Source: Pontibacter deserti (GTDB lineage: Bacteria > Bacteroidota > Bacteroidia > Cytophagales > Hymenobacteraceae). Taken from it: a stretch of DNA of 64,000 nucleotides. The stretch's first letter is position 1. Each line of letters starts with the position of its first letter. The notes under the pieces were generated by a model, which was not told the origin of the DNA, ran no database searches, and worked only from the letters and a program-made list of their open reading frames with translations. The stretch covers positions 1,550,001 to 1,614,000 of the forward strand of contig NZ_JALPRS010000001.1 in NCBI RefSeq assembly GCF_023630255.1, read 5' to 3'. Below are positions 1 to 64,000 of this stretch, piece by piece. Both the position numbers and the translations under genes were made by a program.

Positions 1-974
1 TCAGCATTAATATGGTAATGTCTCAAGAGTTTAGTAACAAAGTAGGGAACAAAGTTGTGCAGCAGGTATAAACCATAACTGATGCGGCCTAAATAAACCA
101 TTGGCTTTGCCGCAAGTAAACTGCCGGCCGTTCCTGCAAATCCATGTGCCGCCCCCATCGTCAGGCTGATGAAAAGGAAAATGATTGCAAACTCCTTCAG
201 CACGGCCACTCCCGGACTAAAAGAAAATAAGTGAGGTACAAACTGGAAAAAAGAGAAAACTATTAACCCGGCTATACCTGCTCTCTGCACCCAAACCCCA
301 AAGGAGTTGCGCCAGCTTACATTTTCTTTGAACCTGCTGCTTTTCTCAACTATAGCTAACAATGCCCCGGCACCTAAAAAATGAAAAGAACTGATAGGTA
401 ATACGCCCAACCTGCTCCCGCCTATCTCAAGGAAAGCACACGTCAGTTTAAATAGCGGGGCCAGCAGTATAAATCCTATAACTGTAGAGGTAAGGTATCG
501 CTTAGGGGTGAAAAGGATTACAAACGGCCATAGGAGGTAAAATTGTTCTTCTACAGCCAGAGACCACAAATGAGAAGCTTCTCCTATCCAATGGCCCTCC
601 AAGAAAATAGCAATGTTTGAAAGATAACTCAGGTGCCATGGCAAGTATAACAGCATGTTATGAGACCCGAGCAGAGTGGTAAGCAGAATCACAAGGTAAA
701 ACAACGGGAAAATACGAAGCAGGCGGCGGGCATAAAAACTTTTAATGATTTGCCCTTTACCGGCACCCACCTTTTCGGCTTTTGTACGGGCATCTAACAA
801 AATGCCTGTTATCAGGTAGCCACTCAACACGAAAAAGAGCTGTACGCCAAGGCCGCCCAAGCCCATTTCCTTTACTTCCGGGGTCCAGTGAAAAAGTATA
901 ACCATTGCCACTGCAATTGCCCTGAGCCCATCCAGTTGCACCATGTAACCTGGTGCTGTATGCTTGCTATTCAT
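1..974 (-). CDS. Acyltransferase 3 (OafA/YrhL-like), C-terminus cut by window edge
   Basis: I read this directly from the minus strand: an open frame of 324 codons runs from an ATG to the window edge without a stop. The N-terminus carries QLDGLRAIAV followed by LFHW, the Arg/Asp/His signature of the acyltransferase-3 family. It is followed by LGVQLFFVLSGYLITG, by LAVEEQFYLLWP, and by many hydrophobic segments. Family members are multi-spanning inner-membrane enzymes that move acetyl or other acyl groups onto surface sugars (O-antigen, exopolysaccharide, peptidoglycan). No glycan cluster is visible nearby, so the substrate is unknown. The upstream region is shared with the divergent bestrophin gene. 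The family call is secure; only the last few dozen residues are probably missing. Confidence 0.88.
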   Translation of the reverse strand, partial: MNSKHTAPGYMVQLDGLRAIAVAMVILFHWTPEVKEMGLGGLGVQLFFVLSGYLITGILLDARTKAEKVGAGKGQIIKSFYARRLLRIFPLFYLVILLTTLLGSHNMLLYLPWHLSYLSNIAIFLEGHWIGEASHLWSLAVEEQFYLLWPFVILFTPKRYLTSTVIGFILLAPLFKLTCAFLEIGGSRLGVLPISSFHFLGAGALLAIVEKSSRFKENVSWRNSFGVWVQRAGIAGLIVFSFFQFVPHLFSFSPGVAVLKEFAIIFLFISLTMGAAHGFAGTAGSLLAAKPMVYLGRISYGLYLLHNFVPYFVTKLLRHYHINA

Positions 975-1217
975 AAAAACTGCTTTCCCTATACGCTGCT
1001 CCCACCACTTAACCTTTTAGAAAGCAGGCCGCAAAATTACAAAAAAGGAACAGTTTAAAGTTGACAAAACCTGAAGATGATCTTCTGATGTTGTGAGAAT
1101 TTTGAAGCTTGCCTTTAAACAGAATCAGGGCAGCAGGTAATCCGGAACAGAAATCTTGAAACGTTCTTGAAGTAAACAAGGTATCAGTCCACCATATAAG
1201 CTATGGTTTATATGCAT

Positions 1218-1225
1218 TAAATTTG
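1218..1225 (+). promoter_or_regulatory. Candidate -7 promoter element (TAAATTTG)
   Basis: The octamer matches the Bacteroidetes -7 consensus TAnnTTTG and lies about 40 bases before the bestrophin-like start codon. I do not see a good TTTG -33 element at the expected spacing, so this is only a candidate. Confidence 0.3.
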
Positions 1226-1264
1226 CCGCTTTAATTCGTTTCCGGCCACTCACGCACAGATAAC

Positions 1265-2185
1265 ATGATAATAAGACCAAAACTTAACTGGCTAAGGATG
1301 CTTTTTGTTTGGCGGGGATCTGTTCTGAAAGAGATACTTCCGAGGCTTATTACATTGTTTGTGCTTTCGCTGCTGGTTGTATACCTGCGTGGGAAGTTGT
1401 TCGATTTTAAAATACCTCTTAACCCTGCACCATTTACCTTGATAGGCATTGCTCTAGCTATATTTCTTGGCTTCCGGAACAATGCAAGCTATGACCGGTT
1501 CTGGGAAGGACGCAAACTATGGGGCGCATTGCTTAACGTTACCCGCTCACTGGCAAGGCAAAGCGCTACCATGAGCGGACTATCCTCAGACTCAAAAGAA
1601 GTCCACCACTTCATTCATCTGCTGATTGCTTTTACTTACTCCCTAAAGCACCAGTTAAGACTTACAGATGCAACAGAAGACATGCAACGGCTCCTGCCAC
1701 TTCCGCTGGCCAGTGCTCTACAACAGGCCAGGTATAAACCCATCATGCTACTGAAGGAAATGGGGCTTTGGGTGCAGTACCGCAAACAGCAAGGAAGTAT
1801 AGATACGATCACCCAGACAGCCTTTGACAATAATTTTAACCAGCTTTCAGATATTGTGGGTGGTTGCGAACGAATTGCCGGCACTCCTATTCCGTATCCC
1901 TACAGTGTATTATTGCATCGTACAGTATATGCTTTTTGCTTTTTGCTGCCTTTTGGTCTGGTAGACAGCATCGGGTGGATGACACCTTTCTTCGTGGTTT
2001 TTGTAGGCTATACTTTTATGGCCCTGGATGCCATCATAAGCGAGATTGAAGAACCTTTCGGTATCGCCCCTAACGACCTTGCCCTGAACAGCATGAGCCA
2101 GATGATCGAAACCACTCTTCTGGAAATAATAGATCAGCCTGCACCCATATTCCCAGAAAGTAAAGATCCTTATATTTTAAATTAA
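1265..2185 (+). CDS. Bestrophin-like chloride channel (UPF0187/YneE family)
   Basis: The 306-residue protein has the expected bestrophin layout. Two N-terminal membrane segments (about residues 27-42 and 57-70) are followed at once by GFRNNASYDRFWEGRKLWG (69-87), the strongly conserved RxxxxYxRxWExRxxW core of the family. A helical cytoplasmic part follows, then a second hydrophobic pair near residues 215-255 and an acidic stretch, IISEIEEPFG, which resembles the regulatory acidic cluster of eukaryotic bestrophins. Bacterial homologues form pentameric anion or cation channels in the inner membrane. The length is normal for the family. The gene stands alone, convergent with the next lipoprotein gene. 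Ion selectivity cannot be read from the sequence. Confidence 0.88.
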   Translation: MIIRPKLNWLRMLFVWRGSVLKEILPRLITLFVLSLLVVYLRGKLFDFKIPLNPAPFTLIGIALAIFLGFRNNASYDRFWEGRKLWGALLNVTRSLARQSATMSGLSSDSKEVHHFIHLLIAFTYSLKHQLRLTDATEDMQRLLPLPLASALQQARYKPIMLLKEMGLWVQYRKQQGSIDTITQTAFDNNFNQLSDIVGGCERIAGTPIPYPYSVLLHRTVYAFCFLLPFGLVDSIGWMTPFFVVFVGYTFMALDAIISEIEEPFGIAPNDLALNSMSQMIETTLLEIIDQPAPIFPESKDPYILN

Positions 2186-2255
2186 GCAGCAGATAAGCTA
2201 TTGGTAATTACACGTTATCAGTTAACAATAGCCTAACTAAACTATAAGATAAGGC

Positions 2256-3125
2256 TTATCTCAACCTGTAAAAGTATAGATTAAGATTATTGGCGAAGGC
2301 TTTTTCGCTCAGGGTAAAATACCCGTTGCTGCTCACTGAGAAAGTAACCGCTTCTCCCTGTGGCTCCATGGTATAAGGCAGGTTGTTATAGTTCTTCTGC
2401 AGGGTCTGCTCTATCGGTTCGTTCCCTTTCCGTTCATAATGGTATAATTGCGTGTACGTCTTTATTATTATCTCTCTGCCATCATCAGACAAAGCTGCAC
2501 TGACTACCCCATTGTAAGACAAAGAACCCACCAGCTCGGCTGTATTAGTGGCACTGGTATTACAAGGAAAGCTTATTTTATAGATCCTGGAGGTGTTATC
2601 TCTTTTGGTAATGATATAAATATTTTTGCTTGCATGGTCTACCAAAAAAGCTTCTGCATCGTGGGCGCCATCCGGGTAGGTAAATTTTATACTTGTATAA
2701 CTCTTAACTGTATCAGTGGAGGCATCCGGTTCCCGGAATTTATAGATCGTGTTCACTTGGTTTACTTTTGTATTGTCGCCAATGTCAGCTATATACAACT
2801 CATTACCAGACAATAACATATCTTCCCAGTCCCGGTTAGTAGTACCTTTTAAGTAGATGGTTTTCGCAAGCTCGCCGTTATGACGCAGTAAGTATAACTG
2901 GGCAGGGTTGCCCCCGTCTTCGTGCGCCCATAAATAACCCGGGTTTACTTTACTATCTGCAATACCAGAAGTTTCTGCCAATAGTGGTGTTACAGGTGTA
3001 ATTACAGGAATATTATTGATCGCTTTTGTTTCAGCGGGTATTTCCTCTTTTGTGCATCCCAGCAAAAAAGAAAACATACATACTGCGACGACCTGGGTTA
3101 TACTTAAAAGTTGCCTCATACGCAC
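2256..3125 (-). CDS. Secreted lipoprotein, probable beta-propeller
   Basis: A 289-residue protein begins with a hydrophobic signal sequence ending in FSFLLGC, a lipobox with Cys24 as the likely lipidation site. The mature part has recurring beta-rich blocks, including AHEDGGNPAQLYLL, NRDWEDML, YIADIGDN and VDHASKNIYIITKRD. These read like blades of a propeller of the kind seen in SdiA-regulated or PE-PGRS-labelled proteins of Bacteroidetes. No catalytic residues can be assigned. It probably sits on the cell surface or faces the periplasm as a binding or scaffold protein. It appears monocistronic. The second Met (residue 3) is an equally good start. Confidence 0.6.
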   Translation of the reverse strand: MRMRQLLSITQVVAVCMFSFLLGCTKEEIPAETKAINNIPVITPVTPLLAETSGIADSKVNPGYLWAHEDGGNPAQLYLLRHNGELAKTIYLKGTTNRDWEDMLLSGNELYIADIGDNTKVNQVNTIYKFREPDASTDTVKSYTSIKFTYPDGAHDAEAFLVDHASKNIYIITKRDNTSRIYKISFPCNTSATNTAELVGSLSYNGVVSAALSDDGREIIIKTYTQLYHYERKGNEPIEQTLQKNYNNLPYTMEPQGEAVTFSVSSNGYFTLSEKAFANNLNLYFYRLR

Positions 3126-3444
3126 AAAGTTTCAACAATCACTCTTTATTCGGTACCTACCATTCCTACTGAAGAGCATGGTAGTTCATCAGATTTTAAA
3201 CATTCTGCAAGGCTTTATAAGCAGCTTACTTCTCACCTGCAGAAATCTTCCTTGCTACAAAATCCCGAAAAAGAAAGTTCGTTGGCTGGCTCGTAAGTCC
3301 GATAAAAGTTAAAAGCCACTTCACCGGGCTGATGAAGTGGCTTTTAAAGGATAGGTGTTTTTTTAGATTGGTGTATGCTAAGACTTAAGAAAGTAAGACT
3401 TTAGCTGGAACAGCATTTTTGTAACTTTATAGTTACCAGCCGGG
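3126..3444. other. Intergenic stretch of 319 bases
   Basis: The stretch lies between two minus-strand genes. It holds one clear hairpin terminator (separate entry) and, upstream of the lipoprotein gene, A/T-rich sequence that should contain its promoter. I find no matching TAnnTTTG box. Short open frames here on the plus strand are not supported by any protein-like pattern. Confidence 0.5.
3311..3345. terminator. Bidirectional hairpin terminator
   Basis: AAAAGCCACTTCA pairs perfectly with TGAAGTGGCTTTT around a 9-base loop. The A-tract and T-tract ends let it work on either strand. It sits about 100 bases after the stop of the minus-strand secreted-protein gene, which it most likely terminates. 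Confidence 0.8.
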
Positions 3445-4056
3445 CTACTGTCCTTCTTTATCTTTCGGAGGATTGATCATGATGTGAGCGCCGTGTGTTC
3501 CGGGGTTCATTATCCAGGGCATAGCCGGACCTTCAGGCTTCAGGGGCAGGCCGGTACTTTCTGCGGTAGCAAACGGAATATATACTACATAGCGCAGGTA
3601 ACCATTCTTTACTTCACCGGTTGCAGCATTAAAGTCATCATCAGAAGCAGTATAAACAAAGAGCGTTGTTGGTTGTCCGGGCATCTTAAGTTTACCACTT
3701 TTTACTTCCTTTTCGCGGGCGGCAAATATTTCCTGCGCTGCCTTTCCTGCTTTCCGCAGTTCCCGTCCACGGGCCATAAACGGATTCAGGTCGCGGTGGT
3801 AACAAGATACAGAGAACCCTTTCTGCTTAGGGTTATCCGCAAGGCAGATCATTTCGTTGGTACCTTTTCGCAGCTGTGTAAACTCCCCTTTCTGGTTATA
3901 CCCATACACGGTAGCCCCTGCCCTTTTATCTGATGGGGCAGCCAGTACAGCGGCTTTAATTTGTATTTCCGGTGCTGGTATATTTGTCTTTGTTTGCCCT
4001 GTAACACTTATTGTGGTTGCAGCCATTATAGCAATAAAAAGTAGTGTTTTTTTCAT
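3445..4056 (-). CDS. Secreted hypothetical protein, 203 aa
   Basis: I place the start at the ATG at 4056 and not at an ATG 93 bases further upstream, because the protein then begins MKKTLLFIAIMAATTISVTG, a typical signal peptide with probable cleavage before QTKTN. The mature domain contains YNQKGEFTQLRKGTNEMICL, CYHRDLNPFMARGRELRKAG and, near the end, MPWIMNPGTHGAHIMINPP, which has two His and two Met residues. I do not recognise a named family, but the clean signal peptide and even codon use support a real gene. It is probably periplasmic. It is transcribed alone, divergent from the phosphatidyltransferase gene. Confidence 0.7.
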   Translation of the reverse strand: MKKTLLFIAIMAATTISVTGQTKTNIPAPEIQIKAAVLAAPSDKRAGATVYGYNQKGEFTQLRKGTNEMICLADNPKQKGFSVSCYHRDLNPFMARGRELRKAGKAAQEIFAAREKEVKSGKLKMPGQPTTLFVYTASDDDFNAATGEVKNGYLRYVVYIPFATAESTGLPLKPEGPAMPWIMNPGTHGAHIMINPPKDKEGQ

Positions 4057-4311
4057 GCCTGTATAGTTTAGGTAGTACATTTTAACAGAGATTCCTCTGA
4101 TAACTAAATAAGATATAACGTGCAGCAGTACGTAGGTACAGTGCAGCATCCTTACCAGATAAAAGCTTTACCAGCCCCTCGCTTTCAGAAGTTTATCAGT
4201 GCTTTAACTTTTACCTATACCTGCCATAACTTTTTAGAGTTATACGTGTAATCACTGATTATCAATGTGTTTAGTTATTCAGCTTATACTTCTGGATATT
4301 TCTGCTCCTAT

Positions 4312-4884
4312 ATGAGGAAAGGGCCATACTTTATAGTTAACGGGATTACACTTTACCGGCTGCTCGCTGCTTTCTTGCTGTTACTGCTGCTCTTTTACAA
4401 AAGGCTGGACTTATTTAAGTGGCTGCTGCCCCTTAGTTTTTTTACAGATGCCATTGATGGTTTTCTGGCGCGTAAGTATAAAACAGCAAGTATTCTAGGC
4501 TCTAAGCTCGACTCGATAGCAGATCAGTTTACGATTATTGCTGCAATTGCCGGTATGTTTATTTTTAGAGGGGATTTTGTACGGGAAAACGTAGCTGTTA
4601 TAGCCGTTGTGCTTGGCTTATACTTTATCCAGACAGTTTTAGCCCTGATCCGTTACAACCGGATAAGTAGTTTCCATACCTACCTGGCTAAAATAGCAGC
4701 CATACTTAGCGGAATTTTCCTGATACTGCTATTCTTGCTGCCTGAGCCACTTTACCCGCTGTTCTATGTAATGGCCATACTTACAGGTATAGAATTGCTG
4801 GAAGAGATCATACTTGTGTTTGTGTTACCGGAGTGGCAGGCAGATGTTAAAGGGCTTTACTGGATTTTACAGAAAAAGAGGTGA
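4312..4884 (+). CDS. CDP-alcohol phosphatidyltransferase family protein
   Basis: The enzyme transfers a phosphatidyl group from CDP-diacylglycerol to an alcohol acceptor in the inner membrane. The family signature DGxxARx8GxxxDxxxD is complete: Asp46 and Asp49-Gly50 begin it, Ala53-Arg54 follow, then Gly63, Asp67 and Asp71. With the ATG at 4312 the protein has 190 residues and about five or six membrane segments, the normal size for PgsA-like members. An upstream in-frame ATG at 4267 would add a 15-residue leader with no family match. The acceptor (glycerol phosphate, inositol phosphate or other) cannot be deduced. The neighbours are unrelated, so pathway context is lacking. Confidence 0.88.
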   Translation: MRKGPYFIVNGITLYRLLAAFLLLLLLFYKRLDLFKWLLPLSFFTDAIDGFLARKYKTASILGSKLDSIADQFTIIAAIAGMFIFRGDFVRENVAVIAVVLGLYFIQTVLALIRYNRISSFHTYLAKIAAILSGIFLILLFLLPEPLYPLFYVMAILTGIELLEEIILVFVLPEWQADVKGLYWILQKKR

Positions 4885-4917
4885 TACCATTTAGCACACC
4901 TGATTTTTGATTCTTGT

Positions 4918-7371
4918 TCAGGAAATTGCTGCCCCCGGCCCCTGCACACCTGCAGGTTGTTTTACTAATGGCTGAAGCTCCTGTTCTGCCTGTACCATAT
5001 TCTCTACTCCTCTGAAGAAGGCGTCCGGGTTAAAGGAAATACTATCAATGCCACTCTCAACCAGGAACGTCGCATACTTCGGATAGTCGCTTGGTGCCTG
5101 CCCGCAAAGCCCAACTTTTGTACCTGTTTGCTTGGCTTTTTGTATAGTCATTATAATCAGTTGCTGCACCGCCGCATCAAAAGGGCTGAAGATACCACTC
5201 AGTAACCCGGAATCCCTGTCTGCACCTAATGTGAGCTGGGTCAGGTCGTTCGATCCGATAGAAAAACCATCAACTATCTCCGCAAATTCTTCGGCAAGCA
5301 GGGCATTACTTGGTATCTCCACCATCACGTAAATTTCCAGGCCATTCTCTCGGCGCTGCAGGCCATACTTAGCCATAAGCTCAATTACCTTTTTACCTTC
5401 TTCAACGGTCCTGCAAAACGGGATCATCAGCTTCACATTAGTCAGCCCCATTTCATCACGCACCTTTTTCATGGCACGGCATTCCAGTTCAAACCCGTCC
5501 TGGTACAGCGGGTGGTAATACCGCGACGCGCCGCGTAACCCTATCATTGGGTTCGATTCCTGGGGCTCAAATTGCCTGCCTCCAACCAGGTTGGCATACT
5601 CATTAGATTTAAAGTCGCTCATCCTGACAATCACATCTTTCGGGTAAAAAGCAGCCGCAATAGTGGCTGTGGCTTCAGCCAGCTTCTCAATAAAGTAATC
5701 TTCTTTGTTTGGATAATGGTGCGTCAGCTTTTCTATTTTTTCGCGGGTTTCTTTGTCGGCTATACTTTCAAAGTGCTTTAGTGCCATGGGGTGTATCTGT
5801 ATTGCATTGTTAATAATAAACTCCATGCGCATCAGCCCCACCCCATCGTTTGGCAGAAAAGAATATTTAAATGCCTGCTCCGGATCGCCAAGAATAAGCA
5901 TGGCTTTGGTATGTGGCCTTTCCAGCTTGCTCAGATCTATTTTGTGTTCCGACCATTTCAGGCGGCCTTCATACACGTAGCCTGTTTCACCGTCAGCTGT
6001 CGAGATAGTTACTTCCTGCCCGTCTGTTATAGTTTGGGTAGCGTTGTTTGTTCCTAACACGGCCACAGCGCCCACTTCACGGGCTACTATGGCAGCATGG
6101 CTGGTACGGCCACCTTGTTCTGTTACAATAGCGATGGCTTTTTTCAGTATCGGGTCCCAGTCCGGGTCTGTTTTTTGGGTAACTAATACCTCCCCTTCCT
6201 GTAGTTTGTCTATTTCGCTGGGTGAGTGAAGTATACGGGCTATACCTGTTACAATGCGGTTGCTCAAGCCTATACCCGCACAAAGTATCTTCCCTTTTTC
6301 CTGGAGCGTGTATTCTGTAAAGAATGCCTGGTTCTTGTGCTGGCTCTGCACCGTTTCGGGCCTTGCCTGCACTATAAACAATTCCCCGGTTATACCATCT
6401 TTTGCCCACTCAATGTCCATAGGCTTCTGGTAATGTGTTTCTATCTTTTGTGCCCACCTGGCAAGTTGCAGTACTTCTTCATCGGCCAGTATAAATTGCT
6501 CCTGCTTCTCTTCGGGAGTATCCAGGTTAACAATTGCATCAGCCGGGCTTTGGAGCTCAACTGCATTATTTTCAGCATACACCATAGTTTTAAGTTTGCT
6601 GCCCAGCCTATGTGAGATAATAGGTTGTCTGGCTACGTCGAGCATTGGTTTAAACACGATGAATTCGTCTGTATTTACGTTGCCCTGCACTATATTCTCA
6701 CCCAACCCCCAGGAACCGGATATAACAATCGCATTCTCAAAACCTGTATCTGGGTCCAGGGTAAAAATGACGCCGGAACTGGCTAAATCCGAACGAACCA
6801 TCATCTGAATACCAACCGATAACGCCACCTGCATATGTTCAAACCCATTATCAATTCTATACTTTATTGCCCGATCTGTAAACAACGAGGCGTAGCTGTG
6901 GTGGCAGGCTTTATACAGGTTTTGCAGACCACGCACGTTTAAGTAGGTCTCCAGCTGGCCCGCAAAGCTGGCAGTAGGTAAGTCTTCGGCAGTGGCACTG
7001 CTCCTTACAGCCAGAGAAATATCTGTTCCATACCGGGAAACCAGGTAGTTATAGCCTTTTTCAATTTCCTGTTGTAACTCAATTGGTAATTTGGCTTCAA
7101 GTATAAGCGCTCTTGCCTTTTGCCCCACATCTGCCAGGTTATTGAAGTGCTCCCGATCCAGCCCGGCCAGTACTTGAGTTAACTCCTCCCGCAAGTTATT
7201 CTGGTCAACAAAAAACCAGTATGCATCAGCAGTGGTCGCGTAGCCATCCGGCACTTTTATACCTGCAGGGTTCAGTTGAGTATACATCTCACCCAACGAT
7301 GCATTTTTACCTCCTACTTTACTTAGGTCCTGGTAACTGATATCTTTAAAAAACTTAATGAAAGGTGCCAT
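4918..7371 (-). CDS. ppsA: Phosphoenolpyruvate synthase
   Basis: This 817-residue enzyme makes PEP from pyruvate, ATP and water in gluconeogenesis. The three domains are in the usual order. The N-terminal ATP-grasp part includes VGGKNASLGEM and AVRSSATAEDLPTASFAGQ. The swivelling domain carries the phospho-histidine in GGRTSHAAIVAREVG (His425). The C-terminal PEP-utilising barrel includes GLRGASRYY, GSNDLTQLTLGADRDS and GLCGQAPSDYP with the catalytic Cys. Length and motifs fit PEP synthase and not pyruvate phosphate dikinase. It seems monocistronic and convergent with the phosphatidyltransferase gene. Next to the acsA and pyruvate dehydrogenase genes downstream, it places pyruvate and acetate metabolism in this region. 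Confidence 0.96.
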   Translation of the reverse strand: MAPFIKFFKDISYQDLSKVGGKNASLGEMYTQLNPAGIKVPDGYATTADAYWFFVDQNNLREELTQVLAGLDREHFNNLADVGQKARALILEAKLPIELQQEIEKGYNYLVSRYGTDISLAVRSSATAEDLPTASFAGQLETYLNVRGLQNLYKACHHSYASLFTDRAIKYRIDNGFEHMQVALSVGIQMMVRSDLASSGVIFTLDPDTGFENAIVISGSWGLGENIVQGNVNTDEFIVFKPMLDVARQPIISHRLGSKLKTMVYAENNAVELQSPADAIVNLDTPEEKQEQFILADEEVLQLARWAQKIETHYQKPMDIEWAKDGITGELFIVQARPETVQSQHKNQAFFTEYTLQEKGKILCAGIGLSNRIVTGIARILHSPSEIDKLQEGEVLVTQKTDPDWDPILKKAIAIVTEQGGRTSHAAIVAREVGAVAVLGTNNATQTITDGQEVTISTADGETGYVYEGRLKWSEHKIDLSKLERPHTKAMLILGDPEQAFKYSFLPNDGVGLMRMEFIINNAIQIHPMALKHFESIADKETREKIEKLTHHYPNKEDYFIEKLAEATATIAAAFYPKDVIVRMSDFKSNEYANLVGGRQFEPQESNPMIGLRGASRYYHPLYQDGFELECRAMKKVRDEMGLTNVKLMIPFCRTVEEGKKVIELMAKYGLQRRENGLEIYVMVEIPSNALLAEEFAEIVDGFSIGSNDLTQLTLGADRDSGLLSGIFSPFDAAVQQLIIMTIQKAKQTGTKVGLCGQAPSDYPKYATFLVESGIDSISFNPDAFFRGVENMVQAEQELQPLVKQPAGVQGPGAAIS

Positions 7372-7565
7372 ATGAGAATACTGGGTAATAACTACTAAAG
7401 TGTAATGTAAAATCAGTAAGGATGATCTGTAATGGGAAGGGCAGCCCTTTAGTACAACAGGTGATACATTAAAAAGCAGGTAGAAACTATACTTTAGGGT
7501 GAATTGCTTCTACCTCATAAAGTGACGGTTACCATGCCATCAATCTACAGACCAATAAGTCATTG

Positions 7566-8219
7566 TTAATCAATGTTAATCTTACGCTCAGCTCTTTCTT
7601 TTATACCAAGCATCATTCTGCGCTCCATTATAAAATGTATCGGGTCGAATAGCAGGAAGAGCAGCATGCGTTTTAGCCACCCCTCTTTTTGCCCATGAGA
7701 ACGAATGATGAAACGAGTAGTATGCGCATCCAACGGTTGAAGTACAAAAGCACCCCAGCCCTGTAATACTATAAAATGATTTTCTTCCAGCGCTGTCACG
7801 CGCAGCAGTGTTTTGTCGCCGTATACTTTTCGGGAGCCAAGCCTGATGGTGTCACCGGCTTTCAGGTGTTGCCATTCCGGTACAATACTATCAGCATTAT
7901 GAATATCTGCCCGCACAAGGTTTTCCAGGAAAGAGTAACTATAAAATCCGGCCCGGTCCTGCCCTATCTGCACCAGCCAGGCCCATACTTCCGTTACAGG
8001 TGCATGTATGGTAATGGCATGATGTGCAGACGCATGGTCCATTAATTCATCTCCGGGCAAAGGCTGTAGCTGCTCTTCTTTAGTACTCCCCCAGTTAACA
8101 TACTTCCTCCTGAAAATGGCAACAACGGCTACATAAGCAACTAGCGCAGCTATTACCCACTTACCGGAACTGTTAGATCTTCTCCCGCCCATCTGTACTA
8201 CTATATACTTTAGGTTCAA
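7566..8219 (-). CDS. Membrane-anchored SRPBCC-domain protein
   Basis: The protein has one N-terminal membrane segment (KWVIAALVAYVAVVAIF). The rest reads as a START/SRPBCC hydrophobic-pocket fold: the strand ITIHAPVTEVWAWLVQIGQD is typical of its beginning, followed by FYSYSFLENL, GDTIRLGS, and a C-terminal helix containing FDPIHFIMERRMM. Such proteins bind lipids or other hydrophobic ligands. The membrane tail suggests work at the inner membrane. I keep the longer start, but the Met at residue 10, directly before GGRRSNSSGKW, may be the true one. It is divergent from the SDR gene that opens the next operon. Confidence 0.75.
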   Translation of the reverse strand: MNLKYIVVQMGGRRSNSSGKWVIAALVAYVAVVAIFRRKYVNWGSTKEEQLQPLPGDELMDHASAHHAITIHAPVTEVWAWLVQIGQDRAGFYSYSFLENLVRADIHNADSIVPEWQHLKAGDTIRLGSRKVYGDKTLLRVTALEENHFIVLQGWGAFVLQPLDAHTTRFIIRSHGQKEGWLKRMLLFLLFDPIHFIMERRMMLGIKERAERKINID

Positions 8220-8449
8220 ACACCATCAGGCCTAACTTCTTTTACTAAACCTAAGCGCTGATAGCCAGTAAAGCATGGCTTACTTTTATTAGCTTACGTA
8301 TTATTTATAAAACAATAGTTATAATATACCATAGAATATTCATCATTATTTTACAGCAGTCGCAGACTTCCCTCACCCTACTTCCTGCAAGTTGTTTCTA
8401 AATAAAAAGCGTTAAAGCAGGTAATAATTTCTAACCTAAAAGACTTACT

Positions 8450-9205
8450 ATGGAAAAACCGTTTCAGGATAAAGTTGCCATTGTAACAGGTGGGAGCTTT
8501 GGTATTGGTAGAGCAACGTCCATTTTGTTTGCACAGCGCGGAGCAAAAGTAGCTGTTGTAGATTGGGTGGAAGACCCGGAAACAGTAAATAATATTAAAG
8601 TTGCCGGCGGTGAGGCTATTTTTATAAAGTGTGATGTGTCGAAAGACAGTGATGTCCGGAATATGGTAGAACAAACTGTAAGCACCTTTGGCCGATTAGA
8701 CTACGCTTTCAACAATGCTGGTATTGAAGGTGCTTCCGCACCCACACACGAAGCTACTGAAGAGAATTTTGAGAAAGTGATAGGTATTAACGTGAAGGGT
8801 GTGTGGCTCTGTATGAAGTATGAGATCTCGCACATGCTGCAACAAGGCAAAGGAGCTATTGTTAACTGTTCCTCCATCGCCGGAGTGATCGGTTTCCCGG
8901 GAATCCCTATTTATACTGCATCGAAGCATGCAGTTATTGGCCTTACCAAAACTGCTGCCCTGGAGTATGCTCAATCTGGTATCCGGGTAAATGCTGTGTG
9001 CCCCGGCGCTATACAAACAGCCATGATCGATCGCTTTATGGAAAAAAACAAAGTTTCGAAAGAGTCTATGGTTGCGGGAGAACCTATGGGCCGTTTTGGT
9101 GAACCGGATGAGATTGCAGAGGCCGCTATCTGGCTGTGTTCTGATGCTTCTTCCTTTACAACAGGCCATGCCATGGTGGTAGATGGAGGCTGGGTAGCTC
9201 GTTAG
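8450..9205 (+). CDS. SDR-family NAD(P)-dependent oxidoreductase
   Basis: A classical short-chain dehydrogenase of 251 residues: TGGSFGIG at 13-20 binds the cofactor, NNAG at 88-91 stabilises the fold, and Ser141/142, Tyr155 and Lys159 (YTASK) form the catalytic set. Asp39 after the second strand (AVVDW) suggests NAD over NADP. The C-terminus has the usual GHAMVVDGGW. It is the first gene of an operon with acsA, E1 alpha, E1 beta, E2 and an acyl carrier protein, 22 bases before acsA, so its substrate may be an acyl or hydroxyacyl intermediate made by those enzymes. A paralogue with identical motif spacing lies at 40588. Substrate unknown. Confidence 0.9.
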   Translation: MEKPFQDKVAIVTGGSFGIGRATSILFAQRGAKVAVVDWVEDPETVNNIKVAGGEAIFIKCDVSKDSDVRNMVEQTVSTFGRLDYAFNNAGIEGASAPTHEATEENFEKVIGINVKGVWLCMKYEISHMLQQGKGAIVNCSSIAGVIGFPGIPIYTASKHAVIGLTKTAALEYAQSGIRVNAVCPGAIQTAMIDRFMEKNKVSKESMVAGEPMGRFGEPDEIAEAAIWLCSDASSFTTGHAMVVDGGWVAR

Positions 9206-9227
9206 CAGAAGAATTTATACTAGAACT

Positions 9228-10946
9228 ATGGCTGTAACCCCAAACTTACAGGATTATACTTCTGTCACCGCTGGTTTCAGTTGGGAAAAGGAACAGTCTA
9301 GCCTAACCGGTTTACCAAACAACCAGGGCCTCAACATTGCACACGAGGCCATTGACCGACATGCCACAAGCGAATTAAAGGATCAGGTTGCCTTCCGCTT
9401 TATTCATAAAGACAGGTCTGTAATGGACTGCACCTACAAAGATTACCTGGAGCTGACCAACCGGTTTGCCAATGTACTGGGGGAGTTAAATGTAAACAAA
9501 GGTGATCGGATTTTTTCATTTCTGGGCCGGATACCAGAGCTATACTTTGCGGCGCTGGGTACATTAAAGAAAGTAGCCGTTTTCTGTCCGCTGTTCAATG
9601 TATTTGGGCCGGAGCCAGTGTTTCAGCGCCTGAGTCGTGGCGATGCTAAAGTATTGGTTACTACCAAAGATTTGTTTGAGAAGAAAGTACGCCAGTTGCT
9701 GGAGCGGCTGCCGGAGTTAAAATATGTATTACTGACGGACATAGACCAAGATGAAGATGAACAGATCCGCTCACTGCCCCGCCTGATGGAACAGGCTTCG
9801 GATGAGTTCATCATCCCCCCTACCGACCCTGAGGACCCGGCGCTGCTGCACTTTACAAGCGGTACCACCGGCATGCCCAAAGGTGCCTTGCACGTGCACA
9901 AAGCTGTGCTGGTACATTACGTAACCGGTAAGTATGTGCTCGACTTCCATCCAGGCGATATCTACTGGTGTACCGCTGATCCGGGCTGGGTAACCGGTAC
10001 TTCTTATGGCATTATCGCTCCGCTTGTGAATGGTGTAACAAATGTAGTGGATGAAGAAGAGTTTGATGCCACACGATGGTATTCTATACTGGAAGAACAG
10101 AAAGTCAACGTCTGGTATACTGCTCCCACCGGTATCCGCCGCCTGATGCGCATGAACATCAACCCACGTGAAAAGTATAACCTCGAGAACCTGCGCCTGA
10201 TGCTGAGTGTGGGCGAACCGCTGCACGCAGAGGCTGTAGTATGGGGTGAGAAAAACTTCGGTATGCCTTTCCTGGATAACTGGTGGCAGACTGAAACCGG
10301 TGGTATTATGATCGCCAACTATAGGGCGATGCAGGTAAAGCCCGGCTCTATGGGTAAACCACTGCCAGGTGTAGAAGCAGCTATTGCCGAGGTAATCGAT
10401 GACAGTTTCAGAATTATTGAGGAACCTGACAAAGACGGGCACCTGGTACTAAAGCGTGGCTGGCCCTCCATGTTTCGCACTTACCTGCACGACGAAGAAC
10501 GCTATAACAAAAGCTTCCACGGCGACTGGTACATTACCGGTGATCTGGCCAAACGCGACACAGAGGGATATTACTGGTTTGTTGGCCGTGCAGATGACAT
10601 CATCAAAACTTCCGGCCATATGGTGGGACCTTTTGAAGTAGAAAGCGCGCTGATGGAACACCCAGCCATAGCCGAAGCCGCTGTTATCGGTAAACCCGAT
10701 CAACTGATAGGAGAACTGGTAAAAGCTTTCATTGTGCTGAAACCGGAACAACACGCTGATGAGAACCTGAAGATGGATATCACAGCACATGCCCGGAGAA
10801 AGCTAGGTCCTGCTGTGGCACCTAAAGAAATTGCTTTCATAGATAATTTACCAAAAACCAGAAGTGGCAAGATATTGCGCAGGCTACTAAAGGCTCGTGA
10901 ACTCGGTTTACCGGAGGGGGATTTGTCGACGCTGGAGCAGCCGTGA
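9228..10946 (+). CDS. acsA: Acetyl-CoA synthetase, AcsA type
   Basis: The AMP-forming ligase converts acetate (or a short acyl acid), ATP and CoA to acyl-CoA through an acyl-adenylate. The phosphate-binding loop TSGTTGMPKG starts at Thr210. Further motifs are WCTADPGWVTG, DNWWQTETGG, and a C-terminal hinge and domain ending in PKTRSGKILRR with catalytic Lys548. Its 572 residues match Bacillus AcsA better than the roughly 650-residue Acs of enterobacteria. PKTRSGK is the motif commonly regulated by lysine acetylation, but no acetyltransferase gene is nearby. It lies between the SDR and pdhA-type genes. A 111-base gap with a palindromic repeat follows it. Confidence 0.92.
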   Translation: MAVTPNLQDYTSVTAGFSWEKEQSSLTGLPNNQGLNIAHEAIDRHATSELKDQVAFRFIHKDRSVMDCTYKDYLELTNRFANVLGELNVNKGDRIFSFLGRIPELYFAALGTLKKVAVFCPLFNVFGPEPVFQRLSRGDAKVLVTTKDLFEKKVRQLLERLPELKYVLLTDIDQDEDEQIRSLPRLMEQASDEFIIPPTDPEDPALLHFTSGTTGMPKGALHVHKAVLVHYVTGKYVLDFHPGDIYWCTADPGWVTGTSYGIIAPLVNGVTNVVDEEEFDATRWYSILEEQKVNVWYTAPTGIRRLMRMNINPREKYNLENLRLMLSVGEPLHAEAVVWGEKNFGMPFLDNWWQTETGGIMIANYRAMQVKPGSMGKPLPGVEAAIAEVIDDSFRIIEEPDKDGHLVLKRGWPSMFRTYLHDEERYNKSFHGDWYITGDLAKRDTEGYYWFVGRADDIIKTSGHMVGPFEVESALMEHPAIAEAAVIGKPDQLIGELVKAFIVLKPEQHADENLKMDITAHARRKLGPAVAPKEIAFIDNLPKTRSGKILRRLLKARELGLPEGDLSTLEQP

Positions 10947-10993
10947 TAAAAGCTGGCGCGGGTTTATCATATAGTTGTATTTATAATCCAATT

Positions 10994-11036
10994 GGGCCGG
11001 AGGCCCAAACTATAGCAGGCACGAGCGTGGACGCTC
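10994..11036. repeat. REP-like double palindrome, copy A
   Basis: Two small hairpins lie side by side: GGGCC-GGA-GGCCC (10994-11006) and GAGCGT-GG-ACGCTC (11023-11036), joined by a linker containing CTATAG. The same two-hairpin unit in reverse orientation is found at 21640-21683. It sits in the gap between acsA and the E1 alpha gene and could stabilise or attenuate the operon message. Confidence 0.7.
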
Positions 11037-11057
11037 ACACCATTATTTGTCATACTC

Positions 11058-12047
11058 ATGGAACAACAACCGCTGCAAAATATAAATCTAAACCCAGAGC
11101 AAGCCAAAAAACTGCTCTACCAGATGCTGCTTATCCGCAGGTTTGAGGAGAAGTCGGCGGAGATGTATACCAAGGAGAAGATCCGTGGTTTTCTGCATTT
11201 GTATGTTGGCGAAGAGGCGGTAGCCGTGGGTGTGATGCAGGCGCTACGGCCGGAGGATAATGTACTGTGCACCTACCGGGAGCATGGTCATGCGCTGGTG
11301 CGCGGCTTGGAACCAGGAGTGATCATGGCGGAAATGTATGGCAAACTGGAAGGCTGTAGTCGTGGTCGCGGTGGCTCTATGCACCTGTTCGATGCTAAAA
11401 CAAAGTTCTATGGCGGAAATGCGATTGTAGCTGGTCACCTGGCGATGGCAGTTGGGTTGGGTTTGGCAGACAAGAAGATGAAACGAAATCAGATCACCTG
11501 TTGCTTTTTTGGCGAAGGCGCCATGGCCGAAGGAGCTTTTCACGAAGCCATGAACCTGGCGGCGCTCTGGCAGGTGCCGGTGCTGTTTATTTGCGAAAAC
11601 AACCTGTACGCCATGGGCACTGCCATAAAGTATACCCACGCCCAAACCGATCTGGAGAAGAAAGGAGCCGCTTATGGTATAGCTTCTGCTTCGGTAGACG
11701 GCATGGATCTGATGGCGGTGATGCAGGCCGCCAACACGGCGGCTGAAAGTATACGCCAGACGGAGCAGCCATACTTTCTGGTTTGCAATACCTACCGCTT
11801 CCGGGCGCACTCTATGTTCGATGCTGAATTATACCGTGAGAAAAGCGAAGTAGAAGAATGGAAAAAACAAGACCCTATAACTGGCTTCTTTAAGTACCTA
11901 ACACAACAGCAGATTCTTACTGATCATAATTATAAAGAGTTGGAAGCACAGGTAGAGCAGGAAATAAACAAAGCTGTTGAGTTTGCCGAAACCTGCAACT
12001 GGGAGCCGGTGGAGGAACTTGCAAAGTATACTTACAGCGAAAGATAA
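11058..12047 (+). CDS. pdhA: 2-oxoacid (pyruvate) dehydrogenase E1, alpha subunit
   Basis: The 329-residue subunit has the thiamine-diphosphate site of two-subunit E1 enzymes: [20 protein letters not shown] and, after the usual interval, ICENN. The first motif has Glu where Asp is more common, which still fits metal binding. [24 protein letters not shown] and RGRGGSMH are typical of pyruvate and acetoin dehydrogenases, and [10 protein letters not shown] carries the regulatory-loop His. With the beta subunit and E2 downstream it decarboxylates a 2-oxoacid and passes the acyl group to lipoate. Pyruvate is the likely substrate, but acetoin dehydrogenase is a close alternative given the operon context. 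Confidence 0.88.
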
Positions 12048-12052
12048 AACCT

Positions 12053-13039
12053 ATGCCTGGTCAACTGATCACATACCGCGAGTGCCTGAAGCAAGCCATA
12101 CGGGATGCCTTGCTGGGTGATGAACGAGTGTTTGTAATGGGTGAAGATGTAGGGCGATACGGAGGCGCTTTTGCAGTGAGCAAGAACCTGTTACAAGAAT
12201 TCGGATCGGAGCGTATCATGGACACACCTTTGTCGGAGGCAGGTTTTGTGGGTGCAGGCATTGGTGCTGCCCTGGGCGGCATGCGGCCAATTGTAGAGAT
12301 CATGACCGTAAACTTCAGCCTGCTGGCTCTTGACCAGATCGCCAACAATGCTGCCACGCTGCTGCATATGTCGGGTGGGCAGTTTAATGTGCCGCTGGTG
12401 ATACGCATGAGCGCCGGAATTGGCAGGCAATTGGCCGCGCAGCACTCGCATAGTTGGGAGCCGCTGTTCGCACACCTGCCCGGTTTGCGCATACTATCAG
12501 CGGGCACTCACGAAGACGCCCGTCACATGCTCGCCCCTGCCCTTGCCGACCCGGATCCGGTCATCATCTTCGAATATACTTCGCTGCTAAACCTGGAAAA
12601 AGAGCTGCCAGAAAATATAAGCCAAGTAGATGTCAGCAAAGCTAAAGTTCGGCGCGAAGGCAAGGATATTTCCATCATCACCTATGGTACCGGTGTGTAC
12701 AAGGCTTTAACTGCTGCCGAAGAGCTGGCGGCCTCAGGGATAGATGCCGAGGTGTTAGACCTGCGCGTGCTGCGTCCGTTAGACGATGAAACTATACTTG
12801 CTTCGGTTACTAAAACCAACCGCGCGTTTATAGTGGAAGATGCCAGCAGATCGGTGAGCATATCATCAGAAGTGAGTGCCCGCATTATGGAGCGCTGCTT
12901 TTACGACCTGGATGCGCCGGTGCAGCGGCTGTGCGGAGCCGAAGTGCCTATCCCCTATCCCAAGCATTTAGAAGACGCCGCCGTGCCTCAACCAGCCCAG
13001 ATTGTATCCTCCATCAAAACCATGCTGCAACATGCTTGA
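12053..13039 (+). CDS. pdhB: 2-oxoacid (pyruvate) dehydrogenase E1, beta subunit
   Basis: The 328-residue subunit begins with the transketolase-like pyrimidine domain ([37 protein letters not shown]). The C-terminal domain has [14 protein letters not shown] and [12 protein letters not shown], as in PDH and acetoin dehydrogenase beta subunits. It forms a heterotetramer with the alpha subunit and completes the thiamine site. The gene follows pdhA after 5 bases and overlaps the E2 start by 8 bases, which implies translational coupling and equal output of the complex parts. Confidence 0.9.
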
Positions 13040-14276
13040 ATATAAAATGCCTAGCCTCGGTGCCGATATGGAAAGCGGCTTTCTGCGTGAGTGGCGTGTA
13101 AAGGCCGGCGACAAGATCCGTAAAGGAGACATCATTGCTGAAGTGGAAACGCAGAAAGGCATTGTAGAGATCGAAGTGTTTGATGAAGGTATAATTGGTG
13201 AACTGCTGGTTCAGGCAGATGAACAGGTACCCGTAGGAAGAACTATGGCAACTATACTTACCGAAGAAGAAGCAGGCAAAGCAGCAACTGTACCGACAAA
13301 GGCTGCCGCCCCTTTAATTGAAAAAGCTGTAGCACCACCACACCACATACGCGCCTCACCGCTGGCCAGAAGAATTGCTTCTGAGAAAGGAATTGATATT
13401 GCCACTATACATGGTACGGGCCCAGACGGAGCTGTTACAAGGGAGGATGTAGAGCACGCCATAGCTGCACAAGTTGCTCCTCCAGCAACGATGTCAGAAA
13501 AACCTGAACTGAGTAAAGAAGCTGCGCCCGCAAGACCGGAAGAAAAGCCTGTTACTCCAGCGATAGAAGTTCCGCCAGCTGCCCCTAAAGAACCTCCTAA
13601 AGCACCGGTCGCCTCAGCTGAAACTATACGCATGGCCGTAGCCGCTGCCATGAGCAAATCGAATCGGGAAGTGCCGCATTATTACCTCGAAACTAAAACT
13701 GACATGCAACCTGCGCTTACCTGGCTGACAGAAGCAAACAAGCAAAGGCCGGTAAAAGAGCGGTTACTACCGGCGGTGCTGCTGATAAAAGCTGTAGCAA
13801 AAGCTCTATCTGATGTGCCAGACCTGAATGCCTGGTGGGAAAACGGGCTACAGCGAAAGGAAAGTATAAATGTGGGCTATGTGGTAGCATTGCGGACAGG
13901 TGGCATTATGGTACCGACTATACACGATGCCGATACAAAATCGCTGGATGAAGTCATGCTGGCGCTGAACGACCTGATTCCGAGAGCACGTGCCCTGCGG
14001 TTGCGTAGCTCTGAATTAGCCGACTCTACTATCACCGTTACCAGTTTGGGCGAAGGCGGCGTGGAAACTGTTTATGGTGTGATTTACCCTCCGCAGGTGG
14101 CCTTGGTTGGTTTTGGTGGCATAACTGAACAGCCCTGGACTGAGAACGGCATGCTGGCTGTGAGGCCTGTACTCAAAATCACACTCGCCGCTGACCACCG
14201 CGCCTCCGACGGCAGCACCGGCAGCCGCTTCCTTACCGCCATCAAAAATTACCTGCAACAACCTGACAAACTATGA
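13032..14276 (+). CDS. Dihydrolipoamide acyltransferase (E2)
   Basis: I start the protein at the ATG overlapping the end of pdhB, giving [10 protein letters not shown], the usual first strand of a lipoyl domain. Lipoyl Lys42 lies in [10 protein letters not shown] (more often ETDKA). An Ala/Pro-rich linker follows, then a peripheral-subunit-binding domain ([17 protein letters not shown]), a second Pro-rich linker and the acyltransferase core with DHRASDG near the C-terminus (catalytic His389, Asp393). The 414-residue length, single lipoyl domain and Gln before the lipoyl Lys are closer to acetoin or atypical PDH complexes. No lipoamide dehydrogenase gene lies in the window, so E3 must be borrowed. 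The stop overlaps the acyl-carrier gene by 4 bases. Confidence 0.88.
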
Positions 14277-14521
14277 CACAGGAAGAGATAAAGCAGGCGC
14301 TGCTCCTGCGCCTAAAAAGTATAGCGCCCGACACCGAGCCGGCACAACTGCAACCCGACGATAATATCCGTCTAACCCTAGGTATAGACTCGTTCGATTA
14401 CCTGCAATTTATTGTAGCGCTGGATGATCAGTTTGGCATTGATACACCGGAAGAGGATTACAGTAAGATTCAGACGCTGAAGGAGCTCACAGAGTATGTG
14501 GAAGCTAAGGTGAAGAAGTAA
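14273..14521 (+). CDS. Acyl carrier protein, operon-linked
   Basis: An 82-residue four-helix carrier domain. Ser40 in LGIDSFDYLQF is the phosphopantetheine attachment site (DSF in place of the usual DSL). The protein is acidic, as carriers are. Its ATG overlaps the E2 stop (ATGA), so it is translated with the dehydrogenase complex and not with fatty-acid synthesis genes, none of which are in the window. This suggests that the acyl group made by AcsA or by E1/E2 can be moved to a carrier thiol for a dedicated product. That role is inference; the carrier-domain call itself is firm. Confidence 0.85.
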   Translation: MTQEEIKQALLLRLKSIAPDTEPAQLQPDDNIRLTLGIDSFDYLQFIVALDDQFGIDTPEEDYSKIQTLKELTEYVEAKVKK

Positions 14522-14670
14522 TGAGTACAAATTCAACTGTTTCACGAAACTGGTTTGGCACAAAAACAGAAGCGGGATGATCATTTTTATACTTAGATCA
14601 TCAATGGTGATAAATAAAAATCAATTATAAATTGATGACTTCCTGCTGATTTCATGGTTTACCACCACTC

Positions 14671-15324
14671 CTAATTCTTAACTTCAAGGGTACCTACCTT
14701 TGGTAAAATCTGGATCACAAATCTACGATCGCGGATATCACCTTTACGGCCTGCACCTTCAAAGCCGCTTCCGGCAGCAATAAGCTCTATTCTGTCTTTA
14801 GGAAATTTTATACCGGCACTTTGCCAGAACTTAAGAAGTGATAGTGCACGCTGGTAACTTAACTGAAGTGCATATTCCCGCTGCGTAACATTACGGGGGT
14901 CACCAGCCGGAAAACTGGCAGCGCGCCCATCAATTACGATCAGGTATTTTACATCTTTCTCGTCTATCGAATTGATGACCTGGCTCAGGTTCTGGCCTGC
15001 CCTGCGTAGTGGTACCCGCGAACGCTCAGGTATAACAGCACTGCTTTGTTCGAACAGTACATCAACTAATAACTCGTGGCGTTTATACTTTTCATTGTAC
15101 TGGAAATAGTCGTCATCCAGGCGGGCGAGAGCGGCCTTTATTTCATCCAGTTTGCGCTTTTCCTGCACTTCAACCTGCAGCCTGGCAATGTTCTCACGGT
15201 TCTCCTGGTCTTTGCCTTCAAACATTTTATAGCTCAACACAAAAAGCACCAGCATCACCAGGAAAAGCACTGTCATCAGGTCGACGTAACTGGGCCAGAA
15301 AAAGTCTCTGCTCTCCTTGCTCAT
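14671..15324 (-). CDS. ZorB/MotB-like stator subunit with OmpA-like domain
   Basis: The 217-residue protein begins with a short cytoplasmic tail, then WPSYVDLMTVLFLVMLVLFVL, a single membrane helix. Asp15 sits at the place of the proton-carrying Asp of MotB, TolR-like and ZorB proteins. A coiled linker (about 40-95) leads to an OmpA/MotB-like peptidoglycan-binding domain whose end has the LSYQRALSLLKFW helix, AAGSGFEG and DRRFVIQI. With the upstream MotA-like gene (2-base gap) it should form a proton-driven stator anchored to the cell wall. It is the last gene of the seven-gene operon. Alternative: an ExbD-type energiser. The stator-family call is strong; the ZorB analogy is structural inference. 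Confidence 0.8.
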   Translation of the reverse strand: MSKESRDFFWPSYVDLMTVLFLVMLVLFVLSYKMFEGKDQENRENIARLQVEVQEKRKLDEIKAALARLDDDYFQYNEKYKRHELLVDVLFEQSSAVIPERSRVPLRRAGQNLSQVINSIDEKDVKYLIVIDGRAASFPAGDPRNVTQREYALQLSYQRALSLLKFWQSAGIKFPKDRIELIAAGSGFEGAGRKGDIRDRRFVIQILPKVGTLEVKN

Positions 15325-15326
15325 AC

Positions 15327-17081
15327 TTACCTCCTGCTATTCCCGCCACCGAATATTTTACCAAGCGCCGCTTTAAAAGGACCAGGTTCCATACTTTTCA
15401 ACATCAATGTGTTTAGGGTATGTATCTGCTGCAGTAACTGCTGCTGAATAACAGCATCTGCTTCCATTTTCTGGAGCAGGCGTTCGTTTGTCTGGCGTAT
15501 CTCACCGGATAGTTGCTGTTGTGTGGAGTTAAGTCTTTCCTGCTGCTGATTCAGGTTCTCGAAAGGCTGCATGTAATCCAGGATGCGCTGGTAAATGTTG
15601 TCTTCGTTCAAGTTCCTGAAATGCTCCTGCCACTTTTCGTATGCATTCTGTGCATCGCGTTCCTGGTGTTGCAAACGTGCCTCCATCAGGTCAGTCAGGC
15701 GCAGTGCCGCTTTATCAAAATACTGCTCTATCCGAGAGCCAATATCTTGTAATTCGCGTTCGTGCTGCCCAAAGAAATTAACCTGCCGTTGAATGGATTC
15801 GTCGTGTTTTTGCAGGTAGCCCGGCACCTGGTCAAAGCCTTCCTGCAGGCTGGTTAAGCGGCCAAGTACATCACTAATCGTATGAGTTAGTTCCGCACCT
15901 TTCTGCACCGATTCGTTTAGCGCCACCTGGTACTGCATAAAGTTCCTGAACAACTGCTCGCTTTCCTTCATCTTATCGAACACCTGCAGGTTAGCATTCG
16001 CCATCTGCGTGAAGCCAATTTTATCCAACTTCTCAATAAATTCTTTTTGGGTGCTGATGTTTTCGGTAAGGGTATCAACTATAGGCCGGAAGCCCAGTAC
16101 TTTGTCGAGGAAATCTTTATTAAACGAATCCAGCACTGATTTCAGGTTGCTTAAGCTAGCAGCCATGTCAGAGTTCAGCTTTGGCAGCAGGTGCGTTTGC
16201 AGGAAAGTATAATAATCATTTTGGCGTCTGTCTCTTATACTTCGGGCATTCTTCAAGGCATGATTTCCCATCAACGTAAGCAATAAACCACAGAAGCTAC
16301 CGGCCATGGCAATCATCACCCCAAACAGAAAAGAAGGAATGTTCTGATCAGTTATAAAAGAGCCTGCCGTACCATCATCTGAAGTAAAACCCGACCAGAT
16401 CAAACTCGACAAACCGATAATGACACCTGAAAAAGTACCCAGCAAACCAATGTATAGCGGTGTAGTAATGGTAGACTGTACTTCTGCATCCAGGGCTTCG
16501 GAGTAGCGCTCCGACACATCTTTCAAAATATCGAAATCAGCAGCTGCACCCTTATTACGTTTCAGGTACTCGTTGGTGTTTTTGATGATCTTACTGAACG
16601 TCTCAGACGGATTCCGGACTTCGATCAGATCTATAGTTGCAGCACCTTTCCCACCCGAAGCCACTGTACTTACCAATGCATCCGGATCGCCCTGCACCAG
16701 GTAAATATTATGCCCCATTACAAGCTTATCAAACTTTTCGCGGGCAATAGTATAAGCCGGCACCGGACCACCTTTCGCTTCAATGTGCAACAGGTCGTTC
16801 TCTACAGAAACTATCCGCTTTACAGTTGGGTTGGATGGCGTAAATTCGCGGAAAGGTTTGCCTGCCAGGAGTGCCGTCCATAGTAGTTCAGTAGTCTGAG
16901 TTGCGGTGGTAACTTTTGGCGCAGTATGATCGAGCAATGATTCCGTTACGGATAGTTGTTCTTCGGAAGGAAACAGGTTCTTGATGAGCTCAATTTTAAC
17001 CTTGTTATTCCTGTATACATAAAACTGGTAACCAAGTATAGCAAGTACTAAAAGTGCTTCAAAAATAAATATACCTTCCAT
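15327..17081 (-). CDS. ZorA/MotA-like stator subunit with long coiled-coil tail
   Basis: The 584-residue protein has a first membrane helix at about 4-23, a cytoplasmic segment, and the MotA/TolQ/ExbB core made of helices near 208-229 and 250-270. GLLGTFSGVIIGL at 212-224 is the conserved Gly-rich pore helix. From about 290 to 570 the sequence is continuous heptad-like, Gln/Glu-rich coiled coil, the feature that sets ZorA apart from ordinary MotA or ExbB. The end, about 15 residues, is basic and Gly-rich. It pairs with the OmpA-domain gene directly downstream. The tail may couple motor rotation to a cytoplasmic partner, plausibly the tubulin- or Hsp70-like proteins of the same operon (inference). 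Confidence 0.8.
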   Translation of the reverse strand: MEGIFIFEALLVLAILGYQFYVYRNNKVKIELIKNLFPSEEQLSVTESLLDHTAPKVTTATQTTELLWTALLAGKPFREFTPSNPTVKRIVSVENDLLHIEAKGGPVPAYTIAREKFDKLVMGHNIYLVQGDPDALVSTVASGGKGAATIDLIEVRNPSETFSKIIKNTNEYLKRNKGAAADFDILKDVSERYSEALDAEVQSTITTPLYIGLLGTFSGVIIGLSSLIWSGFTSDDGTAGSFITDQNIPSFLFGVMIAMAGSFCGLLLTLMGNHALKNARSIRDRRQNDYYTFLQTHLLPKLNSDMAASLSNLKSVLDSFNKDFLDKVLGFRPIVDTLTENISTQKEFIEKLDKIGFTQMANANLQVFDKMKESEQLFRNFMQYQVALNESVQKGAELTHTISDVLGRLTSLQEGFDQVPGYLQKHDESIQRQVNFFGQHERELQDIGSRIEQYFDKAALRLTDLMEARLQHQERDAQNAYEKWQEHFRNLNEDNIYQRILDYMQPFENLNQQQERLNSTQQQLSGEIRQTNERLLQKMEADAVIQQQLLQQIHTLNTLMLKSMEPGPFKAALGKIFGGGNSRR

Positions 17082-17090
17082 GTAAGCGGG

Positions 17091-18014
17091 TTATCTGAAA
17101 TCGATTCTGGCTTTCTCCTGTATTCTCCAGCCGTTGTTTACTTTAGCCAGCACGCCATCCTGCTGCTGCACTATCCTGGATACCATGCGGTTCGATGGCT
17201 TCTCAAAATCAAAGGCATTCTCCAGGCGATCTATACCTTGTGAGATAACAAAAGCATGATTTCCCCCCAGATTAAAACGGTAACGCGTCATGTTGCTGCC
17301 ATCAGCCGGGGTATCAATTTCAATATAACTATCAGAATCGGGTCGCAGCTGCAACTGGTGCTGACGTATCACCCCGTCTTCCGGAATAATAGCGTATAAG
17401 ATTCCTGATTCTGCAAGAACTTCCGACTCAGCCTCCGGCATAGGTGCTGGCTGGCTTAATCCGGCTTCCTGTTCCAGTTCATCCAGCAGATCGCTACCTG
17501 CTATTTCAAGTCTGATACCATTTGAGGCTGGTAGTTGCTGCTCTCTTTCTGGCTCATTATAGTTCATTCTTTCTCTTGGTTCGTTACGTCTGCGGTTCTC
17601 CTTTTTACGTTTCTGCTGCTCCGGCTGAAGGGTTTCCTGCTGTTGTGGGAGTTGTTTTTCCTGCGGACGTCTTTCCTGTAGTTGGCGATCTGGTTGTGGA
17701 GTTTGTCTTTCCTGTTGTGGCCTTTCCTGCTGAGGTTGTCTCTCCCGCTGTTTCTGACGTGGTTCCTGTCGCTCCGGTTGCTGCTCTTGTCGCGGCAGGT
17801 TTTTTCGGCCAGTCTCTGTTTGTTCTAAAGCAGGCTTAGTCCCACGATTAGAAGCGCTTTGTAGTTTATTCTGATTTGCCTCAAGGTATTTAATACGTTC
17901 CTTCAGCGACTCTATCCTTTTTGATAAAATATGATGGGTGCTGTTAGCCCTGAGAAAAGCAAAACCTGCTCCTGCCAGCGCTATTATACTTATTATAACT
18001 GCAATTGTAACCAT
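17091..18014 (-). CDS. Membrane-anchored Gln/Arg/Pro-rich linker protein
   Basis: A 307-residue protein of no family I recognise. It has an N-terminal membrane helix (about 2-20), a short coiled coil (KRIESLKERIKYLEANQNK), a highly charged low-complexity linker from roughly 65 to 165 dominated by Gln, Arg, Glu and Pro, and a compact C-terminal domain of about 130 residues beginning around GIRLEIAGSDLLDELEQEAG. That domain contains GGNHAFVISQGIDRLENAFD and ends in basic residues. The architecture is that of a membrane tether that holds a globular binding domain away from the bilayer. It is 9 bases upstream of the ZorA-like gene and clearly belongs to that operon. Confidence 0.7.
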   Translation of the reverse strand: MVTIAVIISIIALAGAGFAFLRANSTHHILSKRIESLKERIKYLEANQNKLQSASNRGTKPALEQTETGRKNLPRQEQQPERQEPRQKQRERQPQQERPQQERQTPQPDRQLQERRPQEKQLPQQQETLQPEQQKRKKENRRRNEPRERMNYNEPEREQQLPASNGIRLEIAGSDLLDELEQEAGLSQPAPMPEAESEVLAESGILYAIIPEDGVIRQHQLQLRPDSDSYIEIDTPADGSNMTRYRFNLGGNHAFVISQGIDRLENAFDFEKPSNRMVSRIVQQQDGVLAKVNNGWRIQEKARIDFR

Positions 18015-18132
18015 CTATAAAATTGTTTTTCTGATTGAGAAGTAATGTCTTTTAAAGTATAAATATACCATCCACCATTCCTAACTATAATTTGCAGGAG
18101 TGATGGATGGTATACATTAGAACCTATGCACT

Positions 18133-21100
18133 TTAGGAAATAGCCGTTACCTGTGCCTGCTGTTTATACAGCTCTTTCGACAGCAAGTATAGCGACTGCT
18201 TGAGCGGCATGAAGAACATAGTCTCGTGCAGTTGCTCCCTGTCTGTCAGGCCACGTACAGTGTCTTCCAGAACCATCGTGTAGCTATCCTGCAGGTTCAT
18301 GCGCATAAACTCCAGCACACGTCTTGGGTCCACTTCTACGCCCATCGAGCGCATCAGCGGCGAAATATCCGGATCGTCCAGTAGCATGGTCAGGCAGTTC
18401 ATCACGTTGTCCATCACTTCCTGGCGAAGTTGCCCGGTGATCTGTGTCTTAGTTACTGGAGCAAGAGCGTCTGCAATGTTGGCCGAACCAGTAGGACGCA
18501 TGATCGGGATGTTGGTCAGGTCGTTCAGGTCGGTTCCTTCCAATGCCATGGCACCGCCGTTGGCTGTTACCTGCTTCGGATTATCTACCAGTACCAACTT
18601 AAAATTAGCCGGTGGCTCCTGACCCGTTACCTTATGGAAAATAGCTTTGGCATAGCGCTCCACATTCGACAGGTTATTACCAGCACTCAAGAGCTTGATG
18701 TATAAACTACCGCGGCCGCTGAACGAGATGTAACGAGGCACTTTCACGTCTAATTGCTGCACCAGTTGTGCCAGGTGGTACATCAGCGAACCAAAGTGCA
18801 GGTAGAACATCAAACGCAGCTGACGCGCCTGCAGGAGCTGAGAACTATAGTTTAGCTCCTTGTCGTAGCTGAACAGCAAGGAGCTGATGTCGGCAGAGTT
18901 GAAATCCGGATTGTCCAGGGCTGTTTCCAGGAACTTACGGTATTCACGACCTTCTTCTGTTAAAGGTATGCGCAGCACATGATCTACCCCATACTGCAGC
19001 AGACCGTTGTCTTTCTGAGTCTTTACCGTAGCAAAGCCATCGCCCCACAGGTCGTTCCCAGCAAAGCGGAACGAGGAGCTATGCGAAGGTCTGCGGTTGG
19101 TGAACAGCAGCACGTCGGTCGTACCACCACCTATGTCCACGTTGATCAGGTTCTCGTCCTGGCTCGGCACCACCGCACCGGTCCTGGACAGGAAGTAAAA
19201 CGGCGCTACCGACTCGGTAATGCACACGGTTGTTCTGCCATTCTTGAACACGTTGTTATACACGGTATCCCACACGTTCTGGAACATGTTGCGTGAGTAT
19301 TCATCAAAGCTCAGCGGCGCAAACCACACGATCTTGGTGCTCGCCACGTTGCCATGGTTCAGTACCACCTTGTTCTTGATCAGCAGCATGATCTCGGTGA
19401 AGAACGCTTCAATACGGCGTTTGCCGGTGTTAGTCAGCGTCTCGCTCCACTTCAGATCGGTGTGGTAGGTCTGCTTGTACTGGTCCTGGTGCGTACCTTC
19501 GGTGTTGATCGAGAAACCGATGTTGATGTTACCAAACAGGTTCGTGATCTGGTTCTCAAAATCCAGCGACTCGCAGGTTGCCGTACGGGTTGGGAAGTTA
19601 TATAAAGAGCCTCCAGAACCGATGATCAAAGGTATAAATTCGCGCTTGAGCAAAGTCTCCACAGCAAACAGACGGCCGAAGCCACGCTTGTGGAAACGCT
19701 GGTAATCTGTCAGCGAAGGATCGTCGGAAGGCTTGTTCAGCATAACCAATTGCTGGTCGTTAGCCGTGATAGAAAACTCACGCGGCGGCTGGTTAGCACC
19801 CGAAGTATAAGCAATGTGCGTGTTCGAAGTACCAAAATCGATAGCAAAGGTAAAGTTATGGATACCCTGCTGCATTTCCTGAAACTTCGGCACGATGAGC
19901 GCCTTGCCTGTGAAGTCTACACCGGCATGCGTAAACTCAGCATAATCAAAATGGGTACCACGTACTTCATAATAAGTGCTGCCAGCGCTGCTGTTACTCT
20001 TCTTGGTTCTACGATGTGCTGTAGCCGAAATAATACCGCCACCAGCTTCCAGTTGCTTGCCACCTACAAAGAAGCTGAGCGAGTGGTTCTTGTTTACTAG
20101 CAGCGGATCAATGTCTTCGTCCACCAGCATGACCTTGTAGAAGTCATTGTACTGCACCGCGTCGGTAAACTTGTAGAACGGAAACACACCCAGACCAATT
20201 CTGGATTTCAGGATATGGCCTTTTTCCGGAATCACGTTGCCATGCGCGTCTTTCGAGTTCAGCGGATTATCGTAGTAGCTGCGCTCGTACACCACATCTC
20301 CGCGCTCGGTCGGCACACGCAGCGTTACGCGCACGTGGTTCACATCGATGTGGAAGGTCAGGTGGTTGGACAGGTCTTCCGGGTTGAAGAACTGGAAGTA
20401 TAAGCTGGTAACCGGCAGCAGGTAATTAAACGATTTCTCCGTTACGCCCGGCTGGTATACCACGGTACCGCTGTAGAAACGGTCGGTATTCACCTCGTAA
20501 GGCACCTGCACCAGCGTCTCCTGTAACAGGTCGTTGATGGTTAAGTATGGATAGTTGAACCCGACGCCCGGAAGTGAACGGTTCTCCAGTGGTTTTTCAT
20601 CGTAATATCCGACTACCGTATTTACCGGCCAAGCCAGGTTATTTACATACTTTATATTCGGTGCCAGTCGCAGCTCAGGTTTTAGTACGATTGGTCGTTC
20701 GCCTGCAAAACCGGTATGGGTTGGGCGAATGAACAGATCGCTGCTCGTAACGGCTGTCTGATCTTTCTTCACCAGGAAGTTCAGGTGGCCGACATGTACC
20801 GGGTTCTGCTGGAAATCTACCAGTTGCAGATATTCAGAAGCAATGGCGTTCTGTCCTACATTACCGGCCATGTTGATCTTGCGCAGCAGGTTCTCGTCCA
20901 GTGAATTATACACCGCCGGAAATGCCTGGATCATCGCTGGGTTCGACACAAACAGCTTGTGCACATACTCCCTGAAATCCTGCTCACGGTCTTCCAGCGA
21001 CACATAGTTATGGTCGAAGTAAGTACCGATGTTCTGCGCACGGTTTATACTTAATGGCTGCACGTTTGGCGCTACAAACAGGAAGGTCAGTGGTGATGTA

Positions 21101-21597
21101 CCGCCGATCAGCTGCATGTGTCGGTCACCGCGTGGGCTTGTGGATTCGAAGAAGATCAGGAAAATATCATCGATGCCCTGGAAGCGGCTGTCGTTCATGA
21201 ACAGCTCCAGCGTGCGGCCCAGCAAACTCGTGTTCGGGTTTGCCTGCATGGCACCCAGTTGCTGGTGCTTGTTCCAGCGACGGATTATGATCTTGTTGCC
21301 CGCCTGTGCGTAGCTCTGGTGGTTATAAAGCAGTTCCCACAGATCCCAGAAATGCGTCACAAATTTGTGATATACAGTATTTGTGTTGTTACCTGCTACA
21401 CCACGCTTTACAAAGTCGAAAGCGGTTTCGAACAGGTGCATACGGGCAAACGGCGTAGGTATAGAAGCATTGATCTTCAAGGCTCTGCCACCGGCGCCAT
21501 CGGTTATATCTTTAATCTCGGTGCTTGTGATCTGGCTGGTTTTAGCCCAGCCTTCCACGTTTGATCCGGTTTTATGTAGACGAAGTACTTTCGGCAT
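18133..21597 (-). CDS. Large protein with C-terminal Hsp70/actin-like ATPase domain
   Basis: I use the ATG at 21597 (MPKVLRLHKTG). The longer frame upstream would translate a palindromic repeat and has no protein character. The 1154-residue product has about 575 N-terminal residues I cannot assign, then an actin/Hsp70-fold ATPase. Phosphate-1 motif DFGTSN is at 587-592, phosphate-2 motif VDIGGGTTDV at 820-829 and an adenosine-type motif SFSGRGS at 958-964. The insertion lengths do not fit DnaK, and the typical peptide-binding domain is absent. ATP-dependent conformational switching, or polymerisation as in MreB/ParM, is likely. SrfB-like virulence-associated proteins are a possible relative. 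It lies 119 bases upstream of the linker gene and downstream of the tubulin-like gene. Confidence 0.75.
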   Translation of the reverse strand: MPKVLRLHKTGSNVEGWAKTSQITSTEIKDITDGAGGRALKINASIPTPFARMHLFETAFDFVKRGVAGNNTNTVYHKFVTHFWDLWELLYNHQSYAQAGNKIIIRRWNKHQQLGAMQANPNTSLLGRTLELFMNDSRFQGIDDIFLIFFESTSPRGDRHMQLIGGTSPLTFLFVAPNVQPLSINRAQNIGTYFDHNYVSLEDREQDFREYVHKLFVSNPAMIQAFPAVYNSLDENLLRKINMAGNVGQNAIASEYLQLVDFQQNPVHVGHLNFLVKKDQTAVTSSDLFIRPTHTGFAGERPIVLKPELRLAPNIKYVNNLAWPVNTVVGYYDEKPLENRSLPGVGFNYPYLTINDLLQETLVQVPYEVNTDRFYSGTVVYQPGVTEKSFNYLLPVTSLYFQFFNPEDLSNHLTFHIDVNHVRVTLRVPTERGDVVYERSYYDNPLNSKDAHGNVIPEKGHILKSRIGLGVFPFYKFTDAVQYNDFYKVMLVDEDIDPLLVNKNHSLSFFVGGKQLEAGGGIISATAHRRTKKSNSSAGSTYYEVRGTHFDYAEFTHAGVDFTGKALIVPKFQEMQQGIHNFTFAIDFGTSNTHIAYTSGANQPPREFSITANDQQLVMLNKPSDDPSLTDYQRFHKRGFGRLFAVETLLKREFIPLIIGSGGSLYNFPTRTATCESLDFENQITNLFGNINIGFSINTEGTHQDQYKQTYHTDLKWSETLTNTGKRRIEAFFTEIMLLIKNKVVLNHGNVASTKIVWFAPLSFDEYSRNMFQNVWDTVYNNVFKNGRTTVCITESVAPFYFLSRTGAVVPSQDENLINVDIGGGTTDVLLFTNRRPSHSSSFRFAGNDLWGDGFATVKTQKDNGLLQYGVDHVLRIPLTEEGREYRKFLETALDNPDFNSADISSLLFSYDKELNYSSQLLQARQLRLMFYLHFGSLMYHLAQLVQQLDVKVPRYISFSGRGSLYIKLLSAGNNLSNVERYAKAIFHKVTGQEPPANFKLVLVDNPKQVTANGGAMALEGTDLNDLTNIPIMRPTGSANIADALAPVTKTQITGQLRQEVMDNVMNCLTMLLDDPDISPLMRSMGVEVDPRRVLEFMRMNLQDSYTMVLEDTVRGLTDREQLHETMFFMPLKQSLYLLSKELYKQQAQVTAIS

Positions 21598-21639
21598 GTT
21601 TGTTTCAGTTTGATTAAGTATTGTTTGCCTTTTATGGCG

Positions 21640-21683
21640 CGAGCGTCTTCGCTCGTGACTAACTATAGCTGGGCTTCTGGCCC
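21640..21683. repeat. REP-like double palindrome, copy B
   Basis: CGAGCG-TCTT-CGCTCG (21640-21655) is followed by a linker with CTATAG and then GGGCTTCTGGCCC (21671-21683). On the opposite strand the order and sequence match copy A at 10994: a GGGCC...GCCC hairpin, then CTATAG, then CACGAGCG...CGCTC. It lies in the 243-base gap between the tubulin-like and Hsp70-like genes. Confidence 0.7.
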
Positions 21684-21720
21684 TTAACTTTGTTTTCCGG
21701 ATTTGCAATCCGAAAGAGAG

Positions 21721-21837
21721 AATTGTCCCCTTGAGGGGACTATAGGGGTGTTAAGTTCAGTTTTAGTTTCGATGCTTTGATTAGCAGCTACTACTCGTGC
21801 ACGATTACACCCCTTTGGTCCCCTCAAGGGGACAATT
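21721..21837. repeat. Inverted pair of C4/G4 palindromic repeats
   Basis: A 31-base unit at 21721-21751, built on GTCCCCTTGAGGGGAC and then GGGGTGT, recurs inverted at 21807-21837 with only three adjacent differences. Each unit is itself palindromic, so the pair can form either two small hairpins or one long stem. A related copy lies inside the TolC-family gene at 47821. Its location in the middle of the seven-gene operon suggests an effect on RNA folding or a past insertion. Confidence 0.8.
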
Positions 21838-21840
21838 TCA

Positions 21841-23292
21841 CTAACTATACTTCAGCTTTTCCTCCACCAGGTTTTTAGTCGCAGTTTCGAATGCTTTTAT
21901 AGTGGCCTTGAAAGCATCGCGGTCGGAGATGGATTCTGAGGCGCGGTTAAGCTCTTTGACAAAGGAGCCCTGGTGAATGCCCTTGTTCAGGAAACCGGTC
22001 TCGATCTGTTTGTCCGACACCATGCGGTTGAAGTCTGTTTCGTTCAGGTTCAGCGCAGCAAAAGTTCTTTCCTTGCGGCTAAGCTCACGCAGCCATGCCT
22101 GGTAACCGAACTCCGGATTTGTCAGGAACTTGTTCAGTTCGCGGAACACCGGTTCGTTACGGATAGCGCTGGTCAGATCCACACCTTTGGCATAAGCGGC
22201 TTGTGCGTCGCCTGGAAGGTGCGTAGTATAGTAGCGCTCAAAATAATGGAAACGGATCAACTGCTTGGCAATACGGTCCTTGGTCTCATTATCGAGGTGT
22301 TGGAACTGCACGTTGCTTATGTCCTCGCGGAGGCCATACTCGTGGTATACTTCATTACCCGAAAGCTCATTGTCGGAGTAATCCATAAAGTCTACGATTG
22401 CCAACGCGCTTAAAAGCTCTACTAAATGTGCGTCATTTCGCTGGCTGGCTCGGCCCGGGTTGTTCTCCATAGGCTTGTCCGGCGCGTCGCCCATGTAGTA
22501 TACCGCATTCACGCCATTCAGGTGGTTTTGGTAATACGACAGCGCGTCTTTCGCTTTGGTAGTAAAGGTATTAGAATCGATAAAGTCGGCTTCTACCCCA
22601 GCAGCAGGTTGCTCCAAAGAAAAGTATGGCAACACCACCATGGCCCCTGTTAGGGCTGTATTTATACTGGCAGCATTAGGCAACGTTGTGCGCGGATCTT
22701 TGAAATTTTTCAGCAGCAGCGGGAAACCGGCAGCGCCTGTTCCACCAAATATCGAGCTAACAAAAAAGATACGGTCGCCCGGCTGGAAGTTCGAAGCAAA
22801 AAAGCGCATTTCCGGAGAATCAATGATCTCGTTGAGTACCACGCTGCCCACATTCGGACTACCACGGAAGCCCACATCAAGGCTGTTGTTCAGGTTCTCG
22901 GGCGTAAACAGCAAATCCATCAGCGCTTGGCTTTCGATGTCGAGCTGGTTGTAACCCACATGGTCTTTAAAAGGCTTGTTAATGCCGCCGAAATCATACA
23001 CAAAACTATCGCGGATCTTGGCAGTACCATCACCGGCTATACTTGACAGGGTGCTGATATCGGTGTGGAAGAAACCTTCGTCGCGGCGACCAAGGGAATC
23101 GTGAATGTGCTTGTAGGTTTTTAGCAGCTCCACGGTGCGGTTCATGTCGCCGTTCTGCGTGTCCGGATCAATGATGATCGGTACGATTTTATCACAGTTC
23201 TGAATTTTGACACCTGCGGCCATCAGCATGACCAGCGAACGGATCACACGGGAACCGGTGCCACCTATTCCGAATACAAAAAGCTTTGCCAT
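21841..23292 (-). CDS. Tubulin/FtsZ-like GTPase
   Basis: The 483-residue protein starts with a Rossmann-like Gly-rich strand-loop, FVFGIGGTGSRV (residues 6-17), as in tubulin-superfamily proteins. It carries a tubulin-type signature loop SIFGGTGAAGFP with GGTGAAG at 183-189 (consensus GGGTGSG). The intervening VPIIIDPDTQNGDMNRT could contact the nucleotide ribose. The C-terminal third is helical and unlike FtsZ. It fits the large, little-studied tubulin-like family (Tubulin_2 type) and is not a FtsZ paralogue. GTP binding is likely; polymerisation is unproven. It lies between the small membrane protein gene (2-base gap) and the Hsp70-like gene, in the motor operon. Confidence 0.78.
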   Translation of the reverse strand: MAKLFVFGIGGTGSRVIRSLVMLMAAGVKIQNCDKIVPIIIDPDTQNGDMNRTVELLKTYKHIHDSLGRRDEGFFHTDISTLSSIAGDGTAKIRDSFVYDFGGINKPFKDHVGYNQLDIESQALMDLLFTPENLNNSLDVGFRGSPNVGSVVLNEIIDSPEMRFFASNFQPGDRIFFVSSIFGGTGAAGFPLLLKNFKDPRTTLPNAASINTALTGAMVVLPYFSLEQPAAGVEADFIDSNTFTTKAKDALSYYQNHLNGVNAVYYMGDAPDKPMENNPGRASQRNDAHLVELLSALAIVDFMDYSDNELSGNEVYHEYGLREDISNVQFQHLDNETKDRIAKQLIRFHYFERYYTTHLPGDAQAAYAKGVDLTSAIRNEPVFRELNKFLTNPEFGYQAWLRELSRKERTFAALNLNETDFNRMVSDKQIETGFLNKGIHQGSFVKELNRASESISDRDAFKATIKAFETATKNLVEEKLKYS

Positions 23293-23294
23293 AG

Positions 23295-23708
23295 TTATTT
23301 TTTGTTAGGCCATTTCATAGGAGTTGTCCATGCCTGCACGGAGCCTCTTTTGAGTAGTATAGAGAAAACGAAAAAAAGGATCAGGCTGTATATCACGTTC
23401 ACAAAAGCGAACATGTACGTGTAAGAGTGCTTCTCGATCTCGTTGCCGCTCACCTGCGTGATTGGGATAATGAAGGCGATGATCGCGTTCAGGATTAGGA
23501 ACATTACCCAGTGCTGGGTTTTATACAGGCCAGTGCTCATGGCGCGGTTCAACACATAGTAGTACAGAATAACGATTCCCAGTGTGATGATGAACAACAT
23601 CAGCCCCGTGTTCGGGAAAACCACCTCGCGGTAATCGTTGGTGAAGTTTGCAGGGATTGGCCGGCCTAAAACCAGTTCGTAGAGTCCAGAAAAAAACTTT
23701 TGTATCAT
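23295..23708 (-). CDS. Small three-helix membrane protein of the motor operon
   Basis: A 137-residue protein with three hydrophobic segments, near residues 35-55 (LMLFIITLGIVILYYYVL), 68-86 and 99-120, and a basic C-terminus ending KWPNKK. I recognise no family. The short gaps to its neighbours (5 bases after the lipoprotein gene, 2 bases before the tubulin-like gene) show that it is co-expressed with them. It may link the outer-membrane or periplasmic lipoprotein to the cytoplasmic tubulin-like protein, but this is inference from position only. Confidence 0.7.
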   Translation of the reverse strand: MIQKFFSGLYELVLGRPIPANFTNDYREVVFPNTGLMLFIITLGIVILYYYVLNRAMSTGLYKTQHWVMFLILNAIIAFIIPITQVSGNEIEKHSYTYMFAFVNVIYSLILFFVFSILLKRGSVQAWTTPMKWPNKK

Positions 23709-23713
23709 GCTTG

Positions 23714-25084
23714 TTAGTCAGCTTTGTTAAATTGTATGGTTGCATTAAAAACGAAGTCGCTCTGGTCGCGGTAAAGCGCCTGAACGCCATCTATTATCTT
23801 GGTTAACTGGTAAGTCTTTTTCGGAGCCGCTGCCGGGTTGTTGTCGTTATCGGTTGACCATGTCGTGATCCAGTTTGGCGTAACCTGCGGCAACTGCACG
23901 GATATGGTACCCGAATTAGCGGTTAGCTCGGGTACGCGCACCCGCACAAAATGACTATGCTTAGCCAGGTCCGGTGTGGCTTTTATACTTTCGTCGGCGG
24001 CTGTAACCGAAACTATAATTGGCCTGCTGCCCGTGCTGCTTACTTTCAGATTCTTTTTTAGGTAATCAATACTTTGCATGGACATCGGCAGGCTGCTCAG
24101 GTCCAAACCAATTGTAAATTCGACTGGTTCTTTCTTTTCAGGCTGCATATTTACCGAGGTACACGGATCGGCGTTGCGGCTGCTGCAGTACACTACTCCG
24201 GCTGGTTTGAATTGCTTTTCTTTAAGTAGTGCAGAGTATGGTACGGCCTTATACTCAAAACCAAAGTATGCCTGCTGAGCCGGCAGGTTACGAAGCACTT
24301 TATTTGTAACCACCTGCACATCCTGCTGCTTCCCAATCACCCAGATATAATAAGGAATCTCTTCGCCGTTGAGGGCGCGTCTTACCTCAGGCTTCTTTAC
24401 AGCCGGGTGATACGTGCCGAAGAAAGGCGATGAATTGGCAAGTATAGCAATGGCCAGTCCCTGGTGCTCGGCTTCTCTAAGGCTGCTCCTGATGTCCGAA
24501 TCCAATGAAATAAACTGCCCCTGGTCGCGCGGGTCCGGGCCATGTATAAAATCCGAAATAATAATGCTGACAGCTCCTTGGTCAATTGACTTTTGCAAAG
24601 CAGCTTTTAGCATAGCCGGTAGCGGTGTGCCTCGCACATCATCCTTGATACCACTAACGATATAACTTTTCATGGTATTGTATGACACGCTATCCAATAC
24701 AGGACGACTTTGCGCGTCTTCCTTAGCCAGGTAAAAAGCCTTTTTAGCTACGTAGCGTCCGTCCTCTACTTCCGAGATCAGCTTGTTCAGGTTATTCTGG
24801 AAGGTTGTAGCTTCTTTGCCGGCTGCCGGTGTTGGCATAAAGCCTTTCATACCGTTCGATATTTCCAGAAATACATTCACATTTACCTTTTCGGGTGCAG
24901 CAGTTACTGCAGGTGCTGTAGATGCTGGCGTTTTAGTGGCAGCGGGTCTATCATTTTGAGCCGGTGCTGTGGTAGCAGGGTCGGTTTCGTCGTTTCCGGA
25001 CTGCTTTTTAAAACACCCGGTTAAGACGAACATGATGAGAAGTAGTAGCAAACAGGAGCTACGCACAATCCTTTTTAGAAGCAT
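23714..25084 (-). CDS. vWA-like lipoprotein, first gene of the motor operon
   Basis: The 456-residue protein has a lipoprotein signal ending FVLTGC (Cys24), a Thr/Ala/Pro-rich tether (about 35-65) and then VNVNVFLEISNGMKGFM. This sits where a von Willebrand A domain has DxSxS; here the first Asp is Glu and the rest is degenerate. SIIISDFIHG at 173-182 resembles the second acidic vWA strand. The C-terminal half is beta-rich (EFTIGLDLSSLPMS, PIIVSVTAADES), perhaps an Ig-like or sandwich domain. It is probably periplasmic or on the outer membrane. As the promoter-proximal gene it could be the sensing part of the system. The vWA assignment is moderate and metal binding is doubtful. Confidence 0.65.
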   Translation of the reverse strand: MLLKRIVRSSCLLLLLIMFVLTGCFKKQSGNDETDPATTAPAQNDRPAATKTPASTAPAVTAAPEKVNVNVFLEISNGMKGFMPTPAAGKEATTFQNNLNKLISEVEDGRYVAKKAFYLAKEDAQSRPVLDSVSYNTMKSYIVSGIKDDVRGTPLPAMLKAALQKSIDQGAVSIIISDFIHGPDPRDQGQFISLDSDIRSSLREAEHQGLAIAILANSSPFFGTYHPAVKKPEVRRALNGEEIPYYIWVIGKQQDVQVVTNKVLRNLPAQQAYFGFEYKAVPYSALLKEKQFKPAGVVYCSSRNADPCTSVNMQPEKKEPVEFTIGLDLSSLPMSMQSIDYLKKNLKVSSTGSRPIIVSVTAADESIKATPDLAKHSHFVRVRVPELTANSGTISVQLPQVTPNWITTWSTDNDNNPAAAPKKTYQLTKIIDGVQALYRDQSDFVFNATIQFNKAD

Positions 25085-25324
25085 GCATTTATATTTATTG
25101 GCCGTTGGGCAATACTATGAAAACGTAAATAAGGTTTTTTAGTACATCCGCTATGCCATTATCGACAGTTTAGGTATTATATTAAAGTATAGCCCATTAA
25201 CGATATAAAGCGCTGCTTAGATACATATACTATGATAAAACCTTACAGGAAGAAATATAACCGAACTTATACTATAGCCGTTTCAGAAGCTTCAGACATA
25301 TAAATCAAAAGACTTCTGAGAAAA

Positions 25325-25807
25325 ATGTATAACACCAGCGAAGTTAAAACTGCTGATAAGCTTATCAGGGAACAATTGGTAGAACTACTTAAAGGTGGGT
25401 TTGCCCCAAACGTTATTCTGTTGCGCGAGTTCACATTTGATAAAGCCGGGGTTATACTTGATGGATTACATTTTTCAGCCTGGATACTGCTGGGTCATAT
25501 TCATGGGCGGCACCTTACACTGCTGAACTTTATGAAAGACCCAGCAAACAATCTGGATGTATGGCCCGAAGCACCTTGGCCCGAAAACCATAATCCTGAA
25601 AATGAGCAGGAATGGAACGCAGCAATAGATAGCTATGAAAAGGACCTGGCCGAGATGATGGCCTTGGTACAAAACCCTGCTTATCCTTTATTTGAAATAC
25701 AGCAGAACGGCAAAACCTTCTCTTGGGCTGCCTTGACGGCATTACACCACACCGGCTACCATATCGGGCAACTTAAAACCATAGGCAGACAACTGGGAGT
25801 CTGGTAA
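25325..25807 (+). CDS. DinB-family protein
   Basis: A 160-residue four-helix-bundle protein. GHIHGRHLTLLNF in the first half and LHHTGYHIGQLKTIGRQLG at the end supply the conserved His residues that bind a divalent metal in DinB/YfiT-type proteins. Such proteins are mostly thiol-dependent transferases or of unknown function and are named after a damage-inducible Bacillus gene. It is divergent from the motor operon and tail-to-tail with the sulfotransferase gene 2 bases away. No functional link with either side is evident. Confidence 0.85.
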   Translation: MYNTSEVKTADKLIREQLVELLKGGFAPNVILLREFTFDKAGVILDGLHFSAWILLGHIHGRHLTLLNFMKDPANNLDVWPEAPWPENHNPENEQEWNAAIDSYEKDLAEMMALVQNPAYPLFEIQQNGKTFSWAALTALHHTGYHIGQLKTIGRQLGVW

Positions 25808-25809
25808 TT

Positions 25810-26706
25810 TTATTCCTGATACAAAATTTCCTGTGAGGCGATGATTTCCTCCTTTAGCCGCTCAAAATCTTGGTGTGGTGGGGTCACAGCATAAGACATA
25901 GGTTGTCCTATAGTTGTAGGATATCCCAGAAACCTGATCAGAGGACCTGCAATTACGTTTGCCTGCTCTGCCTGTTCTTTTGTGAGGTGGTTCATCCAGT
26001 AGCCAGATTGTCCTTTTTTAAGATGTTTCGGGTTATGTTTTTTCAGTGTATCAAAGCTCATTGCATCCTGTAGTTCTTCCCTCTCCTCCTGGCTAAGTGT
26101 TATGCCTAAATACTGCAGCAAACGACCCAACTCTGCCTGGAAATCAAGCAGGAATCCTTCGTAAAAACAGATGTGAATGTGGTGTTCTTTACTTAACCGC
26201 AAGTGGTCGAATACATGCCAAACCCACTCCTGCATCAAATCGTTAAAGTGACTTTCTAGATACTTTTCCGGCTCAGTTATTTCCTGCGGGTAGTACTTGA
26301 GCATATAAGCTGAAGTATAATATTTAGAAGCCGATATAGCCCTGTCACGCGGGTCTCGGACAATGTACACTTTCTTATCGAACAAGTTTAGCAACTCACC
26401 GCTGCGCTTACAGATCGGGGAATGTGTCCAGACGTGATTTGTTTGTGAAATGTAATTTCTTATATCTTCAACAGGCATTTTAAAAATGCTGCTGATGCGG
26501 TAACTATACTGGAGGTCAGTTATGTCCAATACATCAATGCTGGCCTGGCTCGGGTAATTCAGATCCCACTCTTTTGCTAACGTATAAATGGGTTGCTTTT
26601 GGATGTAACTGGTTGTATCTGTTCCTGATTTTTGCAGCAGTTGCTGTAAGATCTGGTAAAGCCAGAAGTTGCCACATTTGGGTGCGCCGCCCTGCAGTAT
26701 TTTCAT
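25810..26706 (-). CDS. PAPS-dependent sulfotransferase
   Basis: The 298-residue enzyme has both nucleotide motifs of the family: the 5'-phosphosulfate loop PKCGNFW at 9-15 and the 3'-phosphate motif RDPRDRAISAS at 117-127, plus the C-terminal FDTLKKHNPKHLKKGQSGYW region that resembles the KxGxxG(D/Y)W motif closing over PAPS. It transfers sulfate from PAPS to a hydroxyl or amine on a sugar, lipid or small molecule. No signal peptide, so it is cytoplasmic. The adjacent cysC, cysQ, cysN and cysD genes supply PAPS and remove PAP, making sulfation a likely purpose of this locus. The acceptor is unknown. Confidence 0.85.
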   Translation of the reverse strand: MKILQGGAPKCGNFWLYQILQQLLQKSGTDTTSYIQKQPIYTLAKEWDLNYPSQASIDVLDITDLQYSYRISSIFKMPVEDIRNYISQTNHVWTHSPICKRSGELLNLFDKKVYIVRDPRDRAISASKYYTSAYMLKYYPQEITEPEKYLESHFNDLMQEWVWHVFDHLRLSKEHHIHICFYEGFLLDFQAELGRLLQYLGITLSQEEREELQDAMSFDTLKKHNPKHLKKGQSGYWMNHLTKEQAEQANVIAGPLIRFLGYPTTIGQPMSYAVTPPHQDFERLKEEIIASQEILYQE

Positions 26707-26939
26707 AGATGGTGTGCCTTTTCCTGATTTTAATGCTACCTATACGAATTCTTTTTAGCCTGGTATAAAATACTGACTACTAGTTGCTATACGTACCTGA
26801 CACCACACAACAATTGTACTAAACAGATAATCAACCTTTTACAAGCCATACCTTCATTGGTAAATTAAACTTCCAAACAACAACTCTGATGCAGCTTTTC
26901 AGTACATGTAAAGCGGTAACCTAACTATTTGGAGGCTTC

Positions 26940-27596
26940 ATGAGAAATATTTTTCCTTTCCAGTCAAAGTTAAGCTCTGATCAGCGCAGCCGGCAGATGC
27001 AACAAGCGCCACGCCTGATCTGGTTTACAGGCCTGTCAGGGTCAGGTAAAAGCACCCTTGCTTTACGCCTGGAGCATCACCTTTTTCATCTGGGCTTTAA
27101 AGTATACTTACTTGATGGCGACAACCTGCGCAGCGGGCTGAACAGCGACCTTGGATTTAATAACGACGATAGGAAAGAGAATATCAGGCGTGTAGGCGAA
27201 GTGGCAAAACTGATGCTGGATGCAGGCCTGATAGTGATCTGCGCTTTTATTTCGCCTTTCGAAGAAGAGAGAGAACTTGTAAAGAATCTGGTAGGAGAAG
27301 AGAAGTTTACAGAAGTTTACGTGAACTGCCCGCTTACCATCTGCGAAGCCCGCGATACCAAAGGGCTTTATCAAAAGGCAAGAAAAGGTGTTATCGCTGA
27401 TTTTACAGGTATAAGTGCACCTTATGAGCCACCGGTTTCACCTTGCGTTGAAGTGCAGACTGGGGAAGAATCTATTGATGAATCTGTTTACAAACTGATA
27501 AATTTTATAGAGCCACTTCTGGAAGTACAGGAAAAATCAAGCACACTGCTTTCTGAATGGAGTTTAAAACCTGAGGCTTTTACATTTCTGCCTTAA
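26940..27596 (+). CDS. cysC: Adenylylsulfate (APS) kinase
   Basis: The kinase phosphorylates APS to PAPS. The P-loop GLSGSGKS lies at 31-38. [17 protein letters not shown] and [16 protein letters not shown] are the conserved APS-binding segments, and the C-terminal Asp/Ser-rich lid region is present. The 218-residue length is normal. A good GGAGG ribosome-binding site lies four bases before the ATG, which is unusual for this phylum. The gene is followed 8 bases later by cysQ, so synthesis of PAPS and hydrolysis of PAP are expressed together. Confidence 0.94.
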
Positions 27597-27604
27597 AGTA
27601 TAAG

Positions 27605-28399
27605 TTGGGCACAAACAGAACTGTTCATGTTCCTCAATTGCTCGAAACAGCCCGAGAGGCCGCACTTCAGGCTGGTAAAGCAATTATGGATGTATACTTA
27701 TCCGGAAATTTTGGTGAGACTACAAAACAGGATACCTCTCCCTTAACACTTGCCGATAAAGCAGCACACGACATCATAACGCAACACCTGCAACCTACAG
27801 GGCTGCCTATACTTTCTGAAGAAGGAAAACACGCAACTTTTGACGTCCGGAAAAACTGGAACAGGTACTGGATAATTGATCCGCTGGATGGCACCAAGGA
27901 ATTTCTGAAGCGCAACGGCGAATTTACAGTAAATATCGCGCTGATGCAGCAAAACAGACCGATTGCGGGCGTTGTATTTGCTCCTGTTTTAGATACGTTA
28001 TACTTTGGATCGCAGCAAACAGGTGTGTACAAACAAACAGGCGGAGAAACTATAAGCTTGCTCCCATTACCCGAAAGGATAACAATTGCAAAGCTTCTGC
28101 AGAAACCCGAAGTTACAGTTATTGCCTCCAGAACACACCTTACACCAGAGACGGTAGCATTTACAGACCAGTTCCGGAAAGTGCAGTTTACAACTATGGG
28201 CAGCTCTCTTAAGTTTATGTTGCTGGCAGAAAACAAAGCCGACATTTATCCCCGTTATGCACCAACCATGGAATGGGACACTGCAGCGGCACACGCTATA
28301 CTTCACGCACTTGGCAAAGGCATCTACCAGACTGATCTGCAAACCGAACTGGAGTACAACAAACCAGACCTGCTTAATCCTTCTTTTGTAGCTTTTTGA
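27605..28399 (+). CDS. cysQ: 3'(2'),5'-bisphosphate nucleotidase
   Basis: The 264-residue enzyme belongs to the inositol-monophosphatase fold. The metal site includes LSEEGK and DPLDGTKEFLKRNGEFTVNIAL (DPLDGT at 92-97), and the C-terminal EWDTAAAHAIL supplies the last Asp. CysQ removes the 3'-phosphate from PAP, the inhibitory product of sulfotransferase or PAPS reductase. The only start consistent with the full domain is TTG at 27605, since the first internal ATG would remove the first helix. The stop is 2 bases from the convergent cysN stop. Confidence 0.92.
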   Translation: MGTNRTVHVPQLLETAREAALQAGKAIMDVYLSGNFGETTKQDTSPLTLADKAAHDIITQHLQPTGLPILSEEGKHATFDVRKNWNRYWIIDPLDGTKEFLKRNGEFTVNIALMQQNRPIAGVVFAPVLDTLYFGSQQTGVYKQTGGETISLLPLPERITIAKLLQKPEVTVIASRTHLTPETVAFTDQFRKVQFTTMGSSLKFMLLAENKADIYPRYAPTMEWDTAAAHAILHALGKGIYQTDLQTELEYNKPDLLNPSFVAF

Positions 28400-28401
28400 T
28401 T

Positions 28402-29643
28402 TTATTGGATCATGCAGGCTGCCACTGTAGCACAACTGTTTTCATCTATCAGAATAGCACCGCCGTTTTCTCTCAGGCGAGAGTAAGCATCGTGCGGGAG
28501 CGGTATGGCTGTTTTTATACTTGCTTTTACAATATCATTTAAATTTGCCTGCCCCGGCTCAGGCTCCTGTTGCAGTGTTTCAATGTTGATACGGTAAGCA
28601 ATGCCGGTAACTATAGCTTTGGTGGTTGTACTGTTTAACTGCAACAGGTACTTTGCCCCAATAGTTAGCGGCTTATTGTCGAGCCAGCATAACATTACTT
28701 CCAGTTCCTGCGACATGGCGGGCACACTATCTTTTTTCACGATCATATCGCCACGGCTAACATCAACCGCATCCGATAGCTGCAGCACTACGCTTTGCGG
28801 GGCAAAAGCCTCATCTACCTCGCTAGACGCTGTTTCTATTTTACTAATGGTGCTTTCTGTACCGGCAGGAAGTATAATTACCTTGTCACCTTTGCGGTAA
28901 ATGCCACTTATAATTTTTCCGGCATATCCACGGTAATCAGGCAACTCTTCGGTTTGCGGCCGAATCACATACTGCACCGGGAAACGGGCGTCTTTCAGGT
29001 TAACACTTTTCTTCACTTCCACTTGCTCCAGAACCTGTAGCAGCGTATCGCCATTATACCAGGACATTTCCGTTGATCTGCTTACAACGTTGTCGCCTTT
29101 AAGGGCACTTATAGGTATAAAACTAACTGATTTCAACCCGAAGTCTTTGATCAGTACCTGATAGTCAGCTACGATCTGCTCGAAAATATCTCTGGAATAA
29201 CTTACCAGGTCAATCTTGTTTACCGCCACTACCAGGTTTGGGATACCCAGTAGGGACGAAATAAGCGTGTGCCGTTTTGTTTGTTCCGCTACGCCCTGGC
29301 GTGCATCAATAAGTATAACCGCGAGGTCAGCGGTAGAAGCCCCGGTTACCATGTTACGGGTGTACTGCACATGCCCCGGTGTATCAGCAATAATAAATTT
29401 GCGCACAGCTGTGGAGAAGTATTTATAGGCTACATCAATGGTAATTCCCTGCTCCCTCTCCGCCCTGAGGCCATCCGTTAGCAGCGCCAGGTCTATGCAT
29501 CCGGCTGCATTACTCCTGCTCTGTTGTTCCATGGCAAGCAATTGGTCTGCATAAATAGCTTTGCTATCGTGCAGCAGCCTGCCAATAAGCGTACTTTTGC
29601 CGTTATCTACACTACCTGCCGTAATAAACCGAAGTATATCCAT
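28402..29643 (-). CDS. cysN: Sulfate adenylyltransferase, GTPase subunit
   Basis: The 413-residue subunit has the EF-Tu-type GTPase signature: GSVDNGKS at 10-17, ADTPGH, and VNKID for guanine recognition, followed by two beta-barrel domains. It couples GTP hydrolysis to formation of APS from sulfate and ATP by CysD. It is CysN alone, without the fused CysC kinase found in many bacteria, in agreement with the separate cysC gene across the way. It is 27 bases downstream of cysD in one operon. Confidence 0.95.
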   Translation of the reverse strand: MDILRFITAGSVDNGKSTLIGRLLHDSKAIYADQLLAMEQQSRSNAAGCIDLALLTDGLRAEREQGITIDVAYKYFSTAVRKFIIADTPGHVQYTRNMVTGASTADLAVILIDARQGVAEQTKRHTLISSLLGIPNLVVAVNKIDLVSYSRDIFEQIVADYQVLIKDFGLKSVSFIPISALKGDNVVSRSTEMSWYNGDTLLQVLEQVEVKKSVNLKDARFPVQYVIRPQTEELPDYRGYAGKIISGIYRKGDKVIILPAGTESTISKIETASSEVDEAFAPQSVVLQLSDAVDVSRGDMIVKKDSVPAMSQELEVMLCWLDNKPLTIGAKYLLQLNSTTTKAIVTGIAYRINIETLQQEPEPGQANLNDIVKASIKTAIPLPHDAYSRLRENGGAILIDENSCATVAACMIQ

Positions 29644-29670
29644 AGCGCTTTCTTCTGATTTTTCTCCTGG

Positions 29671-30579
29671 TTAAAAGTAGCCGTTCTTTTTTCTGTCTTC
29701 CATGGCGGCTTCTGATACTGTATCGTCGATGCGGGTGTTGCCTCTTTCGCTGGTGCTTGCTGCAGTTAATTCTGCAATAATGGCTTCAACGGTAGTGGCT
29801 CCAGATTCTATTGCTGCTGTGCAGGTCATGTCGCCTACGGTTCGGTAGCGAACAGTTTTCTTAAGTATAGTTTGGGACTGGTTTTGTGGGATAGCATCAG
29901 GTACAGCCATCAGGTTTCCCTGGTGCTCCATCACTGCCCGTTCGTGTGCAAAGTATAGCGCTGGCAGTTCTATATTTTCCCGTTGTATGTAGTGCCATAC
30001 GTCCAGTTCTGTCCAGTTACTGATTGGGAACACACGCACATTTTCGCCGGGATGAATTTTGCCGTTATAGGTATTCCATAGTTCAGGGCGCTGCAGTTTT
30101 GGGTTCCATTGCCCGAAAGCATCTCTTACCGAAAAGATCCTTTCTTTGGCCCGGGCTTTCTCTTCATCGCGGCGTGCGCCACCAATACAGGCATCAAACC
30201 CAAACTCTTCAATAGCATCCAGCAACGTATTCCCCTGCAACGCATTCCGGCTGGAAAATAACCCTGCTGGTTCGGTCAGCTTTTTTATCTTAATGGTATC
30301 TTCTACATAACGGATGATGAGTTGCTCTCCAATGTGTGCGACTAAACTGTCACGAAACGCTAGAACTTCAGGGAAATTATGGCCGGTATCGATGTGCAGC
30401 AGCGGGAAAGGCAGTCGCCCCGGACGGAAGGCTTTGAGGGCAAGGTGAACAAGAACTACGGAGTCTTTGCCACCTGAAAAAAGCAACACAGATTTCTCGA
30501 ACTGCCCTGCCACTTCCCGCAGAATATGAATAGCTTCTGACTCCAGTTGATCTAAATAATCGAGTGTATACTTGCTCAT
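29671..30579 (-). CDS. cysD: Sulfate adenylyltransferase, catalytic subunit
   Basis: The 302-residue protein has the PP-loop SGGKDS at 35-40 that binds ATP, then LLHIDTGHNFPEV, CIGGARRDEEKARAKERIFS and a C-terminal RTVGDMTCT motif, all as in CysD and distinct from the PAPS reductase CysH. With CysN it activates sulfate to APS. It is the first gene of the cysDN operon. A strong hairpin lies 30 bases before its start codon (separate entry). Confidence 0.95.
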   Translation of the reverse strand: MSKYTLDYLDQLESEAIHILREVAGQFEKSVLLFSGGKDSVVLVHLALKAFRPGRLPFPLLHIDTGHNFPEVLAFRDSLVAHIGEQLIIRYVEDTIKIKKLTEPAGLFSSRNALQGNTLLDAIEEFGFDACIGGARRDEEKARAKERIFSVRDAFGQWNPKLQRPELWNTYNGKIHPGENVRVFPISNWTELDVWHYIQRENIELPALYFAHERAVMEHQGNLMAVPDAIPQNQSQTILKKTVRYRTVGDMTCTAAIESGATTVEAIIAELTAASTSERGNTRIDDTVSEAAMEDRKKNGYF

Positions 30580-30608
30580 GCCGTTGCGCGATCGTTTGCC
30601 GTGATACT

Positions 30609-30645
30609 AAAAGCAGCTGAACTTTTGAAAGCTTCAGCTGCTTTT
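30609..30645. terminator. Hairpin terminator, or cysD leader hairpin
   Basis: AAAAGCAGCTGAA pairs perfectly with TTCAGCTGCTTTT around an 11-base loop, with A/T tracts at both ends. It can end the minus-strand transcript of the small VOC/SRPBCC operon. It also lies only 30 bases before the cysD ATG, so a cysD promoter further upstream would make it an attenuator. Confidence 0.7.
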
Positions 30646-30805
30646 GTTCACCATACGTACGGCAGGCTCTACATGGAGTTAAAGAATATAGTAGCTGTTT
30701 ATACTTTCAACTCAGATTATCAACAATTTATACTTCCCAGTTATGCTGCTCAGTCTATAGTTAATGTCCGGAAGAAAAGATTAAGCAACACATGAAAGCA
30801 GGGAA

Positions 30806-31027
30806 TCAATCCAGTACCTTGCAGTAAAAACCTAAATCGTTCATCAGCTTTGTTACAGGTTCTACAACAGCGGTTTCGTATTCAACCCTGAGTATATTGT
30901 CACAGTCTTCCAGGTCAAAGTTGATTCTGGCACCGGGTATTTTATGCTGAAGCTGCTGCTGTATTATTGCTGCTGTCTGGTCATCTGAAACATCAGTTTT
31001 AAATACTTCTACCATCTTCTCATCCAT
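30806..31027 (-). CDS. Small ferredoxin-fold-like protein, 73 aa
   Basis: A short acidic protein with the alternating pattern VEVFKTDVSD, a helix (DDQTAAIIQQQLQHKI), GARINFDLEDCDNILRVEY and a second helix ending DLGFYCKVLD. This beta-alpha-beta-beta-alpha-beta order is that of HMA-like or ACT-like small domains. The CxxC metal motif is missing, so metal carriage is doubtful. It is 9 bases downstream of a VOC gene in the same operon. The family is common as an unnamed protein in Bacteroidetes, as I recall; function unknown. Confidence 0.65.
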   Translation of the reverse strand: MDEKMVEVFKTDVSDDQTAAIIQQQLQHKIPGARINFDLEDCDNILRVEYETAVVEPVTKLMNDLGFYCKVLD

Positions 31028-31036
31028 ACTAAAAAT

Positions 31037-31447
31037 TTATTTACTTACCTGATAATGCAGCAACCATTGGTTTCCGTACTTATCCCGGAGGTCGCCAAAC
31101 AAAGCTCCCCAGAAAGTATATTCCAGCACATGTGTTTGCTTTCCGCCTTTCGATAGCTTTTCATAACATGCTCTGATCTCGTCTTCGCTGTTGCAGCTCA
31201 GCATCATCGAAACACTATTTCCCCTTATCAAAGCATGTTCTCCCACCATATCCGAGGCCATAAGTACTACAGAATCCTTGGTCAGTGTGGAATGCATGAT
31301 GCAGTCCTTCATCCGGGGAGGCAATTTTTCAGCAAACGGCGAATCTCCAACTGTCTGAAAGTATAGTTCTCCGCCCAGGCACTGCTGGTAAAAAGACATG
31401 GCTTCCCGGCAGTTTCCGTTGAAGGTCAGGTATGAGCGGATGTCCAT
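31037..31447 (-). CDS. VOC-family protein (PhnB-like), 136 aa
   Basis: A glyoxalase/dioxygenase-fold protein of the PhnB type: YLTFNGNCREAMSFYQQCLGG at the start, then HSTLTKDSVVLMASD, and at the end FWGALFGDLRDKYGNQWLLHY, which is diagnostic of the PhnB subgroup. Most members are small soluble proteins with no proven reaction. Its first codons overlap the end of the preceding VOC gene by 22 bases, which indicates coupled translation. Confidence 0.85.
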   Translation of the reverse strand: MDIRSYLTFNGNCREAMSFYQQCLGGELYFQTVGDSPFAEKLPPRMKDCIMHSTLTKDSVVLMASDMVGEHALIRGNSVSMMLSCNSEDEIRACYEKLSKGGKQTHVLEYTFWGALFGDLRDKYGNQWLLHYQVSK

Positions 31448-31923
31448 TGGTTTTCAGCTGCTTTAACCAGATCAGAAATTACCAGTTTCTTCATTTGCAA
31501 GAGGGCTTGCATCACACGTTCTGATCTTTGCTGGTCCTGTGCACTCATCAGTTCATCTAAAATTTCCGGCACTATCTGCCACGATACACCGAATTTATCT
31601 TTCAGCCAGCCACATTGCTCCTGTGCCGGGTCCGCAGAAAGTTTCTCCCAGTAGTAATCAATTTCATCCTGTGTCTGGCAGTTTACCACAAAAGATATAG
31701 CAGGAGAAAAAATAAAGTTTGGCCCGCCATTCAGTGCTGTAAACTCCTGTCCTTCCAGTAGGAAGCTTACAGTTAACACTGTGCCTTTAGGCATCGGTGC
31801 ACCTTCCCCATAATAAGCAATCTTCCCAATTTTGGAGTCCCTGAAAATTGAAGTATAAAACTTAGCCGCATCTTCGGCCTCATTGTTAAACCATAAACAA
31901 GGTCTTATCTTTTGCTCTATCAT
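31426..31923 (-). CDS. VOC-family protein (PhnB/3-demethylubiquinone-type), 165 aa
   Basis: The 165-residue protein begins IRPCLWFNNEAEDAAKFYTS and contains FLLEGQEFTALNGGPNF and CGWLKDKFGVSWQIVP, the standard marks of the second PhnB-like subgroup often called 3-demethylubiquinone methyltransferase by old annotation. True methyltransferase motifs are absent. A C-terminal helix (QALLQMKKLVISDL) is usual. It lies in a four-gene operon with a SRPBCC gene upstream and another VOC gene overlapping its end. Confidence 0.85.
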   Translation of the reverse strand: MIEQKIRPCLWFNNEAEDAAKFYTSIFRDSKIGKIAYYGEGAPMPKGTVLTVSFLLEGQEFTALNGGPNFIFSPAISFVVNCQTQDEIDYYWEKLSADPAQEQCGWLKDKFGVSWQIVPEILDELMSAQDQQRSERVMQALLQMKKLVISDLVKAAENQWTSAHT

Positions 31924-31946
31924 AGTTTTAAGAATTTAATAGTTTA

Positions 31947-32378
31947 CTAATTGGCTTCCACATACTTTTTAAAGTTATCAAGTATAGCCTGCCATCCACT
32001 TTTTTGCATATCCACCGGAAAAGTATCTTCTGCTTCAAAAGTTTCTACTATCGCAGTTTCATTACCTTTATTTGTAAAGGTTATACTTACTTTTCTGCCA
32101 TCTGCAATAGTATATTCTAACGCTTCCAGCTCTTTTACTAAAGTATAAACTCCTTCAAAATCAAAGCTCATACTTCCATCTTTGGCGGCCATAGTTGTTT
32201 TAAACTTGCCTCCGGTCTTAAGATCATTCTCAGCGTATGGGGCATGCCAGTCATCTGATGCCTGATTCCATTTAGTAATGTGGGCAGGTTCAGTCCAGTA
32301 CTCCCATACTTTCGATACTGGGGCATTAACTGTAGTTTCCACTGTAATAGCTGTCTTGTTTACTGTTTCCATTATCAT
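31947..32378 (-). CDS. SRPBCC protein, AHSA1/YndB-like
   Basis: The 143-residue protein shows the AHSA1-type pattern: ITVETTVNAPVSKVWEYWTE, HITKWNQASDDWH, GGKFKTTMAAKDGSMSFDFEG and the terminal helix GWQAILDNFKKYVEAN. Such proteins bind hydrophobic ligands or act as Hsp90 co-chaperone relatives; the bacterial ones are unassigned. It is the first gene of a small operon with two VOC proteins, a combination often seen next to stress regulators. Met3 is an alternative start. A candidate -7 element lies about 80 bases upstream. Confidence 0.85.
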   Translation of the reverse strand: MIMETVNKTAITVETTVNAPVSKVWEYWTEPAHITKWNQASDDWHAPYAENDLKTGGKFKTTMAAKDGSMSFDFEGVYTLVKELEALEYTIADGRKVSITFTNKGNETAIVETFEAEDTFPVDMQKSGWQAILDNFKKYVEAN

Positions 32379-32455
32379 AGTTTTTATAGTTTATAAATTT
32401 ATTTTCTTGTTTAATATGGCAAAACGCGCCTCCTGTTTTTCAGCAACTTATAATA

Positions 32456-32463
32456 CAAATGTA
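32456..32463 (-). promoter_or_regulatory. Candidate -7 promoter element (TACATTTG)
   Basis: On the minus strand the octamer fits TAnnTTTG and is placed correctly for the SRPBCC/VOC operon. The nearest -33-like TTTTTG is too far away (27-base spacer), so confidence is limited. Confidence 0.35.
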
Positions 32464-32543
32464 GTATGATTTCCTAAACTATAAGCTGTGCAAAAACGAC
32501 AAAGAAAGGGCGTTTTACGACAGCTTTTTTGTATATTAGTCCT

Positions 32544-33521
32544 ATGAAAGATGTCGCTATTTTAGTACCGGAATCATCCGTGATGCAGGCCATTGCAGAC
32601 CCGCGTTATCTGCTAACGGCGGTAAACCAGTTTATGGCAGTATCAGGTAAAGAGCCCTTGTTTAATGTGCAGCTGGTGGGCTTGAAAAAAGAAGTTATAC
32701 TGAACGACGGACTCTTTACAGTACACACTGATAAACAGCTAAAAGATGTAAATAAGGCTGACATTGTGTTTATACCTGCGCTTGCCGGCGATATGCCTAC
32801 CGCGGTAGCTGCAAACCAAGAGCTCATCCCCTGGATTGTAGAGCAATACGATGGCGGTGCTGAAGTGGCATCGTTGTGTGTGGGTGCATTTTTGCTGGCT
32901 TCTACCGGACTGCTTAATGGCAAAAAGTGCTCCACCCACTGGGGCTTTGCCGGCGAGCTGAGAGAAATGTTTCCGGAAGTGGAAGTGGTAGACGGAAGTA
33001 TAGTTACCGAAGAGAACCGGTTATACTCCAGTGGGGGTGCAAACTCTTACTGGAACCTGCTCTTATACCTGGTTGAAAAGTATACCGACCGTGAAACTGC
33101 CATCCTTGCCTCTAAGTATTTTGCCATAGACATAGATCGGAACAGCCAGGCCGCATTTGCGATGTTTAAAGGCCAGAAAGATCACCCGGATGCTGCTGTG
33201 CGTACGGCGCAGGAGTTTATAGAAAATAATTTTAATGACAAGATCACCGTGGATCAGCTGGCAGATAAAGTAGCTATAGGCCGCAGAAGCTTTGAGCGGC
33301 GCTTTCTAAAAGCGACCAACAACTCAGTGCTGGAATATATACAACGGGTTAAAATAGAAGCTGCCAAACGTAGCTTTGAGAGTAGCCGCAAAAATATAAA
33401 TGAAGTTATGTTTGATGTTGGCTACACCGATACAAAAGCCTTCCGTACCATTTTTAAAAAGATCACTGGCCTTACCCCGATCGAATACCGCAACAAGTAT
33501 AACAAACTTGTTCTAAAATAA
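32544..33521 (+). CDS. GlxA-type transcriptional regulator (DJ-1/PfpI plus AraC HTH)
   Basis: The start is set at the ATG at 32544; an upstream TTG would add five residues. Residues 1-190 form a DJ-1/PfpI-like domain with the nucleophile-elbow Cys112 in SLCVGAFLLA. Residues from about 215 are an AraC-type double helix-turn-helix (ITVDQLADKVAIGRRSFERR and DVGYTDTKAFRTIFKKITG). Regulators of this type sense small metabolites or stress and activate neighbouring genes. The divergent SRPBCC/VOC operon is the natural target (inference). It ends at a bidirectional terminator shared with the MacB-like permease gene. Confidence 0.92.
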   Translation: MKDVAILVPESSVMQAIADPRYLLTAVNQFMAVSGKEPLFNVQLVGLKKEVILNDGLFTVHTDKQLKDVNKADIVFIPALAGDMPTAVAANQELIPWIVEQYDGGAEVASLCVGAFLLASTGLLNGKKCSTHWGFAGELREMFPEVEVVDGSIVTEENRLYSSGGANSYWNLLLYLVEKYTDRETAILASKYFAIDIDRNSQAAFAMFKGQKDHPDAAVRTAQEFIENNFNDKITVDQLADKVAIGRRSFERRFLKATNNSVLEYIQRVKIEAAKRSFESSRKNINEVMFDVGYTDTKAFRTIFKKITGLTPIEYRNKYNKLVLK

Positions 33522-33544
33522 ACCTGGCACATTAATGCATAAAA

Positions 33545-33573
33545 AAAGCCGCTCTACAAAACAGAGCGGCTTT
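33545..33573. terminator. Bidirectional hairpin terminator
   Basis: AAAGCCGCTCT pairs with AGAGCGGCTTT around a 7-base loop, flanked by A-rich sequence on one side and TATTTTAA on the other. It separates the converging GlxA-type and permease genes. Confidence 0.88.
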
Positions 33574-33595
33574 ATTTTAACAGCTAAATTTACTA

Positions 33596-36019
33596 TTAAT
33601 CAAATCTGAGGTTAAGCACAGGATTAACTCTAGCCGCTTTAATAGCCTGGTAACTTATAGTTATAAAGGCCACCAATGCTGCTATAACACCTGCTGCTAT
33701 AAATACCCACCAGGATATTTCGATGCGGTAAGCAAAATCCTGCAGCCACTGGTGCATGGCATACCAGGCCAGCGGGAAGGCAATAAGCGCCGCCACTACC
33801 ACCAGCTTCAGAAACTCTTTGGAGAGCAAAATTACGATCGAAGCATTTTCGGCTCCCATAACTTTGCGTATGCCGATCTCTTTTTTGCGGCGCTCCGCAG
33901 CATAGGCAGCCAGACCGAACAGGCCCAGGCAGGCGACAAAAATGGCAATGCCGGTAAATATCCAAAGCAGGGTTTTGAGCTTGTCTTCTGCCTTGTACAT
34001 CTTAGCAAATGTATCATCCAAGAAAGTATACTCGATCGGGTAATCCGGCGCGAACTTATTCCATACTTGCTCTACCTGCCGTATAGTACCAGCTACATCA
34101 GCGGCATCAATTTTCACTGCTACCTTCACGTATGCATCAGGGAATATCTGGAGCACGGTTGGCTCTACCTTCTCATACAGACTCTTGAAATGGAAATCCT
34201 TCACCACACCAATGATCTTTCCTTCACTCAGCGAATCAGGATTTTCATCGTTCCATACCTGCCAGATCAAAGGTTTTCCGAGTGCCTGCTCCGGAGTACC
34301 AAAGCCCAGGTCTCTTACAGCTGTCTCGTTAATCATATAGGCTTTGCCGGCATCTGTTTTATAGTCTTTTGAGAAATCTCTGCCTGCTATAACTTTTACA
34401 TCGAGCGTATTGATATAGTCGTAATCCACCATCAACTGCGTAACCCTGTGGTGTATCTTTTCACCATTTCTGGGCACAATGATTCTGTCACCGGCTGTGG
34501 CATCCCCCGGGAAACCATAGCCTACCGACACATTCTTTACGCCCGGTGCTTTTTTAAGCTCGTTCTTAAATGTTTCATAGTTCTCGAACATATTATCTCC
34601 CCTCATCTGGAAAAACATGATCTGATCCCGGTTAAAACCCAAGTCTTTGTTGTGCAGGTAAGATACCTGCCTGAAAACTACTACTGCACAAATGATCAGG
34701 AATATCGATAAGGCAAACTGCACCACGATCAAACCATGCCGCAGCCATTGTATCTTGCCCACCCGGGTATCAACTACCACGGCACTTTTTAGCACCCTGA
34801 CAGGTTTAAAGCCCGACAACACCATAGCCGGATAGAATCCAGCCAGCACGCCTACCACCAGTGTTAGTAAAAGCAAAAGCAACAGCAGCGATGGGTTAGT
34901 GAACACATTAAAAGACATTTCTTTGCCCGTAAATGCGTTAAGCGATGGCAGGAGCAGCGAAGTAAGCGCCGCAGTAAAGATGACGCTGATAAGTGTCAGC
35001 AGCACGGTTTCGCCCAGGAACTGAAGCATCAGCTGCCCGCGGCTCGCCCCAACCGCTTTTCTGACCCCTACTTCCTTACCCCGCTGCATAGACTTGGCCG
35101 TAGCCAGGTTTACGAAGTTGAAGCAGGCAATCAGTAGGATAAACACGGCGGTTATACTTAAAGCCTTTACATAAGTGATGTTCCCCTTGATGAACTTGTC
35201 ATATTCGAAATCAGAAGAATACAGGTATACTTCATCCAGGGGCTGAAGGTGCGGCACATAGTCATAAGGCTTGTTGTGGTCCGGGTCAATTTGCTTTCTG
35301 ACAATACCTCTGAACCTGGTTTGCGTGAGTTCCGGGTCTGTTCCAGGCTTCAGCTTAACATAAGTATAAAACTGCTGCCACGACCAGCTTTTCATGCGCT
35401 CGGCAGGCAGCTCAGCCGCTGCCAGAGGCACTACAAAGTTTACCGGCATATGAAATTTCTCTTCGGTACTGAACACCCCTTTTACAAGGTAAGGCAGTTT
35501 GTTTACAGATAATTTCTGGCCAACAGGATCGATGTCTCCGAACACACGCTCTGCAAACTTATCCGAGATAACGATGGAGGAAGGATCATCGAGGGCTTTT
35601 TCGGGAGAGCCATACTTGAACGGAAGCTGAAATACCTTGAAAAAATTAGGATCGGTAAAGAAGCGCCCGCTTTCGTATATACGTTTATCTCCTACCTCTA
35701 CCAGGTTATTGGCTTCAAACTGCAGCATCAGGATACGCACCGTCTCTTCTACCTCCGGGAAGTTTTGCTCCAGCGTGGTGGCAAACATGGGAGGCACAGG
35801 CGCTAATGTTGTGTTGGCTTCCGCTGACCTGTCGTTGTAAATGCGATAGACCCTTTCCCTGTCCGGCAGAAACTTATCATACTGAAGCTCATCATACACA
35901 AACAAGCCTATCAGGAGGCAAGCTGTTAAGCCAAGTGCTAAACCTGCAATATTGATCAACGTGAACCCCTTATGTCGGAAGAGGTTCCGGTAAGCGGTTA
36001 TAAAGTAGTTCCTGTACAT
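33596..36019 (-). CDS. ABC transporter permease, MacB/FtsX-like, two FtsX domains
   Basis: The 807-residue protein has the Bacteroidetes layout of two MacB-like periplasmic domains and two FtsX units. An N-terminal helix (LFRHKGFTLINIAGLALGLT) leads to the first periplasmic domain, then three helices around RGKEVGVRKAVGASRGQLM, a second single helix and periplasmic domain, and three final helices around RRKKEIGIRKVMGAENASIV. No ATPase is adjacent, so it must use one encoded elsewhere. Such permeases handle envelope stress, drug or lipoprotein export. The divergent sigma-54-type regulator and kinase genes probably control it (inference). I see no convincing -24/-12 promoter upstream. Confidence 0.9.
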   Translation of the reverse strand: MYRNYFITAYRNLFRHKGFTLINIAGLALGLTACLLIGLFVYDELQYDKFLPDRERVYRIYNDRSAEANTTLAPVPPMFATTLEQNFPEVEETVRILMLQFEANNLVEVGDKRIYESGRFFTDPNFFKVFQLPFKYGSPEKALDDPSSIVISDKFAERVFGDIDPVGQKLSVNKLPYLVKGVFSTEEKFHMPVNFVVPLAAAELPAERMKSWSWQQFYTYVKLKPGTDPELTQTRFRGIVRKQIDPDHNKPYDYVPHLQPLDEVYLYSSDFEYDKFIKGNITYVKALSITAVFILLIACFNFVNLATAKSMQRGKEVGVRKAVGASRGQLMLQFLGETVLLTLISVIFTAALTSLLLPSLNAFTGKEMSFNVFTNPSLLLLLLLLTLVVGVLAGFYPAMVLSGFKPVRVLKSAVVVDTRVGKIQWLRHGLIVVQFALSIFLIICAVVVFRQVSYLHNKDLGFNRDQIMFFQMRGDNMFENYETFKNELKKAPGVKNVSVGYGFPGDATAGDRIIVPRNGEKIHHRVTQLMVDYDYINTLDVKVIAGRDFSKDYKTDAGKAYMINETAVRDLGFGTPEQALGKPLIWQVWNDENPDSLSEGKIIGVVKDFHFKSLYEKVEPTVLQIFPDAYVKVAVKIDAADVAGTIRQVEQVWNKFAPDYPIEYTFLDDTFAKMYKAEDKLKTLLWIFTGIAIFVACLGLFGLAAYAAERRKKEIGIRKVMGAENASIVILLSKEFLKLVVVAALIAFPLAWYAMHQWLQDFAYRIEISWWVFIAAGVIAALVAFITISYQAIKAARVNPVLNLRFD

Positions 36020-36284
36020 ATAACTGATGATTTGATGATTGGTTTTATAGTTTTATTTTGTGTTACAGCGGACATGAACCGGCTTACAGAACCAATGCCA
36101 AACCATTATATTTCTAACTATCAGCAACTTACATTATTCCATATATTCAGGTGCGTGCAGAATCGCGCGATGGGTGTGCGAAAATGCACACTTAATTCGT
36201 ACTAAATTATGGTTTTACTTCAGAATCAGGTTATTGTAAGAGTGGCATAATTGTAGTTTCTTACGTTGTGTTAGATTTTAACTT

Positions 36285-37646
36285 ATGTTATTAAAGAAGG
36301 CCTCCATACTTATTGTAGACGATGACACAGATGTACTTACTGCTGTGCGCTTACTTTTACGGACACAGGTAAAGGAAATTATTACTGAAAAAAACCCTGA
36401 TAATATTCCCGCCATACTTAAGAAGCAGGACTTCGATGTAATTCTGCTGGACATGAACTTTAAGAGCGCCCTGAACACAGGCAATGAAGGCTTGTACTGG
36501 CTCCGAAAAATAAAAGAACTGAAGTCTGAGGCAGCCGTGATCATGATTACGGCCTATGGTGCCATAGACCTGGCCATAAATTCTGTAAAAGAAGGAGCAT
36601 TCGATTTTATAGTGAAGCCCTGGCATAATGAGAAGTTGCTGGGCACCATAACGGCAGCCATTGAGAAAAAATCCGGCGGTGCAAAAGTTTCCTCTCCTAA
36701 CTATAGCCAGCCGCCTTCTATAGGTTCTGAGTTACTGGGCGAATCAGAAGTTATGCAAGACATCTTTTACAAGATCAGCAAGGTTGCTCCTACCGATGCC
36801 AACATCCTGATATTAGGGGAAAATGGTACCGGTAAAGAGCTTATAGCAAAAGCCATACACCAACAATCCCTGAGAGCCGACAAACCTTTTATAAAAGTTG
36901 ATGTAGGCGCGCTGACAGAATCCCTTTTTGAAACAGAATTATTCGGCCATAAGAAAGGGGCTTTTACCGATGCCCGCGAAGACCGCGCCGGCCGGTTTGA
37001 AGCAGCAGACAAGGGTACTATCTTCCTGGATGAGATCGGCAACATCTCGCTGCACCAGCAGTCGAAACTATTGAGCGTTCTACAGAACAGGCAGGTGATA
37101 CGTGTAGGCGCTAACGAGCCTGTTGCTATTGATGTGCGGTTGATTTGTGCCACCAACGTAACATTAGCAGAACTGGCCAACGAATCCCGTTTCAGAAAAG
37201 ACCTGATCTACAGGATAAATACCGTAGAAATTACAGTACCCCCTCTGCGTAAAAGGGGCAACGACATTCTGCTGCTTGCAACACATTTTGGTGCTGTTTA
37301 CGCAAACAAGTATATGAAGCCGGTGCCGGAATTCAGCAAGTCCGCCCAGGAAAAACTCCTCCATTACCACTACCCCGGCAATGTACGGGAGCTGCAGTAT
37401 GCCATTGAGCGTGCAGTTATCATGGCTGACAACGCTGTGCTTGAAGCTGATGATATTCTGTTCTCTCCTATTGAAACAGCCCCGGCAAAGGAAGTAACAG
37501 TACAGGAAACGAACCTGGAGGAACTGGAGAAAGTAACTATAAACCGCGTGCTCCAAATGCATGGCGGCAACCTTACGAAAGCTGCCAAGGAATTAGGTAT
37601 CACCAGAACAGCCTTATACAGGCGCATGAACAAGTATGGGTTCTAA
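36285..37646 (+). CDS. NtrC-family sigma-54-dependent response regulator
   Basis: The 453-residue regulator has a receiver domain with acidic residues 12-14 and phospho-acceptor Asp56. An AAA+ domain follows, with Walker A GENGTGKE at 178-185 and the sigma-54 contact loop GAFTDA at 225-230. The C-terminal Fis-type helix-turn-helix ends LTKAAKELGITRTALYRRM. GAFTDA in place of GAFTGA is a variant I recall from Bacteroidetes regulators, so it need not be inactive. The last 11 bases overlap the kinase gene downstream. The divergent permease gene is the likely regulon member. Confidence 0.93.
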   Translation: MLLKKASILIVDDDTDVLTAVRLLLRTQVKEIITEKNPDNIPAILKKQDFDVILLDMNFKSALNTGNEGLYWLRKIKELKSEAAVIMITAYGAIDLAINSVKEGAFDFIVKPWHNEKLLGTITAAIEKKSGGAKVSSPNYSQPPSIGSELLGESEVMQDIFYKISKVAPTDANILILGENGTGKELIAKAIHQQSLRADKPFIKVDVGALTESLFETELFGHKKGAFTDAREDRAGRFEAADKGTIFLDEIGNISLHQQSKLLSVLQNRQVIRVGANEPVAIDVRLICATNVTLAELANESRFRKDLIYRINTVEITVPPLRKRGNDILLLATHFGAVYANKYMKPVPEFSKSAQEKLLHYHYPGNVRELQYAIERAVIMADNAVLEADDILFSPIETAPAKEVTVQETNLEELEKVTINRVLQMHGGNLTKAAKELGITRTALYRRMNKYGF

Positions 37647-38988
37647 CAACTTTGAGTGGAAGGTCATCATCAGGGTAGTTTTTCTGCTGATTACCCTTAG
37701 TATACCGGCTGTTGCTATTATCAATGGCTGGTCTGAGCTTCTTGTTTTCTGGTTGCCGGTAGTTGTTTACCAGGTATACGAACTCATAAAATTTTTAAAG
37801 CAGGCCCAGCAAGAGCTAAACCAGTTCATAGAGTCGGTGCACTACCGGGACTTCTCCAGGTATTTTAATGAAAGCCATACTTATAACCAGTTACGATCGC
37901 TTCGGAAAGGCTTTAATGAAATAAACGCAACTTTTAAAACGATAAACCGGGAGAAAGAAACACAGTTCCAGAACCTGCAGAAGGTGATGGAGCTGGTTAA
38001 TACTGGCATCCTGACATATAATGTCGAAAGTGGCGAAGTGGTGCTGATGAACGAACCGCTTAAAAAACTGCTGCACCTCCCCTACATGAAAACGCTGCAT
38101 TACCTGGCTAAGAAAGATGAAGACCTATATAAAGAAGTAATAAAACTGGAGCCCGGGCATACAAAAATCACCACCGCCCATACTTCTTACCTCGAAAAAA
38201 ATTCTTTTAAGTTACTTCTATCAGCAACAGCTTTTCAGAATGATGGCCAGCACTATAAACTGGTAGCTTTCCAGAACGTGAACGAAGCGCTCGACGAAAC
38301 AGAATCGGAAGCATGGCAGAAGCTCCTGAATGTGATGACGCATGAGATCATGAACTCTGTTGCACCTATTTCATCGCTCGCTAATACGTTAAAGCACCGG
38401 TTACAGGAAATAACTATAAAAGGCGCCTCTGCAGATGATGTGGATGACCTTGAAGTAGGCGTAGAAACTATAAAACGCAGAAGCGAAGGCTTACTACGCT
38501 TTGCCGAAACGTACCGTAACCTGAGCAAGATTACAAAGCTTAACCTGACAACGGTATATGTGCAGGAGCTTTTCAGTAACCTGCAGCGGCTTATGGCACC
38601 TACCCTGGCACAAAAGAATATCCAACTAGACATCAACCTAAAAGACCCCGCCATATCTTTAAAAGCAGATACAAACCTGCTGGACCAGGTGCTGATCAAC
38701 CTGCTGGTAAATGCTATGGAAGCTGTTAAAGATCAACCTGACCCGCACATTACTCTTACCGCTTATACCGACTCTGAAAACAAGACAGTTATCAGGGTTA
38801 TAGATAATGGTACTGGTATGTCCAGAGAAGTACAGGAAAAAATCTTTATACCATTTTTCAGTACCAAAAAGCAGGGAAGTGGTATAGGCCTTAGCTTATG
38901 TAAACAGATCATGATGCTGCACCGCGGAAGTATACAGGTACAATCTGAAGAAGGAGAAGGAACCGCTTTTTCGTTACGATTCGTATAG
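37636..38988 (+). CDS. Sensor histidine kinase, partner of the NtrC-type regulator
   Basis: The 450-residue kinase has two N-terminal membrane helices (about 10-30 and 33-50) with almost no periplasmic loop. A linker and a PAS-like segment follow, then the H-box NVMTHEIMN with His236, the N-box NLLVNAMEA, and G-boxes DNGTGMS and GSGIGLSLCKQIM. The lack of an outside domain suggests that it senses the membrane or a cytoplasmic signal, as NtrY-like kinases do. Translation is coupled to the regulator gene by the 11-base overlap. Confidence 0.92.
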   Translation: MGSNNFEWKVIIRVVFLLITLSIPAVAIINGWSELLVFWLPVVVYQVYELIKFLKQAQQELNQFIESVHYRDFSRYFNESHTYNQLRSLRKGFNEINATFKTINREKETQFQNLQKVMELVNTGILTYNVESGEVVLMNEPLKKLLHLPYMKTLHYLAKKDEDLYKEVIKLEPGHTKITTAHTSYLEKNSFKLLLSATAFQNDGQHYKLVAFQNVNEALDETESEAWQKLLNVMTHEIMNSVAPISSLANTLKHRLQEITIKGASADDVDDLEVGVETIKRRSEGLLRFAETYRNLSKITKLNLTTVYVQELFSNLQRLMAPTLAQKNIQLDINLKDPAISLKADTNLLDQVLINLLVNAMEAVKDQPDPHITLTAYTDSENKTVIRVIDNGTGMSREVQEKIFIPFFSTKKQGSGIGLSLCKQIMMLHRGSIQVQSEEGEGTAFSLRFV

Positions 38989-39076
38989 CGGTTCTCATGA
39001 ATTTATACTTATATTTAGCTTGGTTAAACTAAATCATTACCTATAACAGATAAGCTTTACGCCCTTATACATACCC

Positions 39077-40567
39077 ATGGATTTAACAGAACCTAAGATT
39101 CCTGAAGCACCGGCTTCTACAGGTCACCCGAAGCAGTTATACATGTTGTTCTTTGCTGAAATGTGGGAGCGTTTCTCGTTCTACGGCATGAAGGCATTGC
39201 TGCTGGCTTACATGGTAACAGAGCTGAAATTTGATGAACCGAAAGGCTATGCTATACTTGGTTCGTATGCCGCTTTGGTTTATACCATGCCCCTGTTTGG
39301 TGGTGTAATGGCCGATAAGTACCTGGGTTACCAGAAAGCCGTAACGTTTGGTGGTATATTAATGAGTATTGGCCATCTGGTACTGGCTGTGCCCGAAGAC
39401 TGGAGCTTTTTCTACGGTATGGCTTTCATAATCTGCGGTAACGGGTTCTTTAAACCCAATGTATCAAACCTGGTTGGTACGCTATATGCCAATAATGACC
39501 CCCGCAAGGATAGTGGGTTTTCCATTTTCTACATGGGGATAAATATTGGGGCTGCGCTGGGCGGTTTGCTCTGCGGGTATGTAGGCCAGCAGATTAACTG
39601 GCACTATGGTTTTGGTTTGGCTGGTATTTTCATGATAGTAGGACTTATCGTTTTTGCGCTGGGTAAAAAGTCGTTGCAGGAACGCGGTCTTCCGCCTGAT
39701 GCTGCTGCTCTTAAAAAACCACTGCTAGGTATACCAACCGAAATCATAATTTACGGAGCCTCTCTGCTGATTATACCTGTTATAGTTGCCCTTTTCCATC
39801 GGTATGAGATAATGGATTTCATTATGTTCGGGTTAGGCGCTGTTTCCTTCCTCTACATTCTGGTTACAGCCTTCAAGATGGATCCGGTAGCCAGGTATAA
39901 ATTATTTGCGGCGTTGGTTCTTATTTCTTTCTCTACGCTGTTTTGGGCATTTTATGAACAAAACGCAGGCTCGCTTAACCTGTTTGCCATGCGCAATGTA
40001 GATATGCATGCAGGTGGAGTAGAATTGCCGGCTTTATCGGTTAACAATTTTCTGCCCCCTGCCTGGGTTATTGCGCTCAGCTTCTTCTTCGCCTGGTTAT
40101 GGCCTGCTCTTAACCGCAGAGGCATGGAGCCATCTACTCCGGGTAAATTCGGACTCTCTTTCGTGCTGCTTGGTCTTGGGTTTTGTGTGTTTTATGCTGC
40201 CTGCAAATTAGGTTCTGACACTGGGCTTATCTCATTGCCTGCCTTTATACTTGGCTACTTCTTTATCATCTGTGGTGAGCTTTGTATCTCTCCTATTGGT
40301 CTGTCTATGGTTACCAAGCTGTCACCGGCAAGAATTGTAGGTATGATGATGGGCATCTGGTTCTTTGCCAGCGCCATTGGTGAGTTCCTGGCTGGGAAGA
40401 TAGGCGCTTTAATGAGTGTTCCTGAAAATGTAGTAGATAACCCTGTGCTGTCGCTGCCATACTATGCTGACATCATTAGCCAGATCGGGATGTACTCGAT
40501 CGGTATTGGTATTTTGCTTATACTTATCAGTCCGCTGATTCGCAGATGGATGAGCGATGTACGCTAA
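39077..40567 (+). CDS. POT/PTR2-family proton-dependent oligopeptide transporter
   Basis: The 496-residue protein has 12 or more membrane segments. It contains the ERFSFYGMKALLLAYM start, GGVMADKYLG, and FSIFYMGINIGA, all diagnostic of the POT branch of the major facilitator superfamily (the ExxERFxYY proton motif appears as ERFSFYG). It imports di- and tripeptides with protons across the inner membrane. It is followed after 20 bases by an SDR gene in the same direction. Length is normal. Confidence 0.93.
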   Translation: MDLTEPKIPEAPASTGHPKQLYMLFFAEMWERFSFYGMKALLLAYMVTELKFDEPKGYAILGSYAALVYTMPLFGGVMADKYLGYQKAVTFGGILMSIGHLVLAVPEDWSFFYGMAFIICGNGFFKPNVSNLVGTLYANNDPRKDSGFSIFYMGINIGAALGGLLCGYVGQQINWHYGFGLAGIFMIVGLIVFALGKKSLQERGLPPDAAALKKPLLGIPTEIIIYGASLLIIPVIVALFHRYEIMDFIMFGLGAVSFLYILVTAFKMDPVARYKLFAALVLISFSTLFWAFYEQNAGSLNLFAMRNVDMHAGGVELPALSVNNFLPPAWVIALSFFFAWLWPALNRRGMEPSTPGKFGLSFVLLGLGFCVFYAACKLGSDTGLISLPAFILGYFFIICGELCISPIGLSMVTKLSPARIVGMMMGIWFFASAIGEFLAGKIGALMSVPENVVDNPVLSLPYYADIISQIGMYSIGIGILLILISPLIRRWMSDVR

Positions 40568-40587
40568 CTTTATTTTATTTATAATCT

Positions 40588-41364
40588 ATGGAAAACGGTA
40601 AAACAATACTTATAGTTGGTGGTACCTCCGGTATAGGCAGAGCTACTGCCGGCTTAGCAGCTGCGCGGGGTTATAATGTTGTAATTGCAGGGCGCAGTGA
40701 GCAGAAGGCACAGGAGGTGATAGATGAAAATGCTCTTAAAGGTTATCCTATACAATTTATTTCTACAGATATAGCAAACGGTAAACAGGTGCAGGATTTG
40801 GTGAGCCAGGTAGTTCACATGCACGGCAGGCTTGATTATGCCTGCAACAGCGCTGCCCTTGATGAAGGCTTAGGCATACGTCTGGCTGATGTGGAAGAAG
40901 AAGATTATGACCATCAGATGGGTGTTAACCTGAAAGGAATATGGTTGTGTATGAAATACCAGATCAGGCAGATGCTGCAACAAGGTAGCGGGAGTATAGT
41001 TAATATTTCTTCTATCAATGGCCTTGGCGGAGCAGAAGGGGCTTCTATATATTCTGCTGCAAAAAGTGGTATACTAGCCCTTACCAAGTCTGCAGCCCAG
41101 GAATACGCCACAGAGGGAATCAGGGTAAACGCGCTGTGTGCCGGAGCTTTCAGAACACCCATGTTAGAAGGTGTATTTACCAAGACGAATGCGGCAGATC
41201 CTTCAGCTGTTGAAGAAATGTATAAATCAGTTATACCAATGCATCGTATCGGCACACCTTCCGAAGCTGCAGAGGCTATACTTTGGTTACTATCAGAACA
41301 GGCATCTTATGTAACCGGGCACTCAATGATTGTTGATGGAGGGTTTAGTTCCAGTATGCGATAA
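40588..41364 (+). CDS. SDR-family oxidoreductase, paralogue of the 8450 gene
   Basis: A 258-residue short-chain dehydrogenase with GGTSGIGR at 11-18 and catalytic Tyr155 and Lys159 (YSAAK). Arg36 after the second strand (AGRS) suggests NADP use. The usual NNAG motif is changed to NSAA at 87-90, a mild departure that can alter fold stability or activity. The block KGIWLCMKYQIRQMLQQG matches KGVWLCMKYEISHMLQQG of the SDR at 8450, with the same residue numbering, so the two are paralogues. Substrate unknown. Confidence 0.88.
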   Translation: MENGKTILIVGGTSGIGRATAGLAAARGYNVVIAGRSEQKAQEVIDENALKGYPIQFISTDIANGKQVQDLVSQVVHMHGRLDYACNSAALDEGLGIRLADVEEEDYDHQMGVNLKGIWLCMKYQIRQMLQQGSGSIVNISSINGLGGAEGASIYSAAKSGILALTKSAAQEYATEGIRVNALCAGAFRTPMLEGVFTKTNAADPSAVEEMYKSVIPMHRIGTPSEAAEAILWLLSEQASYVTGHSMIVDGGFSSSMR

Positions 41365-41398
41365 AGCTAATGAATTGAATTTTTAGTTGCAGCAACAA

Positions 41399-41821
41399 CT
41401 AAAAGAAACTGGCATTACCGATAAGCGGCGAGAAGTAGTTTTTGCCCATTACCAGTAACTGCAATGCCTCACGCAATTCTTCCGGCTCAGCACTCTTAAG
41501 CAAATAACCATGTACGCCCTCCCTTACCAGTTTATCAACTAGAGGCAACTCTCCATACATAGATACAATCAGAATCTTCACCTCCGGATACTTGCTTAAG
41601 ATATAACGTGCCGTCGCTATGCCATCCATTTCAGGCATTTCCAGGTCAAGCAATACAATATTAGGCAGCAACTTCAGCTCAATCTCTTCTATCAGTTCTG
41701 CGCCATTTCCGGCATCTGCAACAACAGTAATCTCAGGGTATAATTTTATAATTTCCAGCAAGCCTTTTCTGAAAAGGGTATGGTCGTCGGCTATGGCGAG
41801 GGTAAGTGGCTGGAAACTCAT
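41399..41821 (-). CDS. Receiver-only response regulator, NarL-like without HTH
   Basis: The protein has a full receiver domain: acidic Asp12/Asp13, phospho-acceptor Asp59 in VLLDLEMPEMDG, and Lys109 in GYLLKS, closest to NarL/FixJ regulators. It stops at residue 140 after NYFSPLIGNASFF, exactly where NarL-type proteins go on into a LuxR-type helix-turn-helix. Only 34 bases remain before the end of the convergent SDR gene, and they encode no HTH remnant. It may be a truncated gene or a true single-domain regulator that acts by protein contact. Its cognate kinase is 23 bases upstream. Confidence 0.88.
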   Translation of the reverse strand: MSFQPLTLAIADDHTLFRKGLLEIIKLYPEITVVADAGNGAELIEEIELKLLPNIVLLDLEMPEMDGIATARYILSKYPEVKILIVSMYGELPLVDKLVREGVHGYLLKSAEPEELREALQLLVMGKNYFSPLIGNASFF

Positions 41822-41844
41822 ATAATAGACTATTTAAAGTAAAG

Positions 41845-42633
41845 TTACGAAATAGGAACAGAAATAAAAGCCTTTGTACCTTTAGCCGGAGCTGAAGTAT
41901 AATCAAGTGTTCCATCTAATAACTCTACTCTTGCCTGAATGTTCATAAGGCCCAACCCTTTACCCTGCTTATCATCATTTCCCGGCTCTGATGATGGTTC
42001 ATGATCAAACCCTATTCCATCATCTTCATAGTTTACCTGTAGCTGCTCAACCTCAAAGTTAAGGTCTATCTTGATATTGGATGCCCTTGCATGTTTTAGC
42101 GTATTGTTCAGTAACTCCTGCACAACACGGTATAAGAATAGCTCTGTTCTTGGGGAGAGGCGCTTCTCCGGATCGTTACTGGTAAAGTATAACTGTAATC
42201 CAGAAACTGCAGGTACAAAATTCTTTAAACCTTCTAATGCACGCGATAAACCTGCTTTCTCCAGAGATGCCGGCATCAGGTCATGGGAAATGTGCCGTAC
42301 ACTGGTTATTACTTCTTCCAGTAAATTCTTGGTCTGATGCCCTCTTTCAATGTTTTCTGTCTGTGCTGTAAGTTGGTGTACATTTAATTTTACGAGAGCC
42401 AGCATCACTCCTACTTCATCGTGCAGATCTCTCGCCACACGACGGCGTTCAGATTCCTGTGCCTGTAAGGTAGCATCCAGCAACTGGCGTTGTTTAGCTT
42501 CCTGAAGCTGTCGTAAGTTTTCCTGGTGCTCCAGCATACGCCGTTGGTACTTAAAAACAAACCCAATAATGGCTATAGCCAAAGCAAGCAATACAGGAGT
42601 AATAATAAAGAGCGGTTGTAAAATCTTTAACAT
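41845..42633 (-). CDS. NarX/DegS-type sensor histidine kinase (HisKA_3)
   Basis: The 262-residue kinase has one N-terminal membrane helix (about 7-28), a coiled segment, the HisKA_3 dimerisation box RRRVARDLHDEVGVMLALVK with His71, and an ATPase domain with ELLNNTLKHARA and GKGLGLMNIQAR. It is a minimal kinase with no sensor domain of its own. The seven-helix protein encoded just upstream, with a 7-base overlap, probably provides sensing (inference). The downstream receiver-only protein is the likely phosphate acceptor. Confidence 0.92.
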   Translation of the reverse strand: MLKILQPLFIITPVLLALAIAIIGFVFKYQRRMLEHQENLRQLQEAKQRQLLDATLQAQESERRRVARDLHDEVGVMLALVKLNVHQLTAQTENIERGHQTKNLLEEVITSVRHISHDLMPASLEKAGLSRALEGLKNFVPAVSGLQLYFTSNDPEKRLSPRTELFLYRVVQELLNNTLKHARASNIKIDLNFEVEQLQVNYEDDGIGFDHEPSSEPGNDDKQGKGLGLMNIQARVELLDGTLDYTSAPAKGTKAFISVPIS

Positions 42634-43289
42634 ACTGATGTTTTTCTTAGCACGAAGACTAAAGCCGTATTAAATAAAATGTTCAGCACCAGCAGTACGG
42701 TAATGCAAATCCGGGCTGCATCATAAGACTGGGCCAGCGCCTGATTAAATAATGCAAAAGACATACTCGTACCAGCTTTATAAATCAGCACGCCACAGCT
42801 AAGCAGGAATATAGCATCACTATCCAAGTAAGTTATAGTTAAGTCGTTTGCCACTTTATAGAAGTATAAAACTGCCAGTACAATAAGCATAGAATTAGCA
42901 GCCATTTTAGCAGTTGAGTTCATCAGATGTACACCATCTATTAGGGTGGCATCTACTATACTGAACACTAACAAAACTACTACCGAGGCGATGATCCCTT
43001 TTTTAATAAGAGAACTTTTAAAACTATAGTAGTAGATAGCAGCCAGCAACAGGTATTCCAGGGCAGTGTAAATATGTAGCAGCCAGATATTATTTTTTGT
43101 ACCCAGCAGGATGGTGATTTTTCCGGCCGCCTCAGATGCAACTATAAGCGTGACAAACAGGAAAAGTAACTTGAATTGTAAGCTCTTTTTACTGCGGAAT
43201 AAGAAAAAGCCTGCTATAAAAGGTATCAGCGGACTTACCATTGATACATTGGCAAGCCATGGATAGACTTGTCTTAAGAAGAATTCCAT
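42627..43289 (-). CDS. Seven-helix membrane protein of the signalling operon
   Basis: The 220-residue protein has about seven hydrophobic helices evenly spread from residue 16 to 213, with short basic loops (FRSKKS, KSSLIKKG) on the cytoplasmic side. I do not recognise the family. Its gene overlaps the kinase start by 7 bases, and its own ATG shares a base with the preceding stop (TGATG), so all four genes are translationally coupled. A membrane sensor for the minimal kinase is the simplest role, by inference. Confidence 0.75.
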   Translation of the reverse strand: MEFFLRQVYPWLANVSMVSPLIPFIAGFFLFRSKKSLQFKLLFLFVTLIVASEAAGKITILLGTKNNIWLLHIYTALEYLLLAAIYYYSFKSSLIKKGIIASVVVLLVFSIVDATLIDGVHLMNSTAKMAANSMLIVLAVLYFYKVANDLTITYLDSDAIFLLSCGVLIYKAGTSMSFALFNQALAQSYDAARICITVLLVLNILFNTALVFVLRKTSVC

Positions 43290-43615
43290 CAGTTACCTAA
43301 GCTTCCAGTTTCAGAGCAATCCGGCGGACAGATACTTGAATGGTCAACTACCATTTCTTCTATATCATTTCCGTTGGCATCTACTCCAACCAGCACAAGT
43401 TGCTTCTGCCCGTTTTCGTCTAACGCATAATACATCCTGATGCCCACACAACCATCTTGTTCAAGTAGTTTCAGAAGTATATCACGGCCATAGAAGTGGC
43501 CTTTTATTACCATCTCCTGTCCTTCGGTTTCTGCCTGTTTCCGGTAGTTGGCTGTCCAGGCAATAGCTTGTGCGAGTTCTATTACTTCTCCTTCTGTTCC
43601 ATCAAAAATAGCCAT
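43289..43615 (-). CDS. Small hypothetical protein, 108 aa
   Basis: I start at the ATG at 43615 (MAIFDGTEGEVI); a Met 15 codons upstream would add a leader unlike the rest. The soluble acidic protein contains MVIKGHFYGRDILLKLLEQDGCVGIRMYYA, shown here as a helix and strand region, a QLVLVGVDANGNDI strand-turn, and a C-terminus with CPPDC. I know of no function. It is the first gene of the four-gene signalling operon. Confidence 0.7.
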   Translation of the reverse strand: MAIFDGTEGEVIELAQAIAWTANYRKQAETEGQEMVIKGHFYGRDILLKLLEQDGCVGIRMYYALDENGQKQLVLVGVDANGNDIEEMVVDHSSICPPDCSETGSLGN

Positions 43616-43863
43616 AGATAAAGTTGTGAGGTTAAACGATACTCTAAATATAGTGAACATTATATGTTAAAAAAATACCTATTGCTACCTATTATTAATT
43701 GTTTCGTTAACTATAAGAGTATCAAAGTTCAGCAGTCTAAATAGTGTATTTAAAGTAATAATTAGCCATTATTTTGTTAGCTATAATCTACCTGACTTGG
43801 GCATCTTCAGAAAAAGTATAAAATTATTTCAGGAATTTATAACAAGTGTACTTTTAACCTTGT

Positions 43864-43871
43864 TACCTTTG
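43864..43871 (+). promoter_or_regulatory. Candidate -7 promoter element (TACCTTTG)
   Basis: The box fits TAnnTTTG and lies 18 bases before the GTG start of the copper-island leader gene, implying a short leader. No good -33 TTG is seen at the right distance. Confidence 0.4.
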
Positions 43872-43889
43872 TTCTAGTATAAACTGAAC

Positions 43890-44324
43890 GTGAAACTATA
43901 CCGCCAAATCATATTGCTAACCTTAACTTTGCTGGTGCTTGTCTCCTCGACGGGTATGGCTGTGGGCATGCATTTGTGTGGTGGTGAGTTGCGTGATGTT
44001 TCTTTTTTCGGTGCCGAGGCTGATTGCCCAATGGAGCAGCAGAAACAAAAGCTGCCGGCCTGTCATAAAGTACCTGATAAAAATGATTCCGCTAAGGACT
44101 GCTGCGATGACCATACCCTGGTATTCGAACACGCTGATGCTACCTCAGATTCCAAAGCACTTATACTTACAAAAGCTTTAGACCTGAAATTTGTAGCTGC
44201 ATTTAAAGCAGTTATACTTCAGTTTTTTGCACCTGAGACTGATCTCAAACCAACGTACGCGCTCTACGAGTCGCCCCCTATTGCCCGGGATATTCCTGTT
44301 CTCGTGCAATCATTCCTCCTATAA
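43890..44324 (+). CDS. HYC_CC_PP-type secreted Cys-rich protein
   Basis: The 144-residue protein starts at GTG with a signal-like segment (LLTLTLLVLVSSTGMAVG). It then carries HLCGGEL, CPMEQQKQKLPACHK, KDCCDDH and a terminal YESPPI, which is the His-Cys, Cys-Cys, Pro-Pro spacing of the HYC_CC_PP family of Bacteroidetes. The soft-metal-type residues and the place directly before a CusA-type pump point to periplasmic copper or silver binding (inference). A 157-base gap separates it from the pump gene. Confidence 0.75.
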   Translation: MKLYRQIILLTLTLLVLVSSTGMAVGMHLCGGELRDVSFFGAEADCPMEQQKQKLPACHKVPDKNDSAKDCCDDHTLVFEHADATSDSKALILTKALDLKFVAAFKAVILQFFAPETDLKPTYALYESPPIARDIPVLVQSFLL

Positions 44325-44481
44325 CCTTATCATTTCCTGATGCCATACTATGGCTGGCGTAGCTGTGTCTTTTTCGGAAGATACGGGCTGCTCAGGCTAT
44401 ACTGTATACTTTGGTGTCAAACCATACCTGCCGCTTTCCTGTGGCTCCTCAACTTCCTGTTAAGGTTAATCTTATACTTAC

Positions 44482-45768
44482 ATGATTGCGAAATTAATTT
44501 CCTTTTCGCTCCGTAACCGTTTCATTGTGCTGCTTATTGCGGCAGCGCTGTTCGGCTGGGGCTTATATTCGGTGCAGACAAACAAGGTGGACGCTATCCC
44601 CGATCTGTCTGAAAACCAGGTGATCGTTTTTACCGAGTGGATGGGCCGCAGCCCGCAGATCATCGAAGACCAGATCACCTACCCGCTCGTGACCAACCTG
44701 CAGGGCCTGCCCGAGGTGAAGTATGTGCGCGGCAGCTCGATGTTTGGCATGAGCTTTATCTATGTGATTTTTGAAGATGAGACCGATGTGTACTGGGCAC
44801 GCGAACGGGTACTGGAACGCCTGAGTTCTGTAGGTAACATGCTGCCCGAAGGCGTTGCTCCTACCCTTGGCCCGGACGGTACGGGCGTAGGACACATACT
44901 TTGGTATACTTTAGACGCACCGGGCATGGACCTGGGCGAGCAGCGCGCATTGCAGGACTGGTACATAAAATTCGGTTTGCAGAACGTGAAAGGTGTGAGT
45001 GAAGTGGCCTCTTTTGGCGGTTTCCAGAAACAGTACCAGGTAACCATCGATCCGAATAAACTTACCTACTATAAGCTTTCCATACCACAGGTTATCCAGT
45101 CCATCCGGGCTAATAACAACGAAGCCGGCGGCCGCAAATTCGAGCTCTCCGACATCGGTTATATCATCAAAACAACTGGCTATTTACAATCTGCTGAAGA
45201 GATTCAGAACATTGCCATTGCGACCAACAACACCATTCCGGTACGCGTGCGTGATGTGGCGTCGGTGCAGATGACGGGCGAAAGCCGACTAGGTATTTTT
45301 GATGTAAACGGTGAAGGCGAGGCAGTAGGTGGCATTGTAGTAATGCGTTATGGTGAGAATGCCGATGAGGTAATAGACAATGTAAAAGTGAAGATGGAAG
45401 AAGTCGCCGAAGGTCTTCCGAAAGGTGTGAAATTCAACATCGTCTACGACCGCAGCGGTCTGATTAATGAGTCGATAGATTCCATCAGAACTACCCTTAT
45501 CGAAGAAATGCTGGTGGCCTCGGCCATCGTATTTTTGTTCCTCTTCCATTGGCGCAGTGCCTTGGTTATACTTATTCAGTTGCCGCTTTCGGTTGCCATA
45601 GGTTTTATACTTCTCAACGCCTTCGGTATCTCCTCCAACATTATGTCACTAACCGGTATCGCCCTGTCCATTGGTGTGATCGTGGACGACGCCATTGTAA
45701 TGGTAGAGAACGCCTACCGGCACTTGGCGGACGCTCAGAAAGGTAAAAAATGGATGGAAGAGGAATAG
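44482..45768 (+). CDS. CusA/CzcA-type RND metal pump, N-terminal half of split gene
   Basis: The 428-residue product matches the first part of heavy-metal RND pumps. It starts ISFSLRNRFIVLLI (helix 1), continues through the porter region with PDLSENQVIVFTEWMGRSPQ and helices 2-4, and includes GVIVDDAIVMVENAYRHL with proton-relay Asp402 and Asp403. It ends in a short basic/acidic tail KGKKWMEEE just after helix 4. The stop lies 1 base before a 114-base palindrome, and the rest of the pump continues in another frame at 45906. The break is in the cytoplasmic loop between helices 4 and 5, so two chains could still assemble. Together the halves have about 1060 residues, the normal CusA size. Confidence 0.9.
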   Translation: MIAKLISFSLRNRFIVLLIAAALFGWGLYSVQTNKVDAIPDLSENQVIVFTEWMGRSPQIIEDQITYPLVTNLQGLPEVKYVRGSSMFGMSFIYVIFEDETDVYWARERVLERLSSVGNMLPEGVAPTLGPDGTGVGHILWYTLDAPGMDLGEQRALQDWYIKFGLQNVKGVSEVASFGGFQKQYQVTIDPNKLTYYKLSIPQVIQSIRANNNEAGGRKFELSDIGYIIKTTGYLQSAEEIQNIAIATNNTIPVRVRDVASVQMTGESRLGIFDVNGEGEAVGGIVVMRYGENADEVIDNVKVKMEEVAEGLPKGVKFNIVYDRSGLINESIDSIRTTLIEEMLVASAIVFLFLFHWRSALVILIQLPLSVAIGFILLNAFGISSNIMSLTGIALSIGVIVDDAIVMVENAYRHLADAQKGKKWMEEE

Positions 45769-45882
45769 AATTTTGAATGAACTCCAACTGTCATTTCGAA
45801 CAAAGTGAGAAATCTATTTAGAATTTCAGATAGATCTCTCCTTCCGTCGAGATGACAAAAGAAAAATCACTCATTCAAAATT
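45769..45882. repeat. Nested palindrome splitting the RND pump gene
   Basis: A perfect 12-base outer arm AATTTTGAATGA (45769-45780) pairs with TCATTCAAAATT (45871-45882). Inside, TGTCATTTCGAACAAAG... (45789-45815) forms an imperfect stem with ...CCGTCGAGATGACA (45832-45857). The inner element has the look of the widespread Bacteroidetes repeat built on TGTCATTTCGA and GAGAAATCT. It carries no gene. Confidence 0.85.
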
Positions 45883-45905
45883 CAATTATTCAAAATTGAA
45901 TCAAC

Positions 45906-47804
45906 ATGAAATTATCAAAAGAAGATAGAATCCGGATCATTGAGAAAGCTGCCAAGCAGGTGGGCCCGAGCGTGTTCTGGAGTACCATAATTGTAATTAC
46001 CTCCTTTCTGCCGGTGTTCCTGCTAACAGGTCAGGAGGGCAAGCTGTTTGGTCCGCTGGCGTGGACGAAGACGTTCATCCTTATCGTAGACGCCATCGTG
46101 GCGATCACGCTTACGCCTGTGCTCATCTCTTTTTTCCTGAAAGGGAAGTTTAAGGAAGAGACAGCTAACCCGATAAACCGGGCACTGGAGCGTGTGTATG
46201 GACCTTTATTGCGTTGGTGCCTGAATTGGCGCAAAACAACTATAGGCGTAAACATTATTGCATTACTGGTGGCTATTCCCATGCTCTTTAGTTTGGGAAC
46301 GGAGTTTATGCCGCCGCTGGACGAAGGCTCTATCCTGTTCATGCCGGTTACGCTGCCCGATATTTCGAATGCCGAAGCCAAGCGCATTCTGCAGGTGCAG
46401 GACAAGATCATCAAATCAGTGCCGGAAGTGGAAAGCGTGTTGGGCAAAGCTGGTCGTGCCAGCACTGCCACCGACAACTCCCCTATCAGTATGATCGAGA
46501 CCATCATCATGCTCAAACCGCAGTCGGAGTGGCGCGAAGGTATAACCAAACAGGACATCATCCGCGAACTGGATACCAAACTGCAGATTCCGGGTGTAGT
46601 GAACGGCTGGACCCAACCGATCATCAACCGCATTAACATGCTGGCAACCGGTATCCGTACCGATGTGGGCGTAAAAGTATACGGCCAGAATCTGGACTCT
46701 ATTGCGGCTGTTTCGGAACGGGTGCGTGGCGCGCTGCGCAATGTGGAAGGCGTAAATGACCTTTATGTAGAGCCGATCACAGGCGGCAAGTACCTGGAGA
46801 TCGACATCAACCGCGAAGCCCTGAGCCGCTATGGTTTAACTGTAGACGACGTGAACATGATTGTGGAATCTGCCCTGGGCGGTACACCGATCGGCAATAC
46901 CATCGAAGGTCGTCAGAGATTTTCTATCAACGTGCGCCTGGCGCAGGAGTACCGCAACAGCGTAGAGCGTATTCAACGCATTCCGATCCAGGCAGCTGCT
47001 GCGGGTACAATTCCACTTTCTTCGGTGGCAACGGTTGGCTTTACAGATGGCCCACCGATGATCACATCTGAAAATGCGCAGTTGCGCGGAGCCGTACTTT
47101 TCAACGTGCGCGACCGCGATCTGGGCAGCACCGTGAAGGAAGCCATGGAGAAGATCAGCAACGAAGTAACAGGTATACCAAACGGCTATTACCTGGAGTG
47201 GAGCGGCCAGTGGGAAAACCAGGTACGCGCTACCCAAACGCTGCAGCTTATCATTCCGCTTGTGGTAATAATTATCTTCCTGATCTTATACTTCTCTTTC
47301 AACTCCCTGAAAGAAGCCTTCTTCAGTTTGGTCACGATCCCTTTCGCGCTGATCGGCGGCGTGTTCATCGTCTACTTTTATGGCGTGAATTTATCGGTGG
47401 CTGTGGCAGTGGGCTTTATTGCGCTGTTCGGTATGGCCATCGAAACGGGTATGCTGATGGTGGTGTACCTGAACGAAGCTATGAAAGAGCTGGTAGAGAT
47501 CAAAGGCAATTCCCACGAAACCATCACCAAACAGGATATCCGCGACTTTGTATTTAAAGGTGCCGTGAAGCGCCTGCGTCCGAAGATCATGACGGTGTCC
47601 GTATCGCTGTTCGGTCTGATTCCGGTACTATGGGCAACGGGTGTGGGTACCGATGTGATGTTACCGATCGTGCTTCCGCTTATCGGGGGCGTATTTACCT
47701 CTTCCATCCACATCCTGCTGGTAACGCCGGTAGTGTTCGAAATGGTGAAAGAATATGAATTAAAGAAACACGGCAAACTGGATATCTACGATGTTAAGCA
47801 TTAA
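45906..47804 (+). CDS. CusA/CzcA-type RND metal pump, C-terminal half of split gene
   Basis: The 632-residue product starts KLSKEDRIRIIEKAAKQVG and continues with helix 5 (GPSVFWSTIIVITSFLPVF), the second porter and docking region, FMPPLDEGSILFMPVTLPD, and helices 7-12, ending in the usual short tail. In-frame stops precede the ATG, so it cannot be read from the N-terminal half without a frameshift. The start follows the spacer TTCAAAATTGAATCAAC, which closely resembles the spacers before both adaptor genes downstream and may serve as translation signal. The last 14 bases overlap the TolC-family gene. It probably works with the first half as a two-chain pump. Confidence 0.9.
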   Translation: MKLSKEDRIRIIEKAAKQVGPSVFWSTIIVITSFLPVFLLTGQEGKLFGPLAWTKTFILIVDAIVAITLTPVLISFFLKGKFKEETANPINRALERVYGPLLRWCLNWRKTTIGVNIIALLVAIPMLFSLGTEFMPPLDEGSILFMPVTLPDISNAEAKRILQVQDKIIKSVPEVESVLGKAGRASTATDNSPISMIETIIMLKPQSEWREGITKQDIIRELDTKLQIPGVVNGWTQPIINRINMLATGIRTDVGVKVYGQNLDSIAAVSERVRGALRNVEGVNDLYVEPITGGKYLEIDINREALSRYGLTVDDVNMIVESALGGTPIGNTIEGRQRFSINVRLAQEYRNSVERIQRIPIQAAAAGTIPLSSVATVGFTDGPPMITSENAQLRGAVLFNVRDRDLGSTVKEAMEKISNEVTGIPNGYYLEWSGQWENQVRATQTLQLIIPLVVIIIFLILYFSFNSLKEAFFSLVTIPFALIGGVFIVYFYGVNLSVAVAVGFIALFGMAIETGMLMVVYLNEAMKELVEIKGNSHETITKQDIRDFVFKGAVKRLRPKIMTVSVSLFGLIPVLWATGVGTDVMLPIVLPLIGGVFTSSIHILLVTPVVFEMVKEYELKKHGKLDIYDVKH

Positions 47805-49098
47805 GAAATATACTTTAGAAAGTCCCCCTTTGAAGGGGGCAGGGGGATGTTTTGCAGTTGCTGCAATACTTATACTTTCCCTGTTGATAATAGCTCCCAC
47901 ACACGCCCAGCAAGTGCAAACCATGAACCTGGACAGTGTGCTGCAACGGATCAGCAATAACAACCCCATGCTGCAGATGTACGAAAGCAGATCTAAAGCT
48001 ATGGATGCTTACTCCGAAGGTGCTAAAAGCTGGATGGCTCCTATGGTTGGCGGGGGTGTTTTCATGTCACCTTACCCAGGCGCTGAAGTGATGGAAGACC
48101 GCGACAAAGGTTCAATCATGGTTTCGGCGGAGCAGGATGTGCCCAACCCTGTTAAACTGCGAGCCAAGGAAAAATACATGAAGTCTCGTGCTGGTATTGA
48201 GTTAGCTGCAAAGGATGTTACTTATAACCAGCTTCGTGCTGAAGCCAAAACTGCTTACTACAATTGGGTGGTGTTGGAGAAACAGATGGCAGTGCTGAAA
48301 GATAACGAGCGCATTATGGAGTTCATGCTGAAGCTGGCCCGTATCCGCTACCCCTACAGCCAGGGCAAACTGGGCAGCATTTACAAGGCGGAGGCCAGGC
48401 TGCACGAAGTGAAGAACATGCAGCTGATGACGGCTAACCAGATCGAACAGCAGAACGTGCAGCTCAATACCCTGATGAATTTGCCTAAAGATCAGAAGTA
48501 TAAAATTGACACCACGGTAACCATACCGGAACCTGCCATACTTGCTGTAGATACTACCTACCTGACCGGTGCCCGCAGCGACGTGCGCCAGCTCGACAGA
48601 ACGATCGAATCGATGCAGCTGAATGTGCAGATGGAGAAACTGGAACGATTACCGGACTTTAAACTGCGCTTCGACCACATGTACCCGCGCGACCCAATGA
48701 TGCCGCAGCAGTTCACGGCGATGGGCATGATCTCGATACCGATTGCGCCCTGGTCGTCGAAGATGTACAAGGCCAACACCAAAGCCATGAACCTGGAGAT
48801 ACAAAGCATGCAGCGCGAGCGCGAATCTATCCTGAACGAAGCACAAGGTATGGCCCGCAACATGGCCCTGGAGCTGAACACCATGCGCCAGCAGGCAGAC
48901 AACTATAACAACAAGATCATCCCGGCTTTTAAAAAGAACTATGATGTGACCATGCTTGCTTACGAGCAGAACAACGCCGATCTGCCTTTGGTGATCGATG
49001 CCTGGGAGTCGCTGAACATGGCCCAGATGGAGTACCTGAAGATCCTTCAGTCACTCTTCCAGATGACCGTGAACTACGAAAAAGAGATAGAAAGATAA
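47791..49098 (+). CDS. TolC-family outer-membrane efflux protein (CusC-like)
   Basis: The 435-residue protein is the outer-membrane channel of the copper/silver pump. After the leader it shows the helical-repeat pattern of TolC, with MNLDSVLQRISNNNPMLQ at the mature start and a second repeat near the end (MAQMEYLKILQSLFQMTV). Met-rich stretches (MYPRDPMMPQQFTAMGM) suit a copper role. The start overlaps the pump gene by 14 bases. The N-region of the signal peptide, ESPPLKGAGGC, is encoded by a palindromic repeat (separate entry). The hydrophobic core FAVAAILILSLLIIAPTHAQ then follows normally. Confidence 0.9.
   Translation: MLSIKKYTLESPPLKGAGGCFAVAAILILSLLIIAPTHAQQVQTMNLDSVLQRISNNNPMLQMYESRSKAMDAYSEGAKSWMAPMVGGGVFMSPYPGAEVMEDRDKGSIMVSAEQDVPNPVKLRAKEKYMKSRAGIELAAKDVTYNQLRAEAKTAYYNWVVLEKQMAVLKDNERIMEFMLKLARIRYPYSQGKLGSIYKAEARLHEVKNMQLMTANQIEQQNVQLNTLMNLPKDQKYKIDTTVTIPEPAILAVDTTYLTGARSDVRQLDRTIESMQLNVQMEKLERLPDFKLRFDHMYPRDPMMPQQFTAMGMISIPIAPWSSKMYKANTKAMNLEIQSMQRERESILNEAQGMARNMALELNTMRQQADNYNNKIIPAFKKNYDVTMLAYEQNNADLPLVIDAWESLNMAQMEYLKILQSLFQMTVNYEKEIER
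47821..47850. repeat. C5/G5 palindromic repeat inside the TolC leader
   Basis: AGTCCCCCTTTGAAGGGGGC followed by AGGGGGATGT has the same plan as the units at 21721 and 21807: a C-tract, a TTGA-like centre, a G-tract and a second G-tract before TGT. Here it is translated as residues 11-20 of the TolC-family precursor. Confidence 0.75.
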
Positions 49099-49102
49099 AT
49101 TG

Positions 49103-49182
49103 TGAATGAGCGAATGTGTGTATGAGTGAATTCAAAACTTACGCACACATTCATTCACTCAATCACTCAATCAAAATTGAAC
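49103..49182. repeat. Palindromic spacer before adaptor gene 1
   Basis: TGAATGA (49103) can pair with TCATTCA (49151), and GAATGTGTG (49112) with CACACATTC (49144). The right side has three TCACTCA-type steps and ends ATCAAAATTGAAC just before the ATG. It resembles the spacers at 45868-45905 and 50527-50568. Confidence 0.55.
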
Positions 49183-50499
49183 ATGAAACGATATTTGAAT
49201 ATACTTTTCCTTGCGCTGGCTATACTGGTAGCTGCCTGCAAAGGAGAAGACCATAAACATGCGGAAGGTGCTACGGAGTATACCTGCCCGATGCACCCGC
49301 AGATTGTGCAGAACGAGCCTGGCACCTGCCCTATCTGCGGCATGGACCTGGTGCCAAAAGCGGTGCATGGCGATGGCGTAGAGATAACCGAAGACCTGGC
49401 GTTCCTGCTGAAGCCTACAAACAGCACTGTGGTTGCCAGCATTGCCACGACCAAACCGGAGCAGAAAACGGCAGAGGCAAGTATAAAAATGGATGGCATT
49501 ATCACCTACGATCCACGCAGGGTGTACTCAGTGCCGGCACGCGTGGGTGGGCGCATTGAGAAGCTGTTTGTAAAGTATAATTTTCAGCCGATCCGCAAAG
49601 GCCAGAAGCTGATGGAAGTCTACAGCCCGGACATGATCACGGCACAGAAGGAGCTTTTATATTTAGTACAGTCGGCTCCGGAAGATAAGCAACTGATACA
49701 GGCTGCCAGGCAAAAACTGCAGTACCTCGGTGCTACCAACGAGCAGATCAACCGCCTTATTAGCCGCGGCGAAGAGAGCTATACTTTTGCGCTTTACAGC
49801 CCTTACGATGGCTACGTGATAGACCTGAATGCAACTGCTCCGGCAGCCACGGCAAGTATGGCAGCAGCACCTGCAGCAGCCAGCGCAGGAGGCGGTATGG
49901 ACGCGATGGGCGGAGGCGGTGCAGCCACAGCTGCTACACCAGCTACAGCACCCGCAACTCCAGCCGGACAAGCCATACAATTGCGCGAAGGCATGTATGT
50001 AACGGTTGGTCAGCCGCTGGTGCGTGTGGTAAATGCGGAGCAGTTATGGGCCGAGTTTAATGTGCCTGCCGGCGAAATGAGCTCACTGGCAAAAGGCTCA
50101 CCTATAGTCATTAATTTCCCGCAATTGCCGGGTGAAAAACTGGAAGCAAAAGTAGATTTCTTTCAGCCGTTTTTTGACGAAGGCGAGAACTTTGCCAAAG
50201 TGCGGGTATACCTGCCACGCGACAACAAACAGGTGATGGTAGGTCAGTTAGTAAGCGGCCAAGCTACTTATAAAACAGAAGCTGCCCTTTGGATTCCGAA
50301 AGCTGCCGTACTGGACATTGGTACAAAGACAGTCGCCTTCAAAAAAGTGGATGGCGTTTTTGAGCCGGTTGCTGTTACCACTGGCGCAGGTGCAGGAAAC
50401 GAGATCCAAATCACTTCCGGTTTAAAACAAACAGATGTGATCGCCGCCAACGCGCAATTCCTGGTAGACAGCGAAAGCTTTATAAGAGTTAATAACTGA
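49183..50499 (+). CDS. CusB-type periplasmic adaptor with heavy-metal-binding box, copy 1
   Basis: I start at the ATG at 49183; an upstream ATG would translate the spacer. The 438-residue lipoprotein has Cys19 (AILVAAC) as lipid site. The heavy-metal-binding box [11 protein letters not shown]...[10 protein letters not shown] follows, with Cys35, Cys49 and Cys52. The adaptor body runs from [19 protein letters not shown] to [17 protein letters not shown] long Ala/Gly/Thr/Met-rich insertion (about 218-268) breaks the barrel-sandwich region. It joins the TolC channel to the RND pump and may hand over Cu(I) or Ag(I). A second adaptor gene follows 69 bases later. Confidence 0.9.
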
Positions 50500-50526
50500 T
50501 TTGAAGATTAGAAAATTTGGAGATGT

Positions 50527-50568
50527 GAAAATTCACTCATCCACTCAATCACTCATTCAAAATTAAAC
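50527..50568. repeat. TCACTCA-rich spacer before adaptor gene 2
   Basis: The spacer has ATTCACTCATCCACTCAATC and then ACTCATTCAAAATTAAAC directly before the ATG. It shares these words with the spacers before the C-terminal pump half and adaptor 1, but lacks an obvious pairing left arm. Confidence 0.5.
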
Positions 50569-51768
50569 ATGAGACGATATCTGAACATACTCTTCCTGCT
50601 GGTTGCTATACTTGTAGCGGCCTGCTCTGTGGAAGAAAAAACACATGCAGAAGGCGAAAAGGCTGCCTATACCTGCCCGATGCACCCGCAAATTGTGCAG
50701 GACAAGCCCGGCACCTGCCCTATCTGCTTCATGGACCTGGTGCCGGTGTCGCAGTCCGATAAGGAGAACGGAGAACTGATGCTAAGCGAGAGCCAGATCG
50801 CGCTGGGCAACATCAAAACCAAACGTATAAAATCTGGTTCGGTGGGCAGCAATTCCATACTTACCGGCAAGCTGGTGCTCGACGAGACCCAGACTGATGT
50901 GATTAGCAGTCGCGCCGCCGGACGAATTGAAAAACTATACCTGAAAGAAAGCGGACAAACTATAAAAAAAGGTCAGCCACTATACGAACTATACTCTGAA
51001 GAGCTCCTGACGCTGCAACGCGAGTACCTGCTGTCTTTGGCGCAAAACCGTGAATTAGGGAAAGAAAACCCACGTTTTGCTTCGTTCCTAGAGGCTGCCA
51101 AAAAGAAGCTTCTGCTTTACGGTTTAACCGAAGGCCAGATCCGCAATCTTGCCAGAACAGGACAGGTTAGTTCGCGCATTACTTTTGTAGCTCCTGCCGG
51201 TGGTGTGGTTACAGAAGTAGCCGCTGCCGAAGGACAGTATGTGGCTGAAGGCGGCGTACTGTATCGCTTGGGAAAACTGGGCAAGATCTGGGTAGAAGCC
51301 GAGCTGTATCCGCAGGAAGTTGTTAACGTGAAAGAAGGAGATCCGATCAAAGTTTCGGTAGAAGGATTTGGCCAGGAGCCAGTTACAGCAAAAGTTACTT
51401 TCATTAGTCCTGAGTTCAGGGCCGGCACACAGGTTGCTATACTTCGAGCAGACCTATCAAACCTTAATGACCAGTACCTGCCGGGTATGCAGGCCAACGT
51501 TATACTTCCATCCGATATGGGGTCTAGTTTATCGCTTCCTACTGATGCAGTCATTCGCGACGAAAAAGGCGCCCATGTTTGGGTGCAGTCGGGTAAGGAT
51601 ACGTTCAAAGCCCGAATGGTAACACTTGGCGAAGAAAGCGCTGACAATGTAGCTATCCTTTCCGGGCTAAAAGAAAACGACAAGGTAGTAGTATCGGGCG
51701 CATACCTGCTTTACAGCGAGTTTGTATTGAAGAAAGGCGCTAACCCAATGGCCGGCCATCAGCATTGA
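50569..51768 (+). CDS. CusB-type periplasmic adaptor with heavy-metal-binding box, copy 2
   Basis: The 399-residue lipoprotein (Cys19) has a first 58 residues nearly equal to those of copy 1: the same RRYLNILFL signal and CPMHPQIVQ box with Cys36, Cys50 and Cys53, but CPICFMDLVP in place of [10 protein letters not shown]. The adaptor body is then clearly different (SESQIALGNIKTKRI, GRIEKLYLKESGQTIKKGQ, LPTDAVIRDEKGAHVWVQ), close to standard CusB, without the Ala/Gly insertion. Two adaptors could form the mixed hexamer or serve different pumps. It ends 12 bases before a small membrane protein gene. Confidence 0.9.
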   Translation: MRRYLNILFLLVAILVAACSVEEKTHAEGEKAAYTCPMHPQIVQDKPGTCPICFMDLVPVSQSDKENGELMLSESQIALGNIKTKRIKSGSVGSNSILTGKLVLDETQTDVISSRAAGRIEKLYLKESGQTIKKGQPLYELYSEELLTLQREYLLSLAQNRELGKENPRFASFLEAAKKKLLLYGLTEGQIRNLARTGQVSSRITFVAPAGGVVTEVAAAEGQYVAEGGVLYRLGKLGKIWVEAELYPQEVVNVKEGDPIKVSVEGFGQEPVTAKVTFISPEFRAGTQVAILRADLSNLNDQYLPGMQANVILPSDMGSSLSLPTDAVIRDEKGAHVWVQSGKDTFKARMVTLGEESADNVAILSGLKENDKVVVSGAYLLYSEFVLKKGANPMAGHQH

Positions 51769-51780
51769 GTTATACTTTAT

Positions 51781-51909
51781 ATGAAAGACTGCTGCAAAAC
51801 CGGCGATGAAGAACCGAAAAGTAACTGGAGTAAATGGTGGAAGGTCATAGTTATTTCTGCCGTGGTGCTGGCCATATTTATAGTGCTTATGAATCAACTA
51901 AATTCTTAA
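51781..51909 (+). CDS. 42-residue single-helix microprotein with N-terminal Cys pair
   Basis: The reading frame begins MKDCCKTGDEEPKSNWSKWW and continues into one membrane helix (VIVISAVVLAIFIVLM), ending NQLNS. It starts 12 bases after the adaptor stop and ends 20 bases before the DUF3347 gene, in the same direction, filling the gap neatly. The Cys-Cys pair at the cytoplasmic end, a charged linker and a single helix suggest a small metal-binding or pump-modulating subunit. No homology can be asserted. Confidence 0.65.
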   Translation: MKDCCKTGDEEPKSNWSKWWKVIVISAVVLAIFIVLMNQLNS

Positions 51910-51929
51910 TTTTATACTTTAACCAAAAC

Positions 51930-52574
51930 ATGAAAAACATCATGAAGAAAACGTTTGTGGCTGCTGCCCTTGCAGCGTTTGTACTGACCTCCTGTGGAGA
52001 AAACAAGCAGGAAACTACTGCCGAAACCGAGAACATGGAGCACCACGAAGGTATGGCCCACGGCGACGCCATGCCAGCTGAAGGAAAAGTAGTGGTAGAA
52101 ACTCCGGATTATACTTCAGTAACCGGTCCGGTAAAAGAACAGATCACAGCCGTAGTAAACAGCTACCTGAAACTGAAAGACAATCTGGTGGCTTCTGACG
52201 CGCAGAAAGCACAGGCTGATGCTAAAGCCGTAGTAGCGGCTGCTGAAAAAGTTGATGTTTCCGGATTGCAGGGCGAGCAGAAAACGTTTGCTGAAGAAAA
52301 ACTGGGCGAAGTTAAACAGGCTGCCTCTAAAATGGCTGAATCTACAGACGTGGAAGCGCAGCGCGGCGAACTGGAACTGCTATCTGAAGCAACATTTGCC
52401 CTTACCAAAGCCTTTGGTGCTGCCGGCCAGACACTGTACTACCAGCACTGCCCAATGGCCAACAACGACCAGGGCGCTTACTGGCTGAGCTCAAACGAAG
52501 AGATCCGTAACCCATACTTTGGCGACGCGATGCTGAAGTGCGGTAGCAACGAAGAAGTTTATAGCAAAAAGTAG
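51930..52574 (+). CDS. DUF3347 lipoprotein
   Basis: The 214-residue lipoprotein (Cys22 in FVLTSC) has a His/Met/Glu-rich tether (NMEHHEGMAHGDAM). The DUF3347 domain begins near VKEQITAVVNSYLKLKDNLV and ends with the diagnostic YYQHCPMANNDQGAYWLSSN and NPYFGDAMLKCG. DUF3347 is often fused to CusB adaptors; here it is a separate gene at the end of the efflux operon. The Cys, His and Met residues suggest copper binding in the periplasm. I start at the ATG at 51930; ATG at 51942 is also possible. A strong terminator follows. Confidence 0.88.
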   Translation: MKNIMKKTFVAAALAAFVLTSCGENKQETTAETENMEHHEGMAHGDAMPAEGKVVVETPDYTSVTGPVKEQITAVVNSYLKLKDNLVASDAQKAQADAKAVVAAAEKVDVSGLQGEQKTFAEEKLGEVKQAASKMAESTDVEAQRGELELLSEATFALTKAFGAAGQTLYYQHCPMANNDQGAYWLSSNEEIRNPYFGDAMLKCGSNEEVYSKK

Positions 52575-52601
52575 AAGTACAATACTTTAACCTTATATAT
52601 A

Positions 52602-52634
52602 AAAGGTCATTACCCTTAACAGGTAATGACCTTT
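52602..52634. terminator. Bidirectional hairpin terminator
   Basis: AAAGGTCATTACC pairs with GGTAATGACCTTT around a 7-base loop; it ends the copper efflux operon and can also serve the converging glucan-phosphorylase-like gene. Confidence 0.9.
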
Positions 52635-52695
52635 AGTTTTTGATAGTTTTTGAACTTATACTTTGATGTTTTTAAGGAACAGTTTTTTCAGTCTA

Positions 52696-54348
52696 TCAAG
52701 TATACATCTTTTCATAGTACGCTCTTGCCAATCTATCTGAGTCGAAGAAGGGTATTACTTCCCTCATACTGTTTTTAATAATGGTAAGCCATTTAGCTGG
52801 TTGCTGATAATACAATGGCAGAATCTCCTGCTCGAGTGTATCCAGTAAGTTGGTAGCATCGTGCTTGTTTTGCTCATGCAAGGGTAGTGCAGCGTCAACA
52901 GGAGGAACCATAAAACCATTGTTACCATGCTTTATAAACTCAGGCACCCATCCGTCTGCAGTAGAAAGCAAAACTGCTCCATTCATGGCCGCAGACATGC
53001 CACTTGTACCGGAGGCTTCATGGGTTACCAAGGGGTTACTCAGCCACAGGTCTGCCCCCTGCTTTAATAGCTTGGATAATTTTAGCTCATAGCCTACTAA
53101 TACAGAGCATTGCGGATGCTTCTTGCTCAGGTGTACCAAACGGTCGAAAACGGAGATAGCGCCATAGTCTGCGGGATAAGGCTTCCCTGCCCAGATGATC
53201 TGAACGGGCTCTTGGGTATTAGCCAGTAATCGTTCAAAGCGCTCCATGTCTTCCAGTATAAGGTCTGCGCGTTTGTAAGCGGCAAAGCGCCTTGCCCAAA
53301 CAATGGTAAAAATGTTTTCATCCAGCAAATCACCAGTTTGGTCAGCAACTTCCTCGAAAAGCCGTTTCTTAAGTTTCTTTTTTCGATGCACTAATTTTTT
53401 ATCATTGCCCTGGTTCAGGTAACTATATAAGTATGGGTCTGCCCAGTAGGCGTAGTTTTGAGCATTGGTGATATGGGTCAACGGACAAATGTCATGATAC
53501 TTTCCCCATAGTTTATGCGCTACTTTACCATGCATTTCAGAAACACCATTCGCTTTGCGTGCAAGCCGAAGGGTGGCCAGCGTGTGGTCAAATGTATCTT
53601 GTTTTATACCTGTAATGTGTTTTACTTCATCTAGCGGCAGATAAGAGAAATAACCCATCTTATCGAGTAGCCGGATATCGGTTTTCTCGTTCCCATCCGC
53701 CTCTGGTGTATGTGTAGTAAACACCAGACTTTTTCTGATTTCTGCTACATCCCTGTGCTTCTGGTATAAGGCAAAAGCTAATGGTAAAGCATGTGCTTCG
53801 TTGAGGTGGTATACTTCCGGAGCAAGACCCAGGATCTCCAGTAGTTTGAGCCCTCCTGTTCCTAATAAAATACTGGCTGCTATTTTTGCTTCCTGGTTTG
53901 AATCATATAGTTTATGTGTGATAGACTGGGCTAAATAATCGTTCTCAGGCAGATTTGTGGTAAGAAAAAAAACCGGGGCTGTACTAAAAACCTTTGGAGG
54001 CAGGAAATAAACGCCAACCTGTACAGGTGCATGGTTTACTTTTATTTCAAACCTGATATCGGTTTTTTCCAGGAAAGAGTAGATCTTCTCTAAAAATAAT
54101 ACCCCCATGGTTTGGTCTGACCGATGCACCTGATCATAGTAACCATACTTCCAAAGGATGCCTATTCCGATTATGTTTTGTTTTAAATGATAAGCGCTCC
54201 GCATGTGAGAACCTGCCAAAAAACCCAGACCACCGCCATACGTTTTTAGGCATTGCGCGATAGCGTATTCCATTGAGAAGTATGCGACACGCTTTTGGTA
54301 AGCAGGTGCGTAAGCGTAAGGATGCAGCTCCTTTTTATAGTCCGTCAT
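52696..54348 (-). CDS. Alpha-glucan phosphorylase-like protein (GT35), PLP lysine replaced
   Basis: With the ATG at 54348 (MTDYKKELHPYAY) the protein has 550 residues, shorter than typical 700-850-residue enzymes but close to the short alpha-glucan phosphorylases. VAYFSMEYAIAQCLKTYGGGLGFLAG at the start, YHLNEAHALPLAFAL, FTTHTP and TIVWARRFAAYKRADLI all fit the family. The motif that normally reads EASGTSGMKAAxNG is EASGTSGMSAAMNG: Ser452 (codon TCT at 52993-52995) stands where Lys forms the Schiff base with pyridoxal phosphate. A phosphorylase without PLP is not expected to work in the usual way, so this may be a glycosyltransferase or binding relative. Its link to the copper genes is unclear. 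Confidence 0.82.
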   Translation of the reverse strand: MTDYKKELHPYAYAPAYQKRVAYFSMEYAIAQCLKTYGGGLGFLAGSHMRSAYHLKQNIIGIGILWKYGYYDQVHRSDQTMGVLFLEKIYSFLEKTDIRFEIKVNHAPVQVGVYFLPPKVFSTAPVFFLTTNLPENDYLAQSITHKLYDSNQEAKIAASILLGTGGLKLLEILGLAPEVYHLNEAHALPLAFALYQKHRDVAEIRKSLVFTTHTPEADGNEKTDIRLLDKMGYFSYLPLDEVKHITGIKQDTFDHTLATLRLARKANGVSEMHGKVAHKLWGKYHDICPLTHITNAQNYAYWADPYLYSYLNQGNDKKLVHRKKKLKKRLFEEVADQTGDLLDENIFTIVWARRFAAYKRADLILEDMERFERLLANTQEPVQIIWAGKPYPADYGAISVFDRLVHLSKKHPQCSVLVGYELKLSKLLKQGADLWLSNPLVTHEASGTSGMSAAMNGAVLLSTADGWVPEFIKHGNNGFMVPPVDAALPLHEQNKHDATNLLDTLEQEILPLYYQQPAKWLTIIKNSMREVIPFFDSDRLARAYYEKMYT

Positions 54349-54440
54349 AACTACATGCTTTTGATAGTAGGTGTACGTTATCAGAAAGCACCTGTTATAT
54401 TGCCGCAATAAACCTAACGGTTATTGTTTGCAGAATAGCC

Positions 54441-55250
54441 CTATCGCACCTGATGTACTTTCTTTTTTACTTTTCTGATACCTGGTGAGGACACAAAGTA
54501 TAATACAAAACCGGACAAAACAGTGAAGAGCCCGAAAATAGAAAATGCTCTTAGCAGGATGTTACCGAAGTTATCACGGGATTCATAGTCCATGGTGTGC
54601 AGCATCCAGAAGAAATCGAACAGGCGCCACTGGTTATGGCGTATAGCCTGGAAAGTACCCAGTTCAGCAGAAACATATACTGTGCAATTATCCGGCTGAC
54701 TAAATGTAACAGCCCAGGCTGGAAGTGGTTTTTCACGGTACTCGTGGTGCGCTCCTACTTCTGAAAGATATTCTACCTTCTCAACCTTAACCGGATCTGC
54801 GACCTGGCTTTTGGCTACAACAAGTGCTTCTTCTTTGGTTAGTGCAGGTATAAGTTTCCCGCTTGCTGCATTTGCCAACTGCACTTTAACATTAGAAGCC
54901 TGAGCAGGCATATGAGAACCTGCCGCATGTGCAGCATGGTCCATTGCACCAGAAAAATACCGAAGCTGATACACCGGCACCCCTGCAACTTCAATCAGTT
55001 GTATTGATAATACAGAATCCACCTGTGCTTTTGCTTTCAGGTTATCCAGCACCACCTGCGGAGATACCATATTCATAGAAGCAGAGAAATTCCTCTTTTC
55101 CTTACGCAGATGATCGCCGTGTACTTCATCAATATCGTTCCAGCTGAAGTAAAGACCACCTAAGGTCCAGAACAGAAATTGCACACCAAGTATAATTCCC
55201 AGGTAACGGTGCGATTTACGGATATAGTAGTTATTGCTCTTTAGCTTCAT
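54441..55250 (-). CDS. PepSY-domain membrane protein with His-rich insert
   Basis: The 269-residue protein has a first helix (HRYLGIILGVQFLFWTLGGLY), a large outer loop, and a last helix (FSIFGLFTVLSGFVLYFVSS), with HNQWRLFDFFWMLHTMDY before it. This is the layout of PepSY-associated TM proteins, found with siderophore and copper genes. The periplasmic loop has the His/Met-rich DHAAHAAGSHMP, suited to binding copper. It has its own strong promoter (separate entry) and is divergent from the next small secreted protein. Confidence 0.85.
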   Translation of the reverse strand: MKLKSNNYYIRKSHRYLGIILGVQFLFWTLGGLYFSWNDIDEVHGDHLRKEKRNFSASMNMVSPQVVLDNLKAKAQVDSVLSIQLIEVAGVPVYQLRYFSGAMDHAAHAAGSHMPAQASNVKVQLANAASGKLIPALTKEEALVVAKSQVADPVKVEKVEYLSEVGAHHEYREKPLPAWAVTFSQPDNCTVYVSAELGTFQAIRHNQWRLFDFFWMLHTMDYESRDNFGNILLRAFSIFGLFTVLSGFVLYFVSSPGIRKVKKKVHQVR

Positions 55251-55289
55251 TTAGCTAATATAATAATAATAAGATATACTTTACAGGAT

Positions 55290-55320
55290 CAAAGGTAAAT
55301 TTTCAGGAAGTATAAACAAG
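55290..55320 (-). promoter_or_regulatory. Bacteroidetes-type promoter for the PepSY gene
   Basis: On the minus strand CTTG (-33) is followed by a 19-base spacer and TACCTTTG (-7), a good fit to TTTG-N19-TAnnTTTG. The start codon is about 40 bases downstream. Confidence 0.65.
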
Positions 55321-55397
55321 CGTTCTATTGCAGCTATAGTAATTCCAGCACCCCTCTTTGCCATTCAATAAACTATGCGAATTTCATTATTAAGGCA

Positions 55398-55428
55398 TTT
55401 GCTAAATATAATTTTTATAATATATTTG
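55398..55428 (+). promoter_or_regulatory. Bacteroidetes-type promoter, near-perfect
   Basis: TTTG at 55398-55401, a 19-base A/T-rich spacer and TATATTTG at 55421-55428 match the phylum consensus fully. It lies 33 bases before the ATG of the small secreted protein and about 80 bases from the divergent PepSY promoter. Confidence 0.75.
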
Positions 55429-55460
55429 ATTTTATATGTTTAACCTTATCAGCTTAAAGC

Positions 55461-56078
55461 ATGAAGAAACTTTTTACACTTATTTTGCTAGCCTGTACAA
55501 TTACTGCATTCGCGCAGGACTTTCAGCCAGGCAAACTCATTTTTGCGAATGGCAAAGAAATGACCGGATTAGTTAAAACATCTTCGGTGCAAGAAGAAAA
55601 TGTTGTTTTTAAGGCGACAGATTCAGCTGCCAAAGAAAAAATCAACAGAGCAGAATTAAGCAAGGTTACTTTCCCACAGAAAGACTCTGATGCTGTGGTA
55701 TATGTTCCGGTTCATACTGTTACTTATGGCCGGAAATCAAAAGAGCCATATTGGCTGCAGGTTTTAATCGAAGGGCCGGTGACATTATATGGACATGGCG
55801 CCACAATGAGTTTCAATAGAGGCGGCATGCCACATAATGTTTCGGATGTCACTTTTTATGCGAAGCGAACAGATGAAAAGGAAGCTACCTGGGTGGGTAT
55901 GCACTTTACCTCAGGTGCGATGGGTGTGAATGTGCAGAACACCTTCAGAAAACAATCAGCTTTATACTTTGCCGACTATCCTGAGCTGGTTACCAGAATT
56001 GAAAATAAGGAGTTCAAAGTAACAGATCTGCCGGTTATAGTAACGGAATACAATAAATGGAAATCCGCAAAAAAATAG
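55461..56078 (+). CDS. Secreted hypothetical protein, 205 aa
   Basis: A clear signal peptide (KKLFTLILLACTITAFAQ) is followed by QPGKLIFANGKEMTGLVKT, a short beta domain of the kind that tolerates a basic residue-rich surface, then VTYGRKSKEPYWLQVLIEG and a region with YHTYGHGATM-like turns (TLYGHGATMSFNRGG). I do not recognise the family. It has a near-consensus promoter and a strong terminator, so it is a complete single-gene unit. It is probably periplasmic. Presence within the copper island is suggestive, but no metal motif is seen. Confidence 0.75.
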   Translation: MKKLFTLILLACTITAFAQDFQPGKLIFANGKEMTGLVKTSSVQEENVVFKATDSAAKEKINRAELSKVTFPQKDSDAVVYVPVHTVTYGRKSKEPYWLQVLIEGPVTLYGHGATMSFNRGGMPHNVSDVTFYAKRTDEKEATWVGMHFTSGAMGVNVQNTFRKQSALYFADYPELVTRIENKEFKVTDLPVIVTEYNKWKSAKK

Positions 56079-56097
56079 CATGCCTATGCCATTAAAC

Positions 56098-56131
56098 AAA
56101 ATGAGGCGCCTGATTTTAGGCGCCTCATTTT
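56098..56131. terminator. Bidirectional hairpin terminator
   Basis: AAAATGAGGCGCC pairs with GGCGCCTCATTTT around an 8-base loop. It lies between two converging genes and fits both. Confidence 0.92.
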
Positions 56132-56149
56132 GTTTATATCATTCTATAA

Positions 56150-56800
56150 TCACACTGTAGCCACCGGTACGGTTACTTTTAGCTTTTCCCAACTGATCAC
56201 AACAGCACCTTTACCATCAGCCTCTGATACGATCTGGTACCGAAGCCGCTCCTGCGGCTGCGCTGTTGCTTCAGGCTTTACAGAAATGCGCAATACGTCT
56301 TCCTTCTCTGAGTAATCATCGGCCAGGTGCTGCTCCCAGTTTTTGTTAATGATGATGGCCCACTCGTCCTTACCCGGAATAGTGAACAACGCATATTTGC
56401 CGGCAGGCAACTGCTTTCCTCCTATCAGTATATCCTTATCAGTTGTAAAGCTGGTAGCCGAGTGTGCGCCAGTTACCCATACCTGATCATAAGCAACTAA
56501 ACCACCCCAGATATTGCGGCCCCGCACGGCTGGTGAATGGTAGTTGATCGTCAGGTGTGCGTCATCGATCATACCATGCGCTTCTGCTTTCAAGCTACCT
56601 TTCAGCATATCCGGTTCTGCCTGTTCTTTGATTATTACAGCACCTTCACTCACCTTTGGAGTATGCGCTTCAGGAGCATGTTTGGCGTGCTGCGTTGCTT
56701 CTGCTGCAGGAGTTTCATGCTCGCTGGCAGGTTGGTTGCAGTAAGACAAAGTACCGCAAAGTATAAGGGCTAAAAAGCTGGTAGAGATTCTGGAGTTCAT
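56150..56800 (-). CDS. DUF2911 lipoprotein
   Basis: The 216-residue lipoprotein (Cys21 after GTLSY) has a His/Glu/Ala-rich tether (EATQHAKHAPEAHTPK) and a DUF2911 domain: INYHSPAVRGRNIWGGLVAY, VWVTGAHSATSFTTDKDILI and LPAGKYALFTIPGKDEWAII. DUF2911 is frequent in Bacteroidetes, of unknown function, and probably periplasmic. The His-rich tether, similar in style to those of PepSY and CopB nearby, suggests metal contact (inference). It is divergent from the CopB gene. Confidence 0.9.
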   Translation of the reverse strand: MNSRISTSFLALILCGTLSYCNQPASEHETPAAEATQHAKHAPEAHTPKVSEGAVIIKEQAEPDMLKGSLKAEAHGMIDDAHLTINYHSPAVRGRNIWGGLVAYDQVWVTGAHSATSFTTDKDILIGGKQLPAGKYALFTIPGKDEWAIIINKNWEQHLADDYSEKEDVLRISVKPEATAQPQERLRYQIVSEADGKGAVVISWEKLKVTVPVATV

Positions 56801-56947
56801 GTAGATTAGTTTAAGATTATTGATTATCCTGAGCTAAAACTACAAATTATTTCCTTTTGGCTTATATGCCTTAAGCACCCATCCTATAACTTCTTAACAT
56901 TATACTTGGTACAAATTAATAGAGAGACACTCAAATTAATACATCCT

Positions 56948-56952
56948 GGAGG
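56948..56952 (+). promoter_or_regulatory. Strong ribosome-binding site (GGAGG) before copB
   Basis: GGAGG lies 9 bases before the copB ATG. Such a full Shine-Dalgarno site is rare in this window, where most starts lack one; only cysC has a similar one. Confidence 0.6.
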
Positions 56953-56961
56953 TAAGCAAGT

Positions 56962-59070
56962 ATGGATCACCAACATCACAATCATCCTAAGCATAGTCAG
57001 CAAGAGCAGGCAAAAGAGCAGCAAGACAAAGTAACTGAACGGCTGGAGGAGAAAACGCTGCACGGCCACGAACACGCCATGCACGCAGACACCACCGGTC
57101 ATCCGCCGCACGGTAAGCACGGCCACGATCACCACCGCATGATGATCGAAGATTTTAAAAAGCGGTTTTGGGTATCGCTGGTACTTTCCATACCTGTTAT
57201 TATCCTGAGCCCGATGGTGCAACACATTCTGGGCTTTACGCTGGAGGTGCCTTATGCTATTTACATTGCTTTTATACTTTCTTCAGTTATCTATTTCTAT
57301 GGCGGGTGGCCATTTTTAACAGGGCTGGTAGAGGAAATAAAAAAAGGTTCTGCGGGCATGATGACGCTCATTGGGGTTGCTATTACAGTCGCTTATCTCT
57401 ATAGTACGGCTATTGTTTTTGGTCTGGAGGGTATGGACTTTTTCTGGGAGTTGGCCACGCTGATCGTGATCATGCTGCTGGGGCATTGGATCGAAATGCG
57501 CTCGGTGCTGGGTGCCTCCAAAGCGTTGGAACTGCTGGTAAGTATGATGCCTGCCGAGGCAATGCTGATCCGGGATGGTGAAACAGTAAAAGTGCGCATA
57601 GAAGACCTGCAGAAAGGTGACCTTATACTGGTGAAACCCGGTGAGAAAGTACCGGCCGACGGCGTAGTGGAGGACGGCGAAAGCCACCTGAATGAAAGCA
57701 TGTTGACCGGCGAGAGCAAACCAGTGAAAAAGAACAAAGGCGACAAAGTGATCGGCGGCTCTATTAATGGTAATGGTGCCCTGCGGGTGCTGGTAGAGCA
57801 TACCGGCAAAGAGAGCTACCTCAACAAAGTGATCACCCTGGTGCAGGAGGCGCAGAAAACCAAATCAGAAACCCAGCGCCTGGCTAACCGCGCTGCCAAA
57901 TGGCTCACGTACATTGCGCTAATTGCCGGCTTCGGCACCTTGGCGGTATGGCTTATACTTGGACAGGACTTTGCTTTTGCACTGGAGCGGATGGTTACCG
58001 TGATGGTAATCTCCTGTCCGCATGCGTTAGGCTTGGCAGTTCCGCTGGTAGTAGCTATTTCAACAGCCGTTTCGGCTAACAACGGCCTGCTCATCCGCAA
58101 CCGCACCGCCTTCGAAAATTCCCGCAGGATCACCACCATCATCTTCGATAAAACCGGTACCCTCACCCAAGGCTCCCACGAAATTGCCTCTGTAGTGACT
58201 TTTGATAAAACTATGGATGAACGCGAAATGCTGCGGCTGGCGGCTGGTGTGGAGCAGAACTCAGAACATTTTATTTCGCAGGGTATACTTCGCAAGGTTA
58301 AGGCAGAAGGTATAACGGTGCCCCCTTCTGAAGCCTTTAACTACCTGCCGGGTAAAGGCCTTGAAGGTATGGTGGACGGCCGGGATGTGAAAGTAGTTGG
58401 GCCAAATTACATCAAAGAGTATAACATACAGGTACCTGCCAGTACTGCCGAAGAAGGCGTGGAAACAGTTGTTTATACTTTGGTGGACGGACAACCGGTA
58501 GGCTACATCACCATGCGCGACCAGATACGTCCCGAATCTGCCGGCGCCATACAGGTGCTGAAAGAAAATGGTATCAAGAACCTGCTGCTGACCGGTGATA
58601 ACGAGCGCGTAGCCAGAAGTGTAAGCGATAAACTGAAGATGGACGGCTACCTCGCGAACGTACTGCCGCACCAGAAACAAGACAAGGTAAAAGAGCTACA
58701 GGCAAAAGGTGAGTTTGTAGCCATGACCGGCGATGGTGTAAACGATGCCCCTGCCCTGGCGCAAGCCGATGTAGGCATTGCCGTAGGCTCCGGCACCGAC
58801 GTGGCCGCTGAAACAGCCGATATTATACTAGTCAACAGCAACCCGCAGGACATCGCATCACTTATACTTTTCGGCAAGGCAACTTACCGTAAAATGATCC
58901 AGAACCTGATCTGGGCTACCGGCTATAACGTGATCGCGCTACCCCTGGCGGCAGGTGTGCTCTACAACCAGGGCATTATGATCTCGCCTGCCGTGGGAGC
59001 GGCTTTGATGAGTTTGAGTACCGTGATTGTGGCCATCAATGCCCAACTCCTGCGAAGGCAGCTAAAGTAA
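56962..59070 (+). CDS. copB: CopB-type copper/silver-translocating P-type ATPase
   Basis: The 702-residue pump has an N-terminal His-rich tail (MDHQHHNHPKHSQQ and HGHEHAMHADTTGH) in place of CxxC metal domains. It has eight membrane helices, the actuator motif MLTGES, the membrane metal site CPH (Cys352-His354), DKTGTLTQ with phospho-acceptor Asp396 and GDGVNDAPALAQADVG. CPH marks the P1B-3 group, which exports Cu(II) or Cu(I)/Ag(I), unlike CopA with CPC. It removes copper from the cytoplasm to the periplasm, from where the split RND pump would carry it out. Confidence 0.95.
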   Translation: MDHQHHNHPKHSQQEQAKEQQDKVTERLEEKTLHGHEHAMHADTTGHPPHGKHGHDHHRMMIEDFKKRFWVSLVLSIPVIILSPMVQHILGFTLEVPYAIYIAFILSSVIYFYGGWPFLTGLVEEIKKGSAGMMTLIGVAITVAYLYSTAIVFGLEGMDFFWELATLIVIMLLGHWIEMRSVLGASKALELLVSMMPAEAMLIRDGETVKVRIEDLQKGDLILVKPGEKVPADGVVEDGESHLNESMLTGESKPVKKNKGDKVIGGSINGNGALRVLVEHTGKESYLNKVITLVQEAQKTKSETQRLANRAAKWLTYIALIAGFGTLAVWLILGQDFAFALERMVTVMVISCPHALGLAVPLVVAISTAVSANNGLLIRNRTAFENSRRITTIIFDKTGTLTQGSHEIASVVTFDKTMDEREMLRLAAGVEQNSEHFISQGILRKVKAEGITVPPSEAFNYLPGKGLEGMVDGRDVKVVGPNYIKEYNIQVPASTAEEGVETVVYTLVDGQPVGYITMRDQIRPESAGAIQVLKENGIKNLLLTGDNERVARSVSDKLKMDGYLANVLPHQKQDKVKELQAKGEFVAMTGDGVNDAPALAQADVGIAVGSGTDVAAETADIILVNSNPQDIASLILFGKATYRKMIQNLIWATGYNVIALPLAAGVLYNQGIMISPAVGAALMSLSTVIVAINAQLLRRQLK

Positions 59071-59114
59071 CGGGCAACAACGTGTCTAATGCCGGGTCGT
59101 ATAACCAAAATCAT

Positions 59115-59151
59115 AAGTAACTGATAAACAGATAAACAAGTTACTTTTTTT
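59115..59151 (+). terminator. Probable terminator after copB
   Basis: AAGTAACT pairs with AGTTACTT around a 16-base loop, followed by a run of T. Weak stem, but well placed. Confidence 0.5.
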
Positions 59152-59181
59152 AGTATTTCAGACAACCAATAAACCACAACT

Positions 59182-59892
59182 ATGAAAAAACTTAATTTTA
59201 AAAAAGGCCTGGTTCTCTTTTCCTGCCTTATGGCTTTCTCATTTACAGCATGTAACGAAAATGCCAAAACCGTTGAAGAAACCACCACTGAAACCGAAGA
59301 AACAACAACCGGAGTAACAACTACTGATACAGCTGCAACCACGGGTATGGATACGACCGGTGCAGGAGGCGGTATGATGGCACACATGCATAAAAATATG
59401 GAGGAAATGCGTGGCATGCGAACAAATATGACCGGAGATCCTGATTATGACTTTGCTCAAATGATGGTCATGCACCACCAAGGGGCTGTAAGGATGGCAG
59501 ACGACGAAATAGCTAATGGTACAGACACCAAAATGAAGCAGATGGCTCAGAAGACGAAGGAAACCAACCAGGCTGATATCAAAAAGCTGCAGGACTTCAC
59601 GAGTAAACACAAACCAACCAAAGGAGATACAGCCACTACCAGCAGGATGATGCAGCCGATGGGCAAAATGATGGGCGATATGCACAAAAACATGGGTGAT
59701 ATGAGCAGCATGAACACCGACCAGAACTTTGCCCAGATGATGATCCATCACCATGAAATGGGCAATGAGATGGCGAGAGAATTTCTGAAACAAGGCAAAA
59801 CACAGGAAATGAAGCAAATGGCACAGAAGACGATCGACCAACAAACGAAAGAGATAAAAGAGCTTCAGAACTGGCAGCAACAGAATAAATAA
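59182..59892 (+). CDS. DUF305 lipoprotein with two DUF305 halves
   Basis: The 236-residue protein has a lipoprotein signal (FSFTAC, about residue 30) and a Thr/Glu-rich tether. Two similar Met/His-rich units follow: FAQMMVMHHQGAVRMADDEI...MKQMAQKTKETNQADIKKLQ and FAQMMIHHHEMGNEMAREFL...MKQMAQKTIDQQTKEIKELQ, each a ferritin-like helical pair. DUF305 proteins are associated with copper resistance and are thought to bind metal with the HH and Met residues. The total of His and Met is very high. It is flanked by a terminator on each side. Confidence 0.9.
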   Translation: MKKLNFKKGLVLFSCLMAFSFTACNENAKTVEETTTETEETTTGVTTTDTAATTGMDTTGAGGGMMAHMHKNMEEMRGMRTNMTGDPDYDFAQMMVMHHQGAVRMADDEIANGTDTKMKQMAQKTKETNQADIKKLQDFTSKHKPTKGDTATTSRMMQPMGKMMGDMHKNMGDMSSMNTDQNFAQMMIHHHEMGNEMAREFLKQGKTQEMKQMAQKTIDQQTKEIKELQNWQQQNK

Positions 59893-59931
59893 CAACTAAC
59901 CGAATAGCCAATAAAGCTGATACTACTCAAT

Positions 59932-59964
59932 AAGGCCATCAAGTCACCATACTTGATGGCCTTT
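59932..59964 (+). terminator. Hairpin terminator after the DUF305 gene
   Basis: AAGGCCATCAAGT pairs with ACTTGATGGCCTT around a 6-base loop, followed by a short T-rich stretch. Confidence 0.85.
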
Positions 59965-60038
59965 ACATTTTCTTAAAACAAGTATACATCTTCCAGAAAT
60001 AGATTATCTTTCAGTAAAAATCACTTATACTTCGCCGC

Positions 60039-61100
60039 ATGAAGACTCTCCTGAACATCGTGTTACCTGTTATATTTTCCTTTGCTGTAATTTCCTGTAC
60101 TTCGCCTGCAGAGCATACAAAAGAAAAATTGCTTGCTAATGGTCGTCAGCCGCAAGTCGCTATGGCAACAGATGGCACCACACGCATTGTGTACGGAGAA
60201 GATGAAACTATTTTCTGCGCCACTTCTTCGGATAACGGCCAGACCTTCTCACAGCCTGAGGTTGTAGGTAAGATTCCGGGACTTTTACTGGGGATGTCGA
60301 TGGGGCCACAGATAGCAAGTTCTGCCAATTATACTATAGTTACCGCTATTGATAAAAAAGGTAATATCCATTCCTTCAGCCTGAAACATGGGACAGATAA
60401 ATGGGTTAAAGCGGCAGATATAAATGATGTGCCAAAGGTAGCTGTAGAAGGATTGATGAGCGTTGCCAGCGATGATAAGGACAACTTTTATGCCGTGTGG
60501 CTGGATGTCAGGAATGACAAGAAAAACAAAATTGTGCTGGCTTCAACATCAGGTGCAGCCGGCACGTGGTCACCTAACCGGGTAGTATATCAATCCCCTG
60601 ACAGTACTGTGTGCGAATGCTGCAAACCAAGTATAAACGTAAAAGGCGAACAGGTAACCTTGATGTTCAGAAACTGGGTGAATGGCTCCAGAGACTTTTA
60701 CTATACCTCTTCAAAAGATAAAGGCCAGCATTTTTCTGCTGCAGAAAAACTGGGCAATGGCACCTGGAAGCTGGAAGGCTGCCCTATGGATGGCGGAAGT
60801 ATACTGGTTGATGAAAACGATGAGGTGCATACAACCTGGCAGCGTGAAGGCAAGATATTTTATGCCAAAGCCGGAAGTCCGGAAGTGCAGTTCGGTAAAG
60901 GCCGTAACAGCCGCATCTGTGGGAACACAAATCCGGTTATAGTGTGGCAGGATAAATCTGAACTGAAGCTAAAGGCCCTGAATGCAGATAAGGAATTGGT
61001 AGTGGGCAACGGCAGCTACATAGAAGCTGCTCCAATGCCAGATAATACCACGTTGTGTGTATGGGAAAACGAGAAGAAAGTATACTTCAAGAGAATATAA
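60039..61100 (+). CDS. BNR/sialidase-like lipoprotein with Cys motifs
   Basis: The 353-residue lipoprotein (Cys20 in FAVISC) has repeated SxDxGxxF-type turns (SSDNGQTFSQPE, SKDKGQHFSAAE), the Asp-box of sialidase-like beta-propellers. Catalytic Arg/Tyr/Glu triads of true sialidases are not evident. Between blades it has CECCKPS and, 50 residues later, GCPMDGG, which could jointly bind a soft metal. It is the last plus-strand gene of the copper island. A propeller-type surface or periplasmic metal-binding protein is possible. Confidence 0.75.
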   Translation: MKTLLNIVLPVIFSFAVISCTSPAEHTKEKLLANGRQPQVAMATDGTTRIVYGEDETIFCATSSDNGQTFSQPEVVGKIPGLLLGMSMGPQIASSANYTIVTAIDKKGNIHSFSLKHGTDKWVKAADINDVPKVAVEGLMSVASDDKDNFYAVWLDVRNDKKNKIVLASTSGAAGTWSPNRVVYQSPDSTVCECCKPSINVKGEQVTLMFRNWVNGSRDFYYTSSKDKGQHFSAAEKLGNGTWKLEGCPMDGGSILVDENDEVHTTWQREGKIFYAKAGSPEVQFGKGRNSRICGNTNPVIVWQDKSELKLKALNADKELVVGNGSYIEAAPMPDNTTLCVWENEKKVYFKRI

Positions 61101-61122
61101 ATGCTTTATACTTTCACTTTCT

Positions 61123-61626
61123 TTAGCTGCTCTTCAGGTTATGTTCCTGCAGTAATGTTATGGCTTCTTCGTTGCCCTGTTGGTAAGCTAAGTCAAGTGC
61201 AGTTAGGCCACGAACATCTCTTATAGTCGTATCAGCACCATATTCCAGCATAAGCTTTACTAAGGCATTTCGCCCGAAAAGTGTGGCGAACATTAGCGCA
61301 GTACCGCCATTTCCGTTCTGTGTATTCAGCTCCGCACCTTTCTCGATCAGCAACTTTGCAATGTCTGGGTATCCTTTAAAACATACGCCCATTAAAGCGG
61401 TGTTTCCGCCACTATCCTGTGTGTTCGGGTCCGCTCCTGCCTCCAGCAGCAAACGGGTAACTTCCTCGTGCCCGTCGTAAGCCGCTATGATCAGGGGTGT
61501 AAATCCTCTTCCATCGGTTATACTTAGATTCGCGCCGGCTGCTATCCGTTGTTTTATATAAGCTGCATCCCCTCTCCGGGCTGCATCAAAGAGCAGGTGT
61601 TCTTCGCTGGTGGAGTAAAATGTCAT
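61123..61626 (-). CDS. Ankyrin-repeat protein, 167 aa
   Basis: Five consecutive ankyrin units cover almost the whole protein: for example, GRGFTPLIIAAYDGHEEVTR, GNTALMGVCFKGYPDIAKLL and GTALMFATLFGRNALVKLML. No signal peptide, so cytoplasmic. Bacterial single-domain ankyrin proteins of this size often sit near catalase or redox genes and act by protein contact; no partner is obvious here. It converges on the BNR gene with a gap of 22 bases. Confidence 0.92.
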   Translation of the reverse strand: MTFYSTSEEHLLFDAARRGDAAYIKQRIAAGANLSITDGRGFTPLIIAAYDGHEEVTRLLLEAGADPNTQDSGGNTALMGVCFKGYPDIAKLLIEKGAELNTQNGNGGTALMFATLFGRNALVKLMLEYGADTTIRDVRGLTALDLAYQQGNEEAITLLQEHNLKSS

Positions 61627-61696
61627 AGGATTAATACTTAGATAGTTAGTTACAGGAGCGTACGCAACAGGAACTGAAATGGCTGTTCAATCTATT

Positions 61697-63247
61697 TTAA
61701 TTGTACCGCCCGCTACGTTGCGGTGCCTCCAGGAAGAGCTGCAGAAAAAGCTTTTGCTCCGTTATAACAGAGCGCTGGTTTGGGTAATCTTTCAACCACC
61801 TGTTGGTAGTATACCCAAAGTGCTCATATCCTAAACTTATGTTCTTCAGAAGCCGCACCGTAACCCGTGGCCTTACAATCCCGATCGAATTGCTTCCCTT
61901 CAAGCCTTCAAATGTATGGAGCCAGAAATGATAGTATACAAAAGACGTGGATACATGTTTTCCAAGCGTTAAGGTACTTTCCACTTTGCTTTGTACACCA
62001 TTGGTAAACGTATAATCTCTGAAACCATTTGTATCCGGGCCGAAGCGGGTGCTGTTACCTGCCAGCGGTACCACGCCCAGGTGCACATTGGTATACAGGT
62101 TTATACTTTTCCTGAATTCAATTTTAGAGAATACGCCGCCTCCAAACCCAAGCGCTCCTAACTCAAAATTACGTGTGTTCCAGAAATCATAATATTGAAA
62201 GGCACCTGTTAGTAGCGCCAGTTTGCCAATCTGCATGTTCCTGCCCAGCAAAATGCCATAACCTGTTACGTTATTGATCATGCCCCCTACAGTATCAGCT
62301 CCGGTACTAAATTCGGTGCGTAGCCTGAAAAAATCAAAAGGTTTGCGCCTTGCTACTTCAAAGGGCTTACCGTAATCAAGTTGCAAAGAGAGCATGGCAT
62401 TGTTTCCTCCTTTCCCGAATACCTCGTTCTGCTGTTCGTTAAGGCGATGTATACCGGCAAATACAGTTAAATTGAGCGGCTCTTTTTCATATACATCCTT
62501 ATCTGTAACCTGGAAAGTTTTCCCCTGCAACAACCTGTTAAACCCGCGTACCGGATTAATCAGCCCCGCAGCAATCTCACGCATTGCGCGTTCTCTTCCA
62601 CGGGTTCGGTCATCAAGTATACTTGAACTTATGCGGTAAAAGATCTCGCCAAGTGCTGCGCCGTTCAGGGGCGTATAGATCATATCATTATAAGATGGTA
62701 AGGTGTTCTCTCCAAAGTATTCCCAGGTTAAGCTTCCTGCTATGGCAAAAGGTAACGACTGCCAGTAAGAATAGCCCTGCGACCGTGCCGCATTAAAGTA
62801 TAAAGTACCCTGGTACGGGTGCCCGATAAAGTTTATCCCGAAATGGTCTGAATCCCATTCCGGCTCAGATTTCAGATTCTTCTCCCAGGTTTCTGAATTT
62901 ACATAACTATAATCAGCCTTTGCGACATACCGGTTAAAACCCATGAATAAAGCATTTACTGCAATAACCTGTGCAGCAGGTTTCCAGACAGGAGCTCTTT
63001 TGTTATACACCGTATCATCTTCATCAAGCTGAGGTTCGGTTAAAGGCTGATGTAAAGCATTTAGCCTGTTGAATTTCTTTTTATCTGCAGACCTGAAAAA
63101 ATAACATACCTCGTTTTTGCTACTCAGCTCAAGAGTTTTTTGCCCGTTTACTAATGCAGGTGGTACAGCAGCTGCAGGTATAATTTCTTTTGCCTGAACA
63201 ATAGTGACGGAGAAAATAAGAATTATAAAAGTATAGCGTAATATCAT
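61697..63247 (-). CDS. DUF3943 outer-envelope protein, 516 aa
   Basis: The protein has a signal peptide (FIILIFSVTIVQA). Its N-terminal DUF3943 core contains GINFIGHPYQGTLYFNAARS, SYWQSLPFAIAGSLTWEYFGE and YTPLNGAALGEIFYRIS. The C-terminal half is rich in alternating hydrophobic strands (LRTEFSTGADTVGG, FGGGVFSKIEFRKSINLY, VESTLTLGKHVSTSFVYYHF) and reads like an outer-membrane beta-barrel. Family function is unknown. It is separated by 70 bases from the ankyrin gene and could share its message. Confidence 0.82.
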   Translation of the reverse strand: MILRYTFIILIFSVTIVQAKEIIPAAAVPPALVNGQKTLELSSKNEVCYFFRSADKKKFNRLNALHQPLTEPQLDEDDTVYNKRAPVWKPAAQVIAVNALFMGFNRYVAKADYSYVNSETWEKNLKSEPEWDSDHFGINFIGHPYQGTLYFNAARSQGYSYWQSLPFAIAGSLTWEYFGENTLPSYNDMIYTPLNGAALGEIFYRISSSILDDRTRGRERAMREIAAGLINPVRGFNRLLQGKTFQVTDKDVYEKEPLNLTVFAGIHRLNEQQNEVFGKGGNNAMLSLQLDYGKPFEVARRKPFDFFRLRTEFSTGADTVGGMINNVTGYGILLGRNMQIGKLALLTGAFQYYDFWNTRNFELGALGFGGGVFSKIEFRKSINLYTNVHLGVVPLAGNSTRFGPDTNGFRDYTFTNGVQSKVESTLTLGKHVSTSFVYYHFWLHTFEGLKGSNSIGIVRPRVTVRLLKNISLGYEHFGYTTNRWLKDYPNQRSVITEQKLFLQLFLEAPQRSGRYN

Positions 63248-63666
63248 GAGTAGCTTTCCCGGGTGTAGGAATTTACAGGCTTACCATTTTGAGTATGGGT
63301 TACCTGATAATTTTGAGACTCTTACGGGAACAGCTCTTAATGGTGACACGTACCTCTCTTTTACAGGTCAAACTCACCTTCTTTTATAGTTTCTGAAAAA
63401 AATTAAAATATTTTTTAAAACTACACAACCTTCTAAAACCTGCTCCCGTATATATGAATGGCTAAAAGTTGAAAAGTTTTTTATAAACTTATTCATAAAC
63501 AGAAAGGCTCCTTGTAAAAGAGGAGCCTTTTTTGTTTTTATCCCTTCCTATCAGCAATGTGCTCCTTATACATCGGTCCGATGATGTTATACTTCTTTAA
63601 ATTTACCCTTCACAAGTCAAACCTGTTAAAAGTTTACCGTATACTTCACAGAAACATCTATGGTAC
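63248..63666. other. Intergenic stretch of 419 bases with orphan terminator
   Basis: The stretch is A/T-rich, with a poly-A/T segment near 63400-63420. It should hold the promoters of the DUF3943 gene and of the last gene. It also contains a strong plus-strand terminator (63503) with no plus-strand gene upstream of it in the interval, which leaves room for an untranslated RNA of up to about 250 bases. Confidence 0.5.
63503..63535 (+). terminator. Strong terminator without an upstream gene
   Basis: AAAGGCTCCT pairs with AGGAGCCTTT around an 8-base loop and is followed by TTTTG and TTTTT. This is a textbook factor-independent terminator on the plus strand. Confidence 0.85.
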
Positions 63667-64000
63667 ATGACATTTGATATAGAAGATTTTATTAACCGGG
63701 TTCCGCACGGAATTACGAAGCAGGAACTGGGACAGATGATCTATGAAGAGATCAGGGTTGCTGAGAACACCAAAGTAGGCTTTTTAGACCAGGCAACTGA
63801 TAATCCGGAATTTTACGTGGACATAACCCGACAGCTGGATTTTTATATCAACCAGTTGAAGACCATTTACAACAGGCTGGCCCCAACTCCTATTGCGCTT
63901 GATGAAGAAGTATTTGCATCAGAACAACCAGATATAGACAAGATAAATGAACTGATCAAACGCATTGAAGATGCCGAGAGAAACAGGTGGTCAGGAATAT
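63667..64000 (+). CDS. Hypothetical protein, C-terminus cut by window edge
   Basis: I read an open frame from ATG at 63667 to the window end. It begins MTFDIEDFINRVPHGITKQE and goes on with IYEEIRVAENTKVGFLDQ, a helical region FYVDITRQLDFYINQLKTI and acidic DEEVFASEQPDIDKINEL. At least 111 residues are encoded, soluble, mainly helical and acidic. I recognise no family. Codon use resembles the other genes of the window. Confidence 0.65.
   Translation, partial: MTFDIEDFINRVPHGITKQELGQMIYEEIRVAENTKVGFLDQATDNPEFYVDITRQLDFYINQLKTIYNRLAPTPIALDEEVFASEQPDIDKINELIKRIEDAERNRWSGI

What the first reader, a model, noticed from the sequence alone, without database searches (positions are those of the whole stretch)
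15327..17081. MotA-like protein with ZorA-style coiled-coil tail
About half of the protein lies beyond the last membrane helix and is heptad-rich. Ordinary ExbB/TolQ/MotA proteins end soon after the third or fourth helix. In Zorya the tail is thought to transmit motor motion into the cytoplasm. Tail length and partner specificity are testable features of this new locus.
Basis: partly seen in the sequence, partly recalled or inferred. Interest (0 to 1): 0.55.

Follow-up and report, generated by a model that had tools for sequence, protein, structure and literature searches.

The report
Rod-tailed motor beside bacterial tubulin
The protein is the membrane half of a predicted ion-driven motor with a long rod reaching into the cell, in a conserved seven-gene operon with tubulin-like and Hsp70/actin-like proteins, and it could explain how a puzzling bacterial tubulin system is linked across the cell envelope.

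Summary
Window 15327-17081 (minus strand) encodes a 584-aa, 3-TM MotA/ExbB/ZorA-type protein; about 312 residues (53%) follow the last TM helix, heptad-rich and modelled as helical at low confidence. The TM core is nearest ZorA by profile (97% against 65% for ExbB/TolQ) and tree (97/93), but AU tests reject neither alternative, and the tail shows no sequence homology to ZorA's tail. The MotB partner is nearest ZorB.

It is not Zorya. It belongs to a seven-gene operon: vWA-like lipoprotein, 3-TM protein, Tubulin_2/FtsZl1 GTPase, Hsp70/actin-like ATPase, 1-TM protein, MotA, MotB (all seven, in order, in 53 of 83 scanned loci; MotA in 122 of 150 family genomes). FtsZl1 operons with vWA and OmpA proteins were described in 2010; that text names no MotA, MotB or Hsp70.

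Three genomes (perhaps one loss event) lack motB and have lost polar pore residues of MotA, yet keep the tail conserved: the tail matters apart from ion flow. Many relatives add lipoprotein proteases and nucleases after motB; the window copy shows none. I favour an envelope-spanning motor-scaffold that couples periplasm to cytoplasmic NTPases. Whether it serves defence is open.

The parts
23714..25084 (-). lipoprotein, 456 aa, predicted vWA domain plus C-terminal Ig-like part
   Evidence: Cys24 nearly invariant; AF2 pLDDT 81.8; best-ranked PDB folds are mostly vWA domains, top Z 7.9, some Ig-like rows on 277-455; MIDAS-like [DE]xSx[SG]M in 70 of 79 relatives, strict DxSxS in 5; no Pfam hit
23295..23708 (-). 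small 3-TM protein, 137 aa
   Evidence: conserved position in 20 of 20 family loci
21841..23292 (-). tubulin/FtsZ-like GTPase, 483 aa (Tubulin_2 / FtsZl1 type)
   Evidence: Pfam Tubulin in 17 of 17 and Tubulin_2 in 16 of 17 relatives, best 3.2e-9; window protein itself E 3.7e-4 and 6.7e-3, below curated cut-offs
18133..21708 (-). actin/Hsp70-superfamily ATPase, 1191 aa by longest ORF; start perhaps at 21597 (Met38, nearly invariant in relatives)
   Evidence: Pfam FtsA E 9.9e-4, below cut-off; profile against PDB: actin family/MreB/FtsA E 0.004-0.07; invariant DIGGGT motif and Met38
17091..18014 (-). 1-TM protein, 307 aa, Q/R/P-rich middle part
   Evidence: found at this place in 19 of 20 family loci
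15327..17081 (-). MotA/ZorA-like motor subunit, 584 aa, 3 TM plus long helical tail (the finding)
16395..16469 (-). TM2 of MotA (residues 205-229); pore Thr216 codon at 16434-16436
   Evidence: T in 81 of 81 rows other than the three motB-less ones
16272..16328 (-). TM3 of MotA (residues 252-270); pore Ser262 codon at 16296-16298
   Evidence: S 79, T 2 of the same 81 rows
15330..16265 (-). helical tail of MotA (residues 273-584), inferred cytoplasmic
14671..15324 (-). MotB/ZorB-like partner, 217 aa: 1 TM with ion-carrying Asp15 (codon 15280-15282) and OmpA-like domain
   Evidence: PADLOC ZorB1 1.4e-10; ZorB structure 8vvn_B E 1.8e-10; Asp15 in 81 of 81; Pfam OmpA 1.6e-5, 25.6 bits against cut-off 27.2

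Best explanation
It is the A subunit of a 5:2 ion-driven inner-membrane motor (MotA5-MotB2, ZorAB-like) that has become the envelope-spanning element of an FtsZl1-type tubulin system. Mechanism: MotB's OmpA-like domain and the vWA-like lipoprotein sit outside the inner membrane; ion flow past MotB Asp15 and the MotA Thr216/Ser262 ring turns or tilts the MotA ring; the five tails bundle into a cytoplasmic rod, on which the tubulin-like GTPase and/or the Hsp70/actin-like ATPase dock, so that an envelope event is turned into NTPase assembly or remodelling. In many relatives the output side includes lipoprotein proteases and nucleases encoded after motB; the window copy shows no such gene. Shown by sequence: gene set and order, 3-TM core, pore residues, ZorA/ZorB kinship, long conserved tail. 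Shown by a natural experiment: the tail stays conserved without motB and without the polar pore. Inferred: pentamer, ion flux, rotation, docking partner, signal and purpose.
For: Seven genes present in 54 of 83 loci, in fixed order in 53 of them; order kept in 20 of 20 sampled family loci (in L053 p307 gave no hit and tub and hsp are in two pieces each). Pore Thr/Ser and Asp conservation. ZorA/ZorB nearest by profile (97.2 and 97.4%) and MotA tree 97/93. Tail kept (match to consensus 0.60-0.66; other rows' median 0.66) while TM2/TM3 degenerate and no MotB is found in 3 of 3 genomes, with a positive control. Spirosoma loci lack motA/motB yet keep the rest (MotB tested in one), so motAB is a module on a tubulin/Hsp70 core. 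The 2010 FtsZl1 paper reports tubulin + vWA + OmpA operons, and a reviewer there asked how a cytoplasmic tubulin could contact periplasmic parts: a membrane motor with a cytoplasmic rod would supply that link.
Against: No direct evidence for docking, ion flux or rotation. The tail model has low confidence and is a monomer. Foldseek gives no match at E 0.001 (best TolQ 4.6e-3; ZorA 0.07), and the VIA scores (TolQ/ExbB 11.8, ZorA 11.2) lie under the tool's caution line of about 13 for helical bundles, with CorA at 10.0 just below. AU tests do not exclude other placements, and the tree tool warned that long branches meet. In MotB no row has the H or the D of the OmpA motif GHTD (0 of 81; the G is 81 of 81), so peptidoglycan binding is unsure. 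The motB-less genomes show that the system can persist without ion flow.
Confidence: 0.5

Rival explanations
1. Scaffold only: MotA is a membrane anchor whose tail collects the cytoplasmic NTPases; ion-driven rotation is unimportant or ancestral.
For: Three genomes without motB have lost polar pore residues but keep the tail at family-typical conservation. They may share one loss event.
Against: In the 81 other MotA rows Thr216 is 81 of 81 and position 262 Ser/Thr 81 of 81, and MotB Asp15 is 81 of 81: strong selection for an ion path, including in the window.
Confidence: 0.2
2. It is a Zorya-like anti-phage defence system: the motor senses envelope breach by phage and triggers an effector (proteases, nucleases) in or at the envelope.
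For: ZorAB kinship; of 37 non-Hymenobacter seven-gene loci with at least 900 nt downstream, 27 have a protease or transglutaminase lipoprotein within 200 nt of motB and 14 a nuclease somewhere in the locus (one member of each cluster scanned); trypsin plus NucA pairing is a proposed conflict theme (Kaur 2020 section 32); present in 25 of 50 genomes of the genus.
Against: No Zorya effector; no such ORF next to the window copy (by eye), and the dedicated protease was found in the genus only with the second copy; PADLOC at 1e-10: 0 of 53 flanking ORFs near the named loci, nine families with one member each in 54 flanking ORFs of family loci, no shuffled control; wide presence in the family (122 of 150) and tubulin 85-99% identical within the genus look like a resident system.
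Confidence: 0.25
3. An ordinary ExbB/TolQ-like energiser of an outer-membrane process, with an incidental tail.
For: Core fold ties with TolQ/ExbB (Z 11.8 against ZorA 11.2), and Foldseek ranks TolQ/ExbB first; AU test does not reject grouping with ExbB/TolQ (p 0.094).
Against: Partner is ZorB/MotB-like with an OmpA-like domain, not ExbD/TolR (0.4%); profile and tree favour ZorA; tail of 281 aa or more in 84 of 84 length-filtered rows; own genome has two other MotA_ExbB proteins over the cut-off.
Confidence: 0.05

Closest known systems
Zorya ZorA-ZorB (5:2 motor with cytoplasmic tail)
   Same: 3-TM A subunit with pore Thr/Ser, long C-terminal tail, B subunit with ion Asp and OmpA-like domain; nearest by profile and tree
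   Different: No ZorC/D/E/F/G; tail not homologous by sequence; most tails shorter; MotB lacks the H and D of GHTD; embedded in a tubulin/Hsp70 operon
FtsZl1 / Tubulin_2 operons (Makarova and Koonin 2010, PMC2875224)
   Same: Tubulin_2 GTPase with vWA protein, OmpA-domain protein and, in copy 2 of this genome, a kinase; membrane-associated
   Different: The text names no MotA, MotB or Hsp70 and reports a P-loop GTPase not seen here; its supplementary gene tables were not seen, so unnamed families there may be the same genes
DO-GTPase/GAP1-N2 conflict systems (Kaur et al. 2020, PMC7159879)
   Same: Themes of tubulin, Hsp70, vWA and kinase-PP2C-vWA in one kind of neighbourhood
   Different: Defined by DO-GTPase and GAP1, neither found here; 'motb' does not occur in its text
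ExbB/TolQ and flagellar MotA
   Same: Core fold and pore positions
   Different: Tails 21-79 and 56-67 aa; ExbD/TolR partner unlike MotB here

Membership tests
Zorya | ZorA-type motor subunit (recognised by ZorA models) | tested here: inconclusive
   PADLOC ZorA1 E 0.92 for the single protein; profile-profile with 9 ZorA 97.2% and tree 97/93: sister group, not a member
Zorya | ZorB-type partner with ion-carrying Asp | tested here: met
   PADLOC ZorB1 1.4e-10; ZorB 8vvn_B 1.8e-10; Asp15 81 of 81
Zorya | ZorB peptidoglycan-binding residues (GHTD) | tested here: not met
   Gly 81 of 81; H 0 of 81 and D 0 of 81, T kept in 9 (by alignment column); Arg159 81 of 81. That these residues bind rests on the H186/D188 passage of PMC11890865 and partly on recall
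Zorya | Effector genes ZorC-ZorD, ZorE or ZorF-ZorG | tested here: not met
   No PADLOC hit to them in the seven operon proteins at E up to 1
FtsZl1/Tubulin_2 system | Tubulin_2-type FtsZ-like protein | tested here: met
   16 of 17 members match Tubulin_2, best 3.2e-9; the window protein alone is below the curated cut-off
FtsZl1/Tubulin_2 system | vWA-domain protein in the operon | tested here: inconclusive
   Best-ranked folds are mostly vWA but top Z 7.9, under the tool's caution line; MIDAS-like motif 70 of 79, strict DxSxS 5 of 79
FtsZl1/Tubulin_2 system | OmpA-family protein in some operons | tested here: met
   MotB OmpA domain E 1.6e-5, just under the curated cut-off
FtsZl1/Tubulin_2 system | Extended coiled coil after the FtsZ-like domain | not tested
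   -
DO-GTPase/GAP1-N2 system | DO-GTPase plus GAP1 | tested here: not met
   No P-loop GTPase or GAP1 hit in the seven proteins in Pfam at E up to 1; that Pfam holds such models is recalled
ExbB/TolQ (ExbD/TolR-partnered) | ExbD/TolR-type partner and short tail | tested here: not met
   ExbD/TolR (E. coli, 2 sequences) 0.4%; tail 312 aa
GldL (gliding/T9SS motor) | GldLM sequence kinship | not tested

The most novel reading that the evidence does not exclude
An ion-driven rotary motor of the inner membrane is mechanically coupled, through a pentameric cytoplasmic rod, to a tubulin-family GTPase and an actin/Hsp70-family ATPase: an envelope-to-cytoskeleton machine widespread in Bacteroidota, which in many lineages commands exported proteases and nucleases, and which natural motor-loss genomes have reduced to its scaffold.
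Probability: 0.3. Interest if true: 0.88.

Novelty: new variant of a known kind. Interest (0 to 1): 0.66.

Why it matters
FtsZl1/Tubulin_2 systems were predicted in 2010; in two searches (listings only) I saw no experiment on them. A reviewer of that paper asked how a cytoplasmic tubulin could work with periplasmic vWA and OmpA proteins. A ZorAB-like motor in the operon offers a physical answer that one point mutation (MotB D15N) and one truncation (tail) can test. It also makes the question raised by Zorya, what a motor's cytoplasmic tail is for, testable in nature: some genomes have discarded the motor but kept the tail.

Tried and rejected
Rejected: membership in Zorya (no effector genes, own clade); plain ExbB/TolQ (partner and tail differ); flagellar MotA (lowest profile score; Z 7.9 in the fold search). 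Tail homology to ZorA's tail was tried and failed (6.8% against reversed control 18.8%). PDB sequence search with the MotA profile gave only weak, mostly helical chains, best E 0.014; the tubulin profile gave nothing at 0.1. The defence-island test by PADLOC gave nothing for the named loci and nine single-member families for family loci. The E2 and DinB flanks (in 7 and 29 of 50 genus genomes) gave no clear empty site. The lipoprotein-protease search in the genus found, besides copy 2, only matches of 27-40% identity in longer frames, which I read as HtrA-like without a scan. Copy-2 tubulin against phage records: no match. Viral contigs: 3 loci; of 10 ORFs of L160 scanned, helicase, antitermination-like, nuclease and NUDIX matches, no clear structural gene (the one 'portal' match is the NUDIX protein). 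The ExbB set was 20+2 and by my error only 2 (30+2) replaces it. ZorB reversed control scored 13.2%. In the tree, S_L076, ZorA_Paeruginosa and Exb_L198 were left out as long branches; with them the clade needs two changes, L076 being its one very long branch (4.44). One row (L159) was dropped by my trimming pattern, and 12 of 30 Bacteroidota ExbB/TolQ were used. Not tested for lack of tools or budget: pentamer or MotA-tubulin complex models, GldL, a coiled-coil predictor.

Full report
What is there. The ORF is exactly as given: 15327-17081, minus strand, 584 aa. Hydropathy shows TM helices near 4-22, 205-229 and 252-270, the 3-TM layout of ExbB, TolQ and ZorA rather than the 4-TM one of flagellar MotA (layouts recalled). 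About 312 residues follow. Their heptad-scale periodicity exceeds all 200 shuffles (116.1 against a maximum of 94.3). The AlphaFold2 model (20-sequence alignment) is helical through the tail, with a continuous helix 248-330 running out of TM3; mean pLDDT is 66.6, with 84-90 up to residue 300 and 37-75 beyond. The loop between TM1 and TM2 carries a beta-rich insert (about 43-155) that is missing or shorter in many relatives. A 2025 stator paper notes extra beta structure in Zorya A subunits (PMC12505986, passages), but here the insert is lineage-specific, so I draw nothing from it.

Kinship. No single-sequence ZorA match exists (PADLOC E 0.92), and Pfam MotA_ExbB matches 11 of 20 relatives but not this protein at E up to 0.5. 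Profile against profile, it fits ZorA (9 sequences) at 97.2%, E 3.9e-11, ExbB/TolQ (32) at 65.2% and MotA (7) at 22.8%; with the tail cut off, 95.3, 73.7 and 62.2%. Reversed controls of the trimmed core give 0.5-2.6%, while reversed full ZorA reaches 30.6%, presumably through its coiled coils. A 57-row tree of 166 columns puts the family as its own clade (98/97) next to ZorA (97/93), but the tool warned of long branches meeting, and AU tests do not reject grouping with ExbB/TolQ (p 0.094) or MotA (p 0.115). By fold, TolQ/ExbB (Z 11.8) and ZorA (11.2) tie and PomA is lower (7.9); these values lie under the tool's caution line for helical bundles, with CorA at 10.0, and Foldseek gave no match at E 0.001, ranking TolQ/ExbB before ZorA. 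The partner, 217 aa, is nearest ZorB by PADLOC (1.4e-10), by PDB sequence (8vvn_B 1.8e-10) and by profile (ZorB 97.4, MotB 92.3, ExbD/TolR 0.4, reversed ZorB 13.2%). The tail itself is not detectably homologous to ZorA's.

The operon. The gene lies sixth in a seven-gene run on the minus strand: lipoprotein, 3-TM protein, tubulin-like GTPase, Hsp70/actin-like ATPase, 1-TM protein, MotA, MotB. The MotA gene is in 122 of 150 genomes of the family, 6 of 6 genera. The 20 family loci I fetched all keep the order; in one (L053) tubulin and Hsp70 genes are in two pieces each and p307 gave no hit. A scan of genome contigs with the tubulin alignment found 568 relatives, of which only the best 80 were kept, mostly named Bacteroidota; with 3 loci from viral contigs that makes 83. 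Of the 83, 54 hold all seven genes (53 in this order), 13 hold the first five only, 5 lack motB only, 5 hold the first four only, 3 lack p307 only, and 3 are shorter still; many of the incomplete ones end at a contig end. With a two-sequence tubulin profile, 13 of 395 genomes drawn from the phylum, 4 of them from the family, matched at 1e-10. In 9 of those loci read further, one holds all seven genes, two are cut or in pieces, five lack motAB, and one (L076) has a very divergent tailed MotA and a MotB. On cyanobacterial plasmids, relatives of the lipoprotein, tubulin and Hsp70-like proteins lie together with a multi-TM protein that no profile matched, without motAB.

The lipoprotein is predicted to be a vWA domain: model pLDDT 81.8, best-ranked folds mostly vWA (Rpn10, Ku, NorD), top Z only 7.9. 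The tubulin family matches Tubulin_2 in 16 of 17 members. That ties the operon to the FtsZl1 family of Makarova and Koonin 2010 (PMC2875224; parts 1-3 of 5 read, plus a term search; supplements not seen), who found tubulin with vWA, OmpA, kinase and GTPase genes and proposed membrane remodelling; the terms MotA, MotB and Hsp70 do not occur in the text. A 2023 paper on the FtsZ/tubulin family sets Tubulin_2 proteins aside as divergent (PMC9871819, passages). Kaur et al. 2020 (PMC7159879; outline, sections 27, 29, 32, 33 and passages read) describe tubulin, Hsp70, vWA and kinase-phosphatase themes in DO-GTPase systems, without the word MotB. Text searches joining MotA/MotB with tubulin-like and Hsp70-like or anti-phage terms held no paper; broader ones gave lists of which I saw only the top (20 of 40, 15 of 73, 15 of 247). 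The library holds open-licence PMC papers only, so this is not proof of absence.

A natural experiment. In 81 MotA rows Thr216 is 81 of 81 and position 262 is Ser or Thr in 81 of 81; MotB Asp15 is 81 of 81. Three further rows differ: L083 (Catalimonadaceae), L079 (Cyclobacteriaceae MAG), L094 (Flammeovirgaceae MAG). There position 216 is F, F, T and position 262 is A, L, A; match to the family consensus (14 and 12 columns) is 0.43-0.50 in TM2 (other rows' minimum 0.64) and 0.33-0.58 in TM3 (minimum 0.58), yet in the tail (50 columns) it is 0.60-0.66, like the other rows' median of 0.66. In L083 and L094 the next gene starts 50 and 24 nt after motA and is a protease-type lipoprotein; in L079 the locus ends there. 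None of the three genomes holds a MotB of this family at E 1e-3, while a control genome does (4.8e-49). Completeness of these genomes is not known, and the three may share one loss. The simplest reading: the motor was lost and the tail kept, so the tail does something that does not need ion flow. Four Spirosoma genomes show no MotA of this family either.

Outputs. Downstream of motB many relatives encode lipoproteins, several with a shared C-x-x-C-S-R-S-like start: trypsin-like, retropepsin-like aspartic protease, transglutaminase-core, and behind them Exo_endo_phos or SNase nucleases, once trypsin fused to Endonuclease_NS (one member of each cluster was scanned). Leaving out 12 Hymenobacter loci, of 37 seven-gene loci with at least 900 nt downstream, 27 have the protease or transglutaminase within 200 nt, 14 have a nuclease of the two clusters somewhere in the locus (a few on the other strand), 13 both, and 10 have no such protease. 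The same genome carries a second copy of the operon (proteins 21-40% identical) with the trypsin lipoprotein plus PP2C, kinase and a vWA-like gene. Next to the window copy I see none of this. Swappable outputs would suit defence, but the flanks of the named loci show no PADLOC gene at 1e-10 (0 of 53 ORFs; nine single-member families in 54 ORFs around family loci), and the window-type copy is widespread and slowly evolving (tubulin 85-99% identical in the 25 of 50 genus genomes that have it). I therefore keep defence as a rival, not the main claim.

Mechanism, steps marked. Shown: gene set, order, 3-TM core, conserved pore residues, long conserved tail, tail retained without pore. Follows from known families: ExbB/TolQ/MotA/ZorA proteins form 5:2 ion-driven motors, and ZorA's tail is a bundle of five C-termini that is needed for defence (PMC11890865, passages). 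Inferred: that this pair does the same, that the rod binds the tubulin-like or Hsp70-like protein, that the vWA-like lipoprotein and OmpA-like domain report on the envelope, and that the output is NTPase assembly. The weakest link is the docking partner.

Verdict. A real and interesting locus: a new variant of the FtsZl1 kind with a Zorya-related motor module. Interest 0.66.

Noticed in passing
L032 (G000:C1:415000-434000), 2857-18912: Second full copy of the operon in the same genome, followed by a trypsin-like lipoprotein, DUF805-like and vWA-like proteins (both by eye), PP2C and Ser/Thr kinase; resembles a TerY-P triad (name recalled).
   Followed up: partly
L083, L079, L094 (motA genes): No MotB found genome-wide (completeness unknown) and MotA pore residues lost, tail conserved.
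   Followed up: yes
L089, L092, L093, L097, L099, L104, L107, L109, L111 and L068: Spirosoma and a related locus have the tubulin/Hsp70 core without motAB; several carry an aspartic-protease lipoprotein, and a 1-TM protein with a WG repeat in the one scanned (L107).
   Followed up: partly
L039 and L041, next to motB; ORFs of like size in L040, L042-L045: A prolyl oligopeptidase gene lies next to motB in the same direction (Pfam Peptidase_S9 in L039 and L041).
   Followed up: no
L200 (Gloeothece plasmid), L201 (Picosynechococcus plasmid): Relatives of the lipoprotein, tubulin and Hsp70-like genes with a multi-TM gene on cyanobacterial plasmids, annotated hypothetical apart from one tubulin-like; no motAB; in L200 the lipoprotein gene faces the other way.
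   Followed up: partly
L158-L160 (IMG/VR contigs): Copies of the system on contigs filed as viral; L160 has motAB and a nuclease-like gene downstream, with a helicase match upstream but no clear phage structural gene among 10 ORFs scanned.
   Followed up: partly
L098, L101, L103, L112, L115, L157: Copies on MAG contigs labelled Gracilibacteria, Leptospiraceae, Williamsia, Sulfuricurvum, Acetatifactor, Oscillibacter; misbinning from Bacteroidota is likely, transfer is possible.
   Followed up: no
L053 (G031): Tubulin-like and Hsp70-like genes each split into two ORFs, possibly a decaying copy or assembly errors.
   Followed up: no
window 8450-14521: Plus-strand cluster that by eye reads as SDR, acyl-CoA ligase, ketoacid dehydrogenase E1 alpha/beta, E2 and a small acyl carrier protein; the E2 has a match at 1e-50 in only 7 of 50 genus genomes.
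   Followed up: partly
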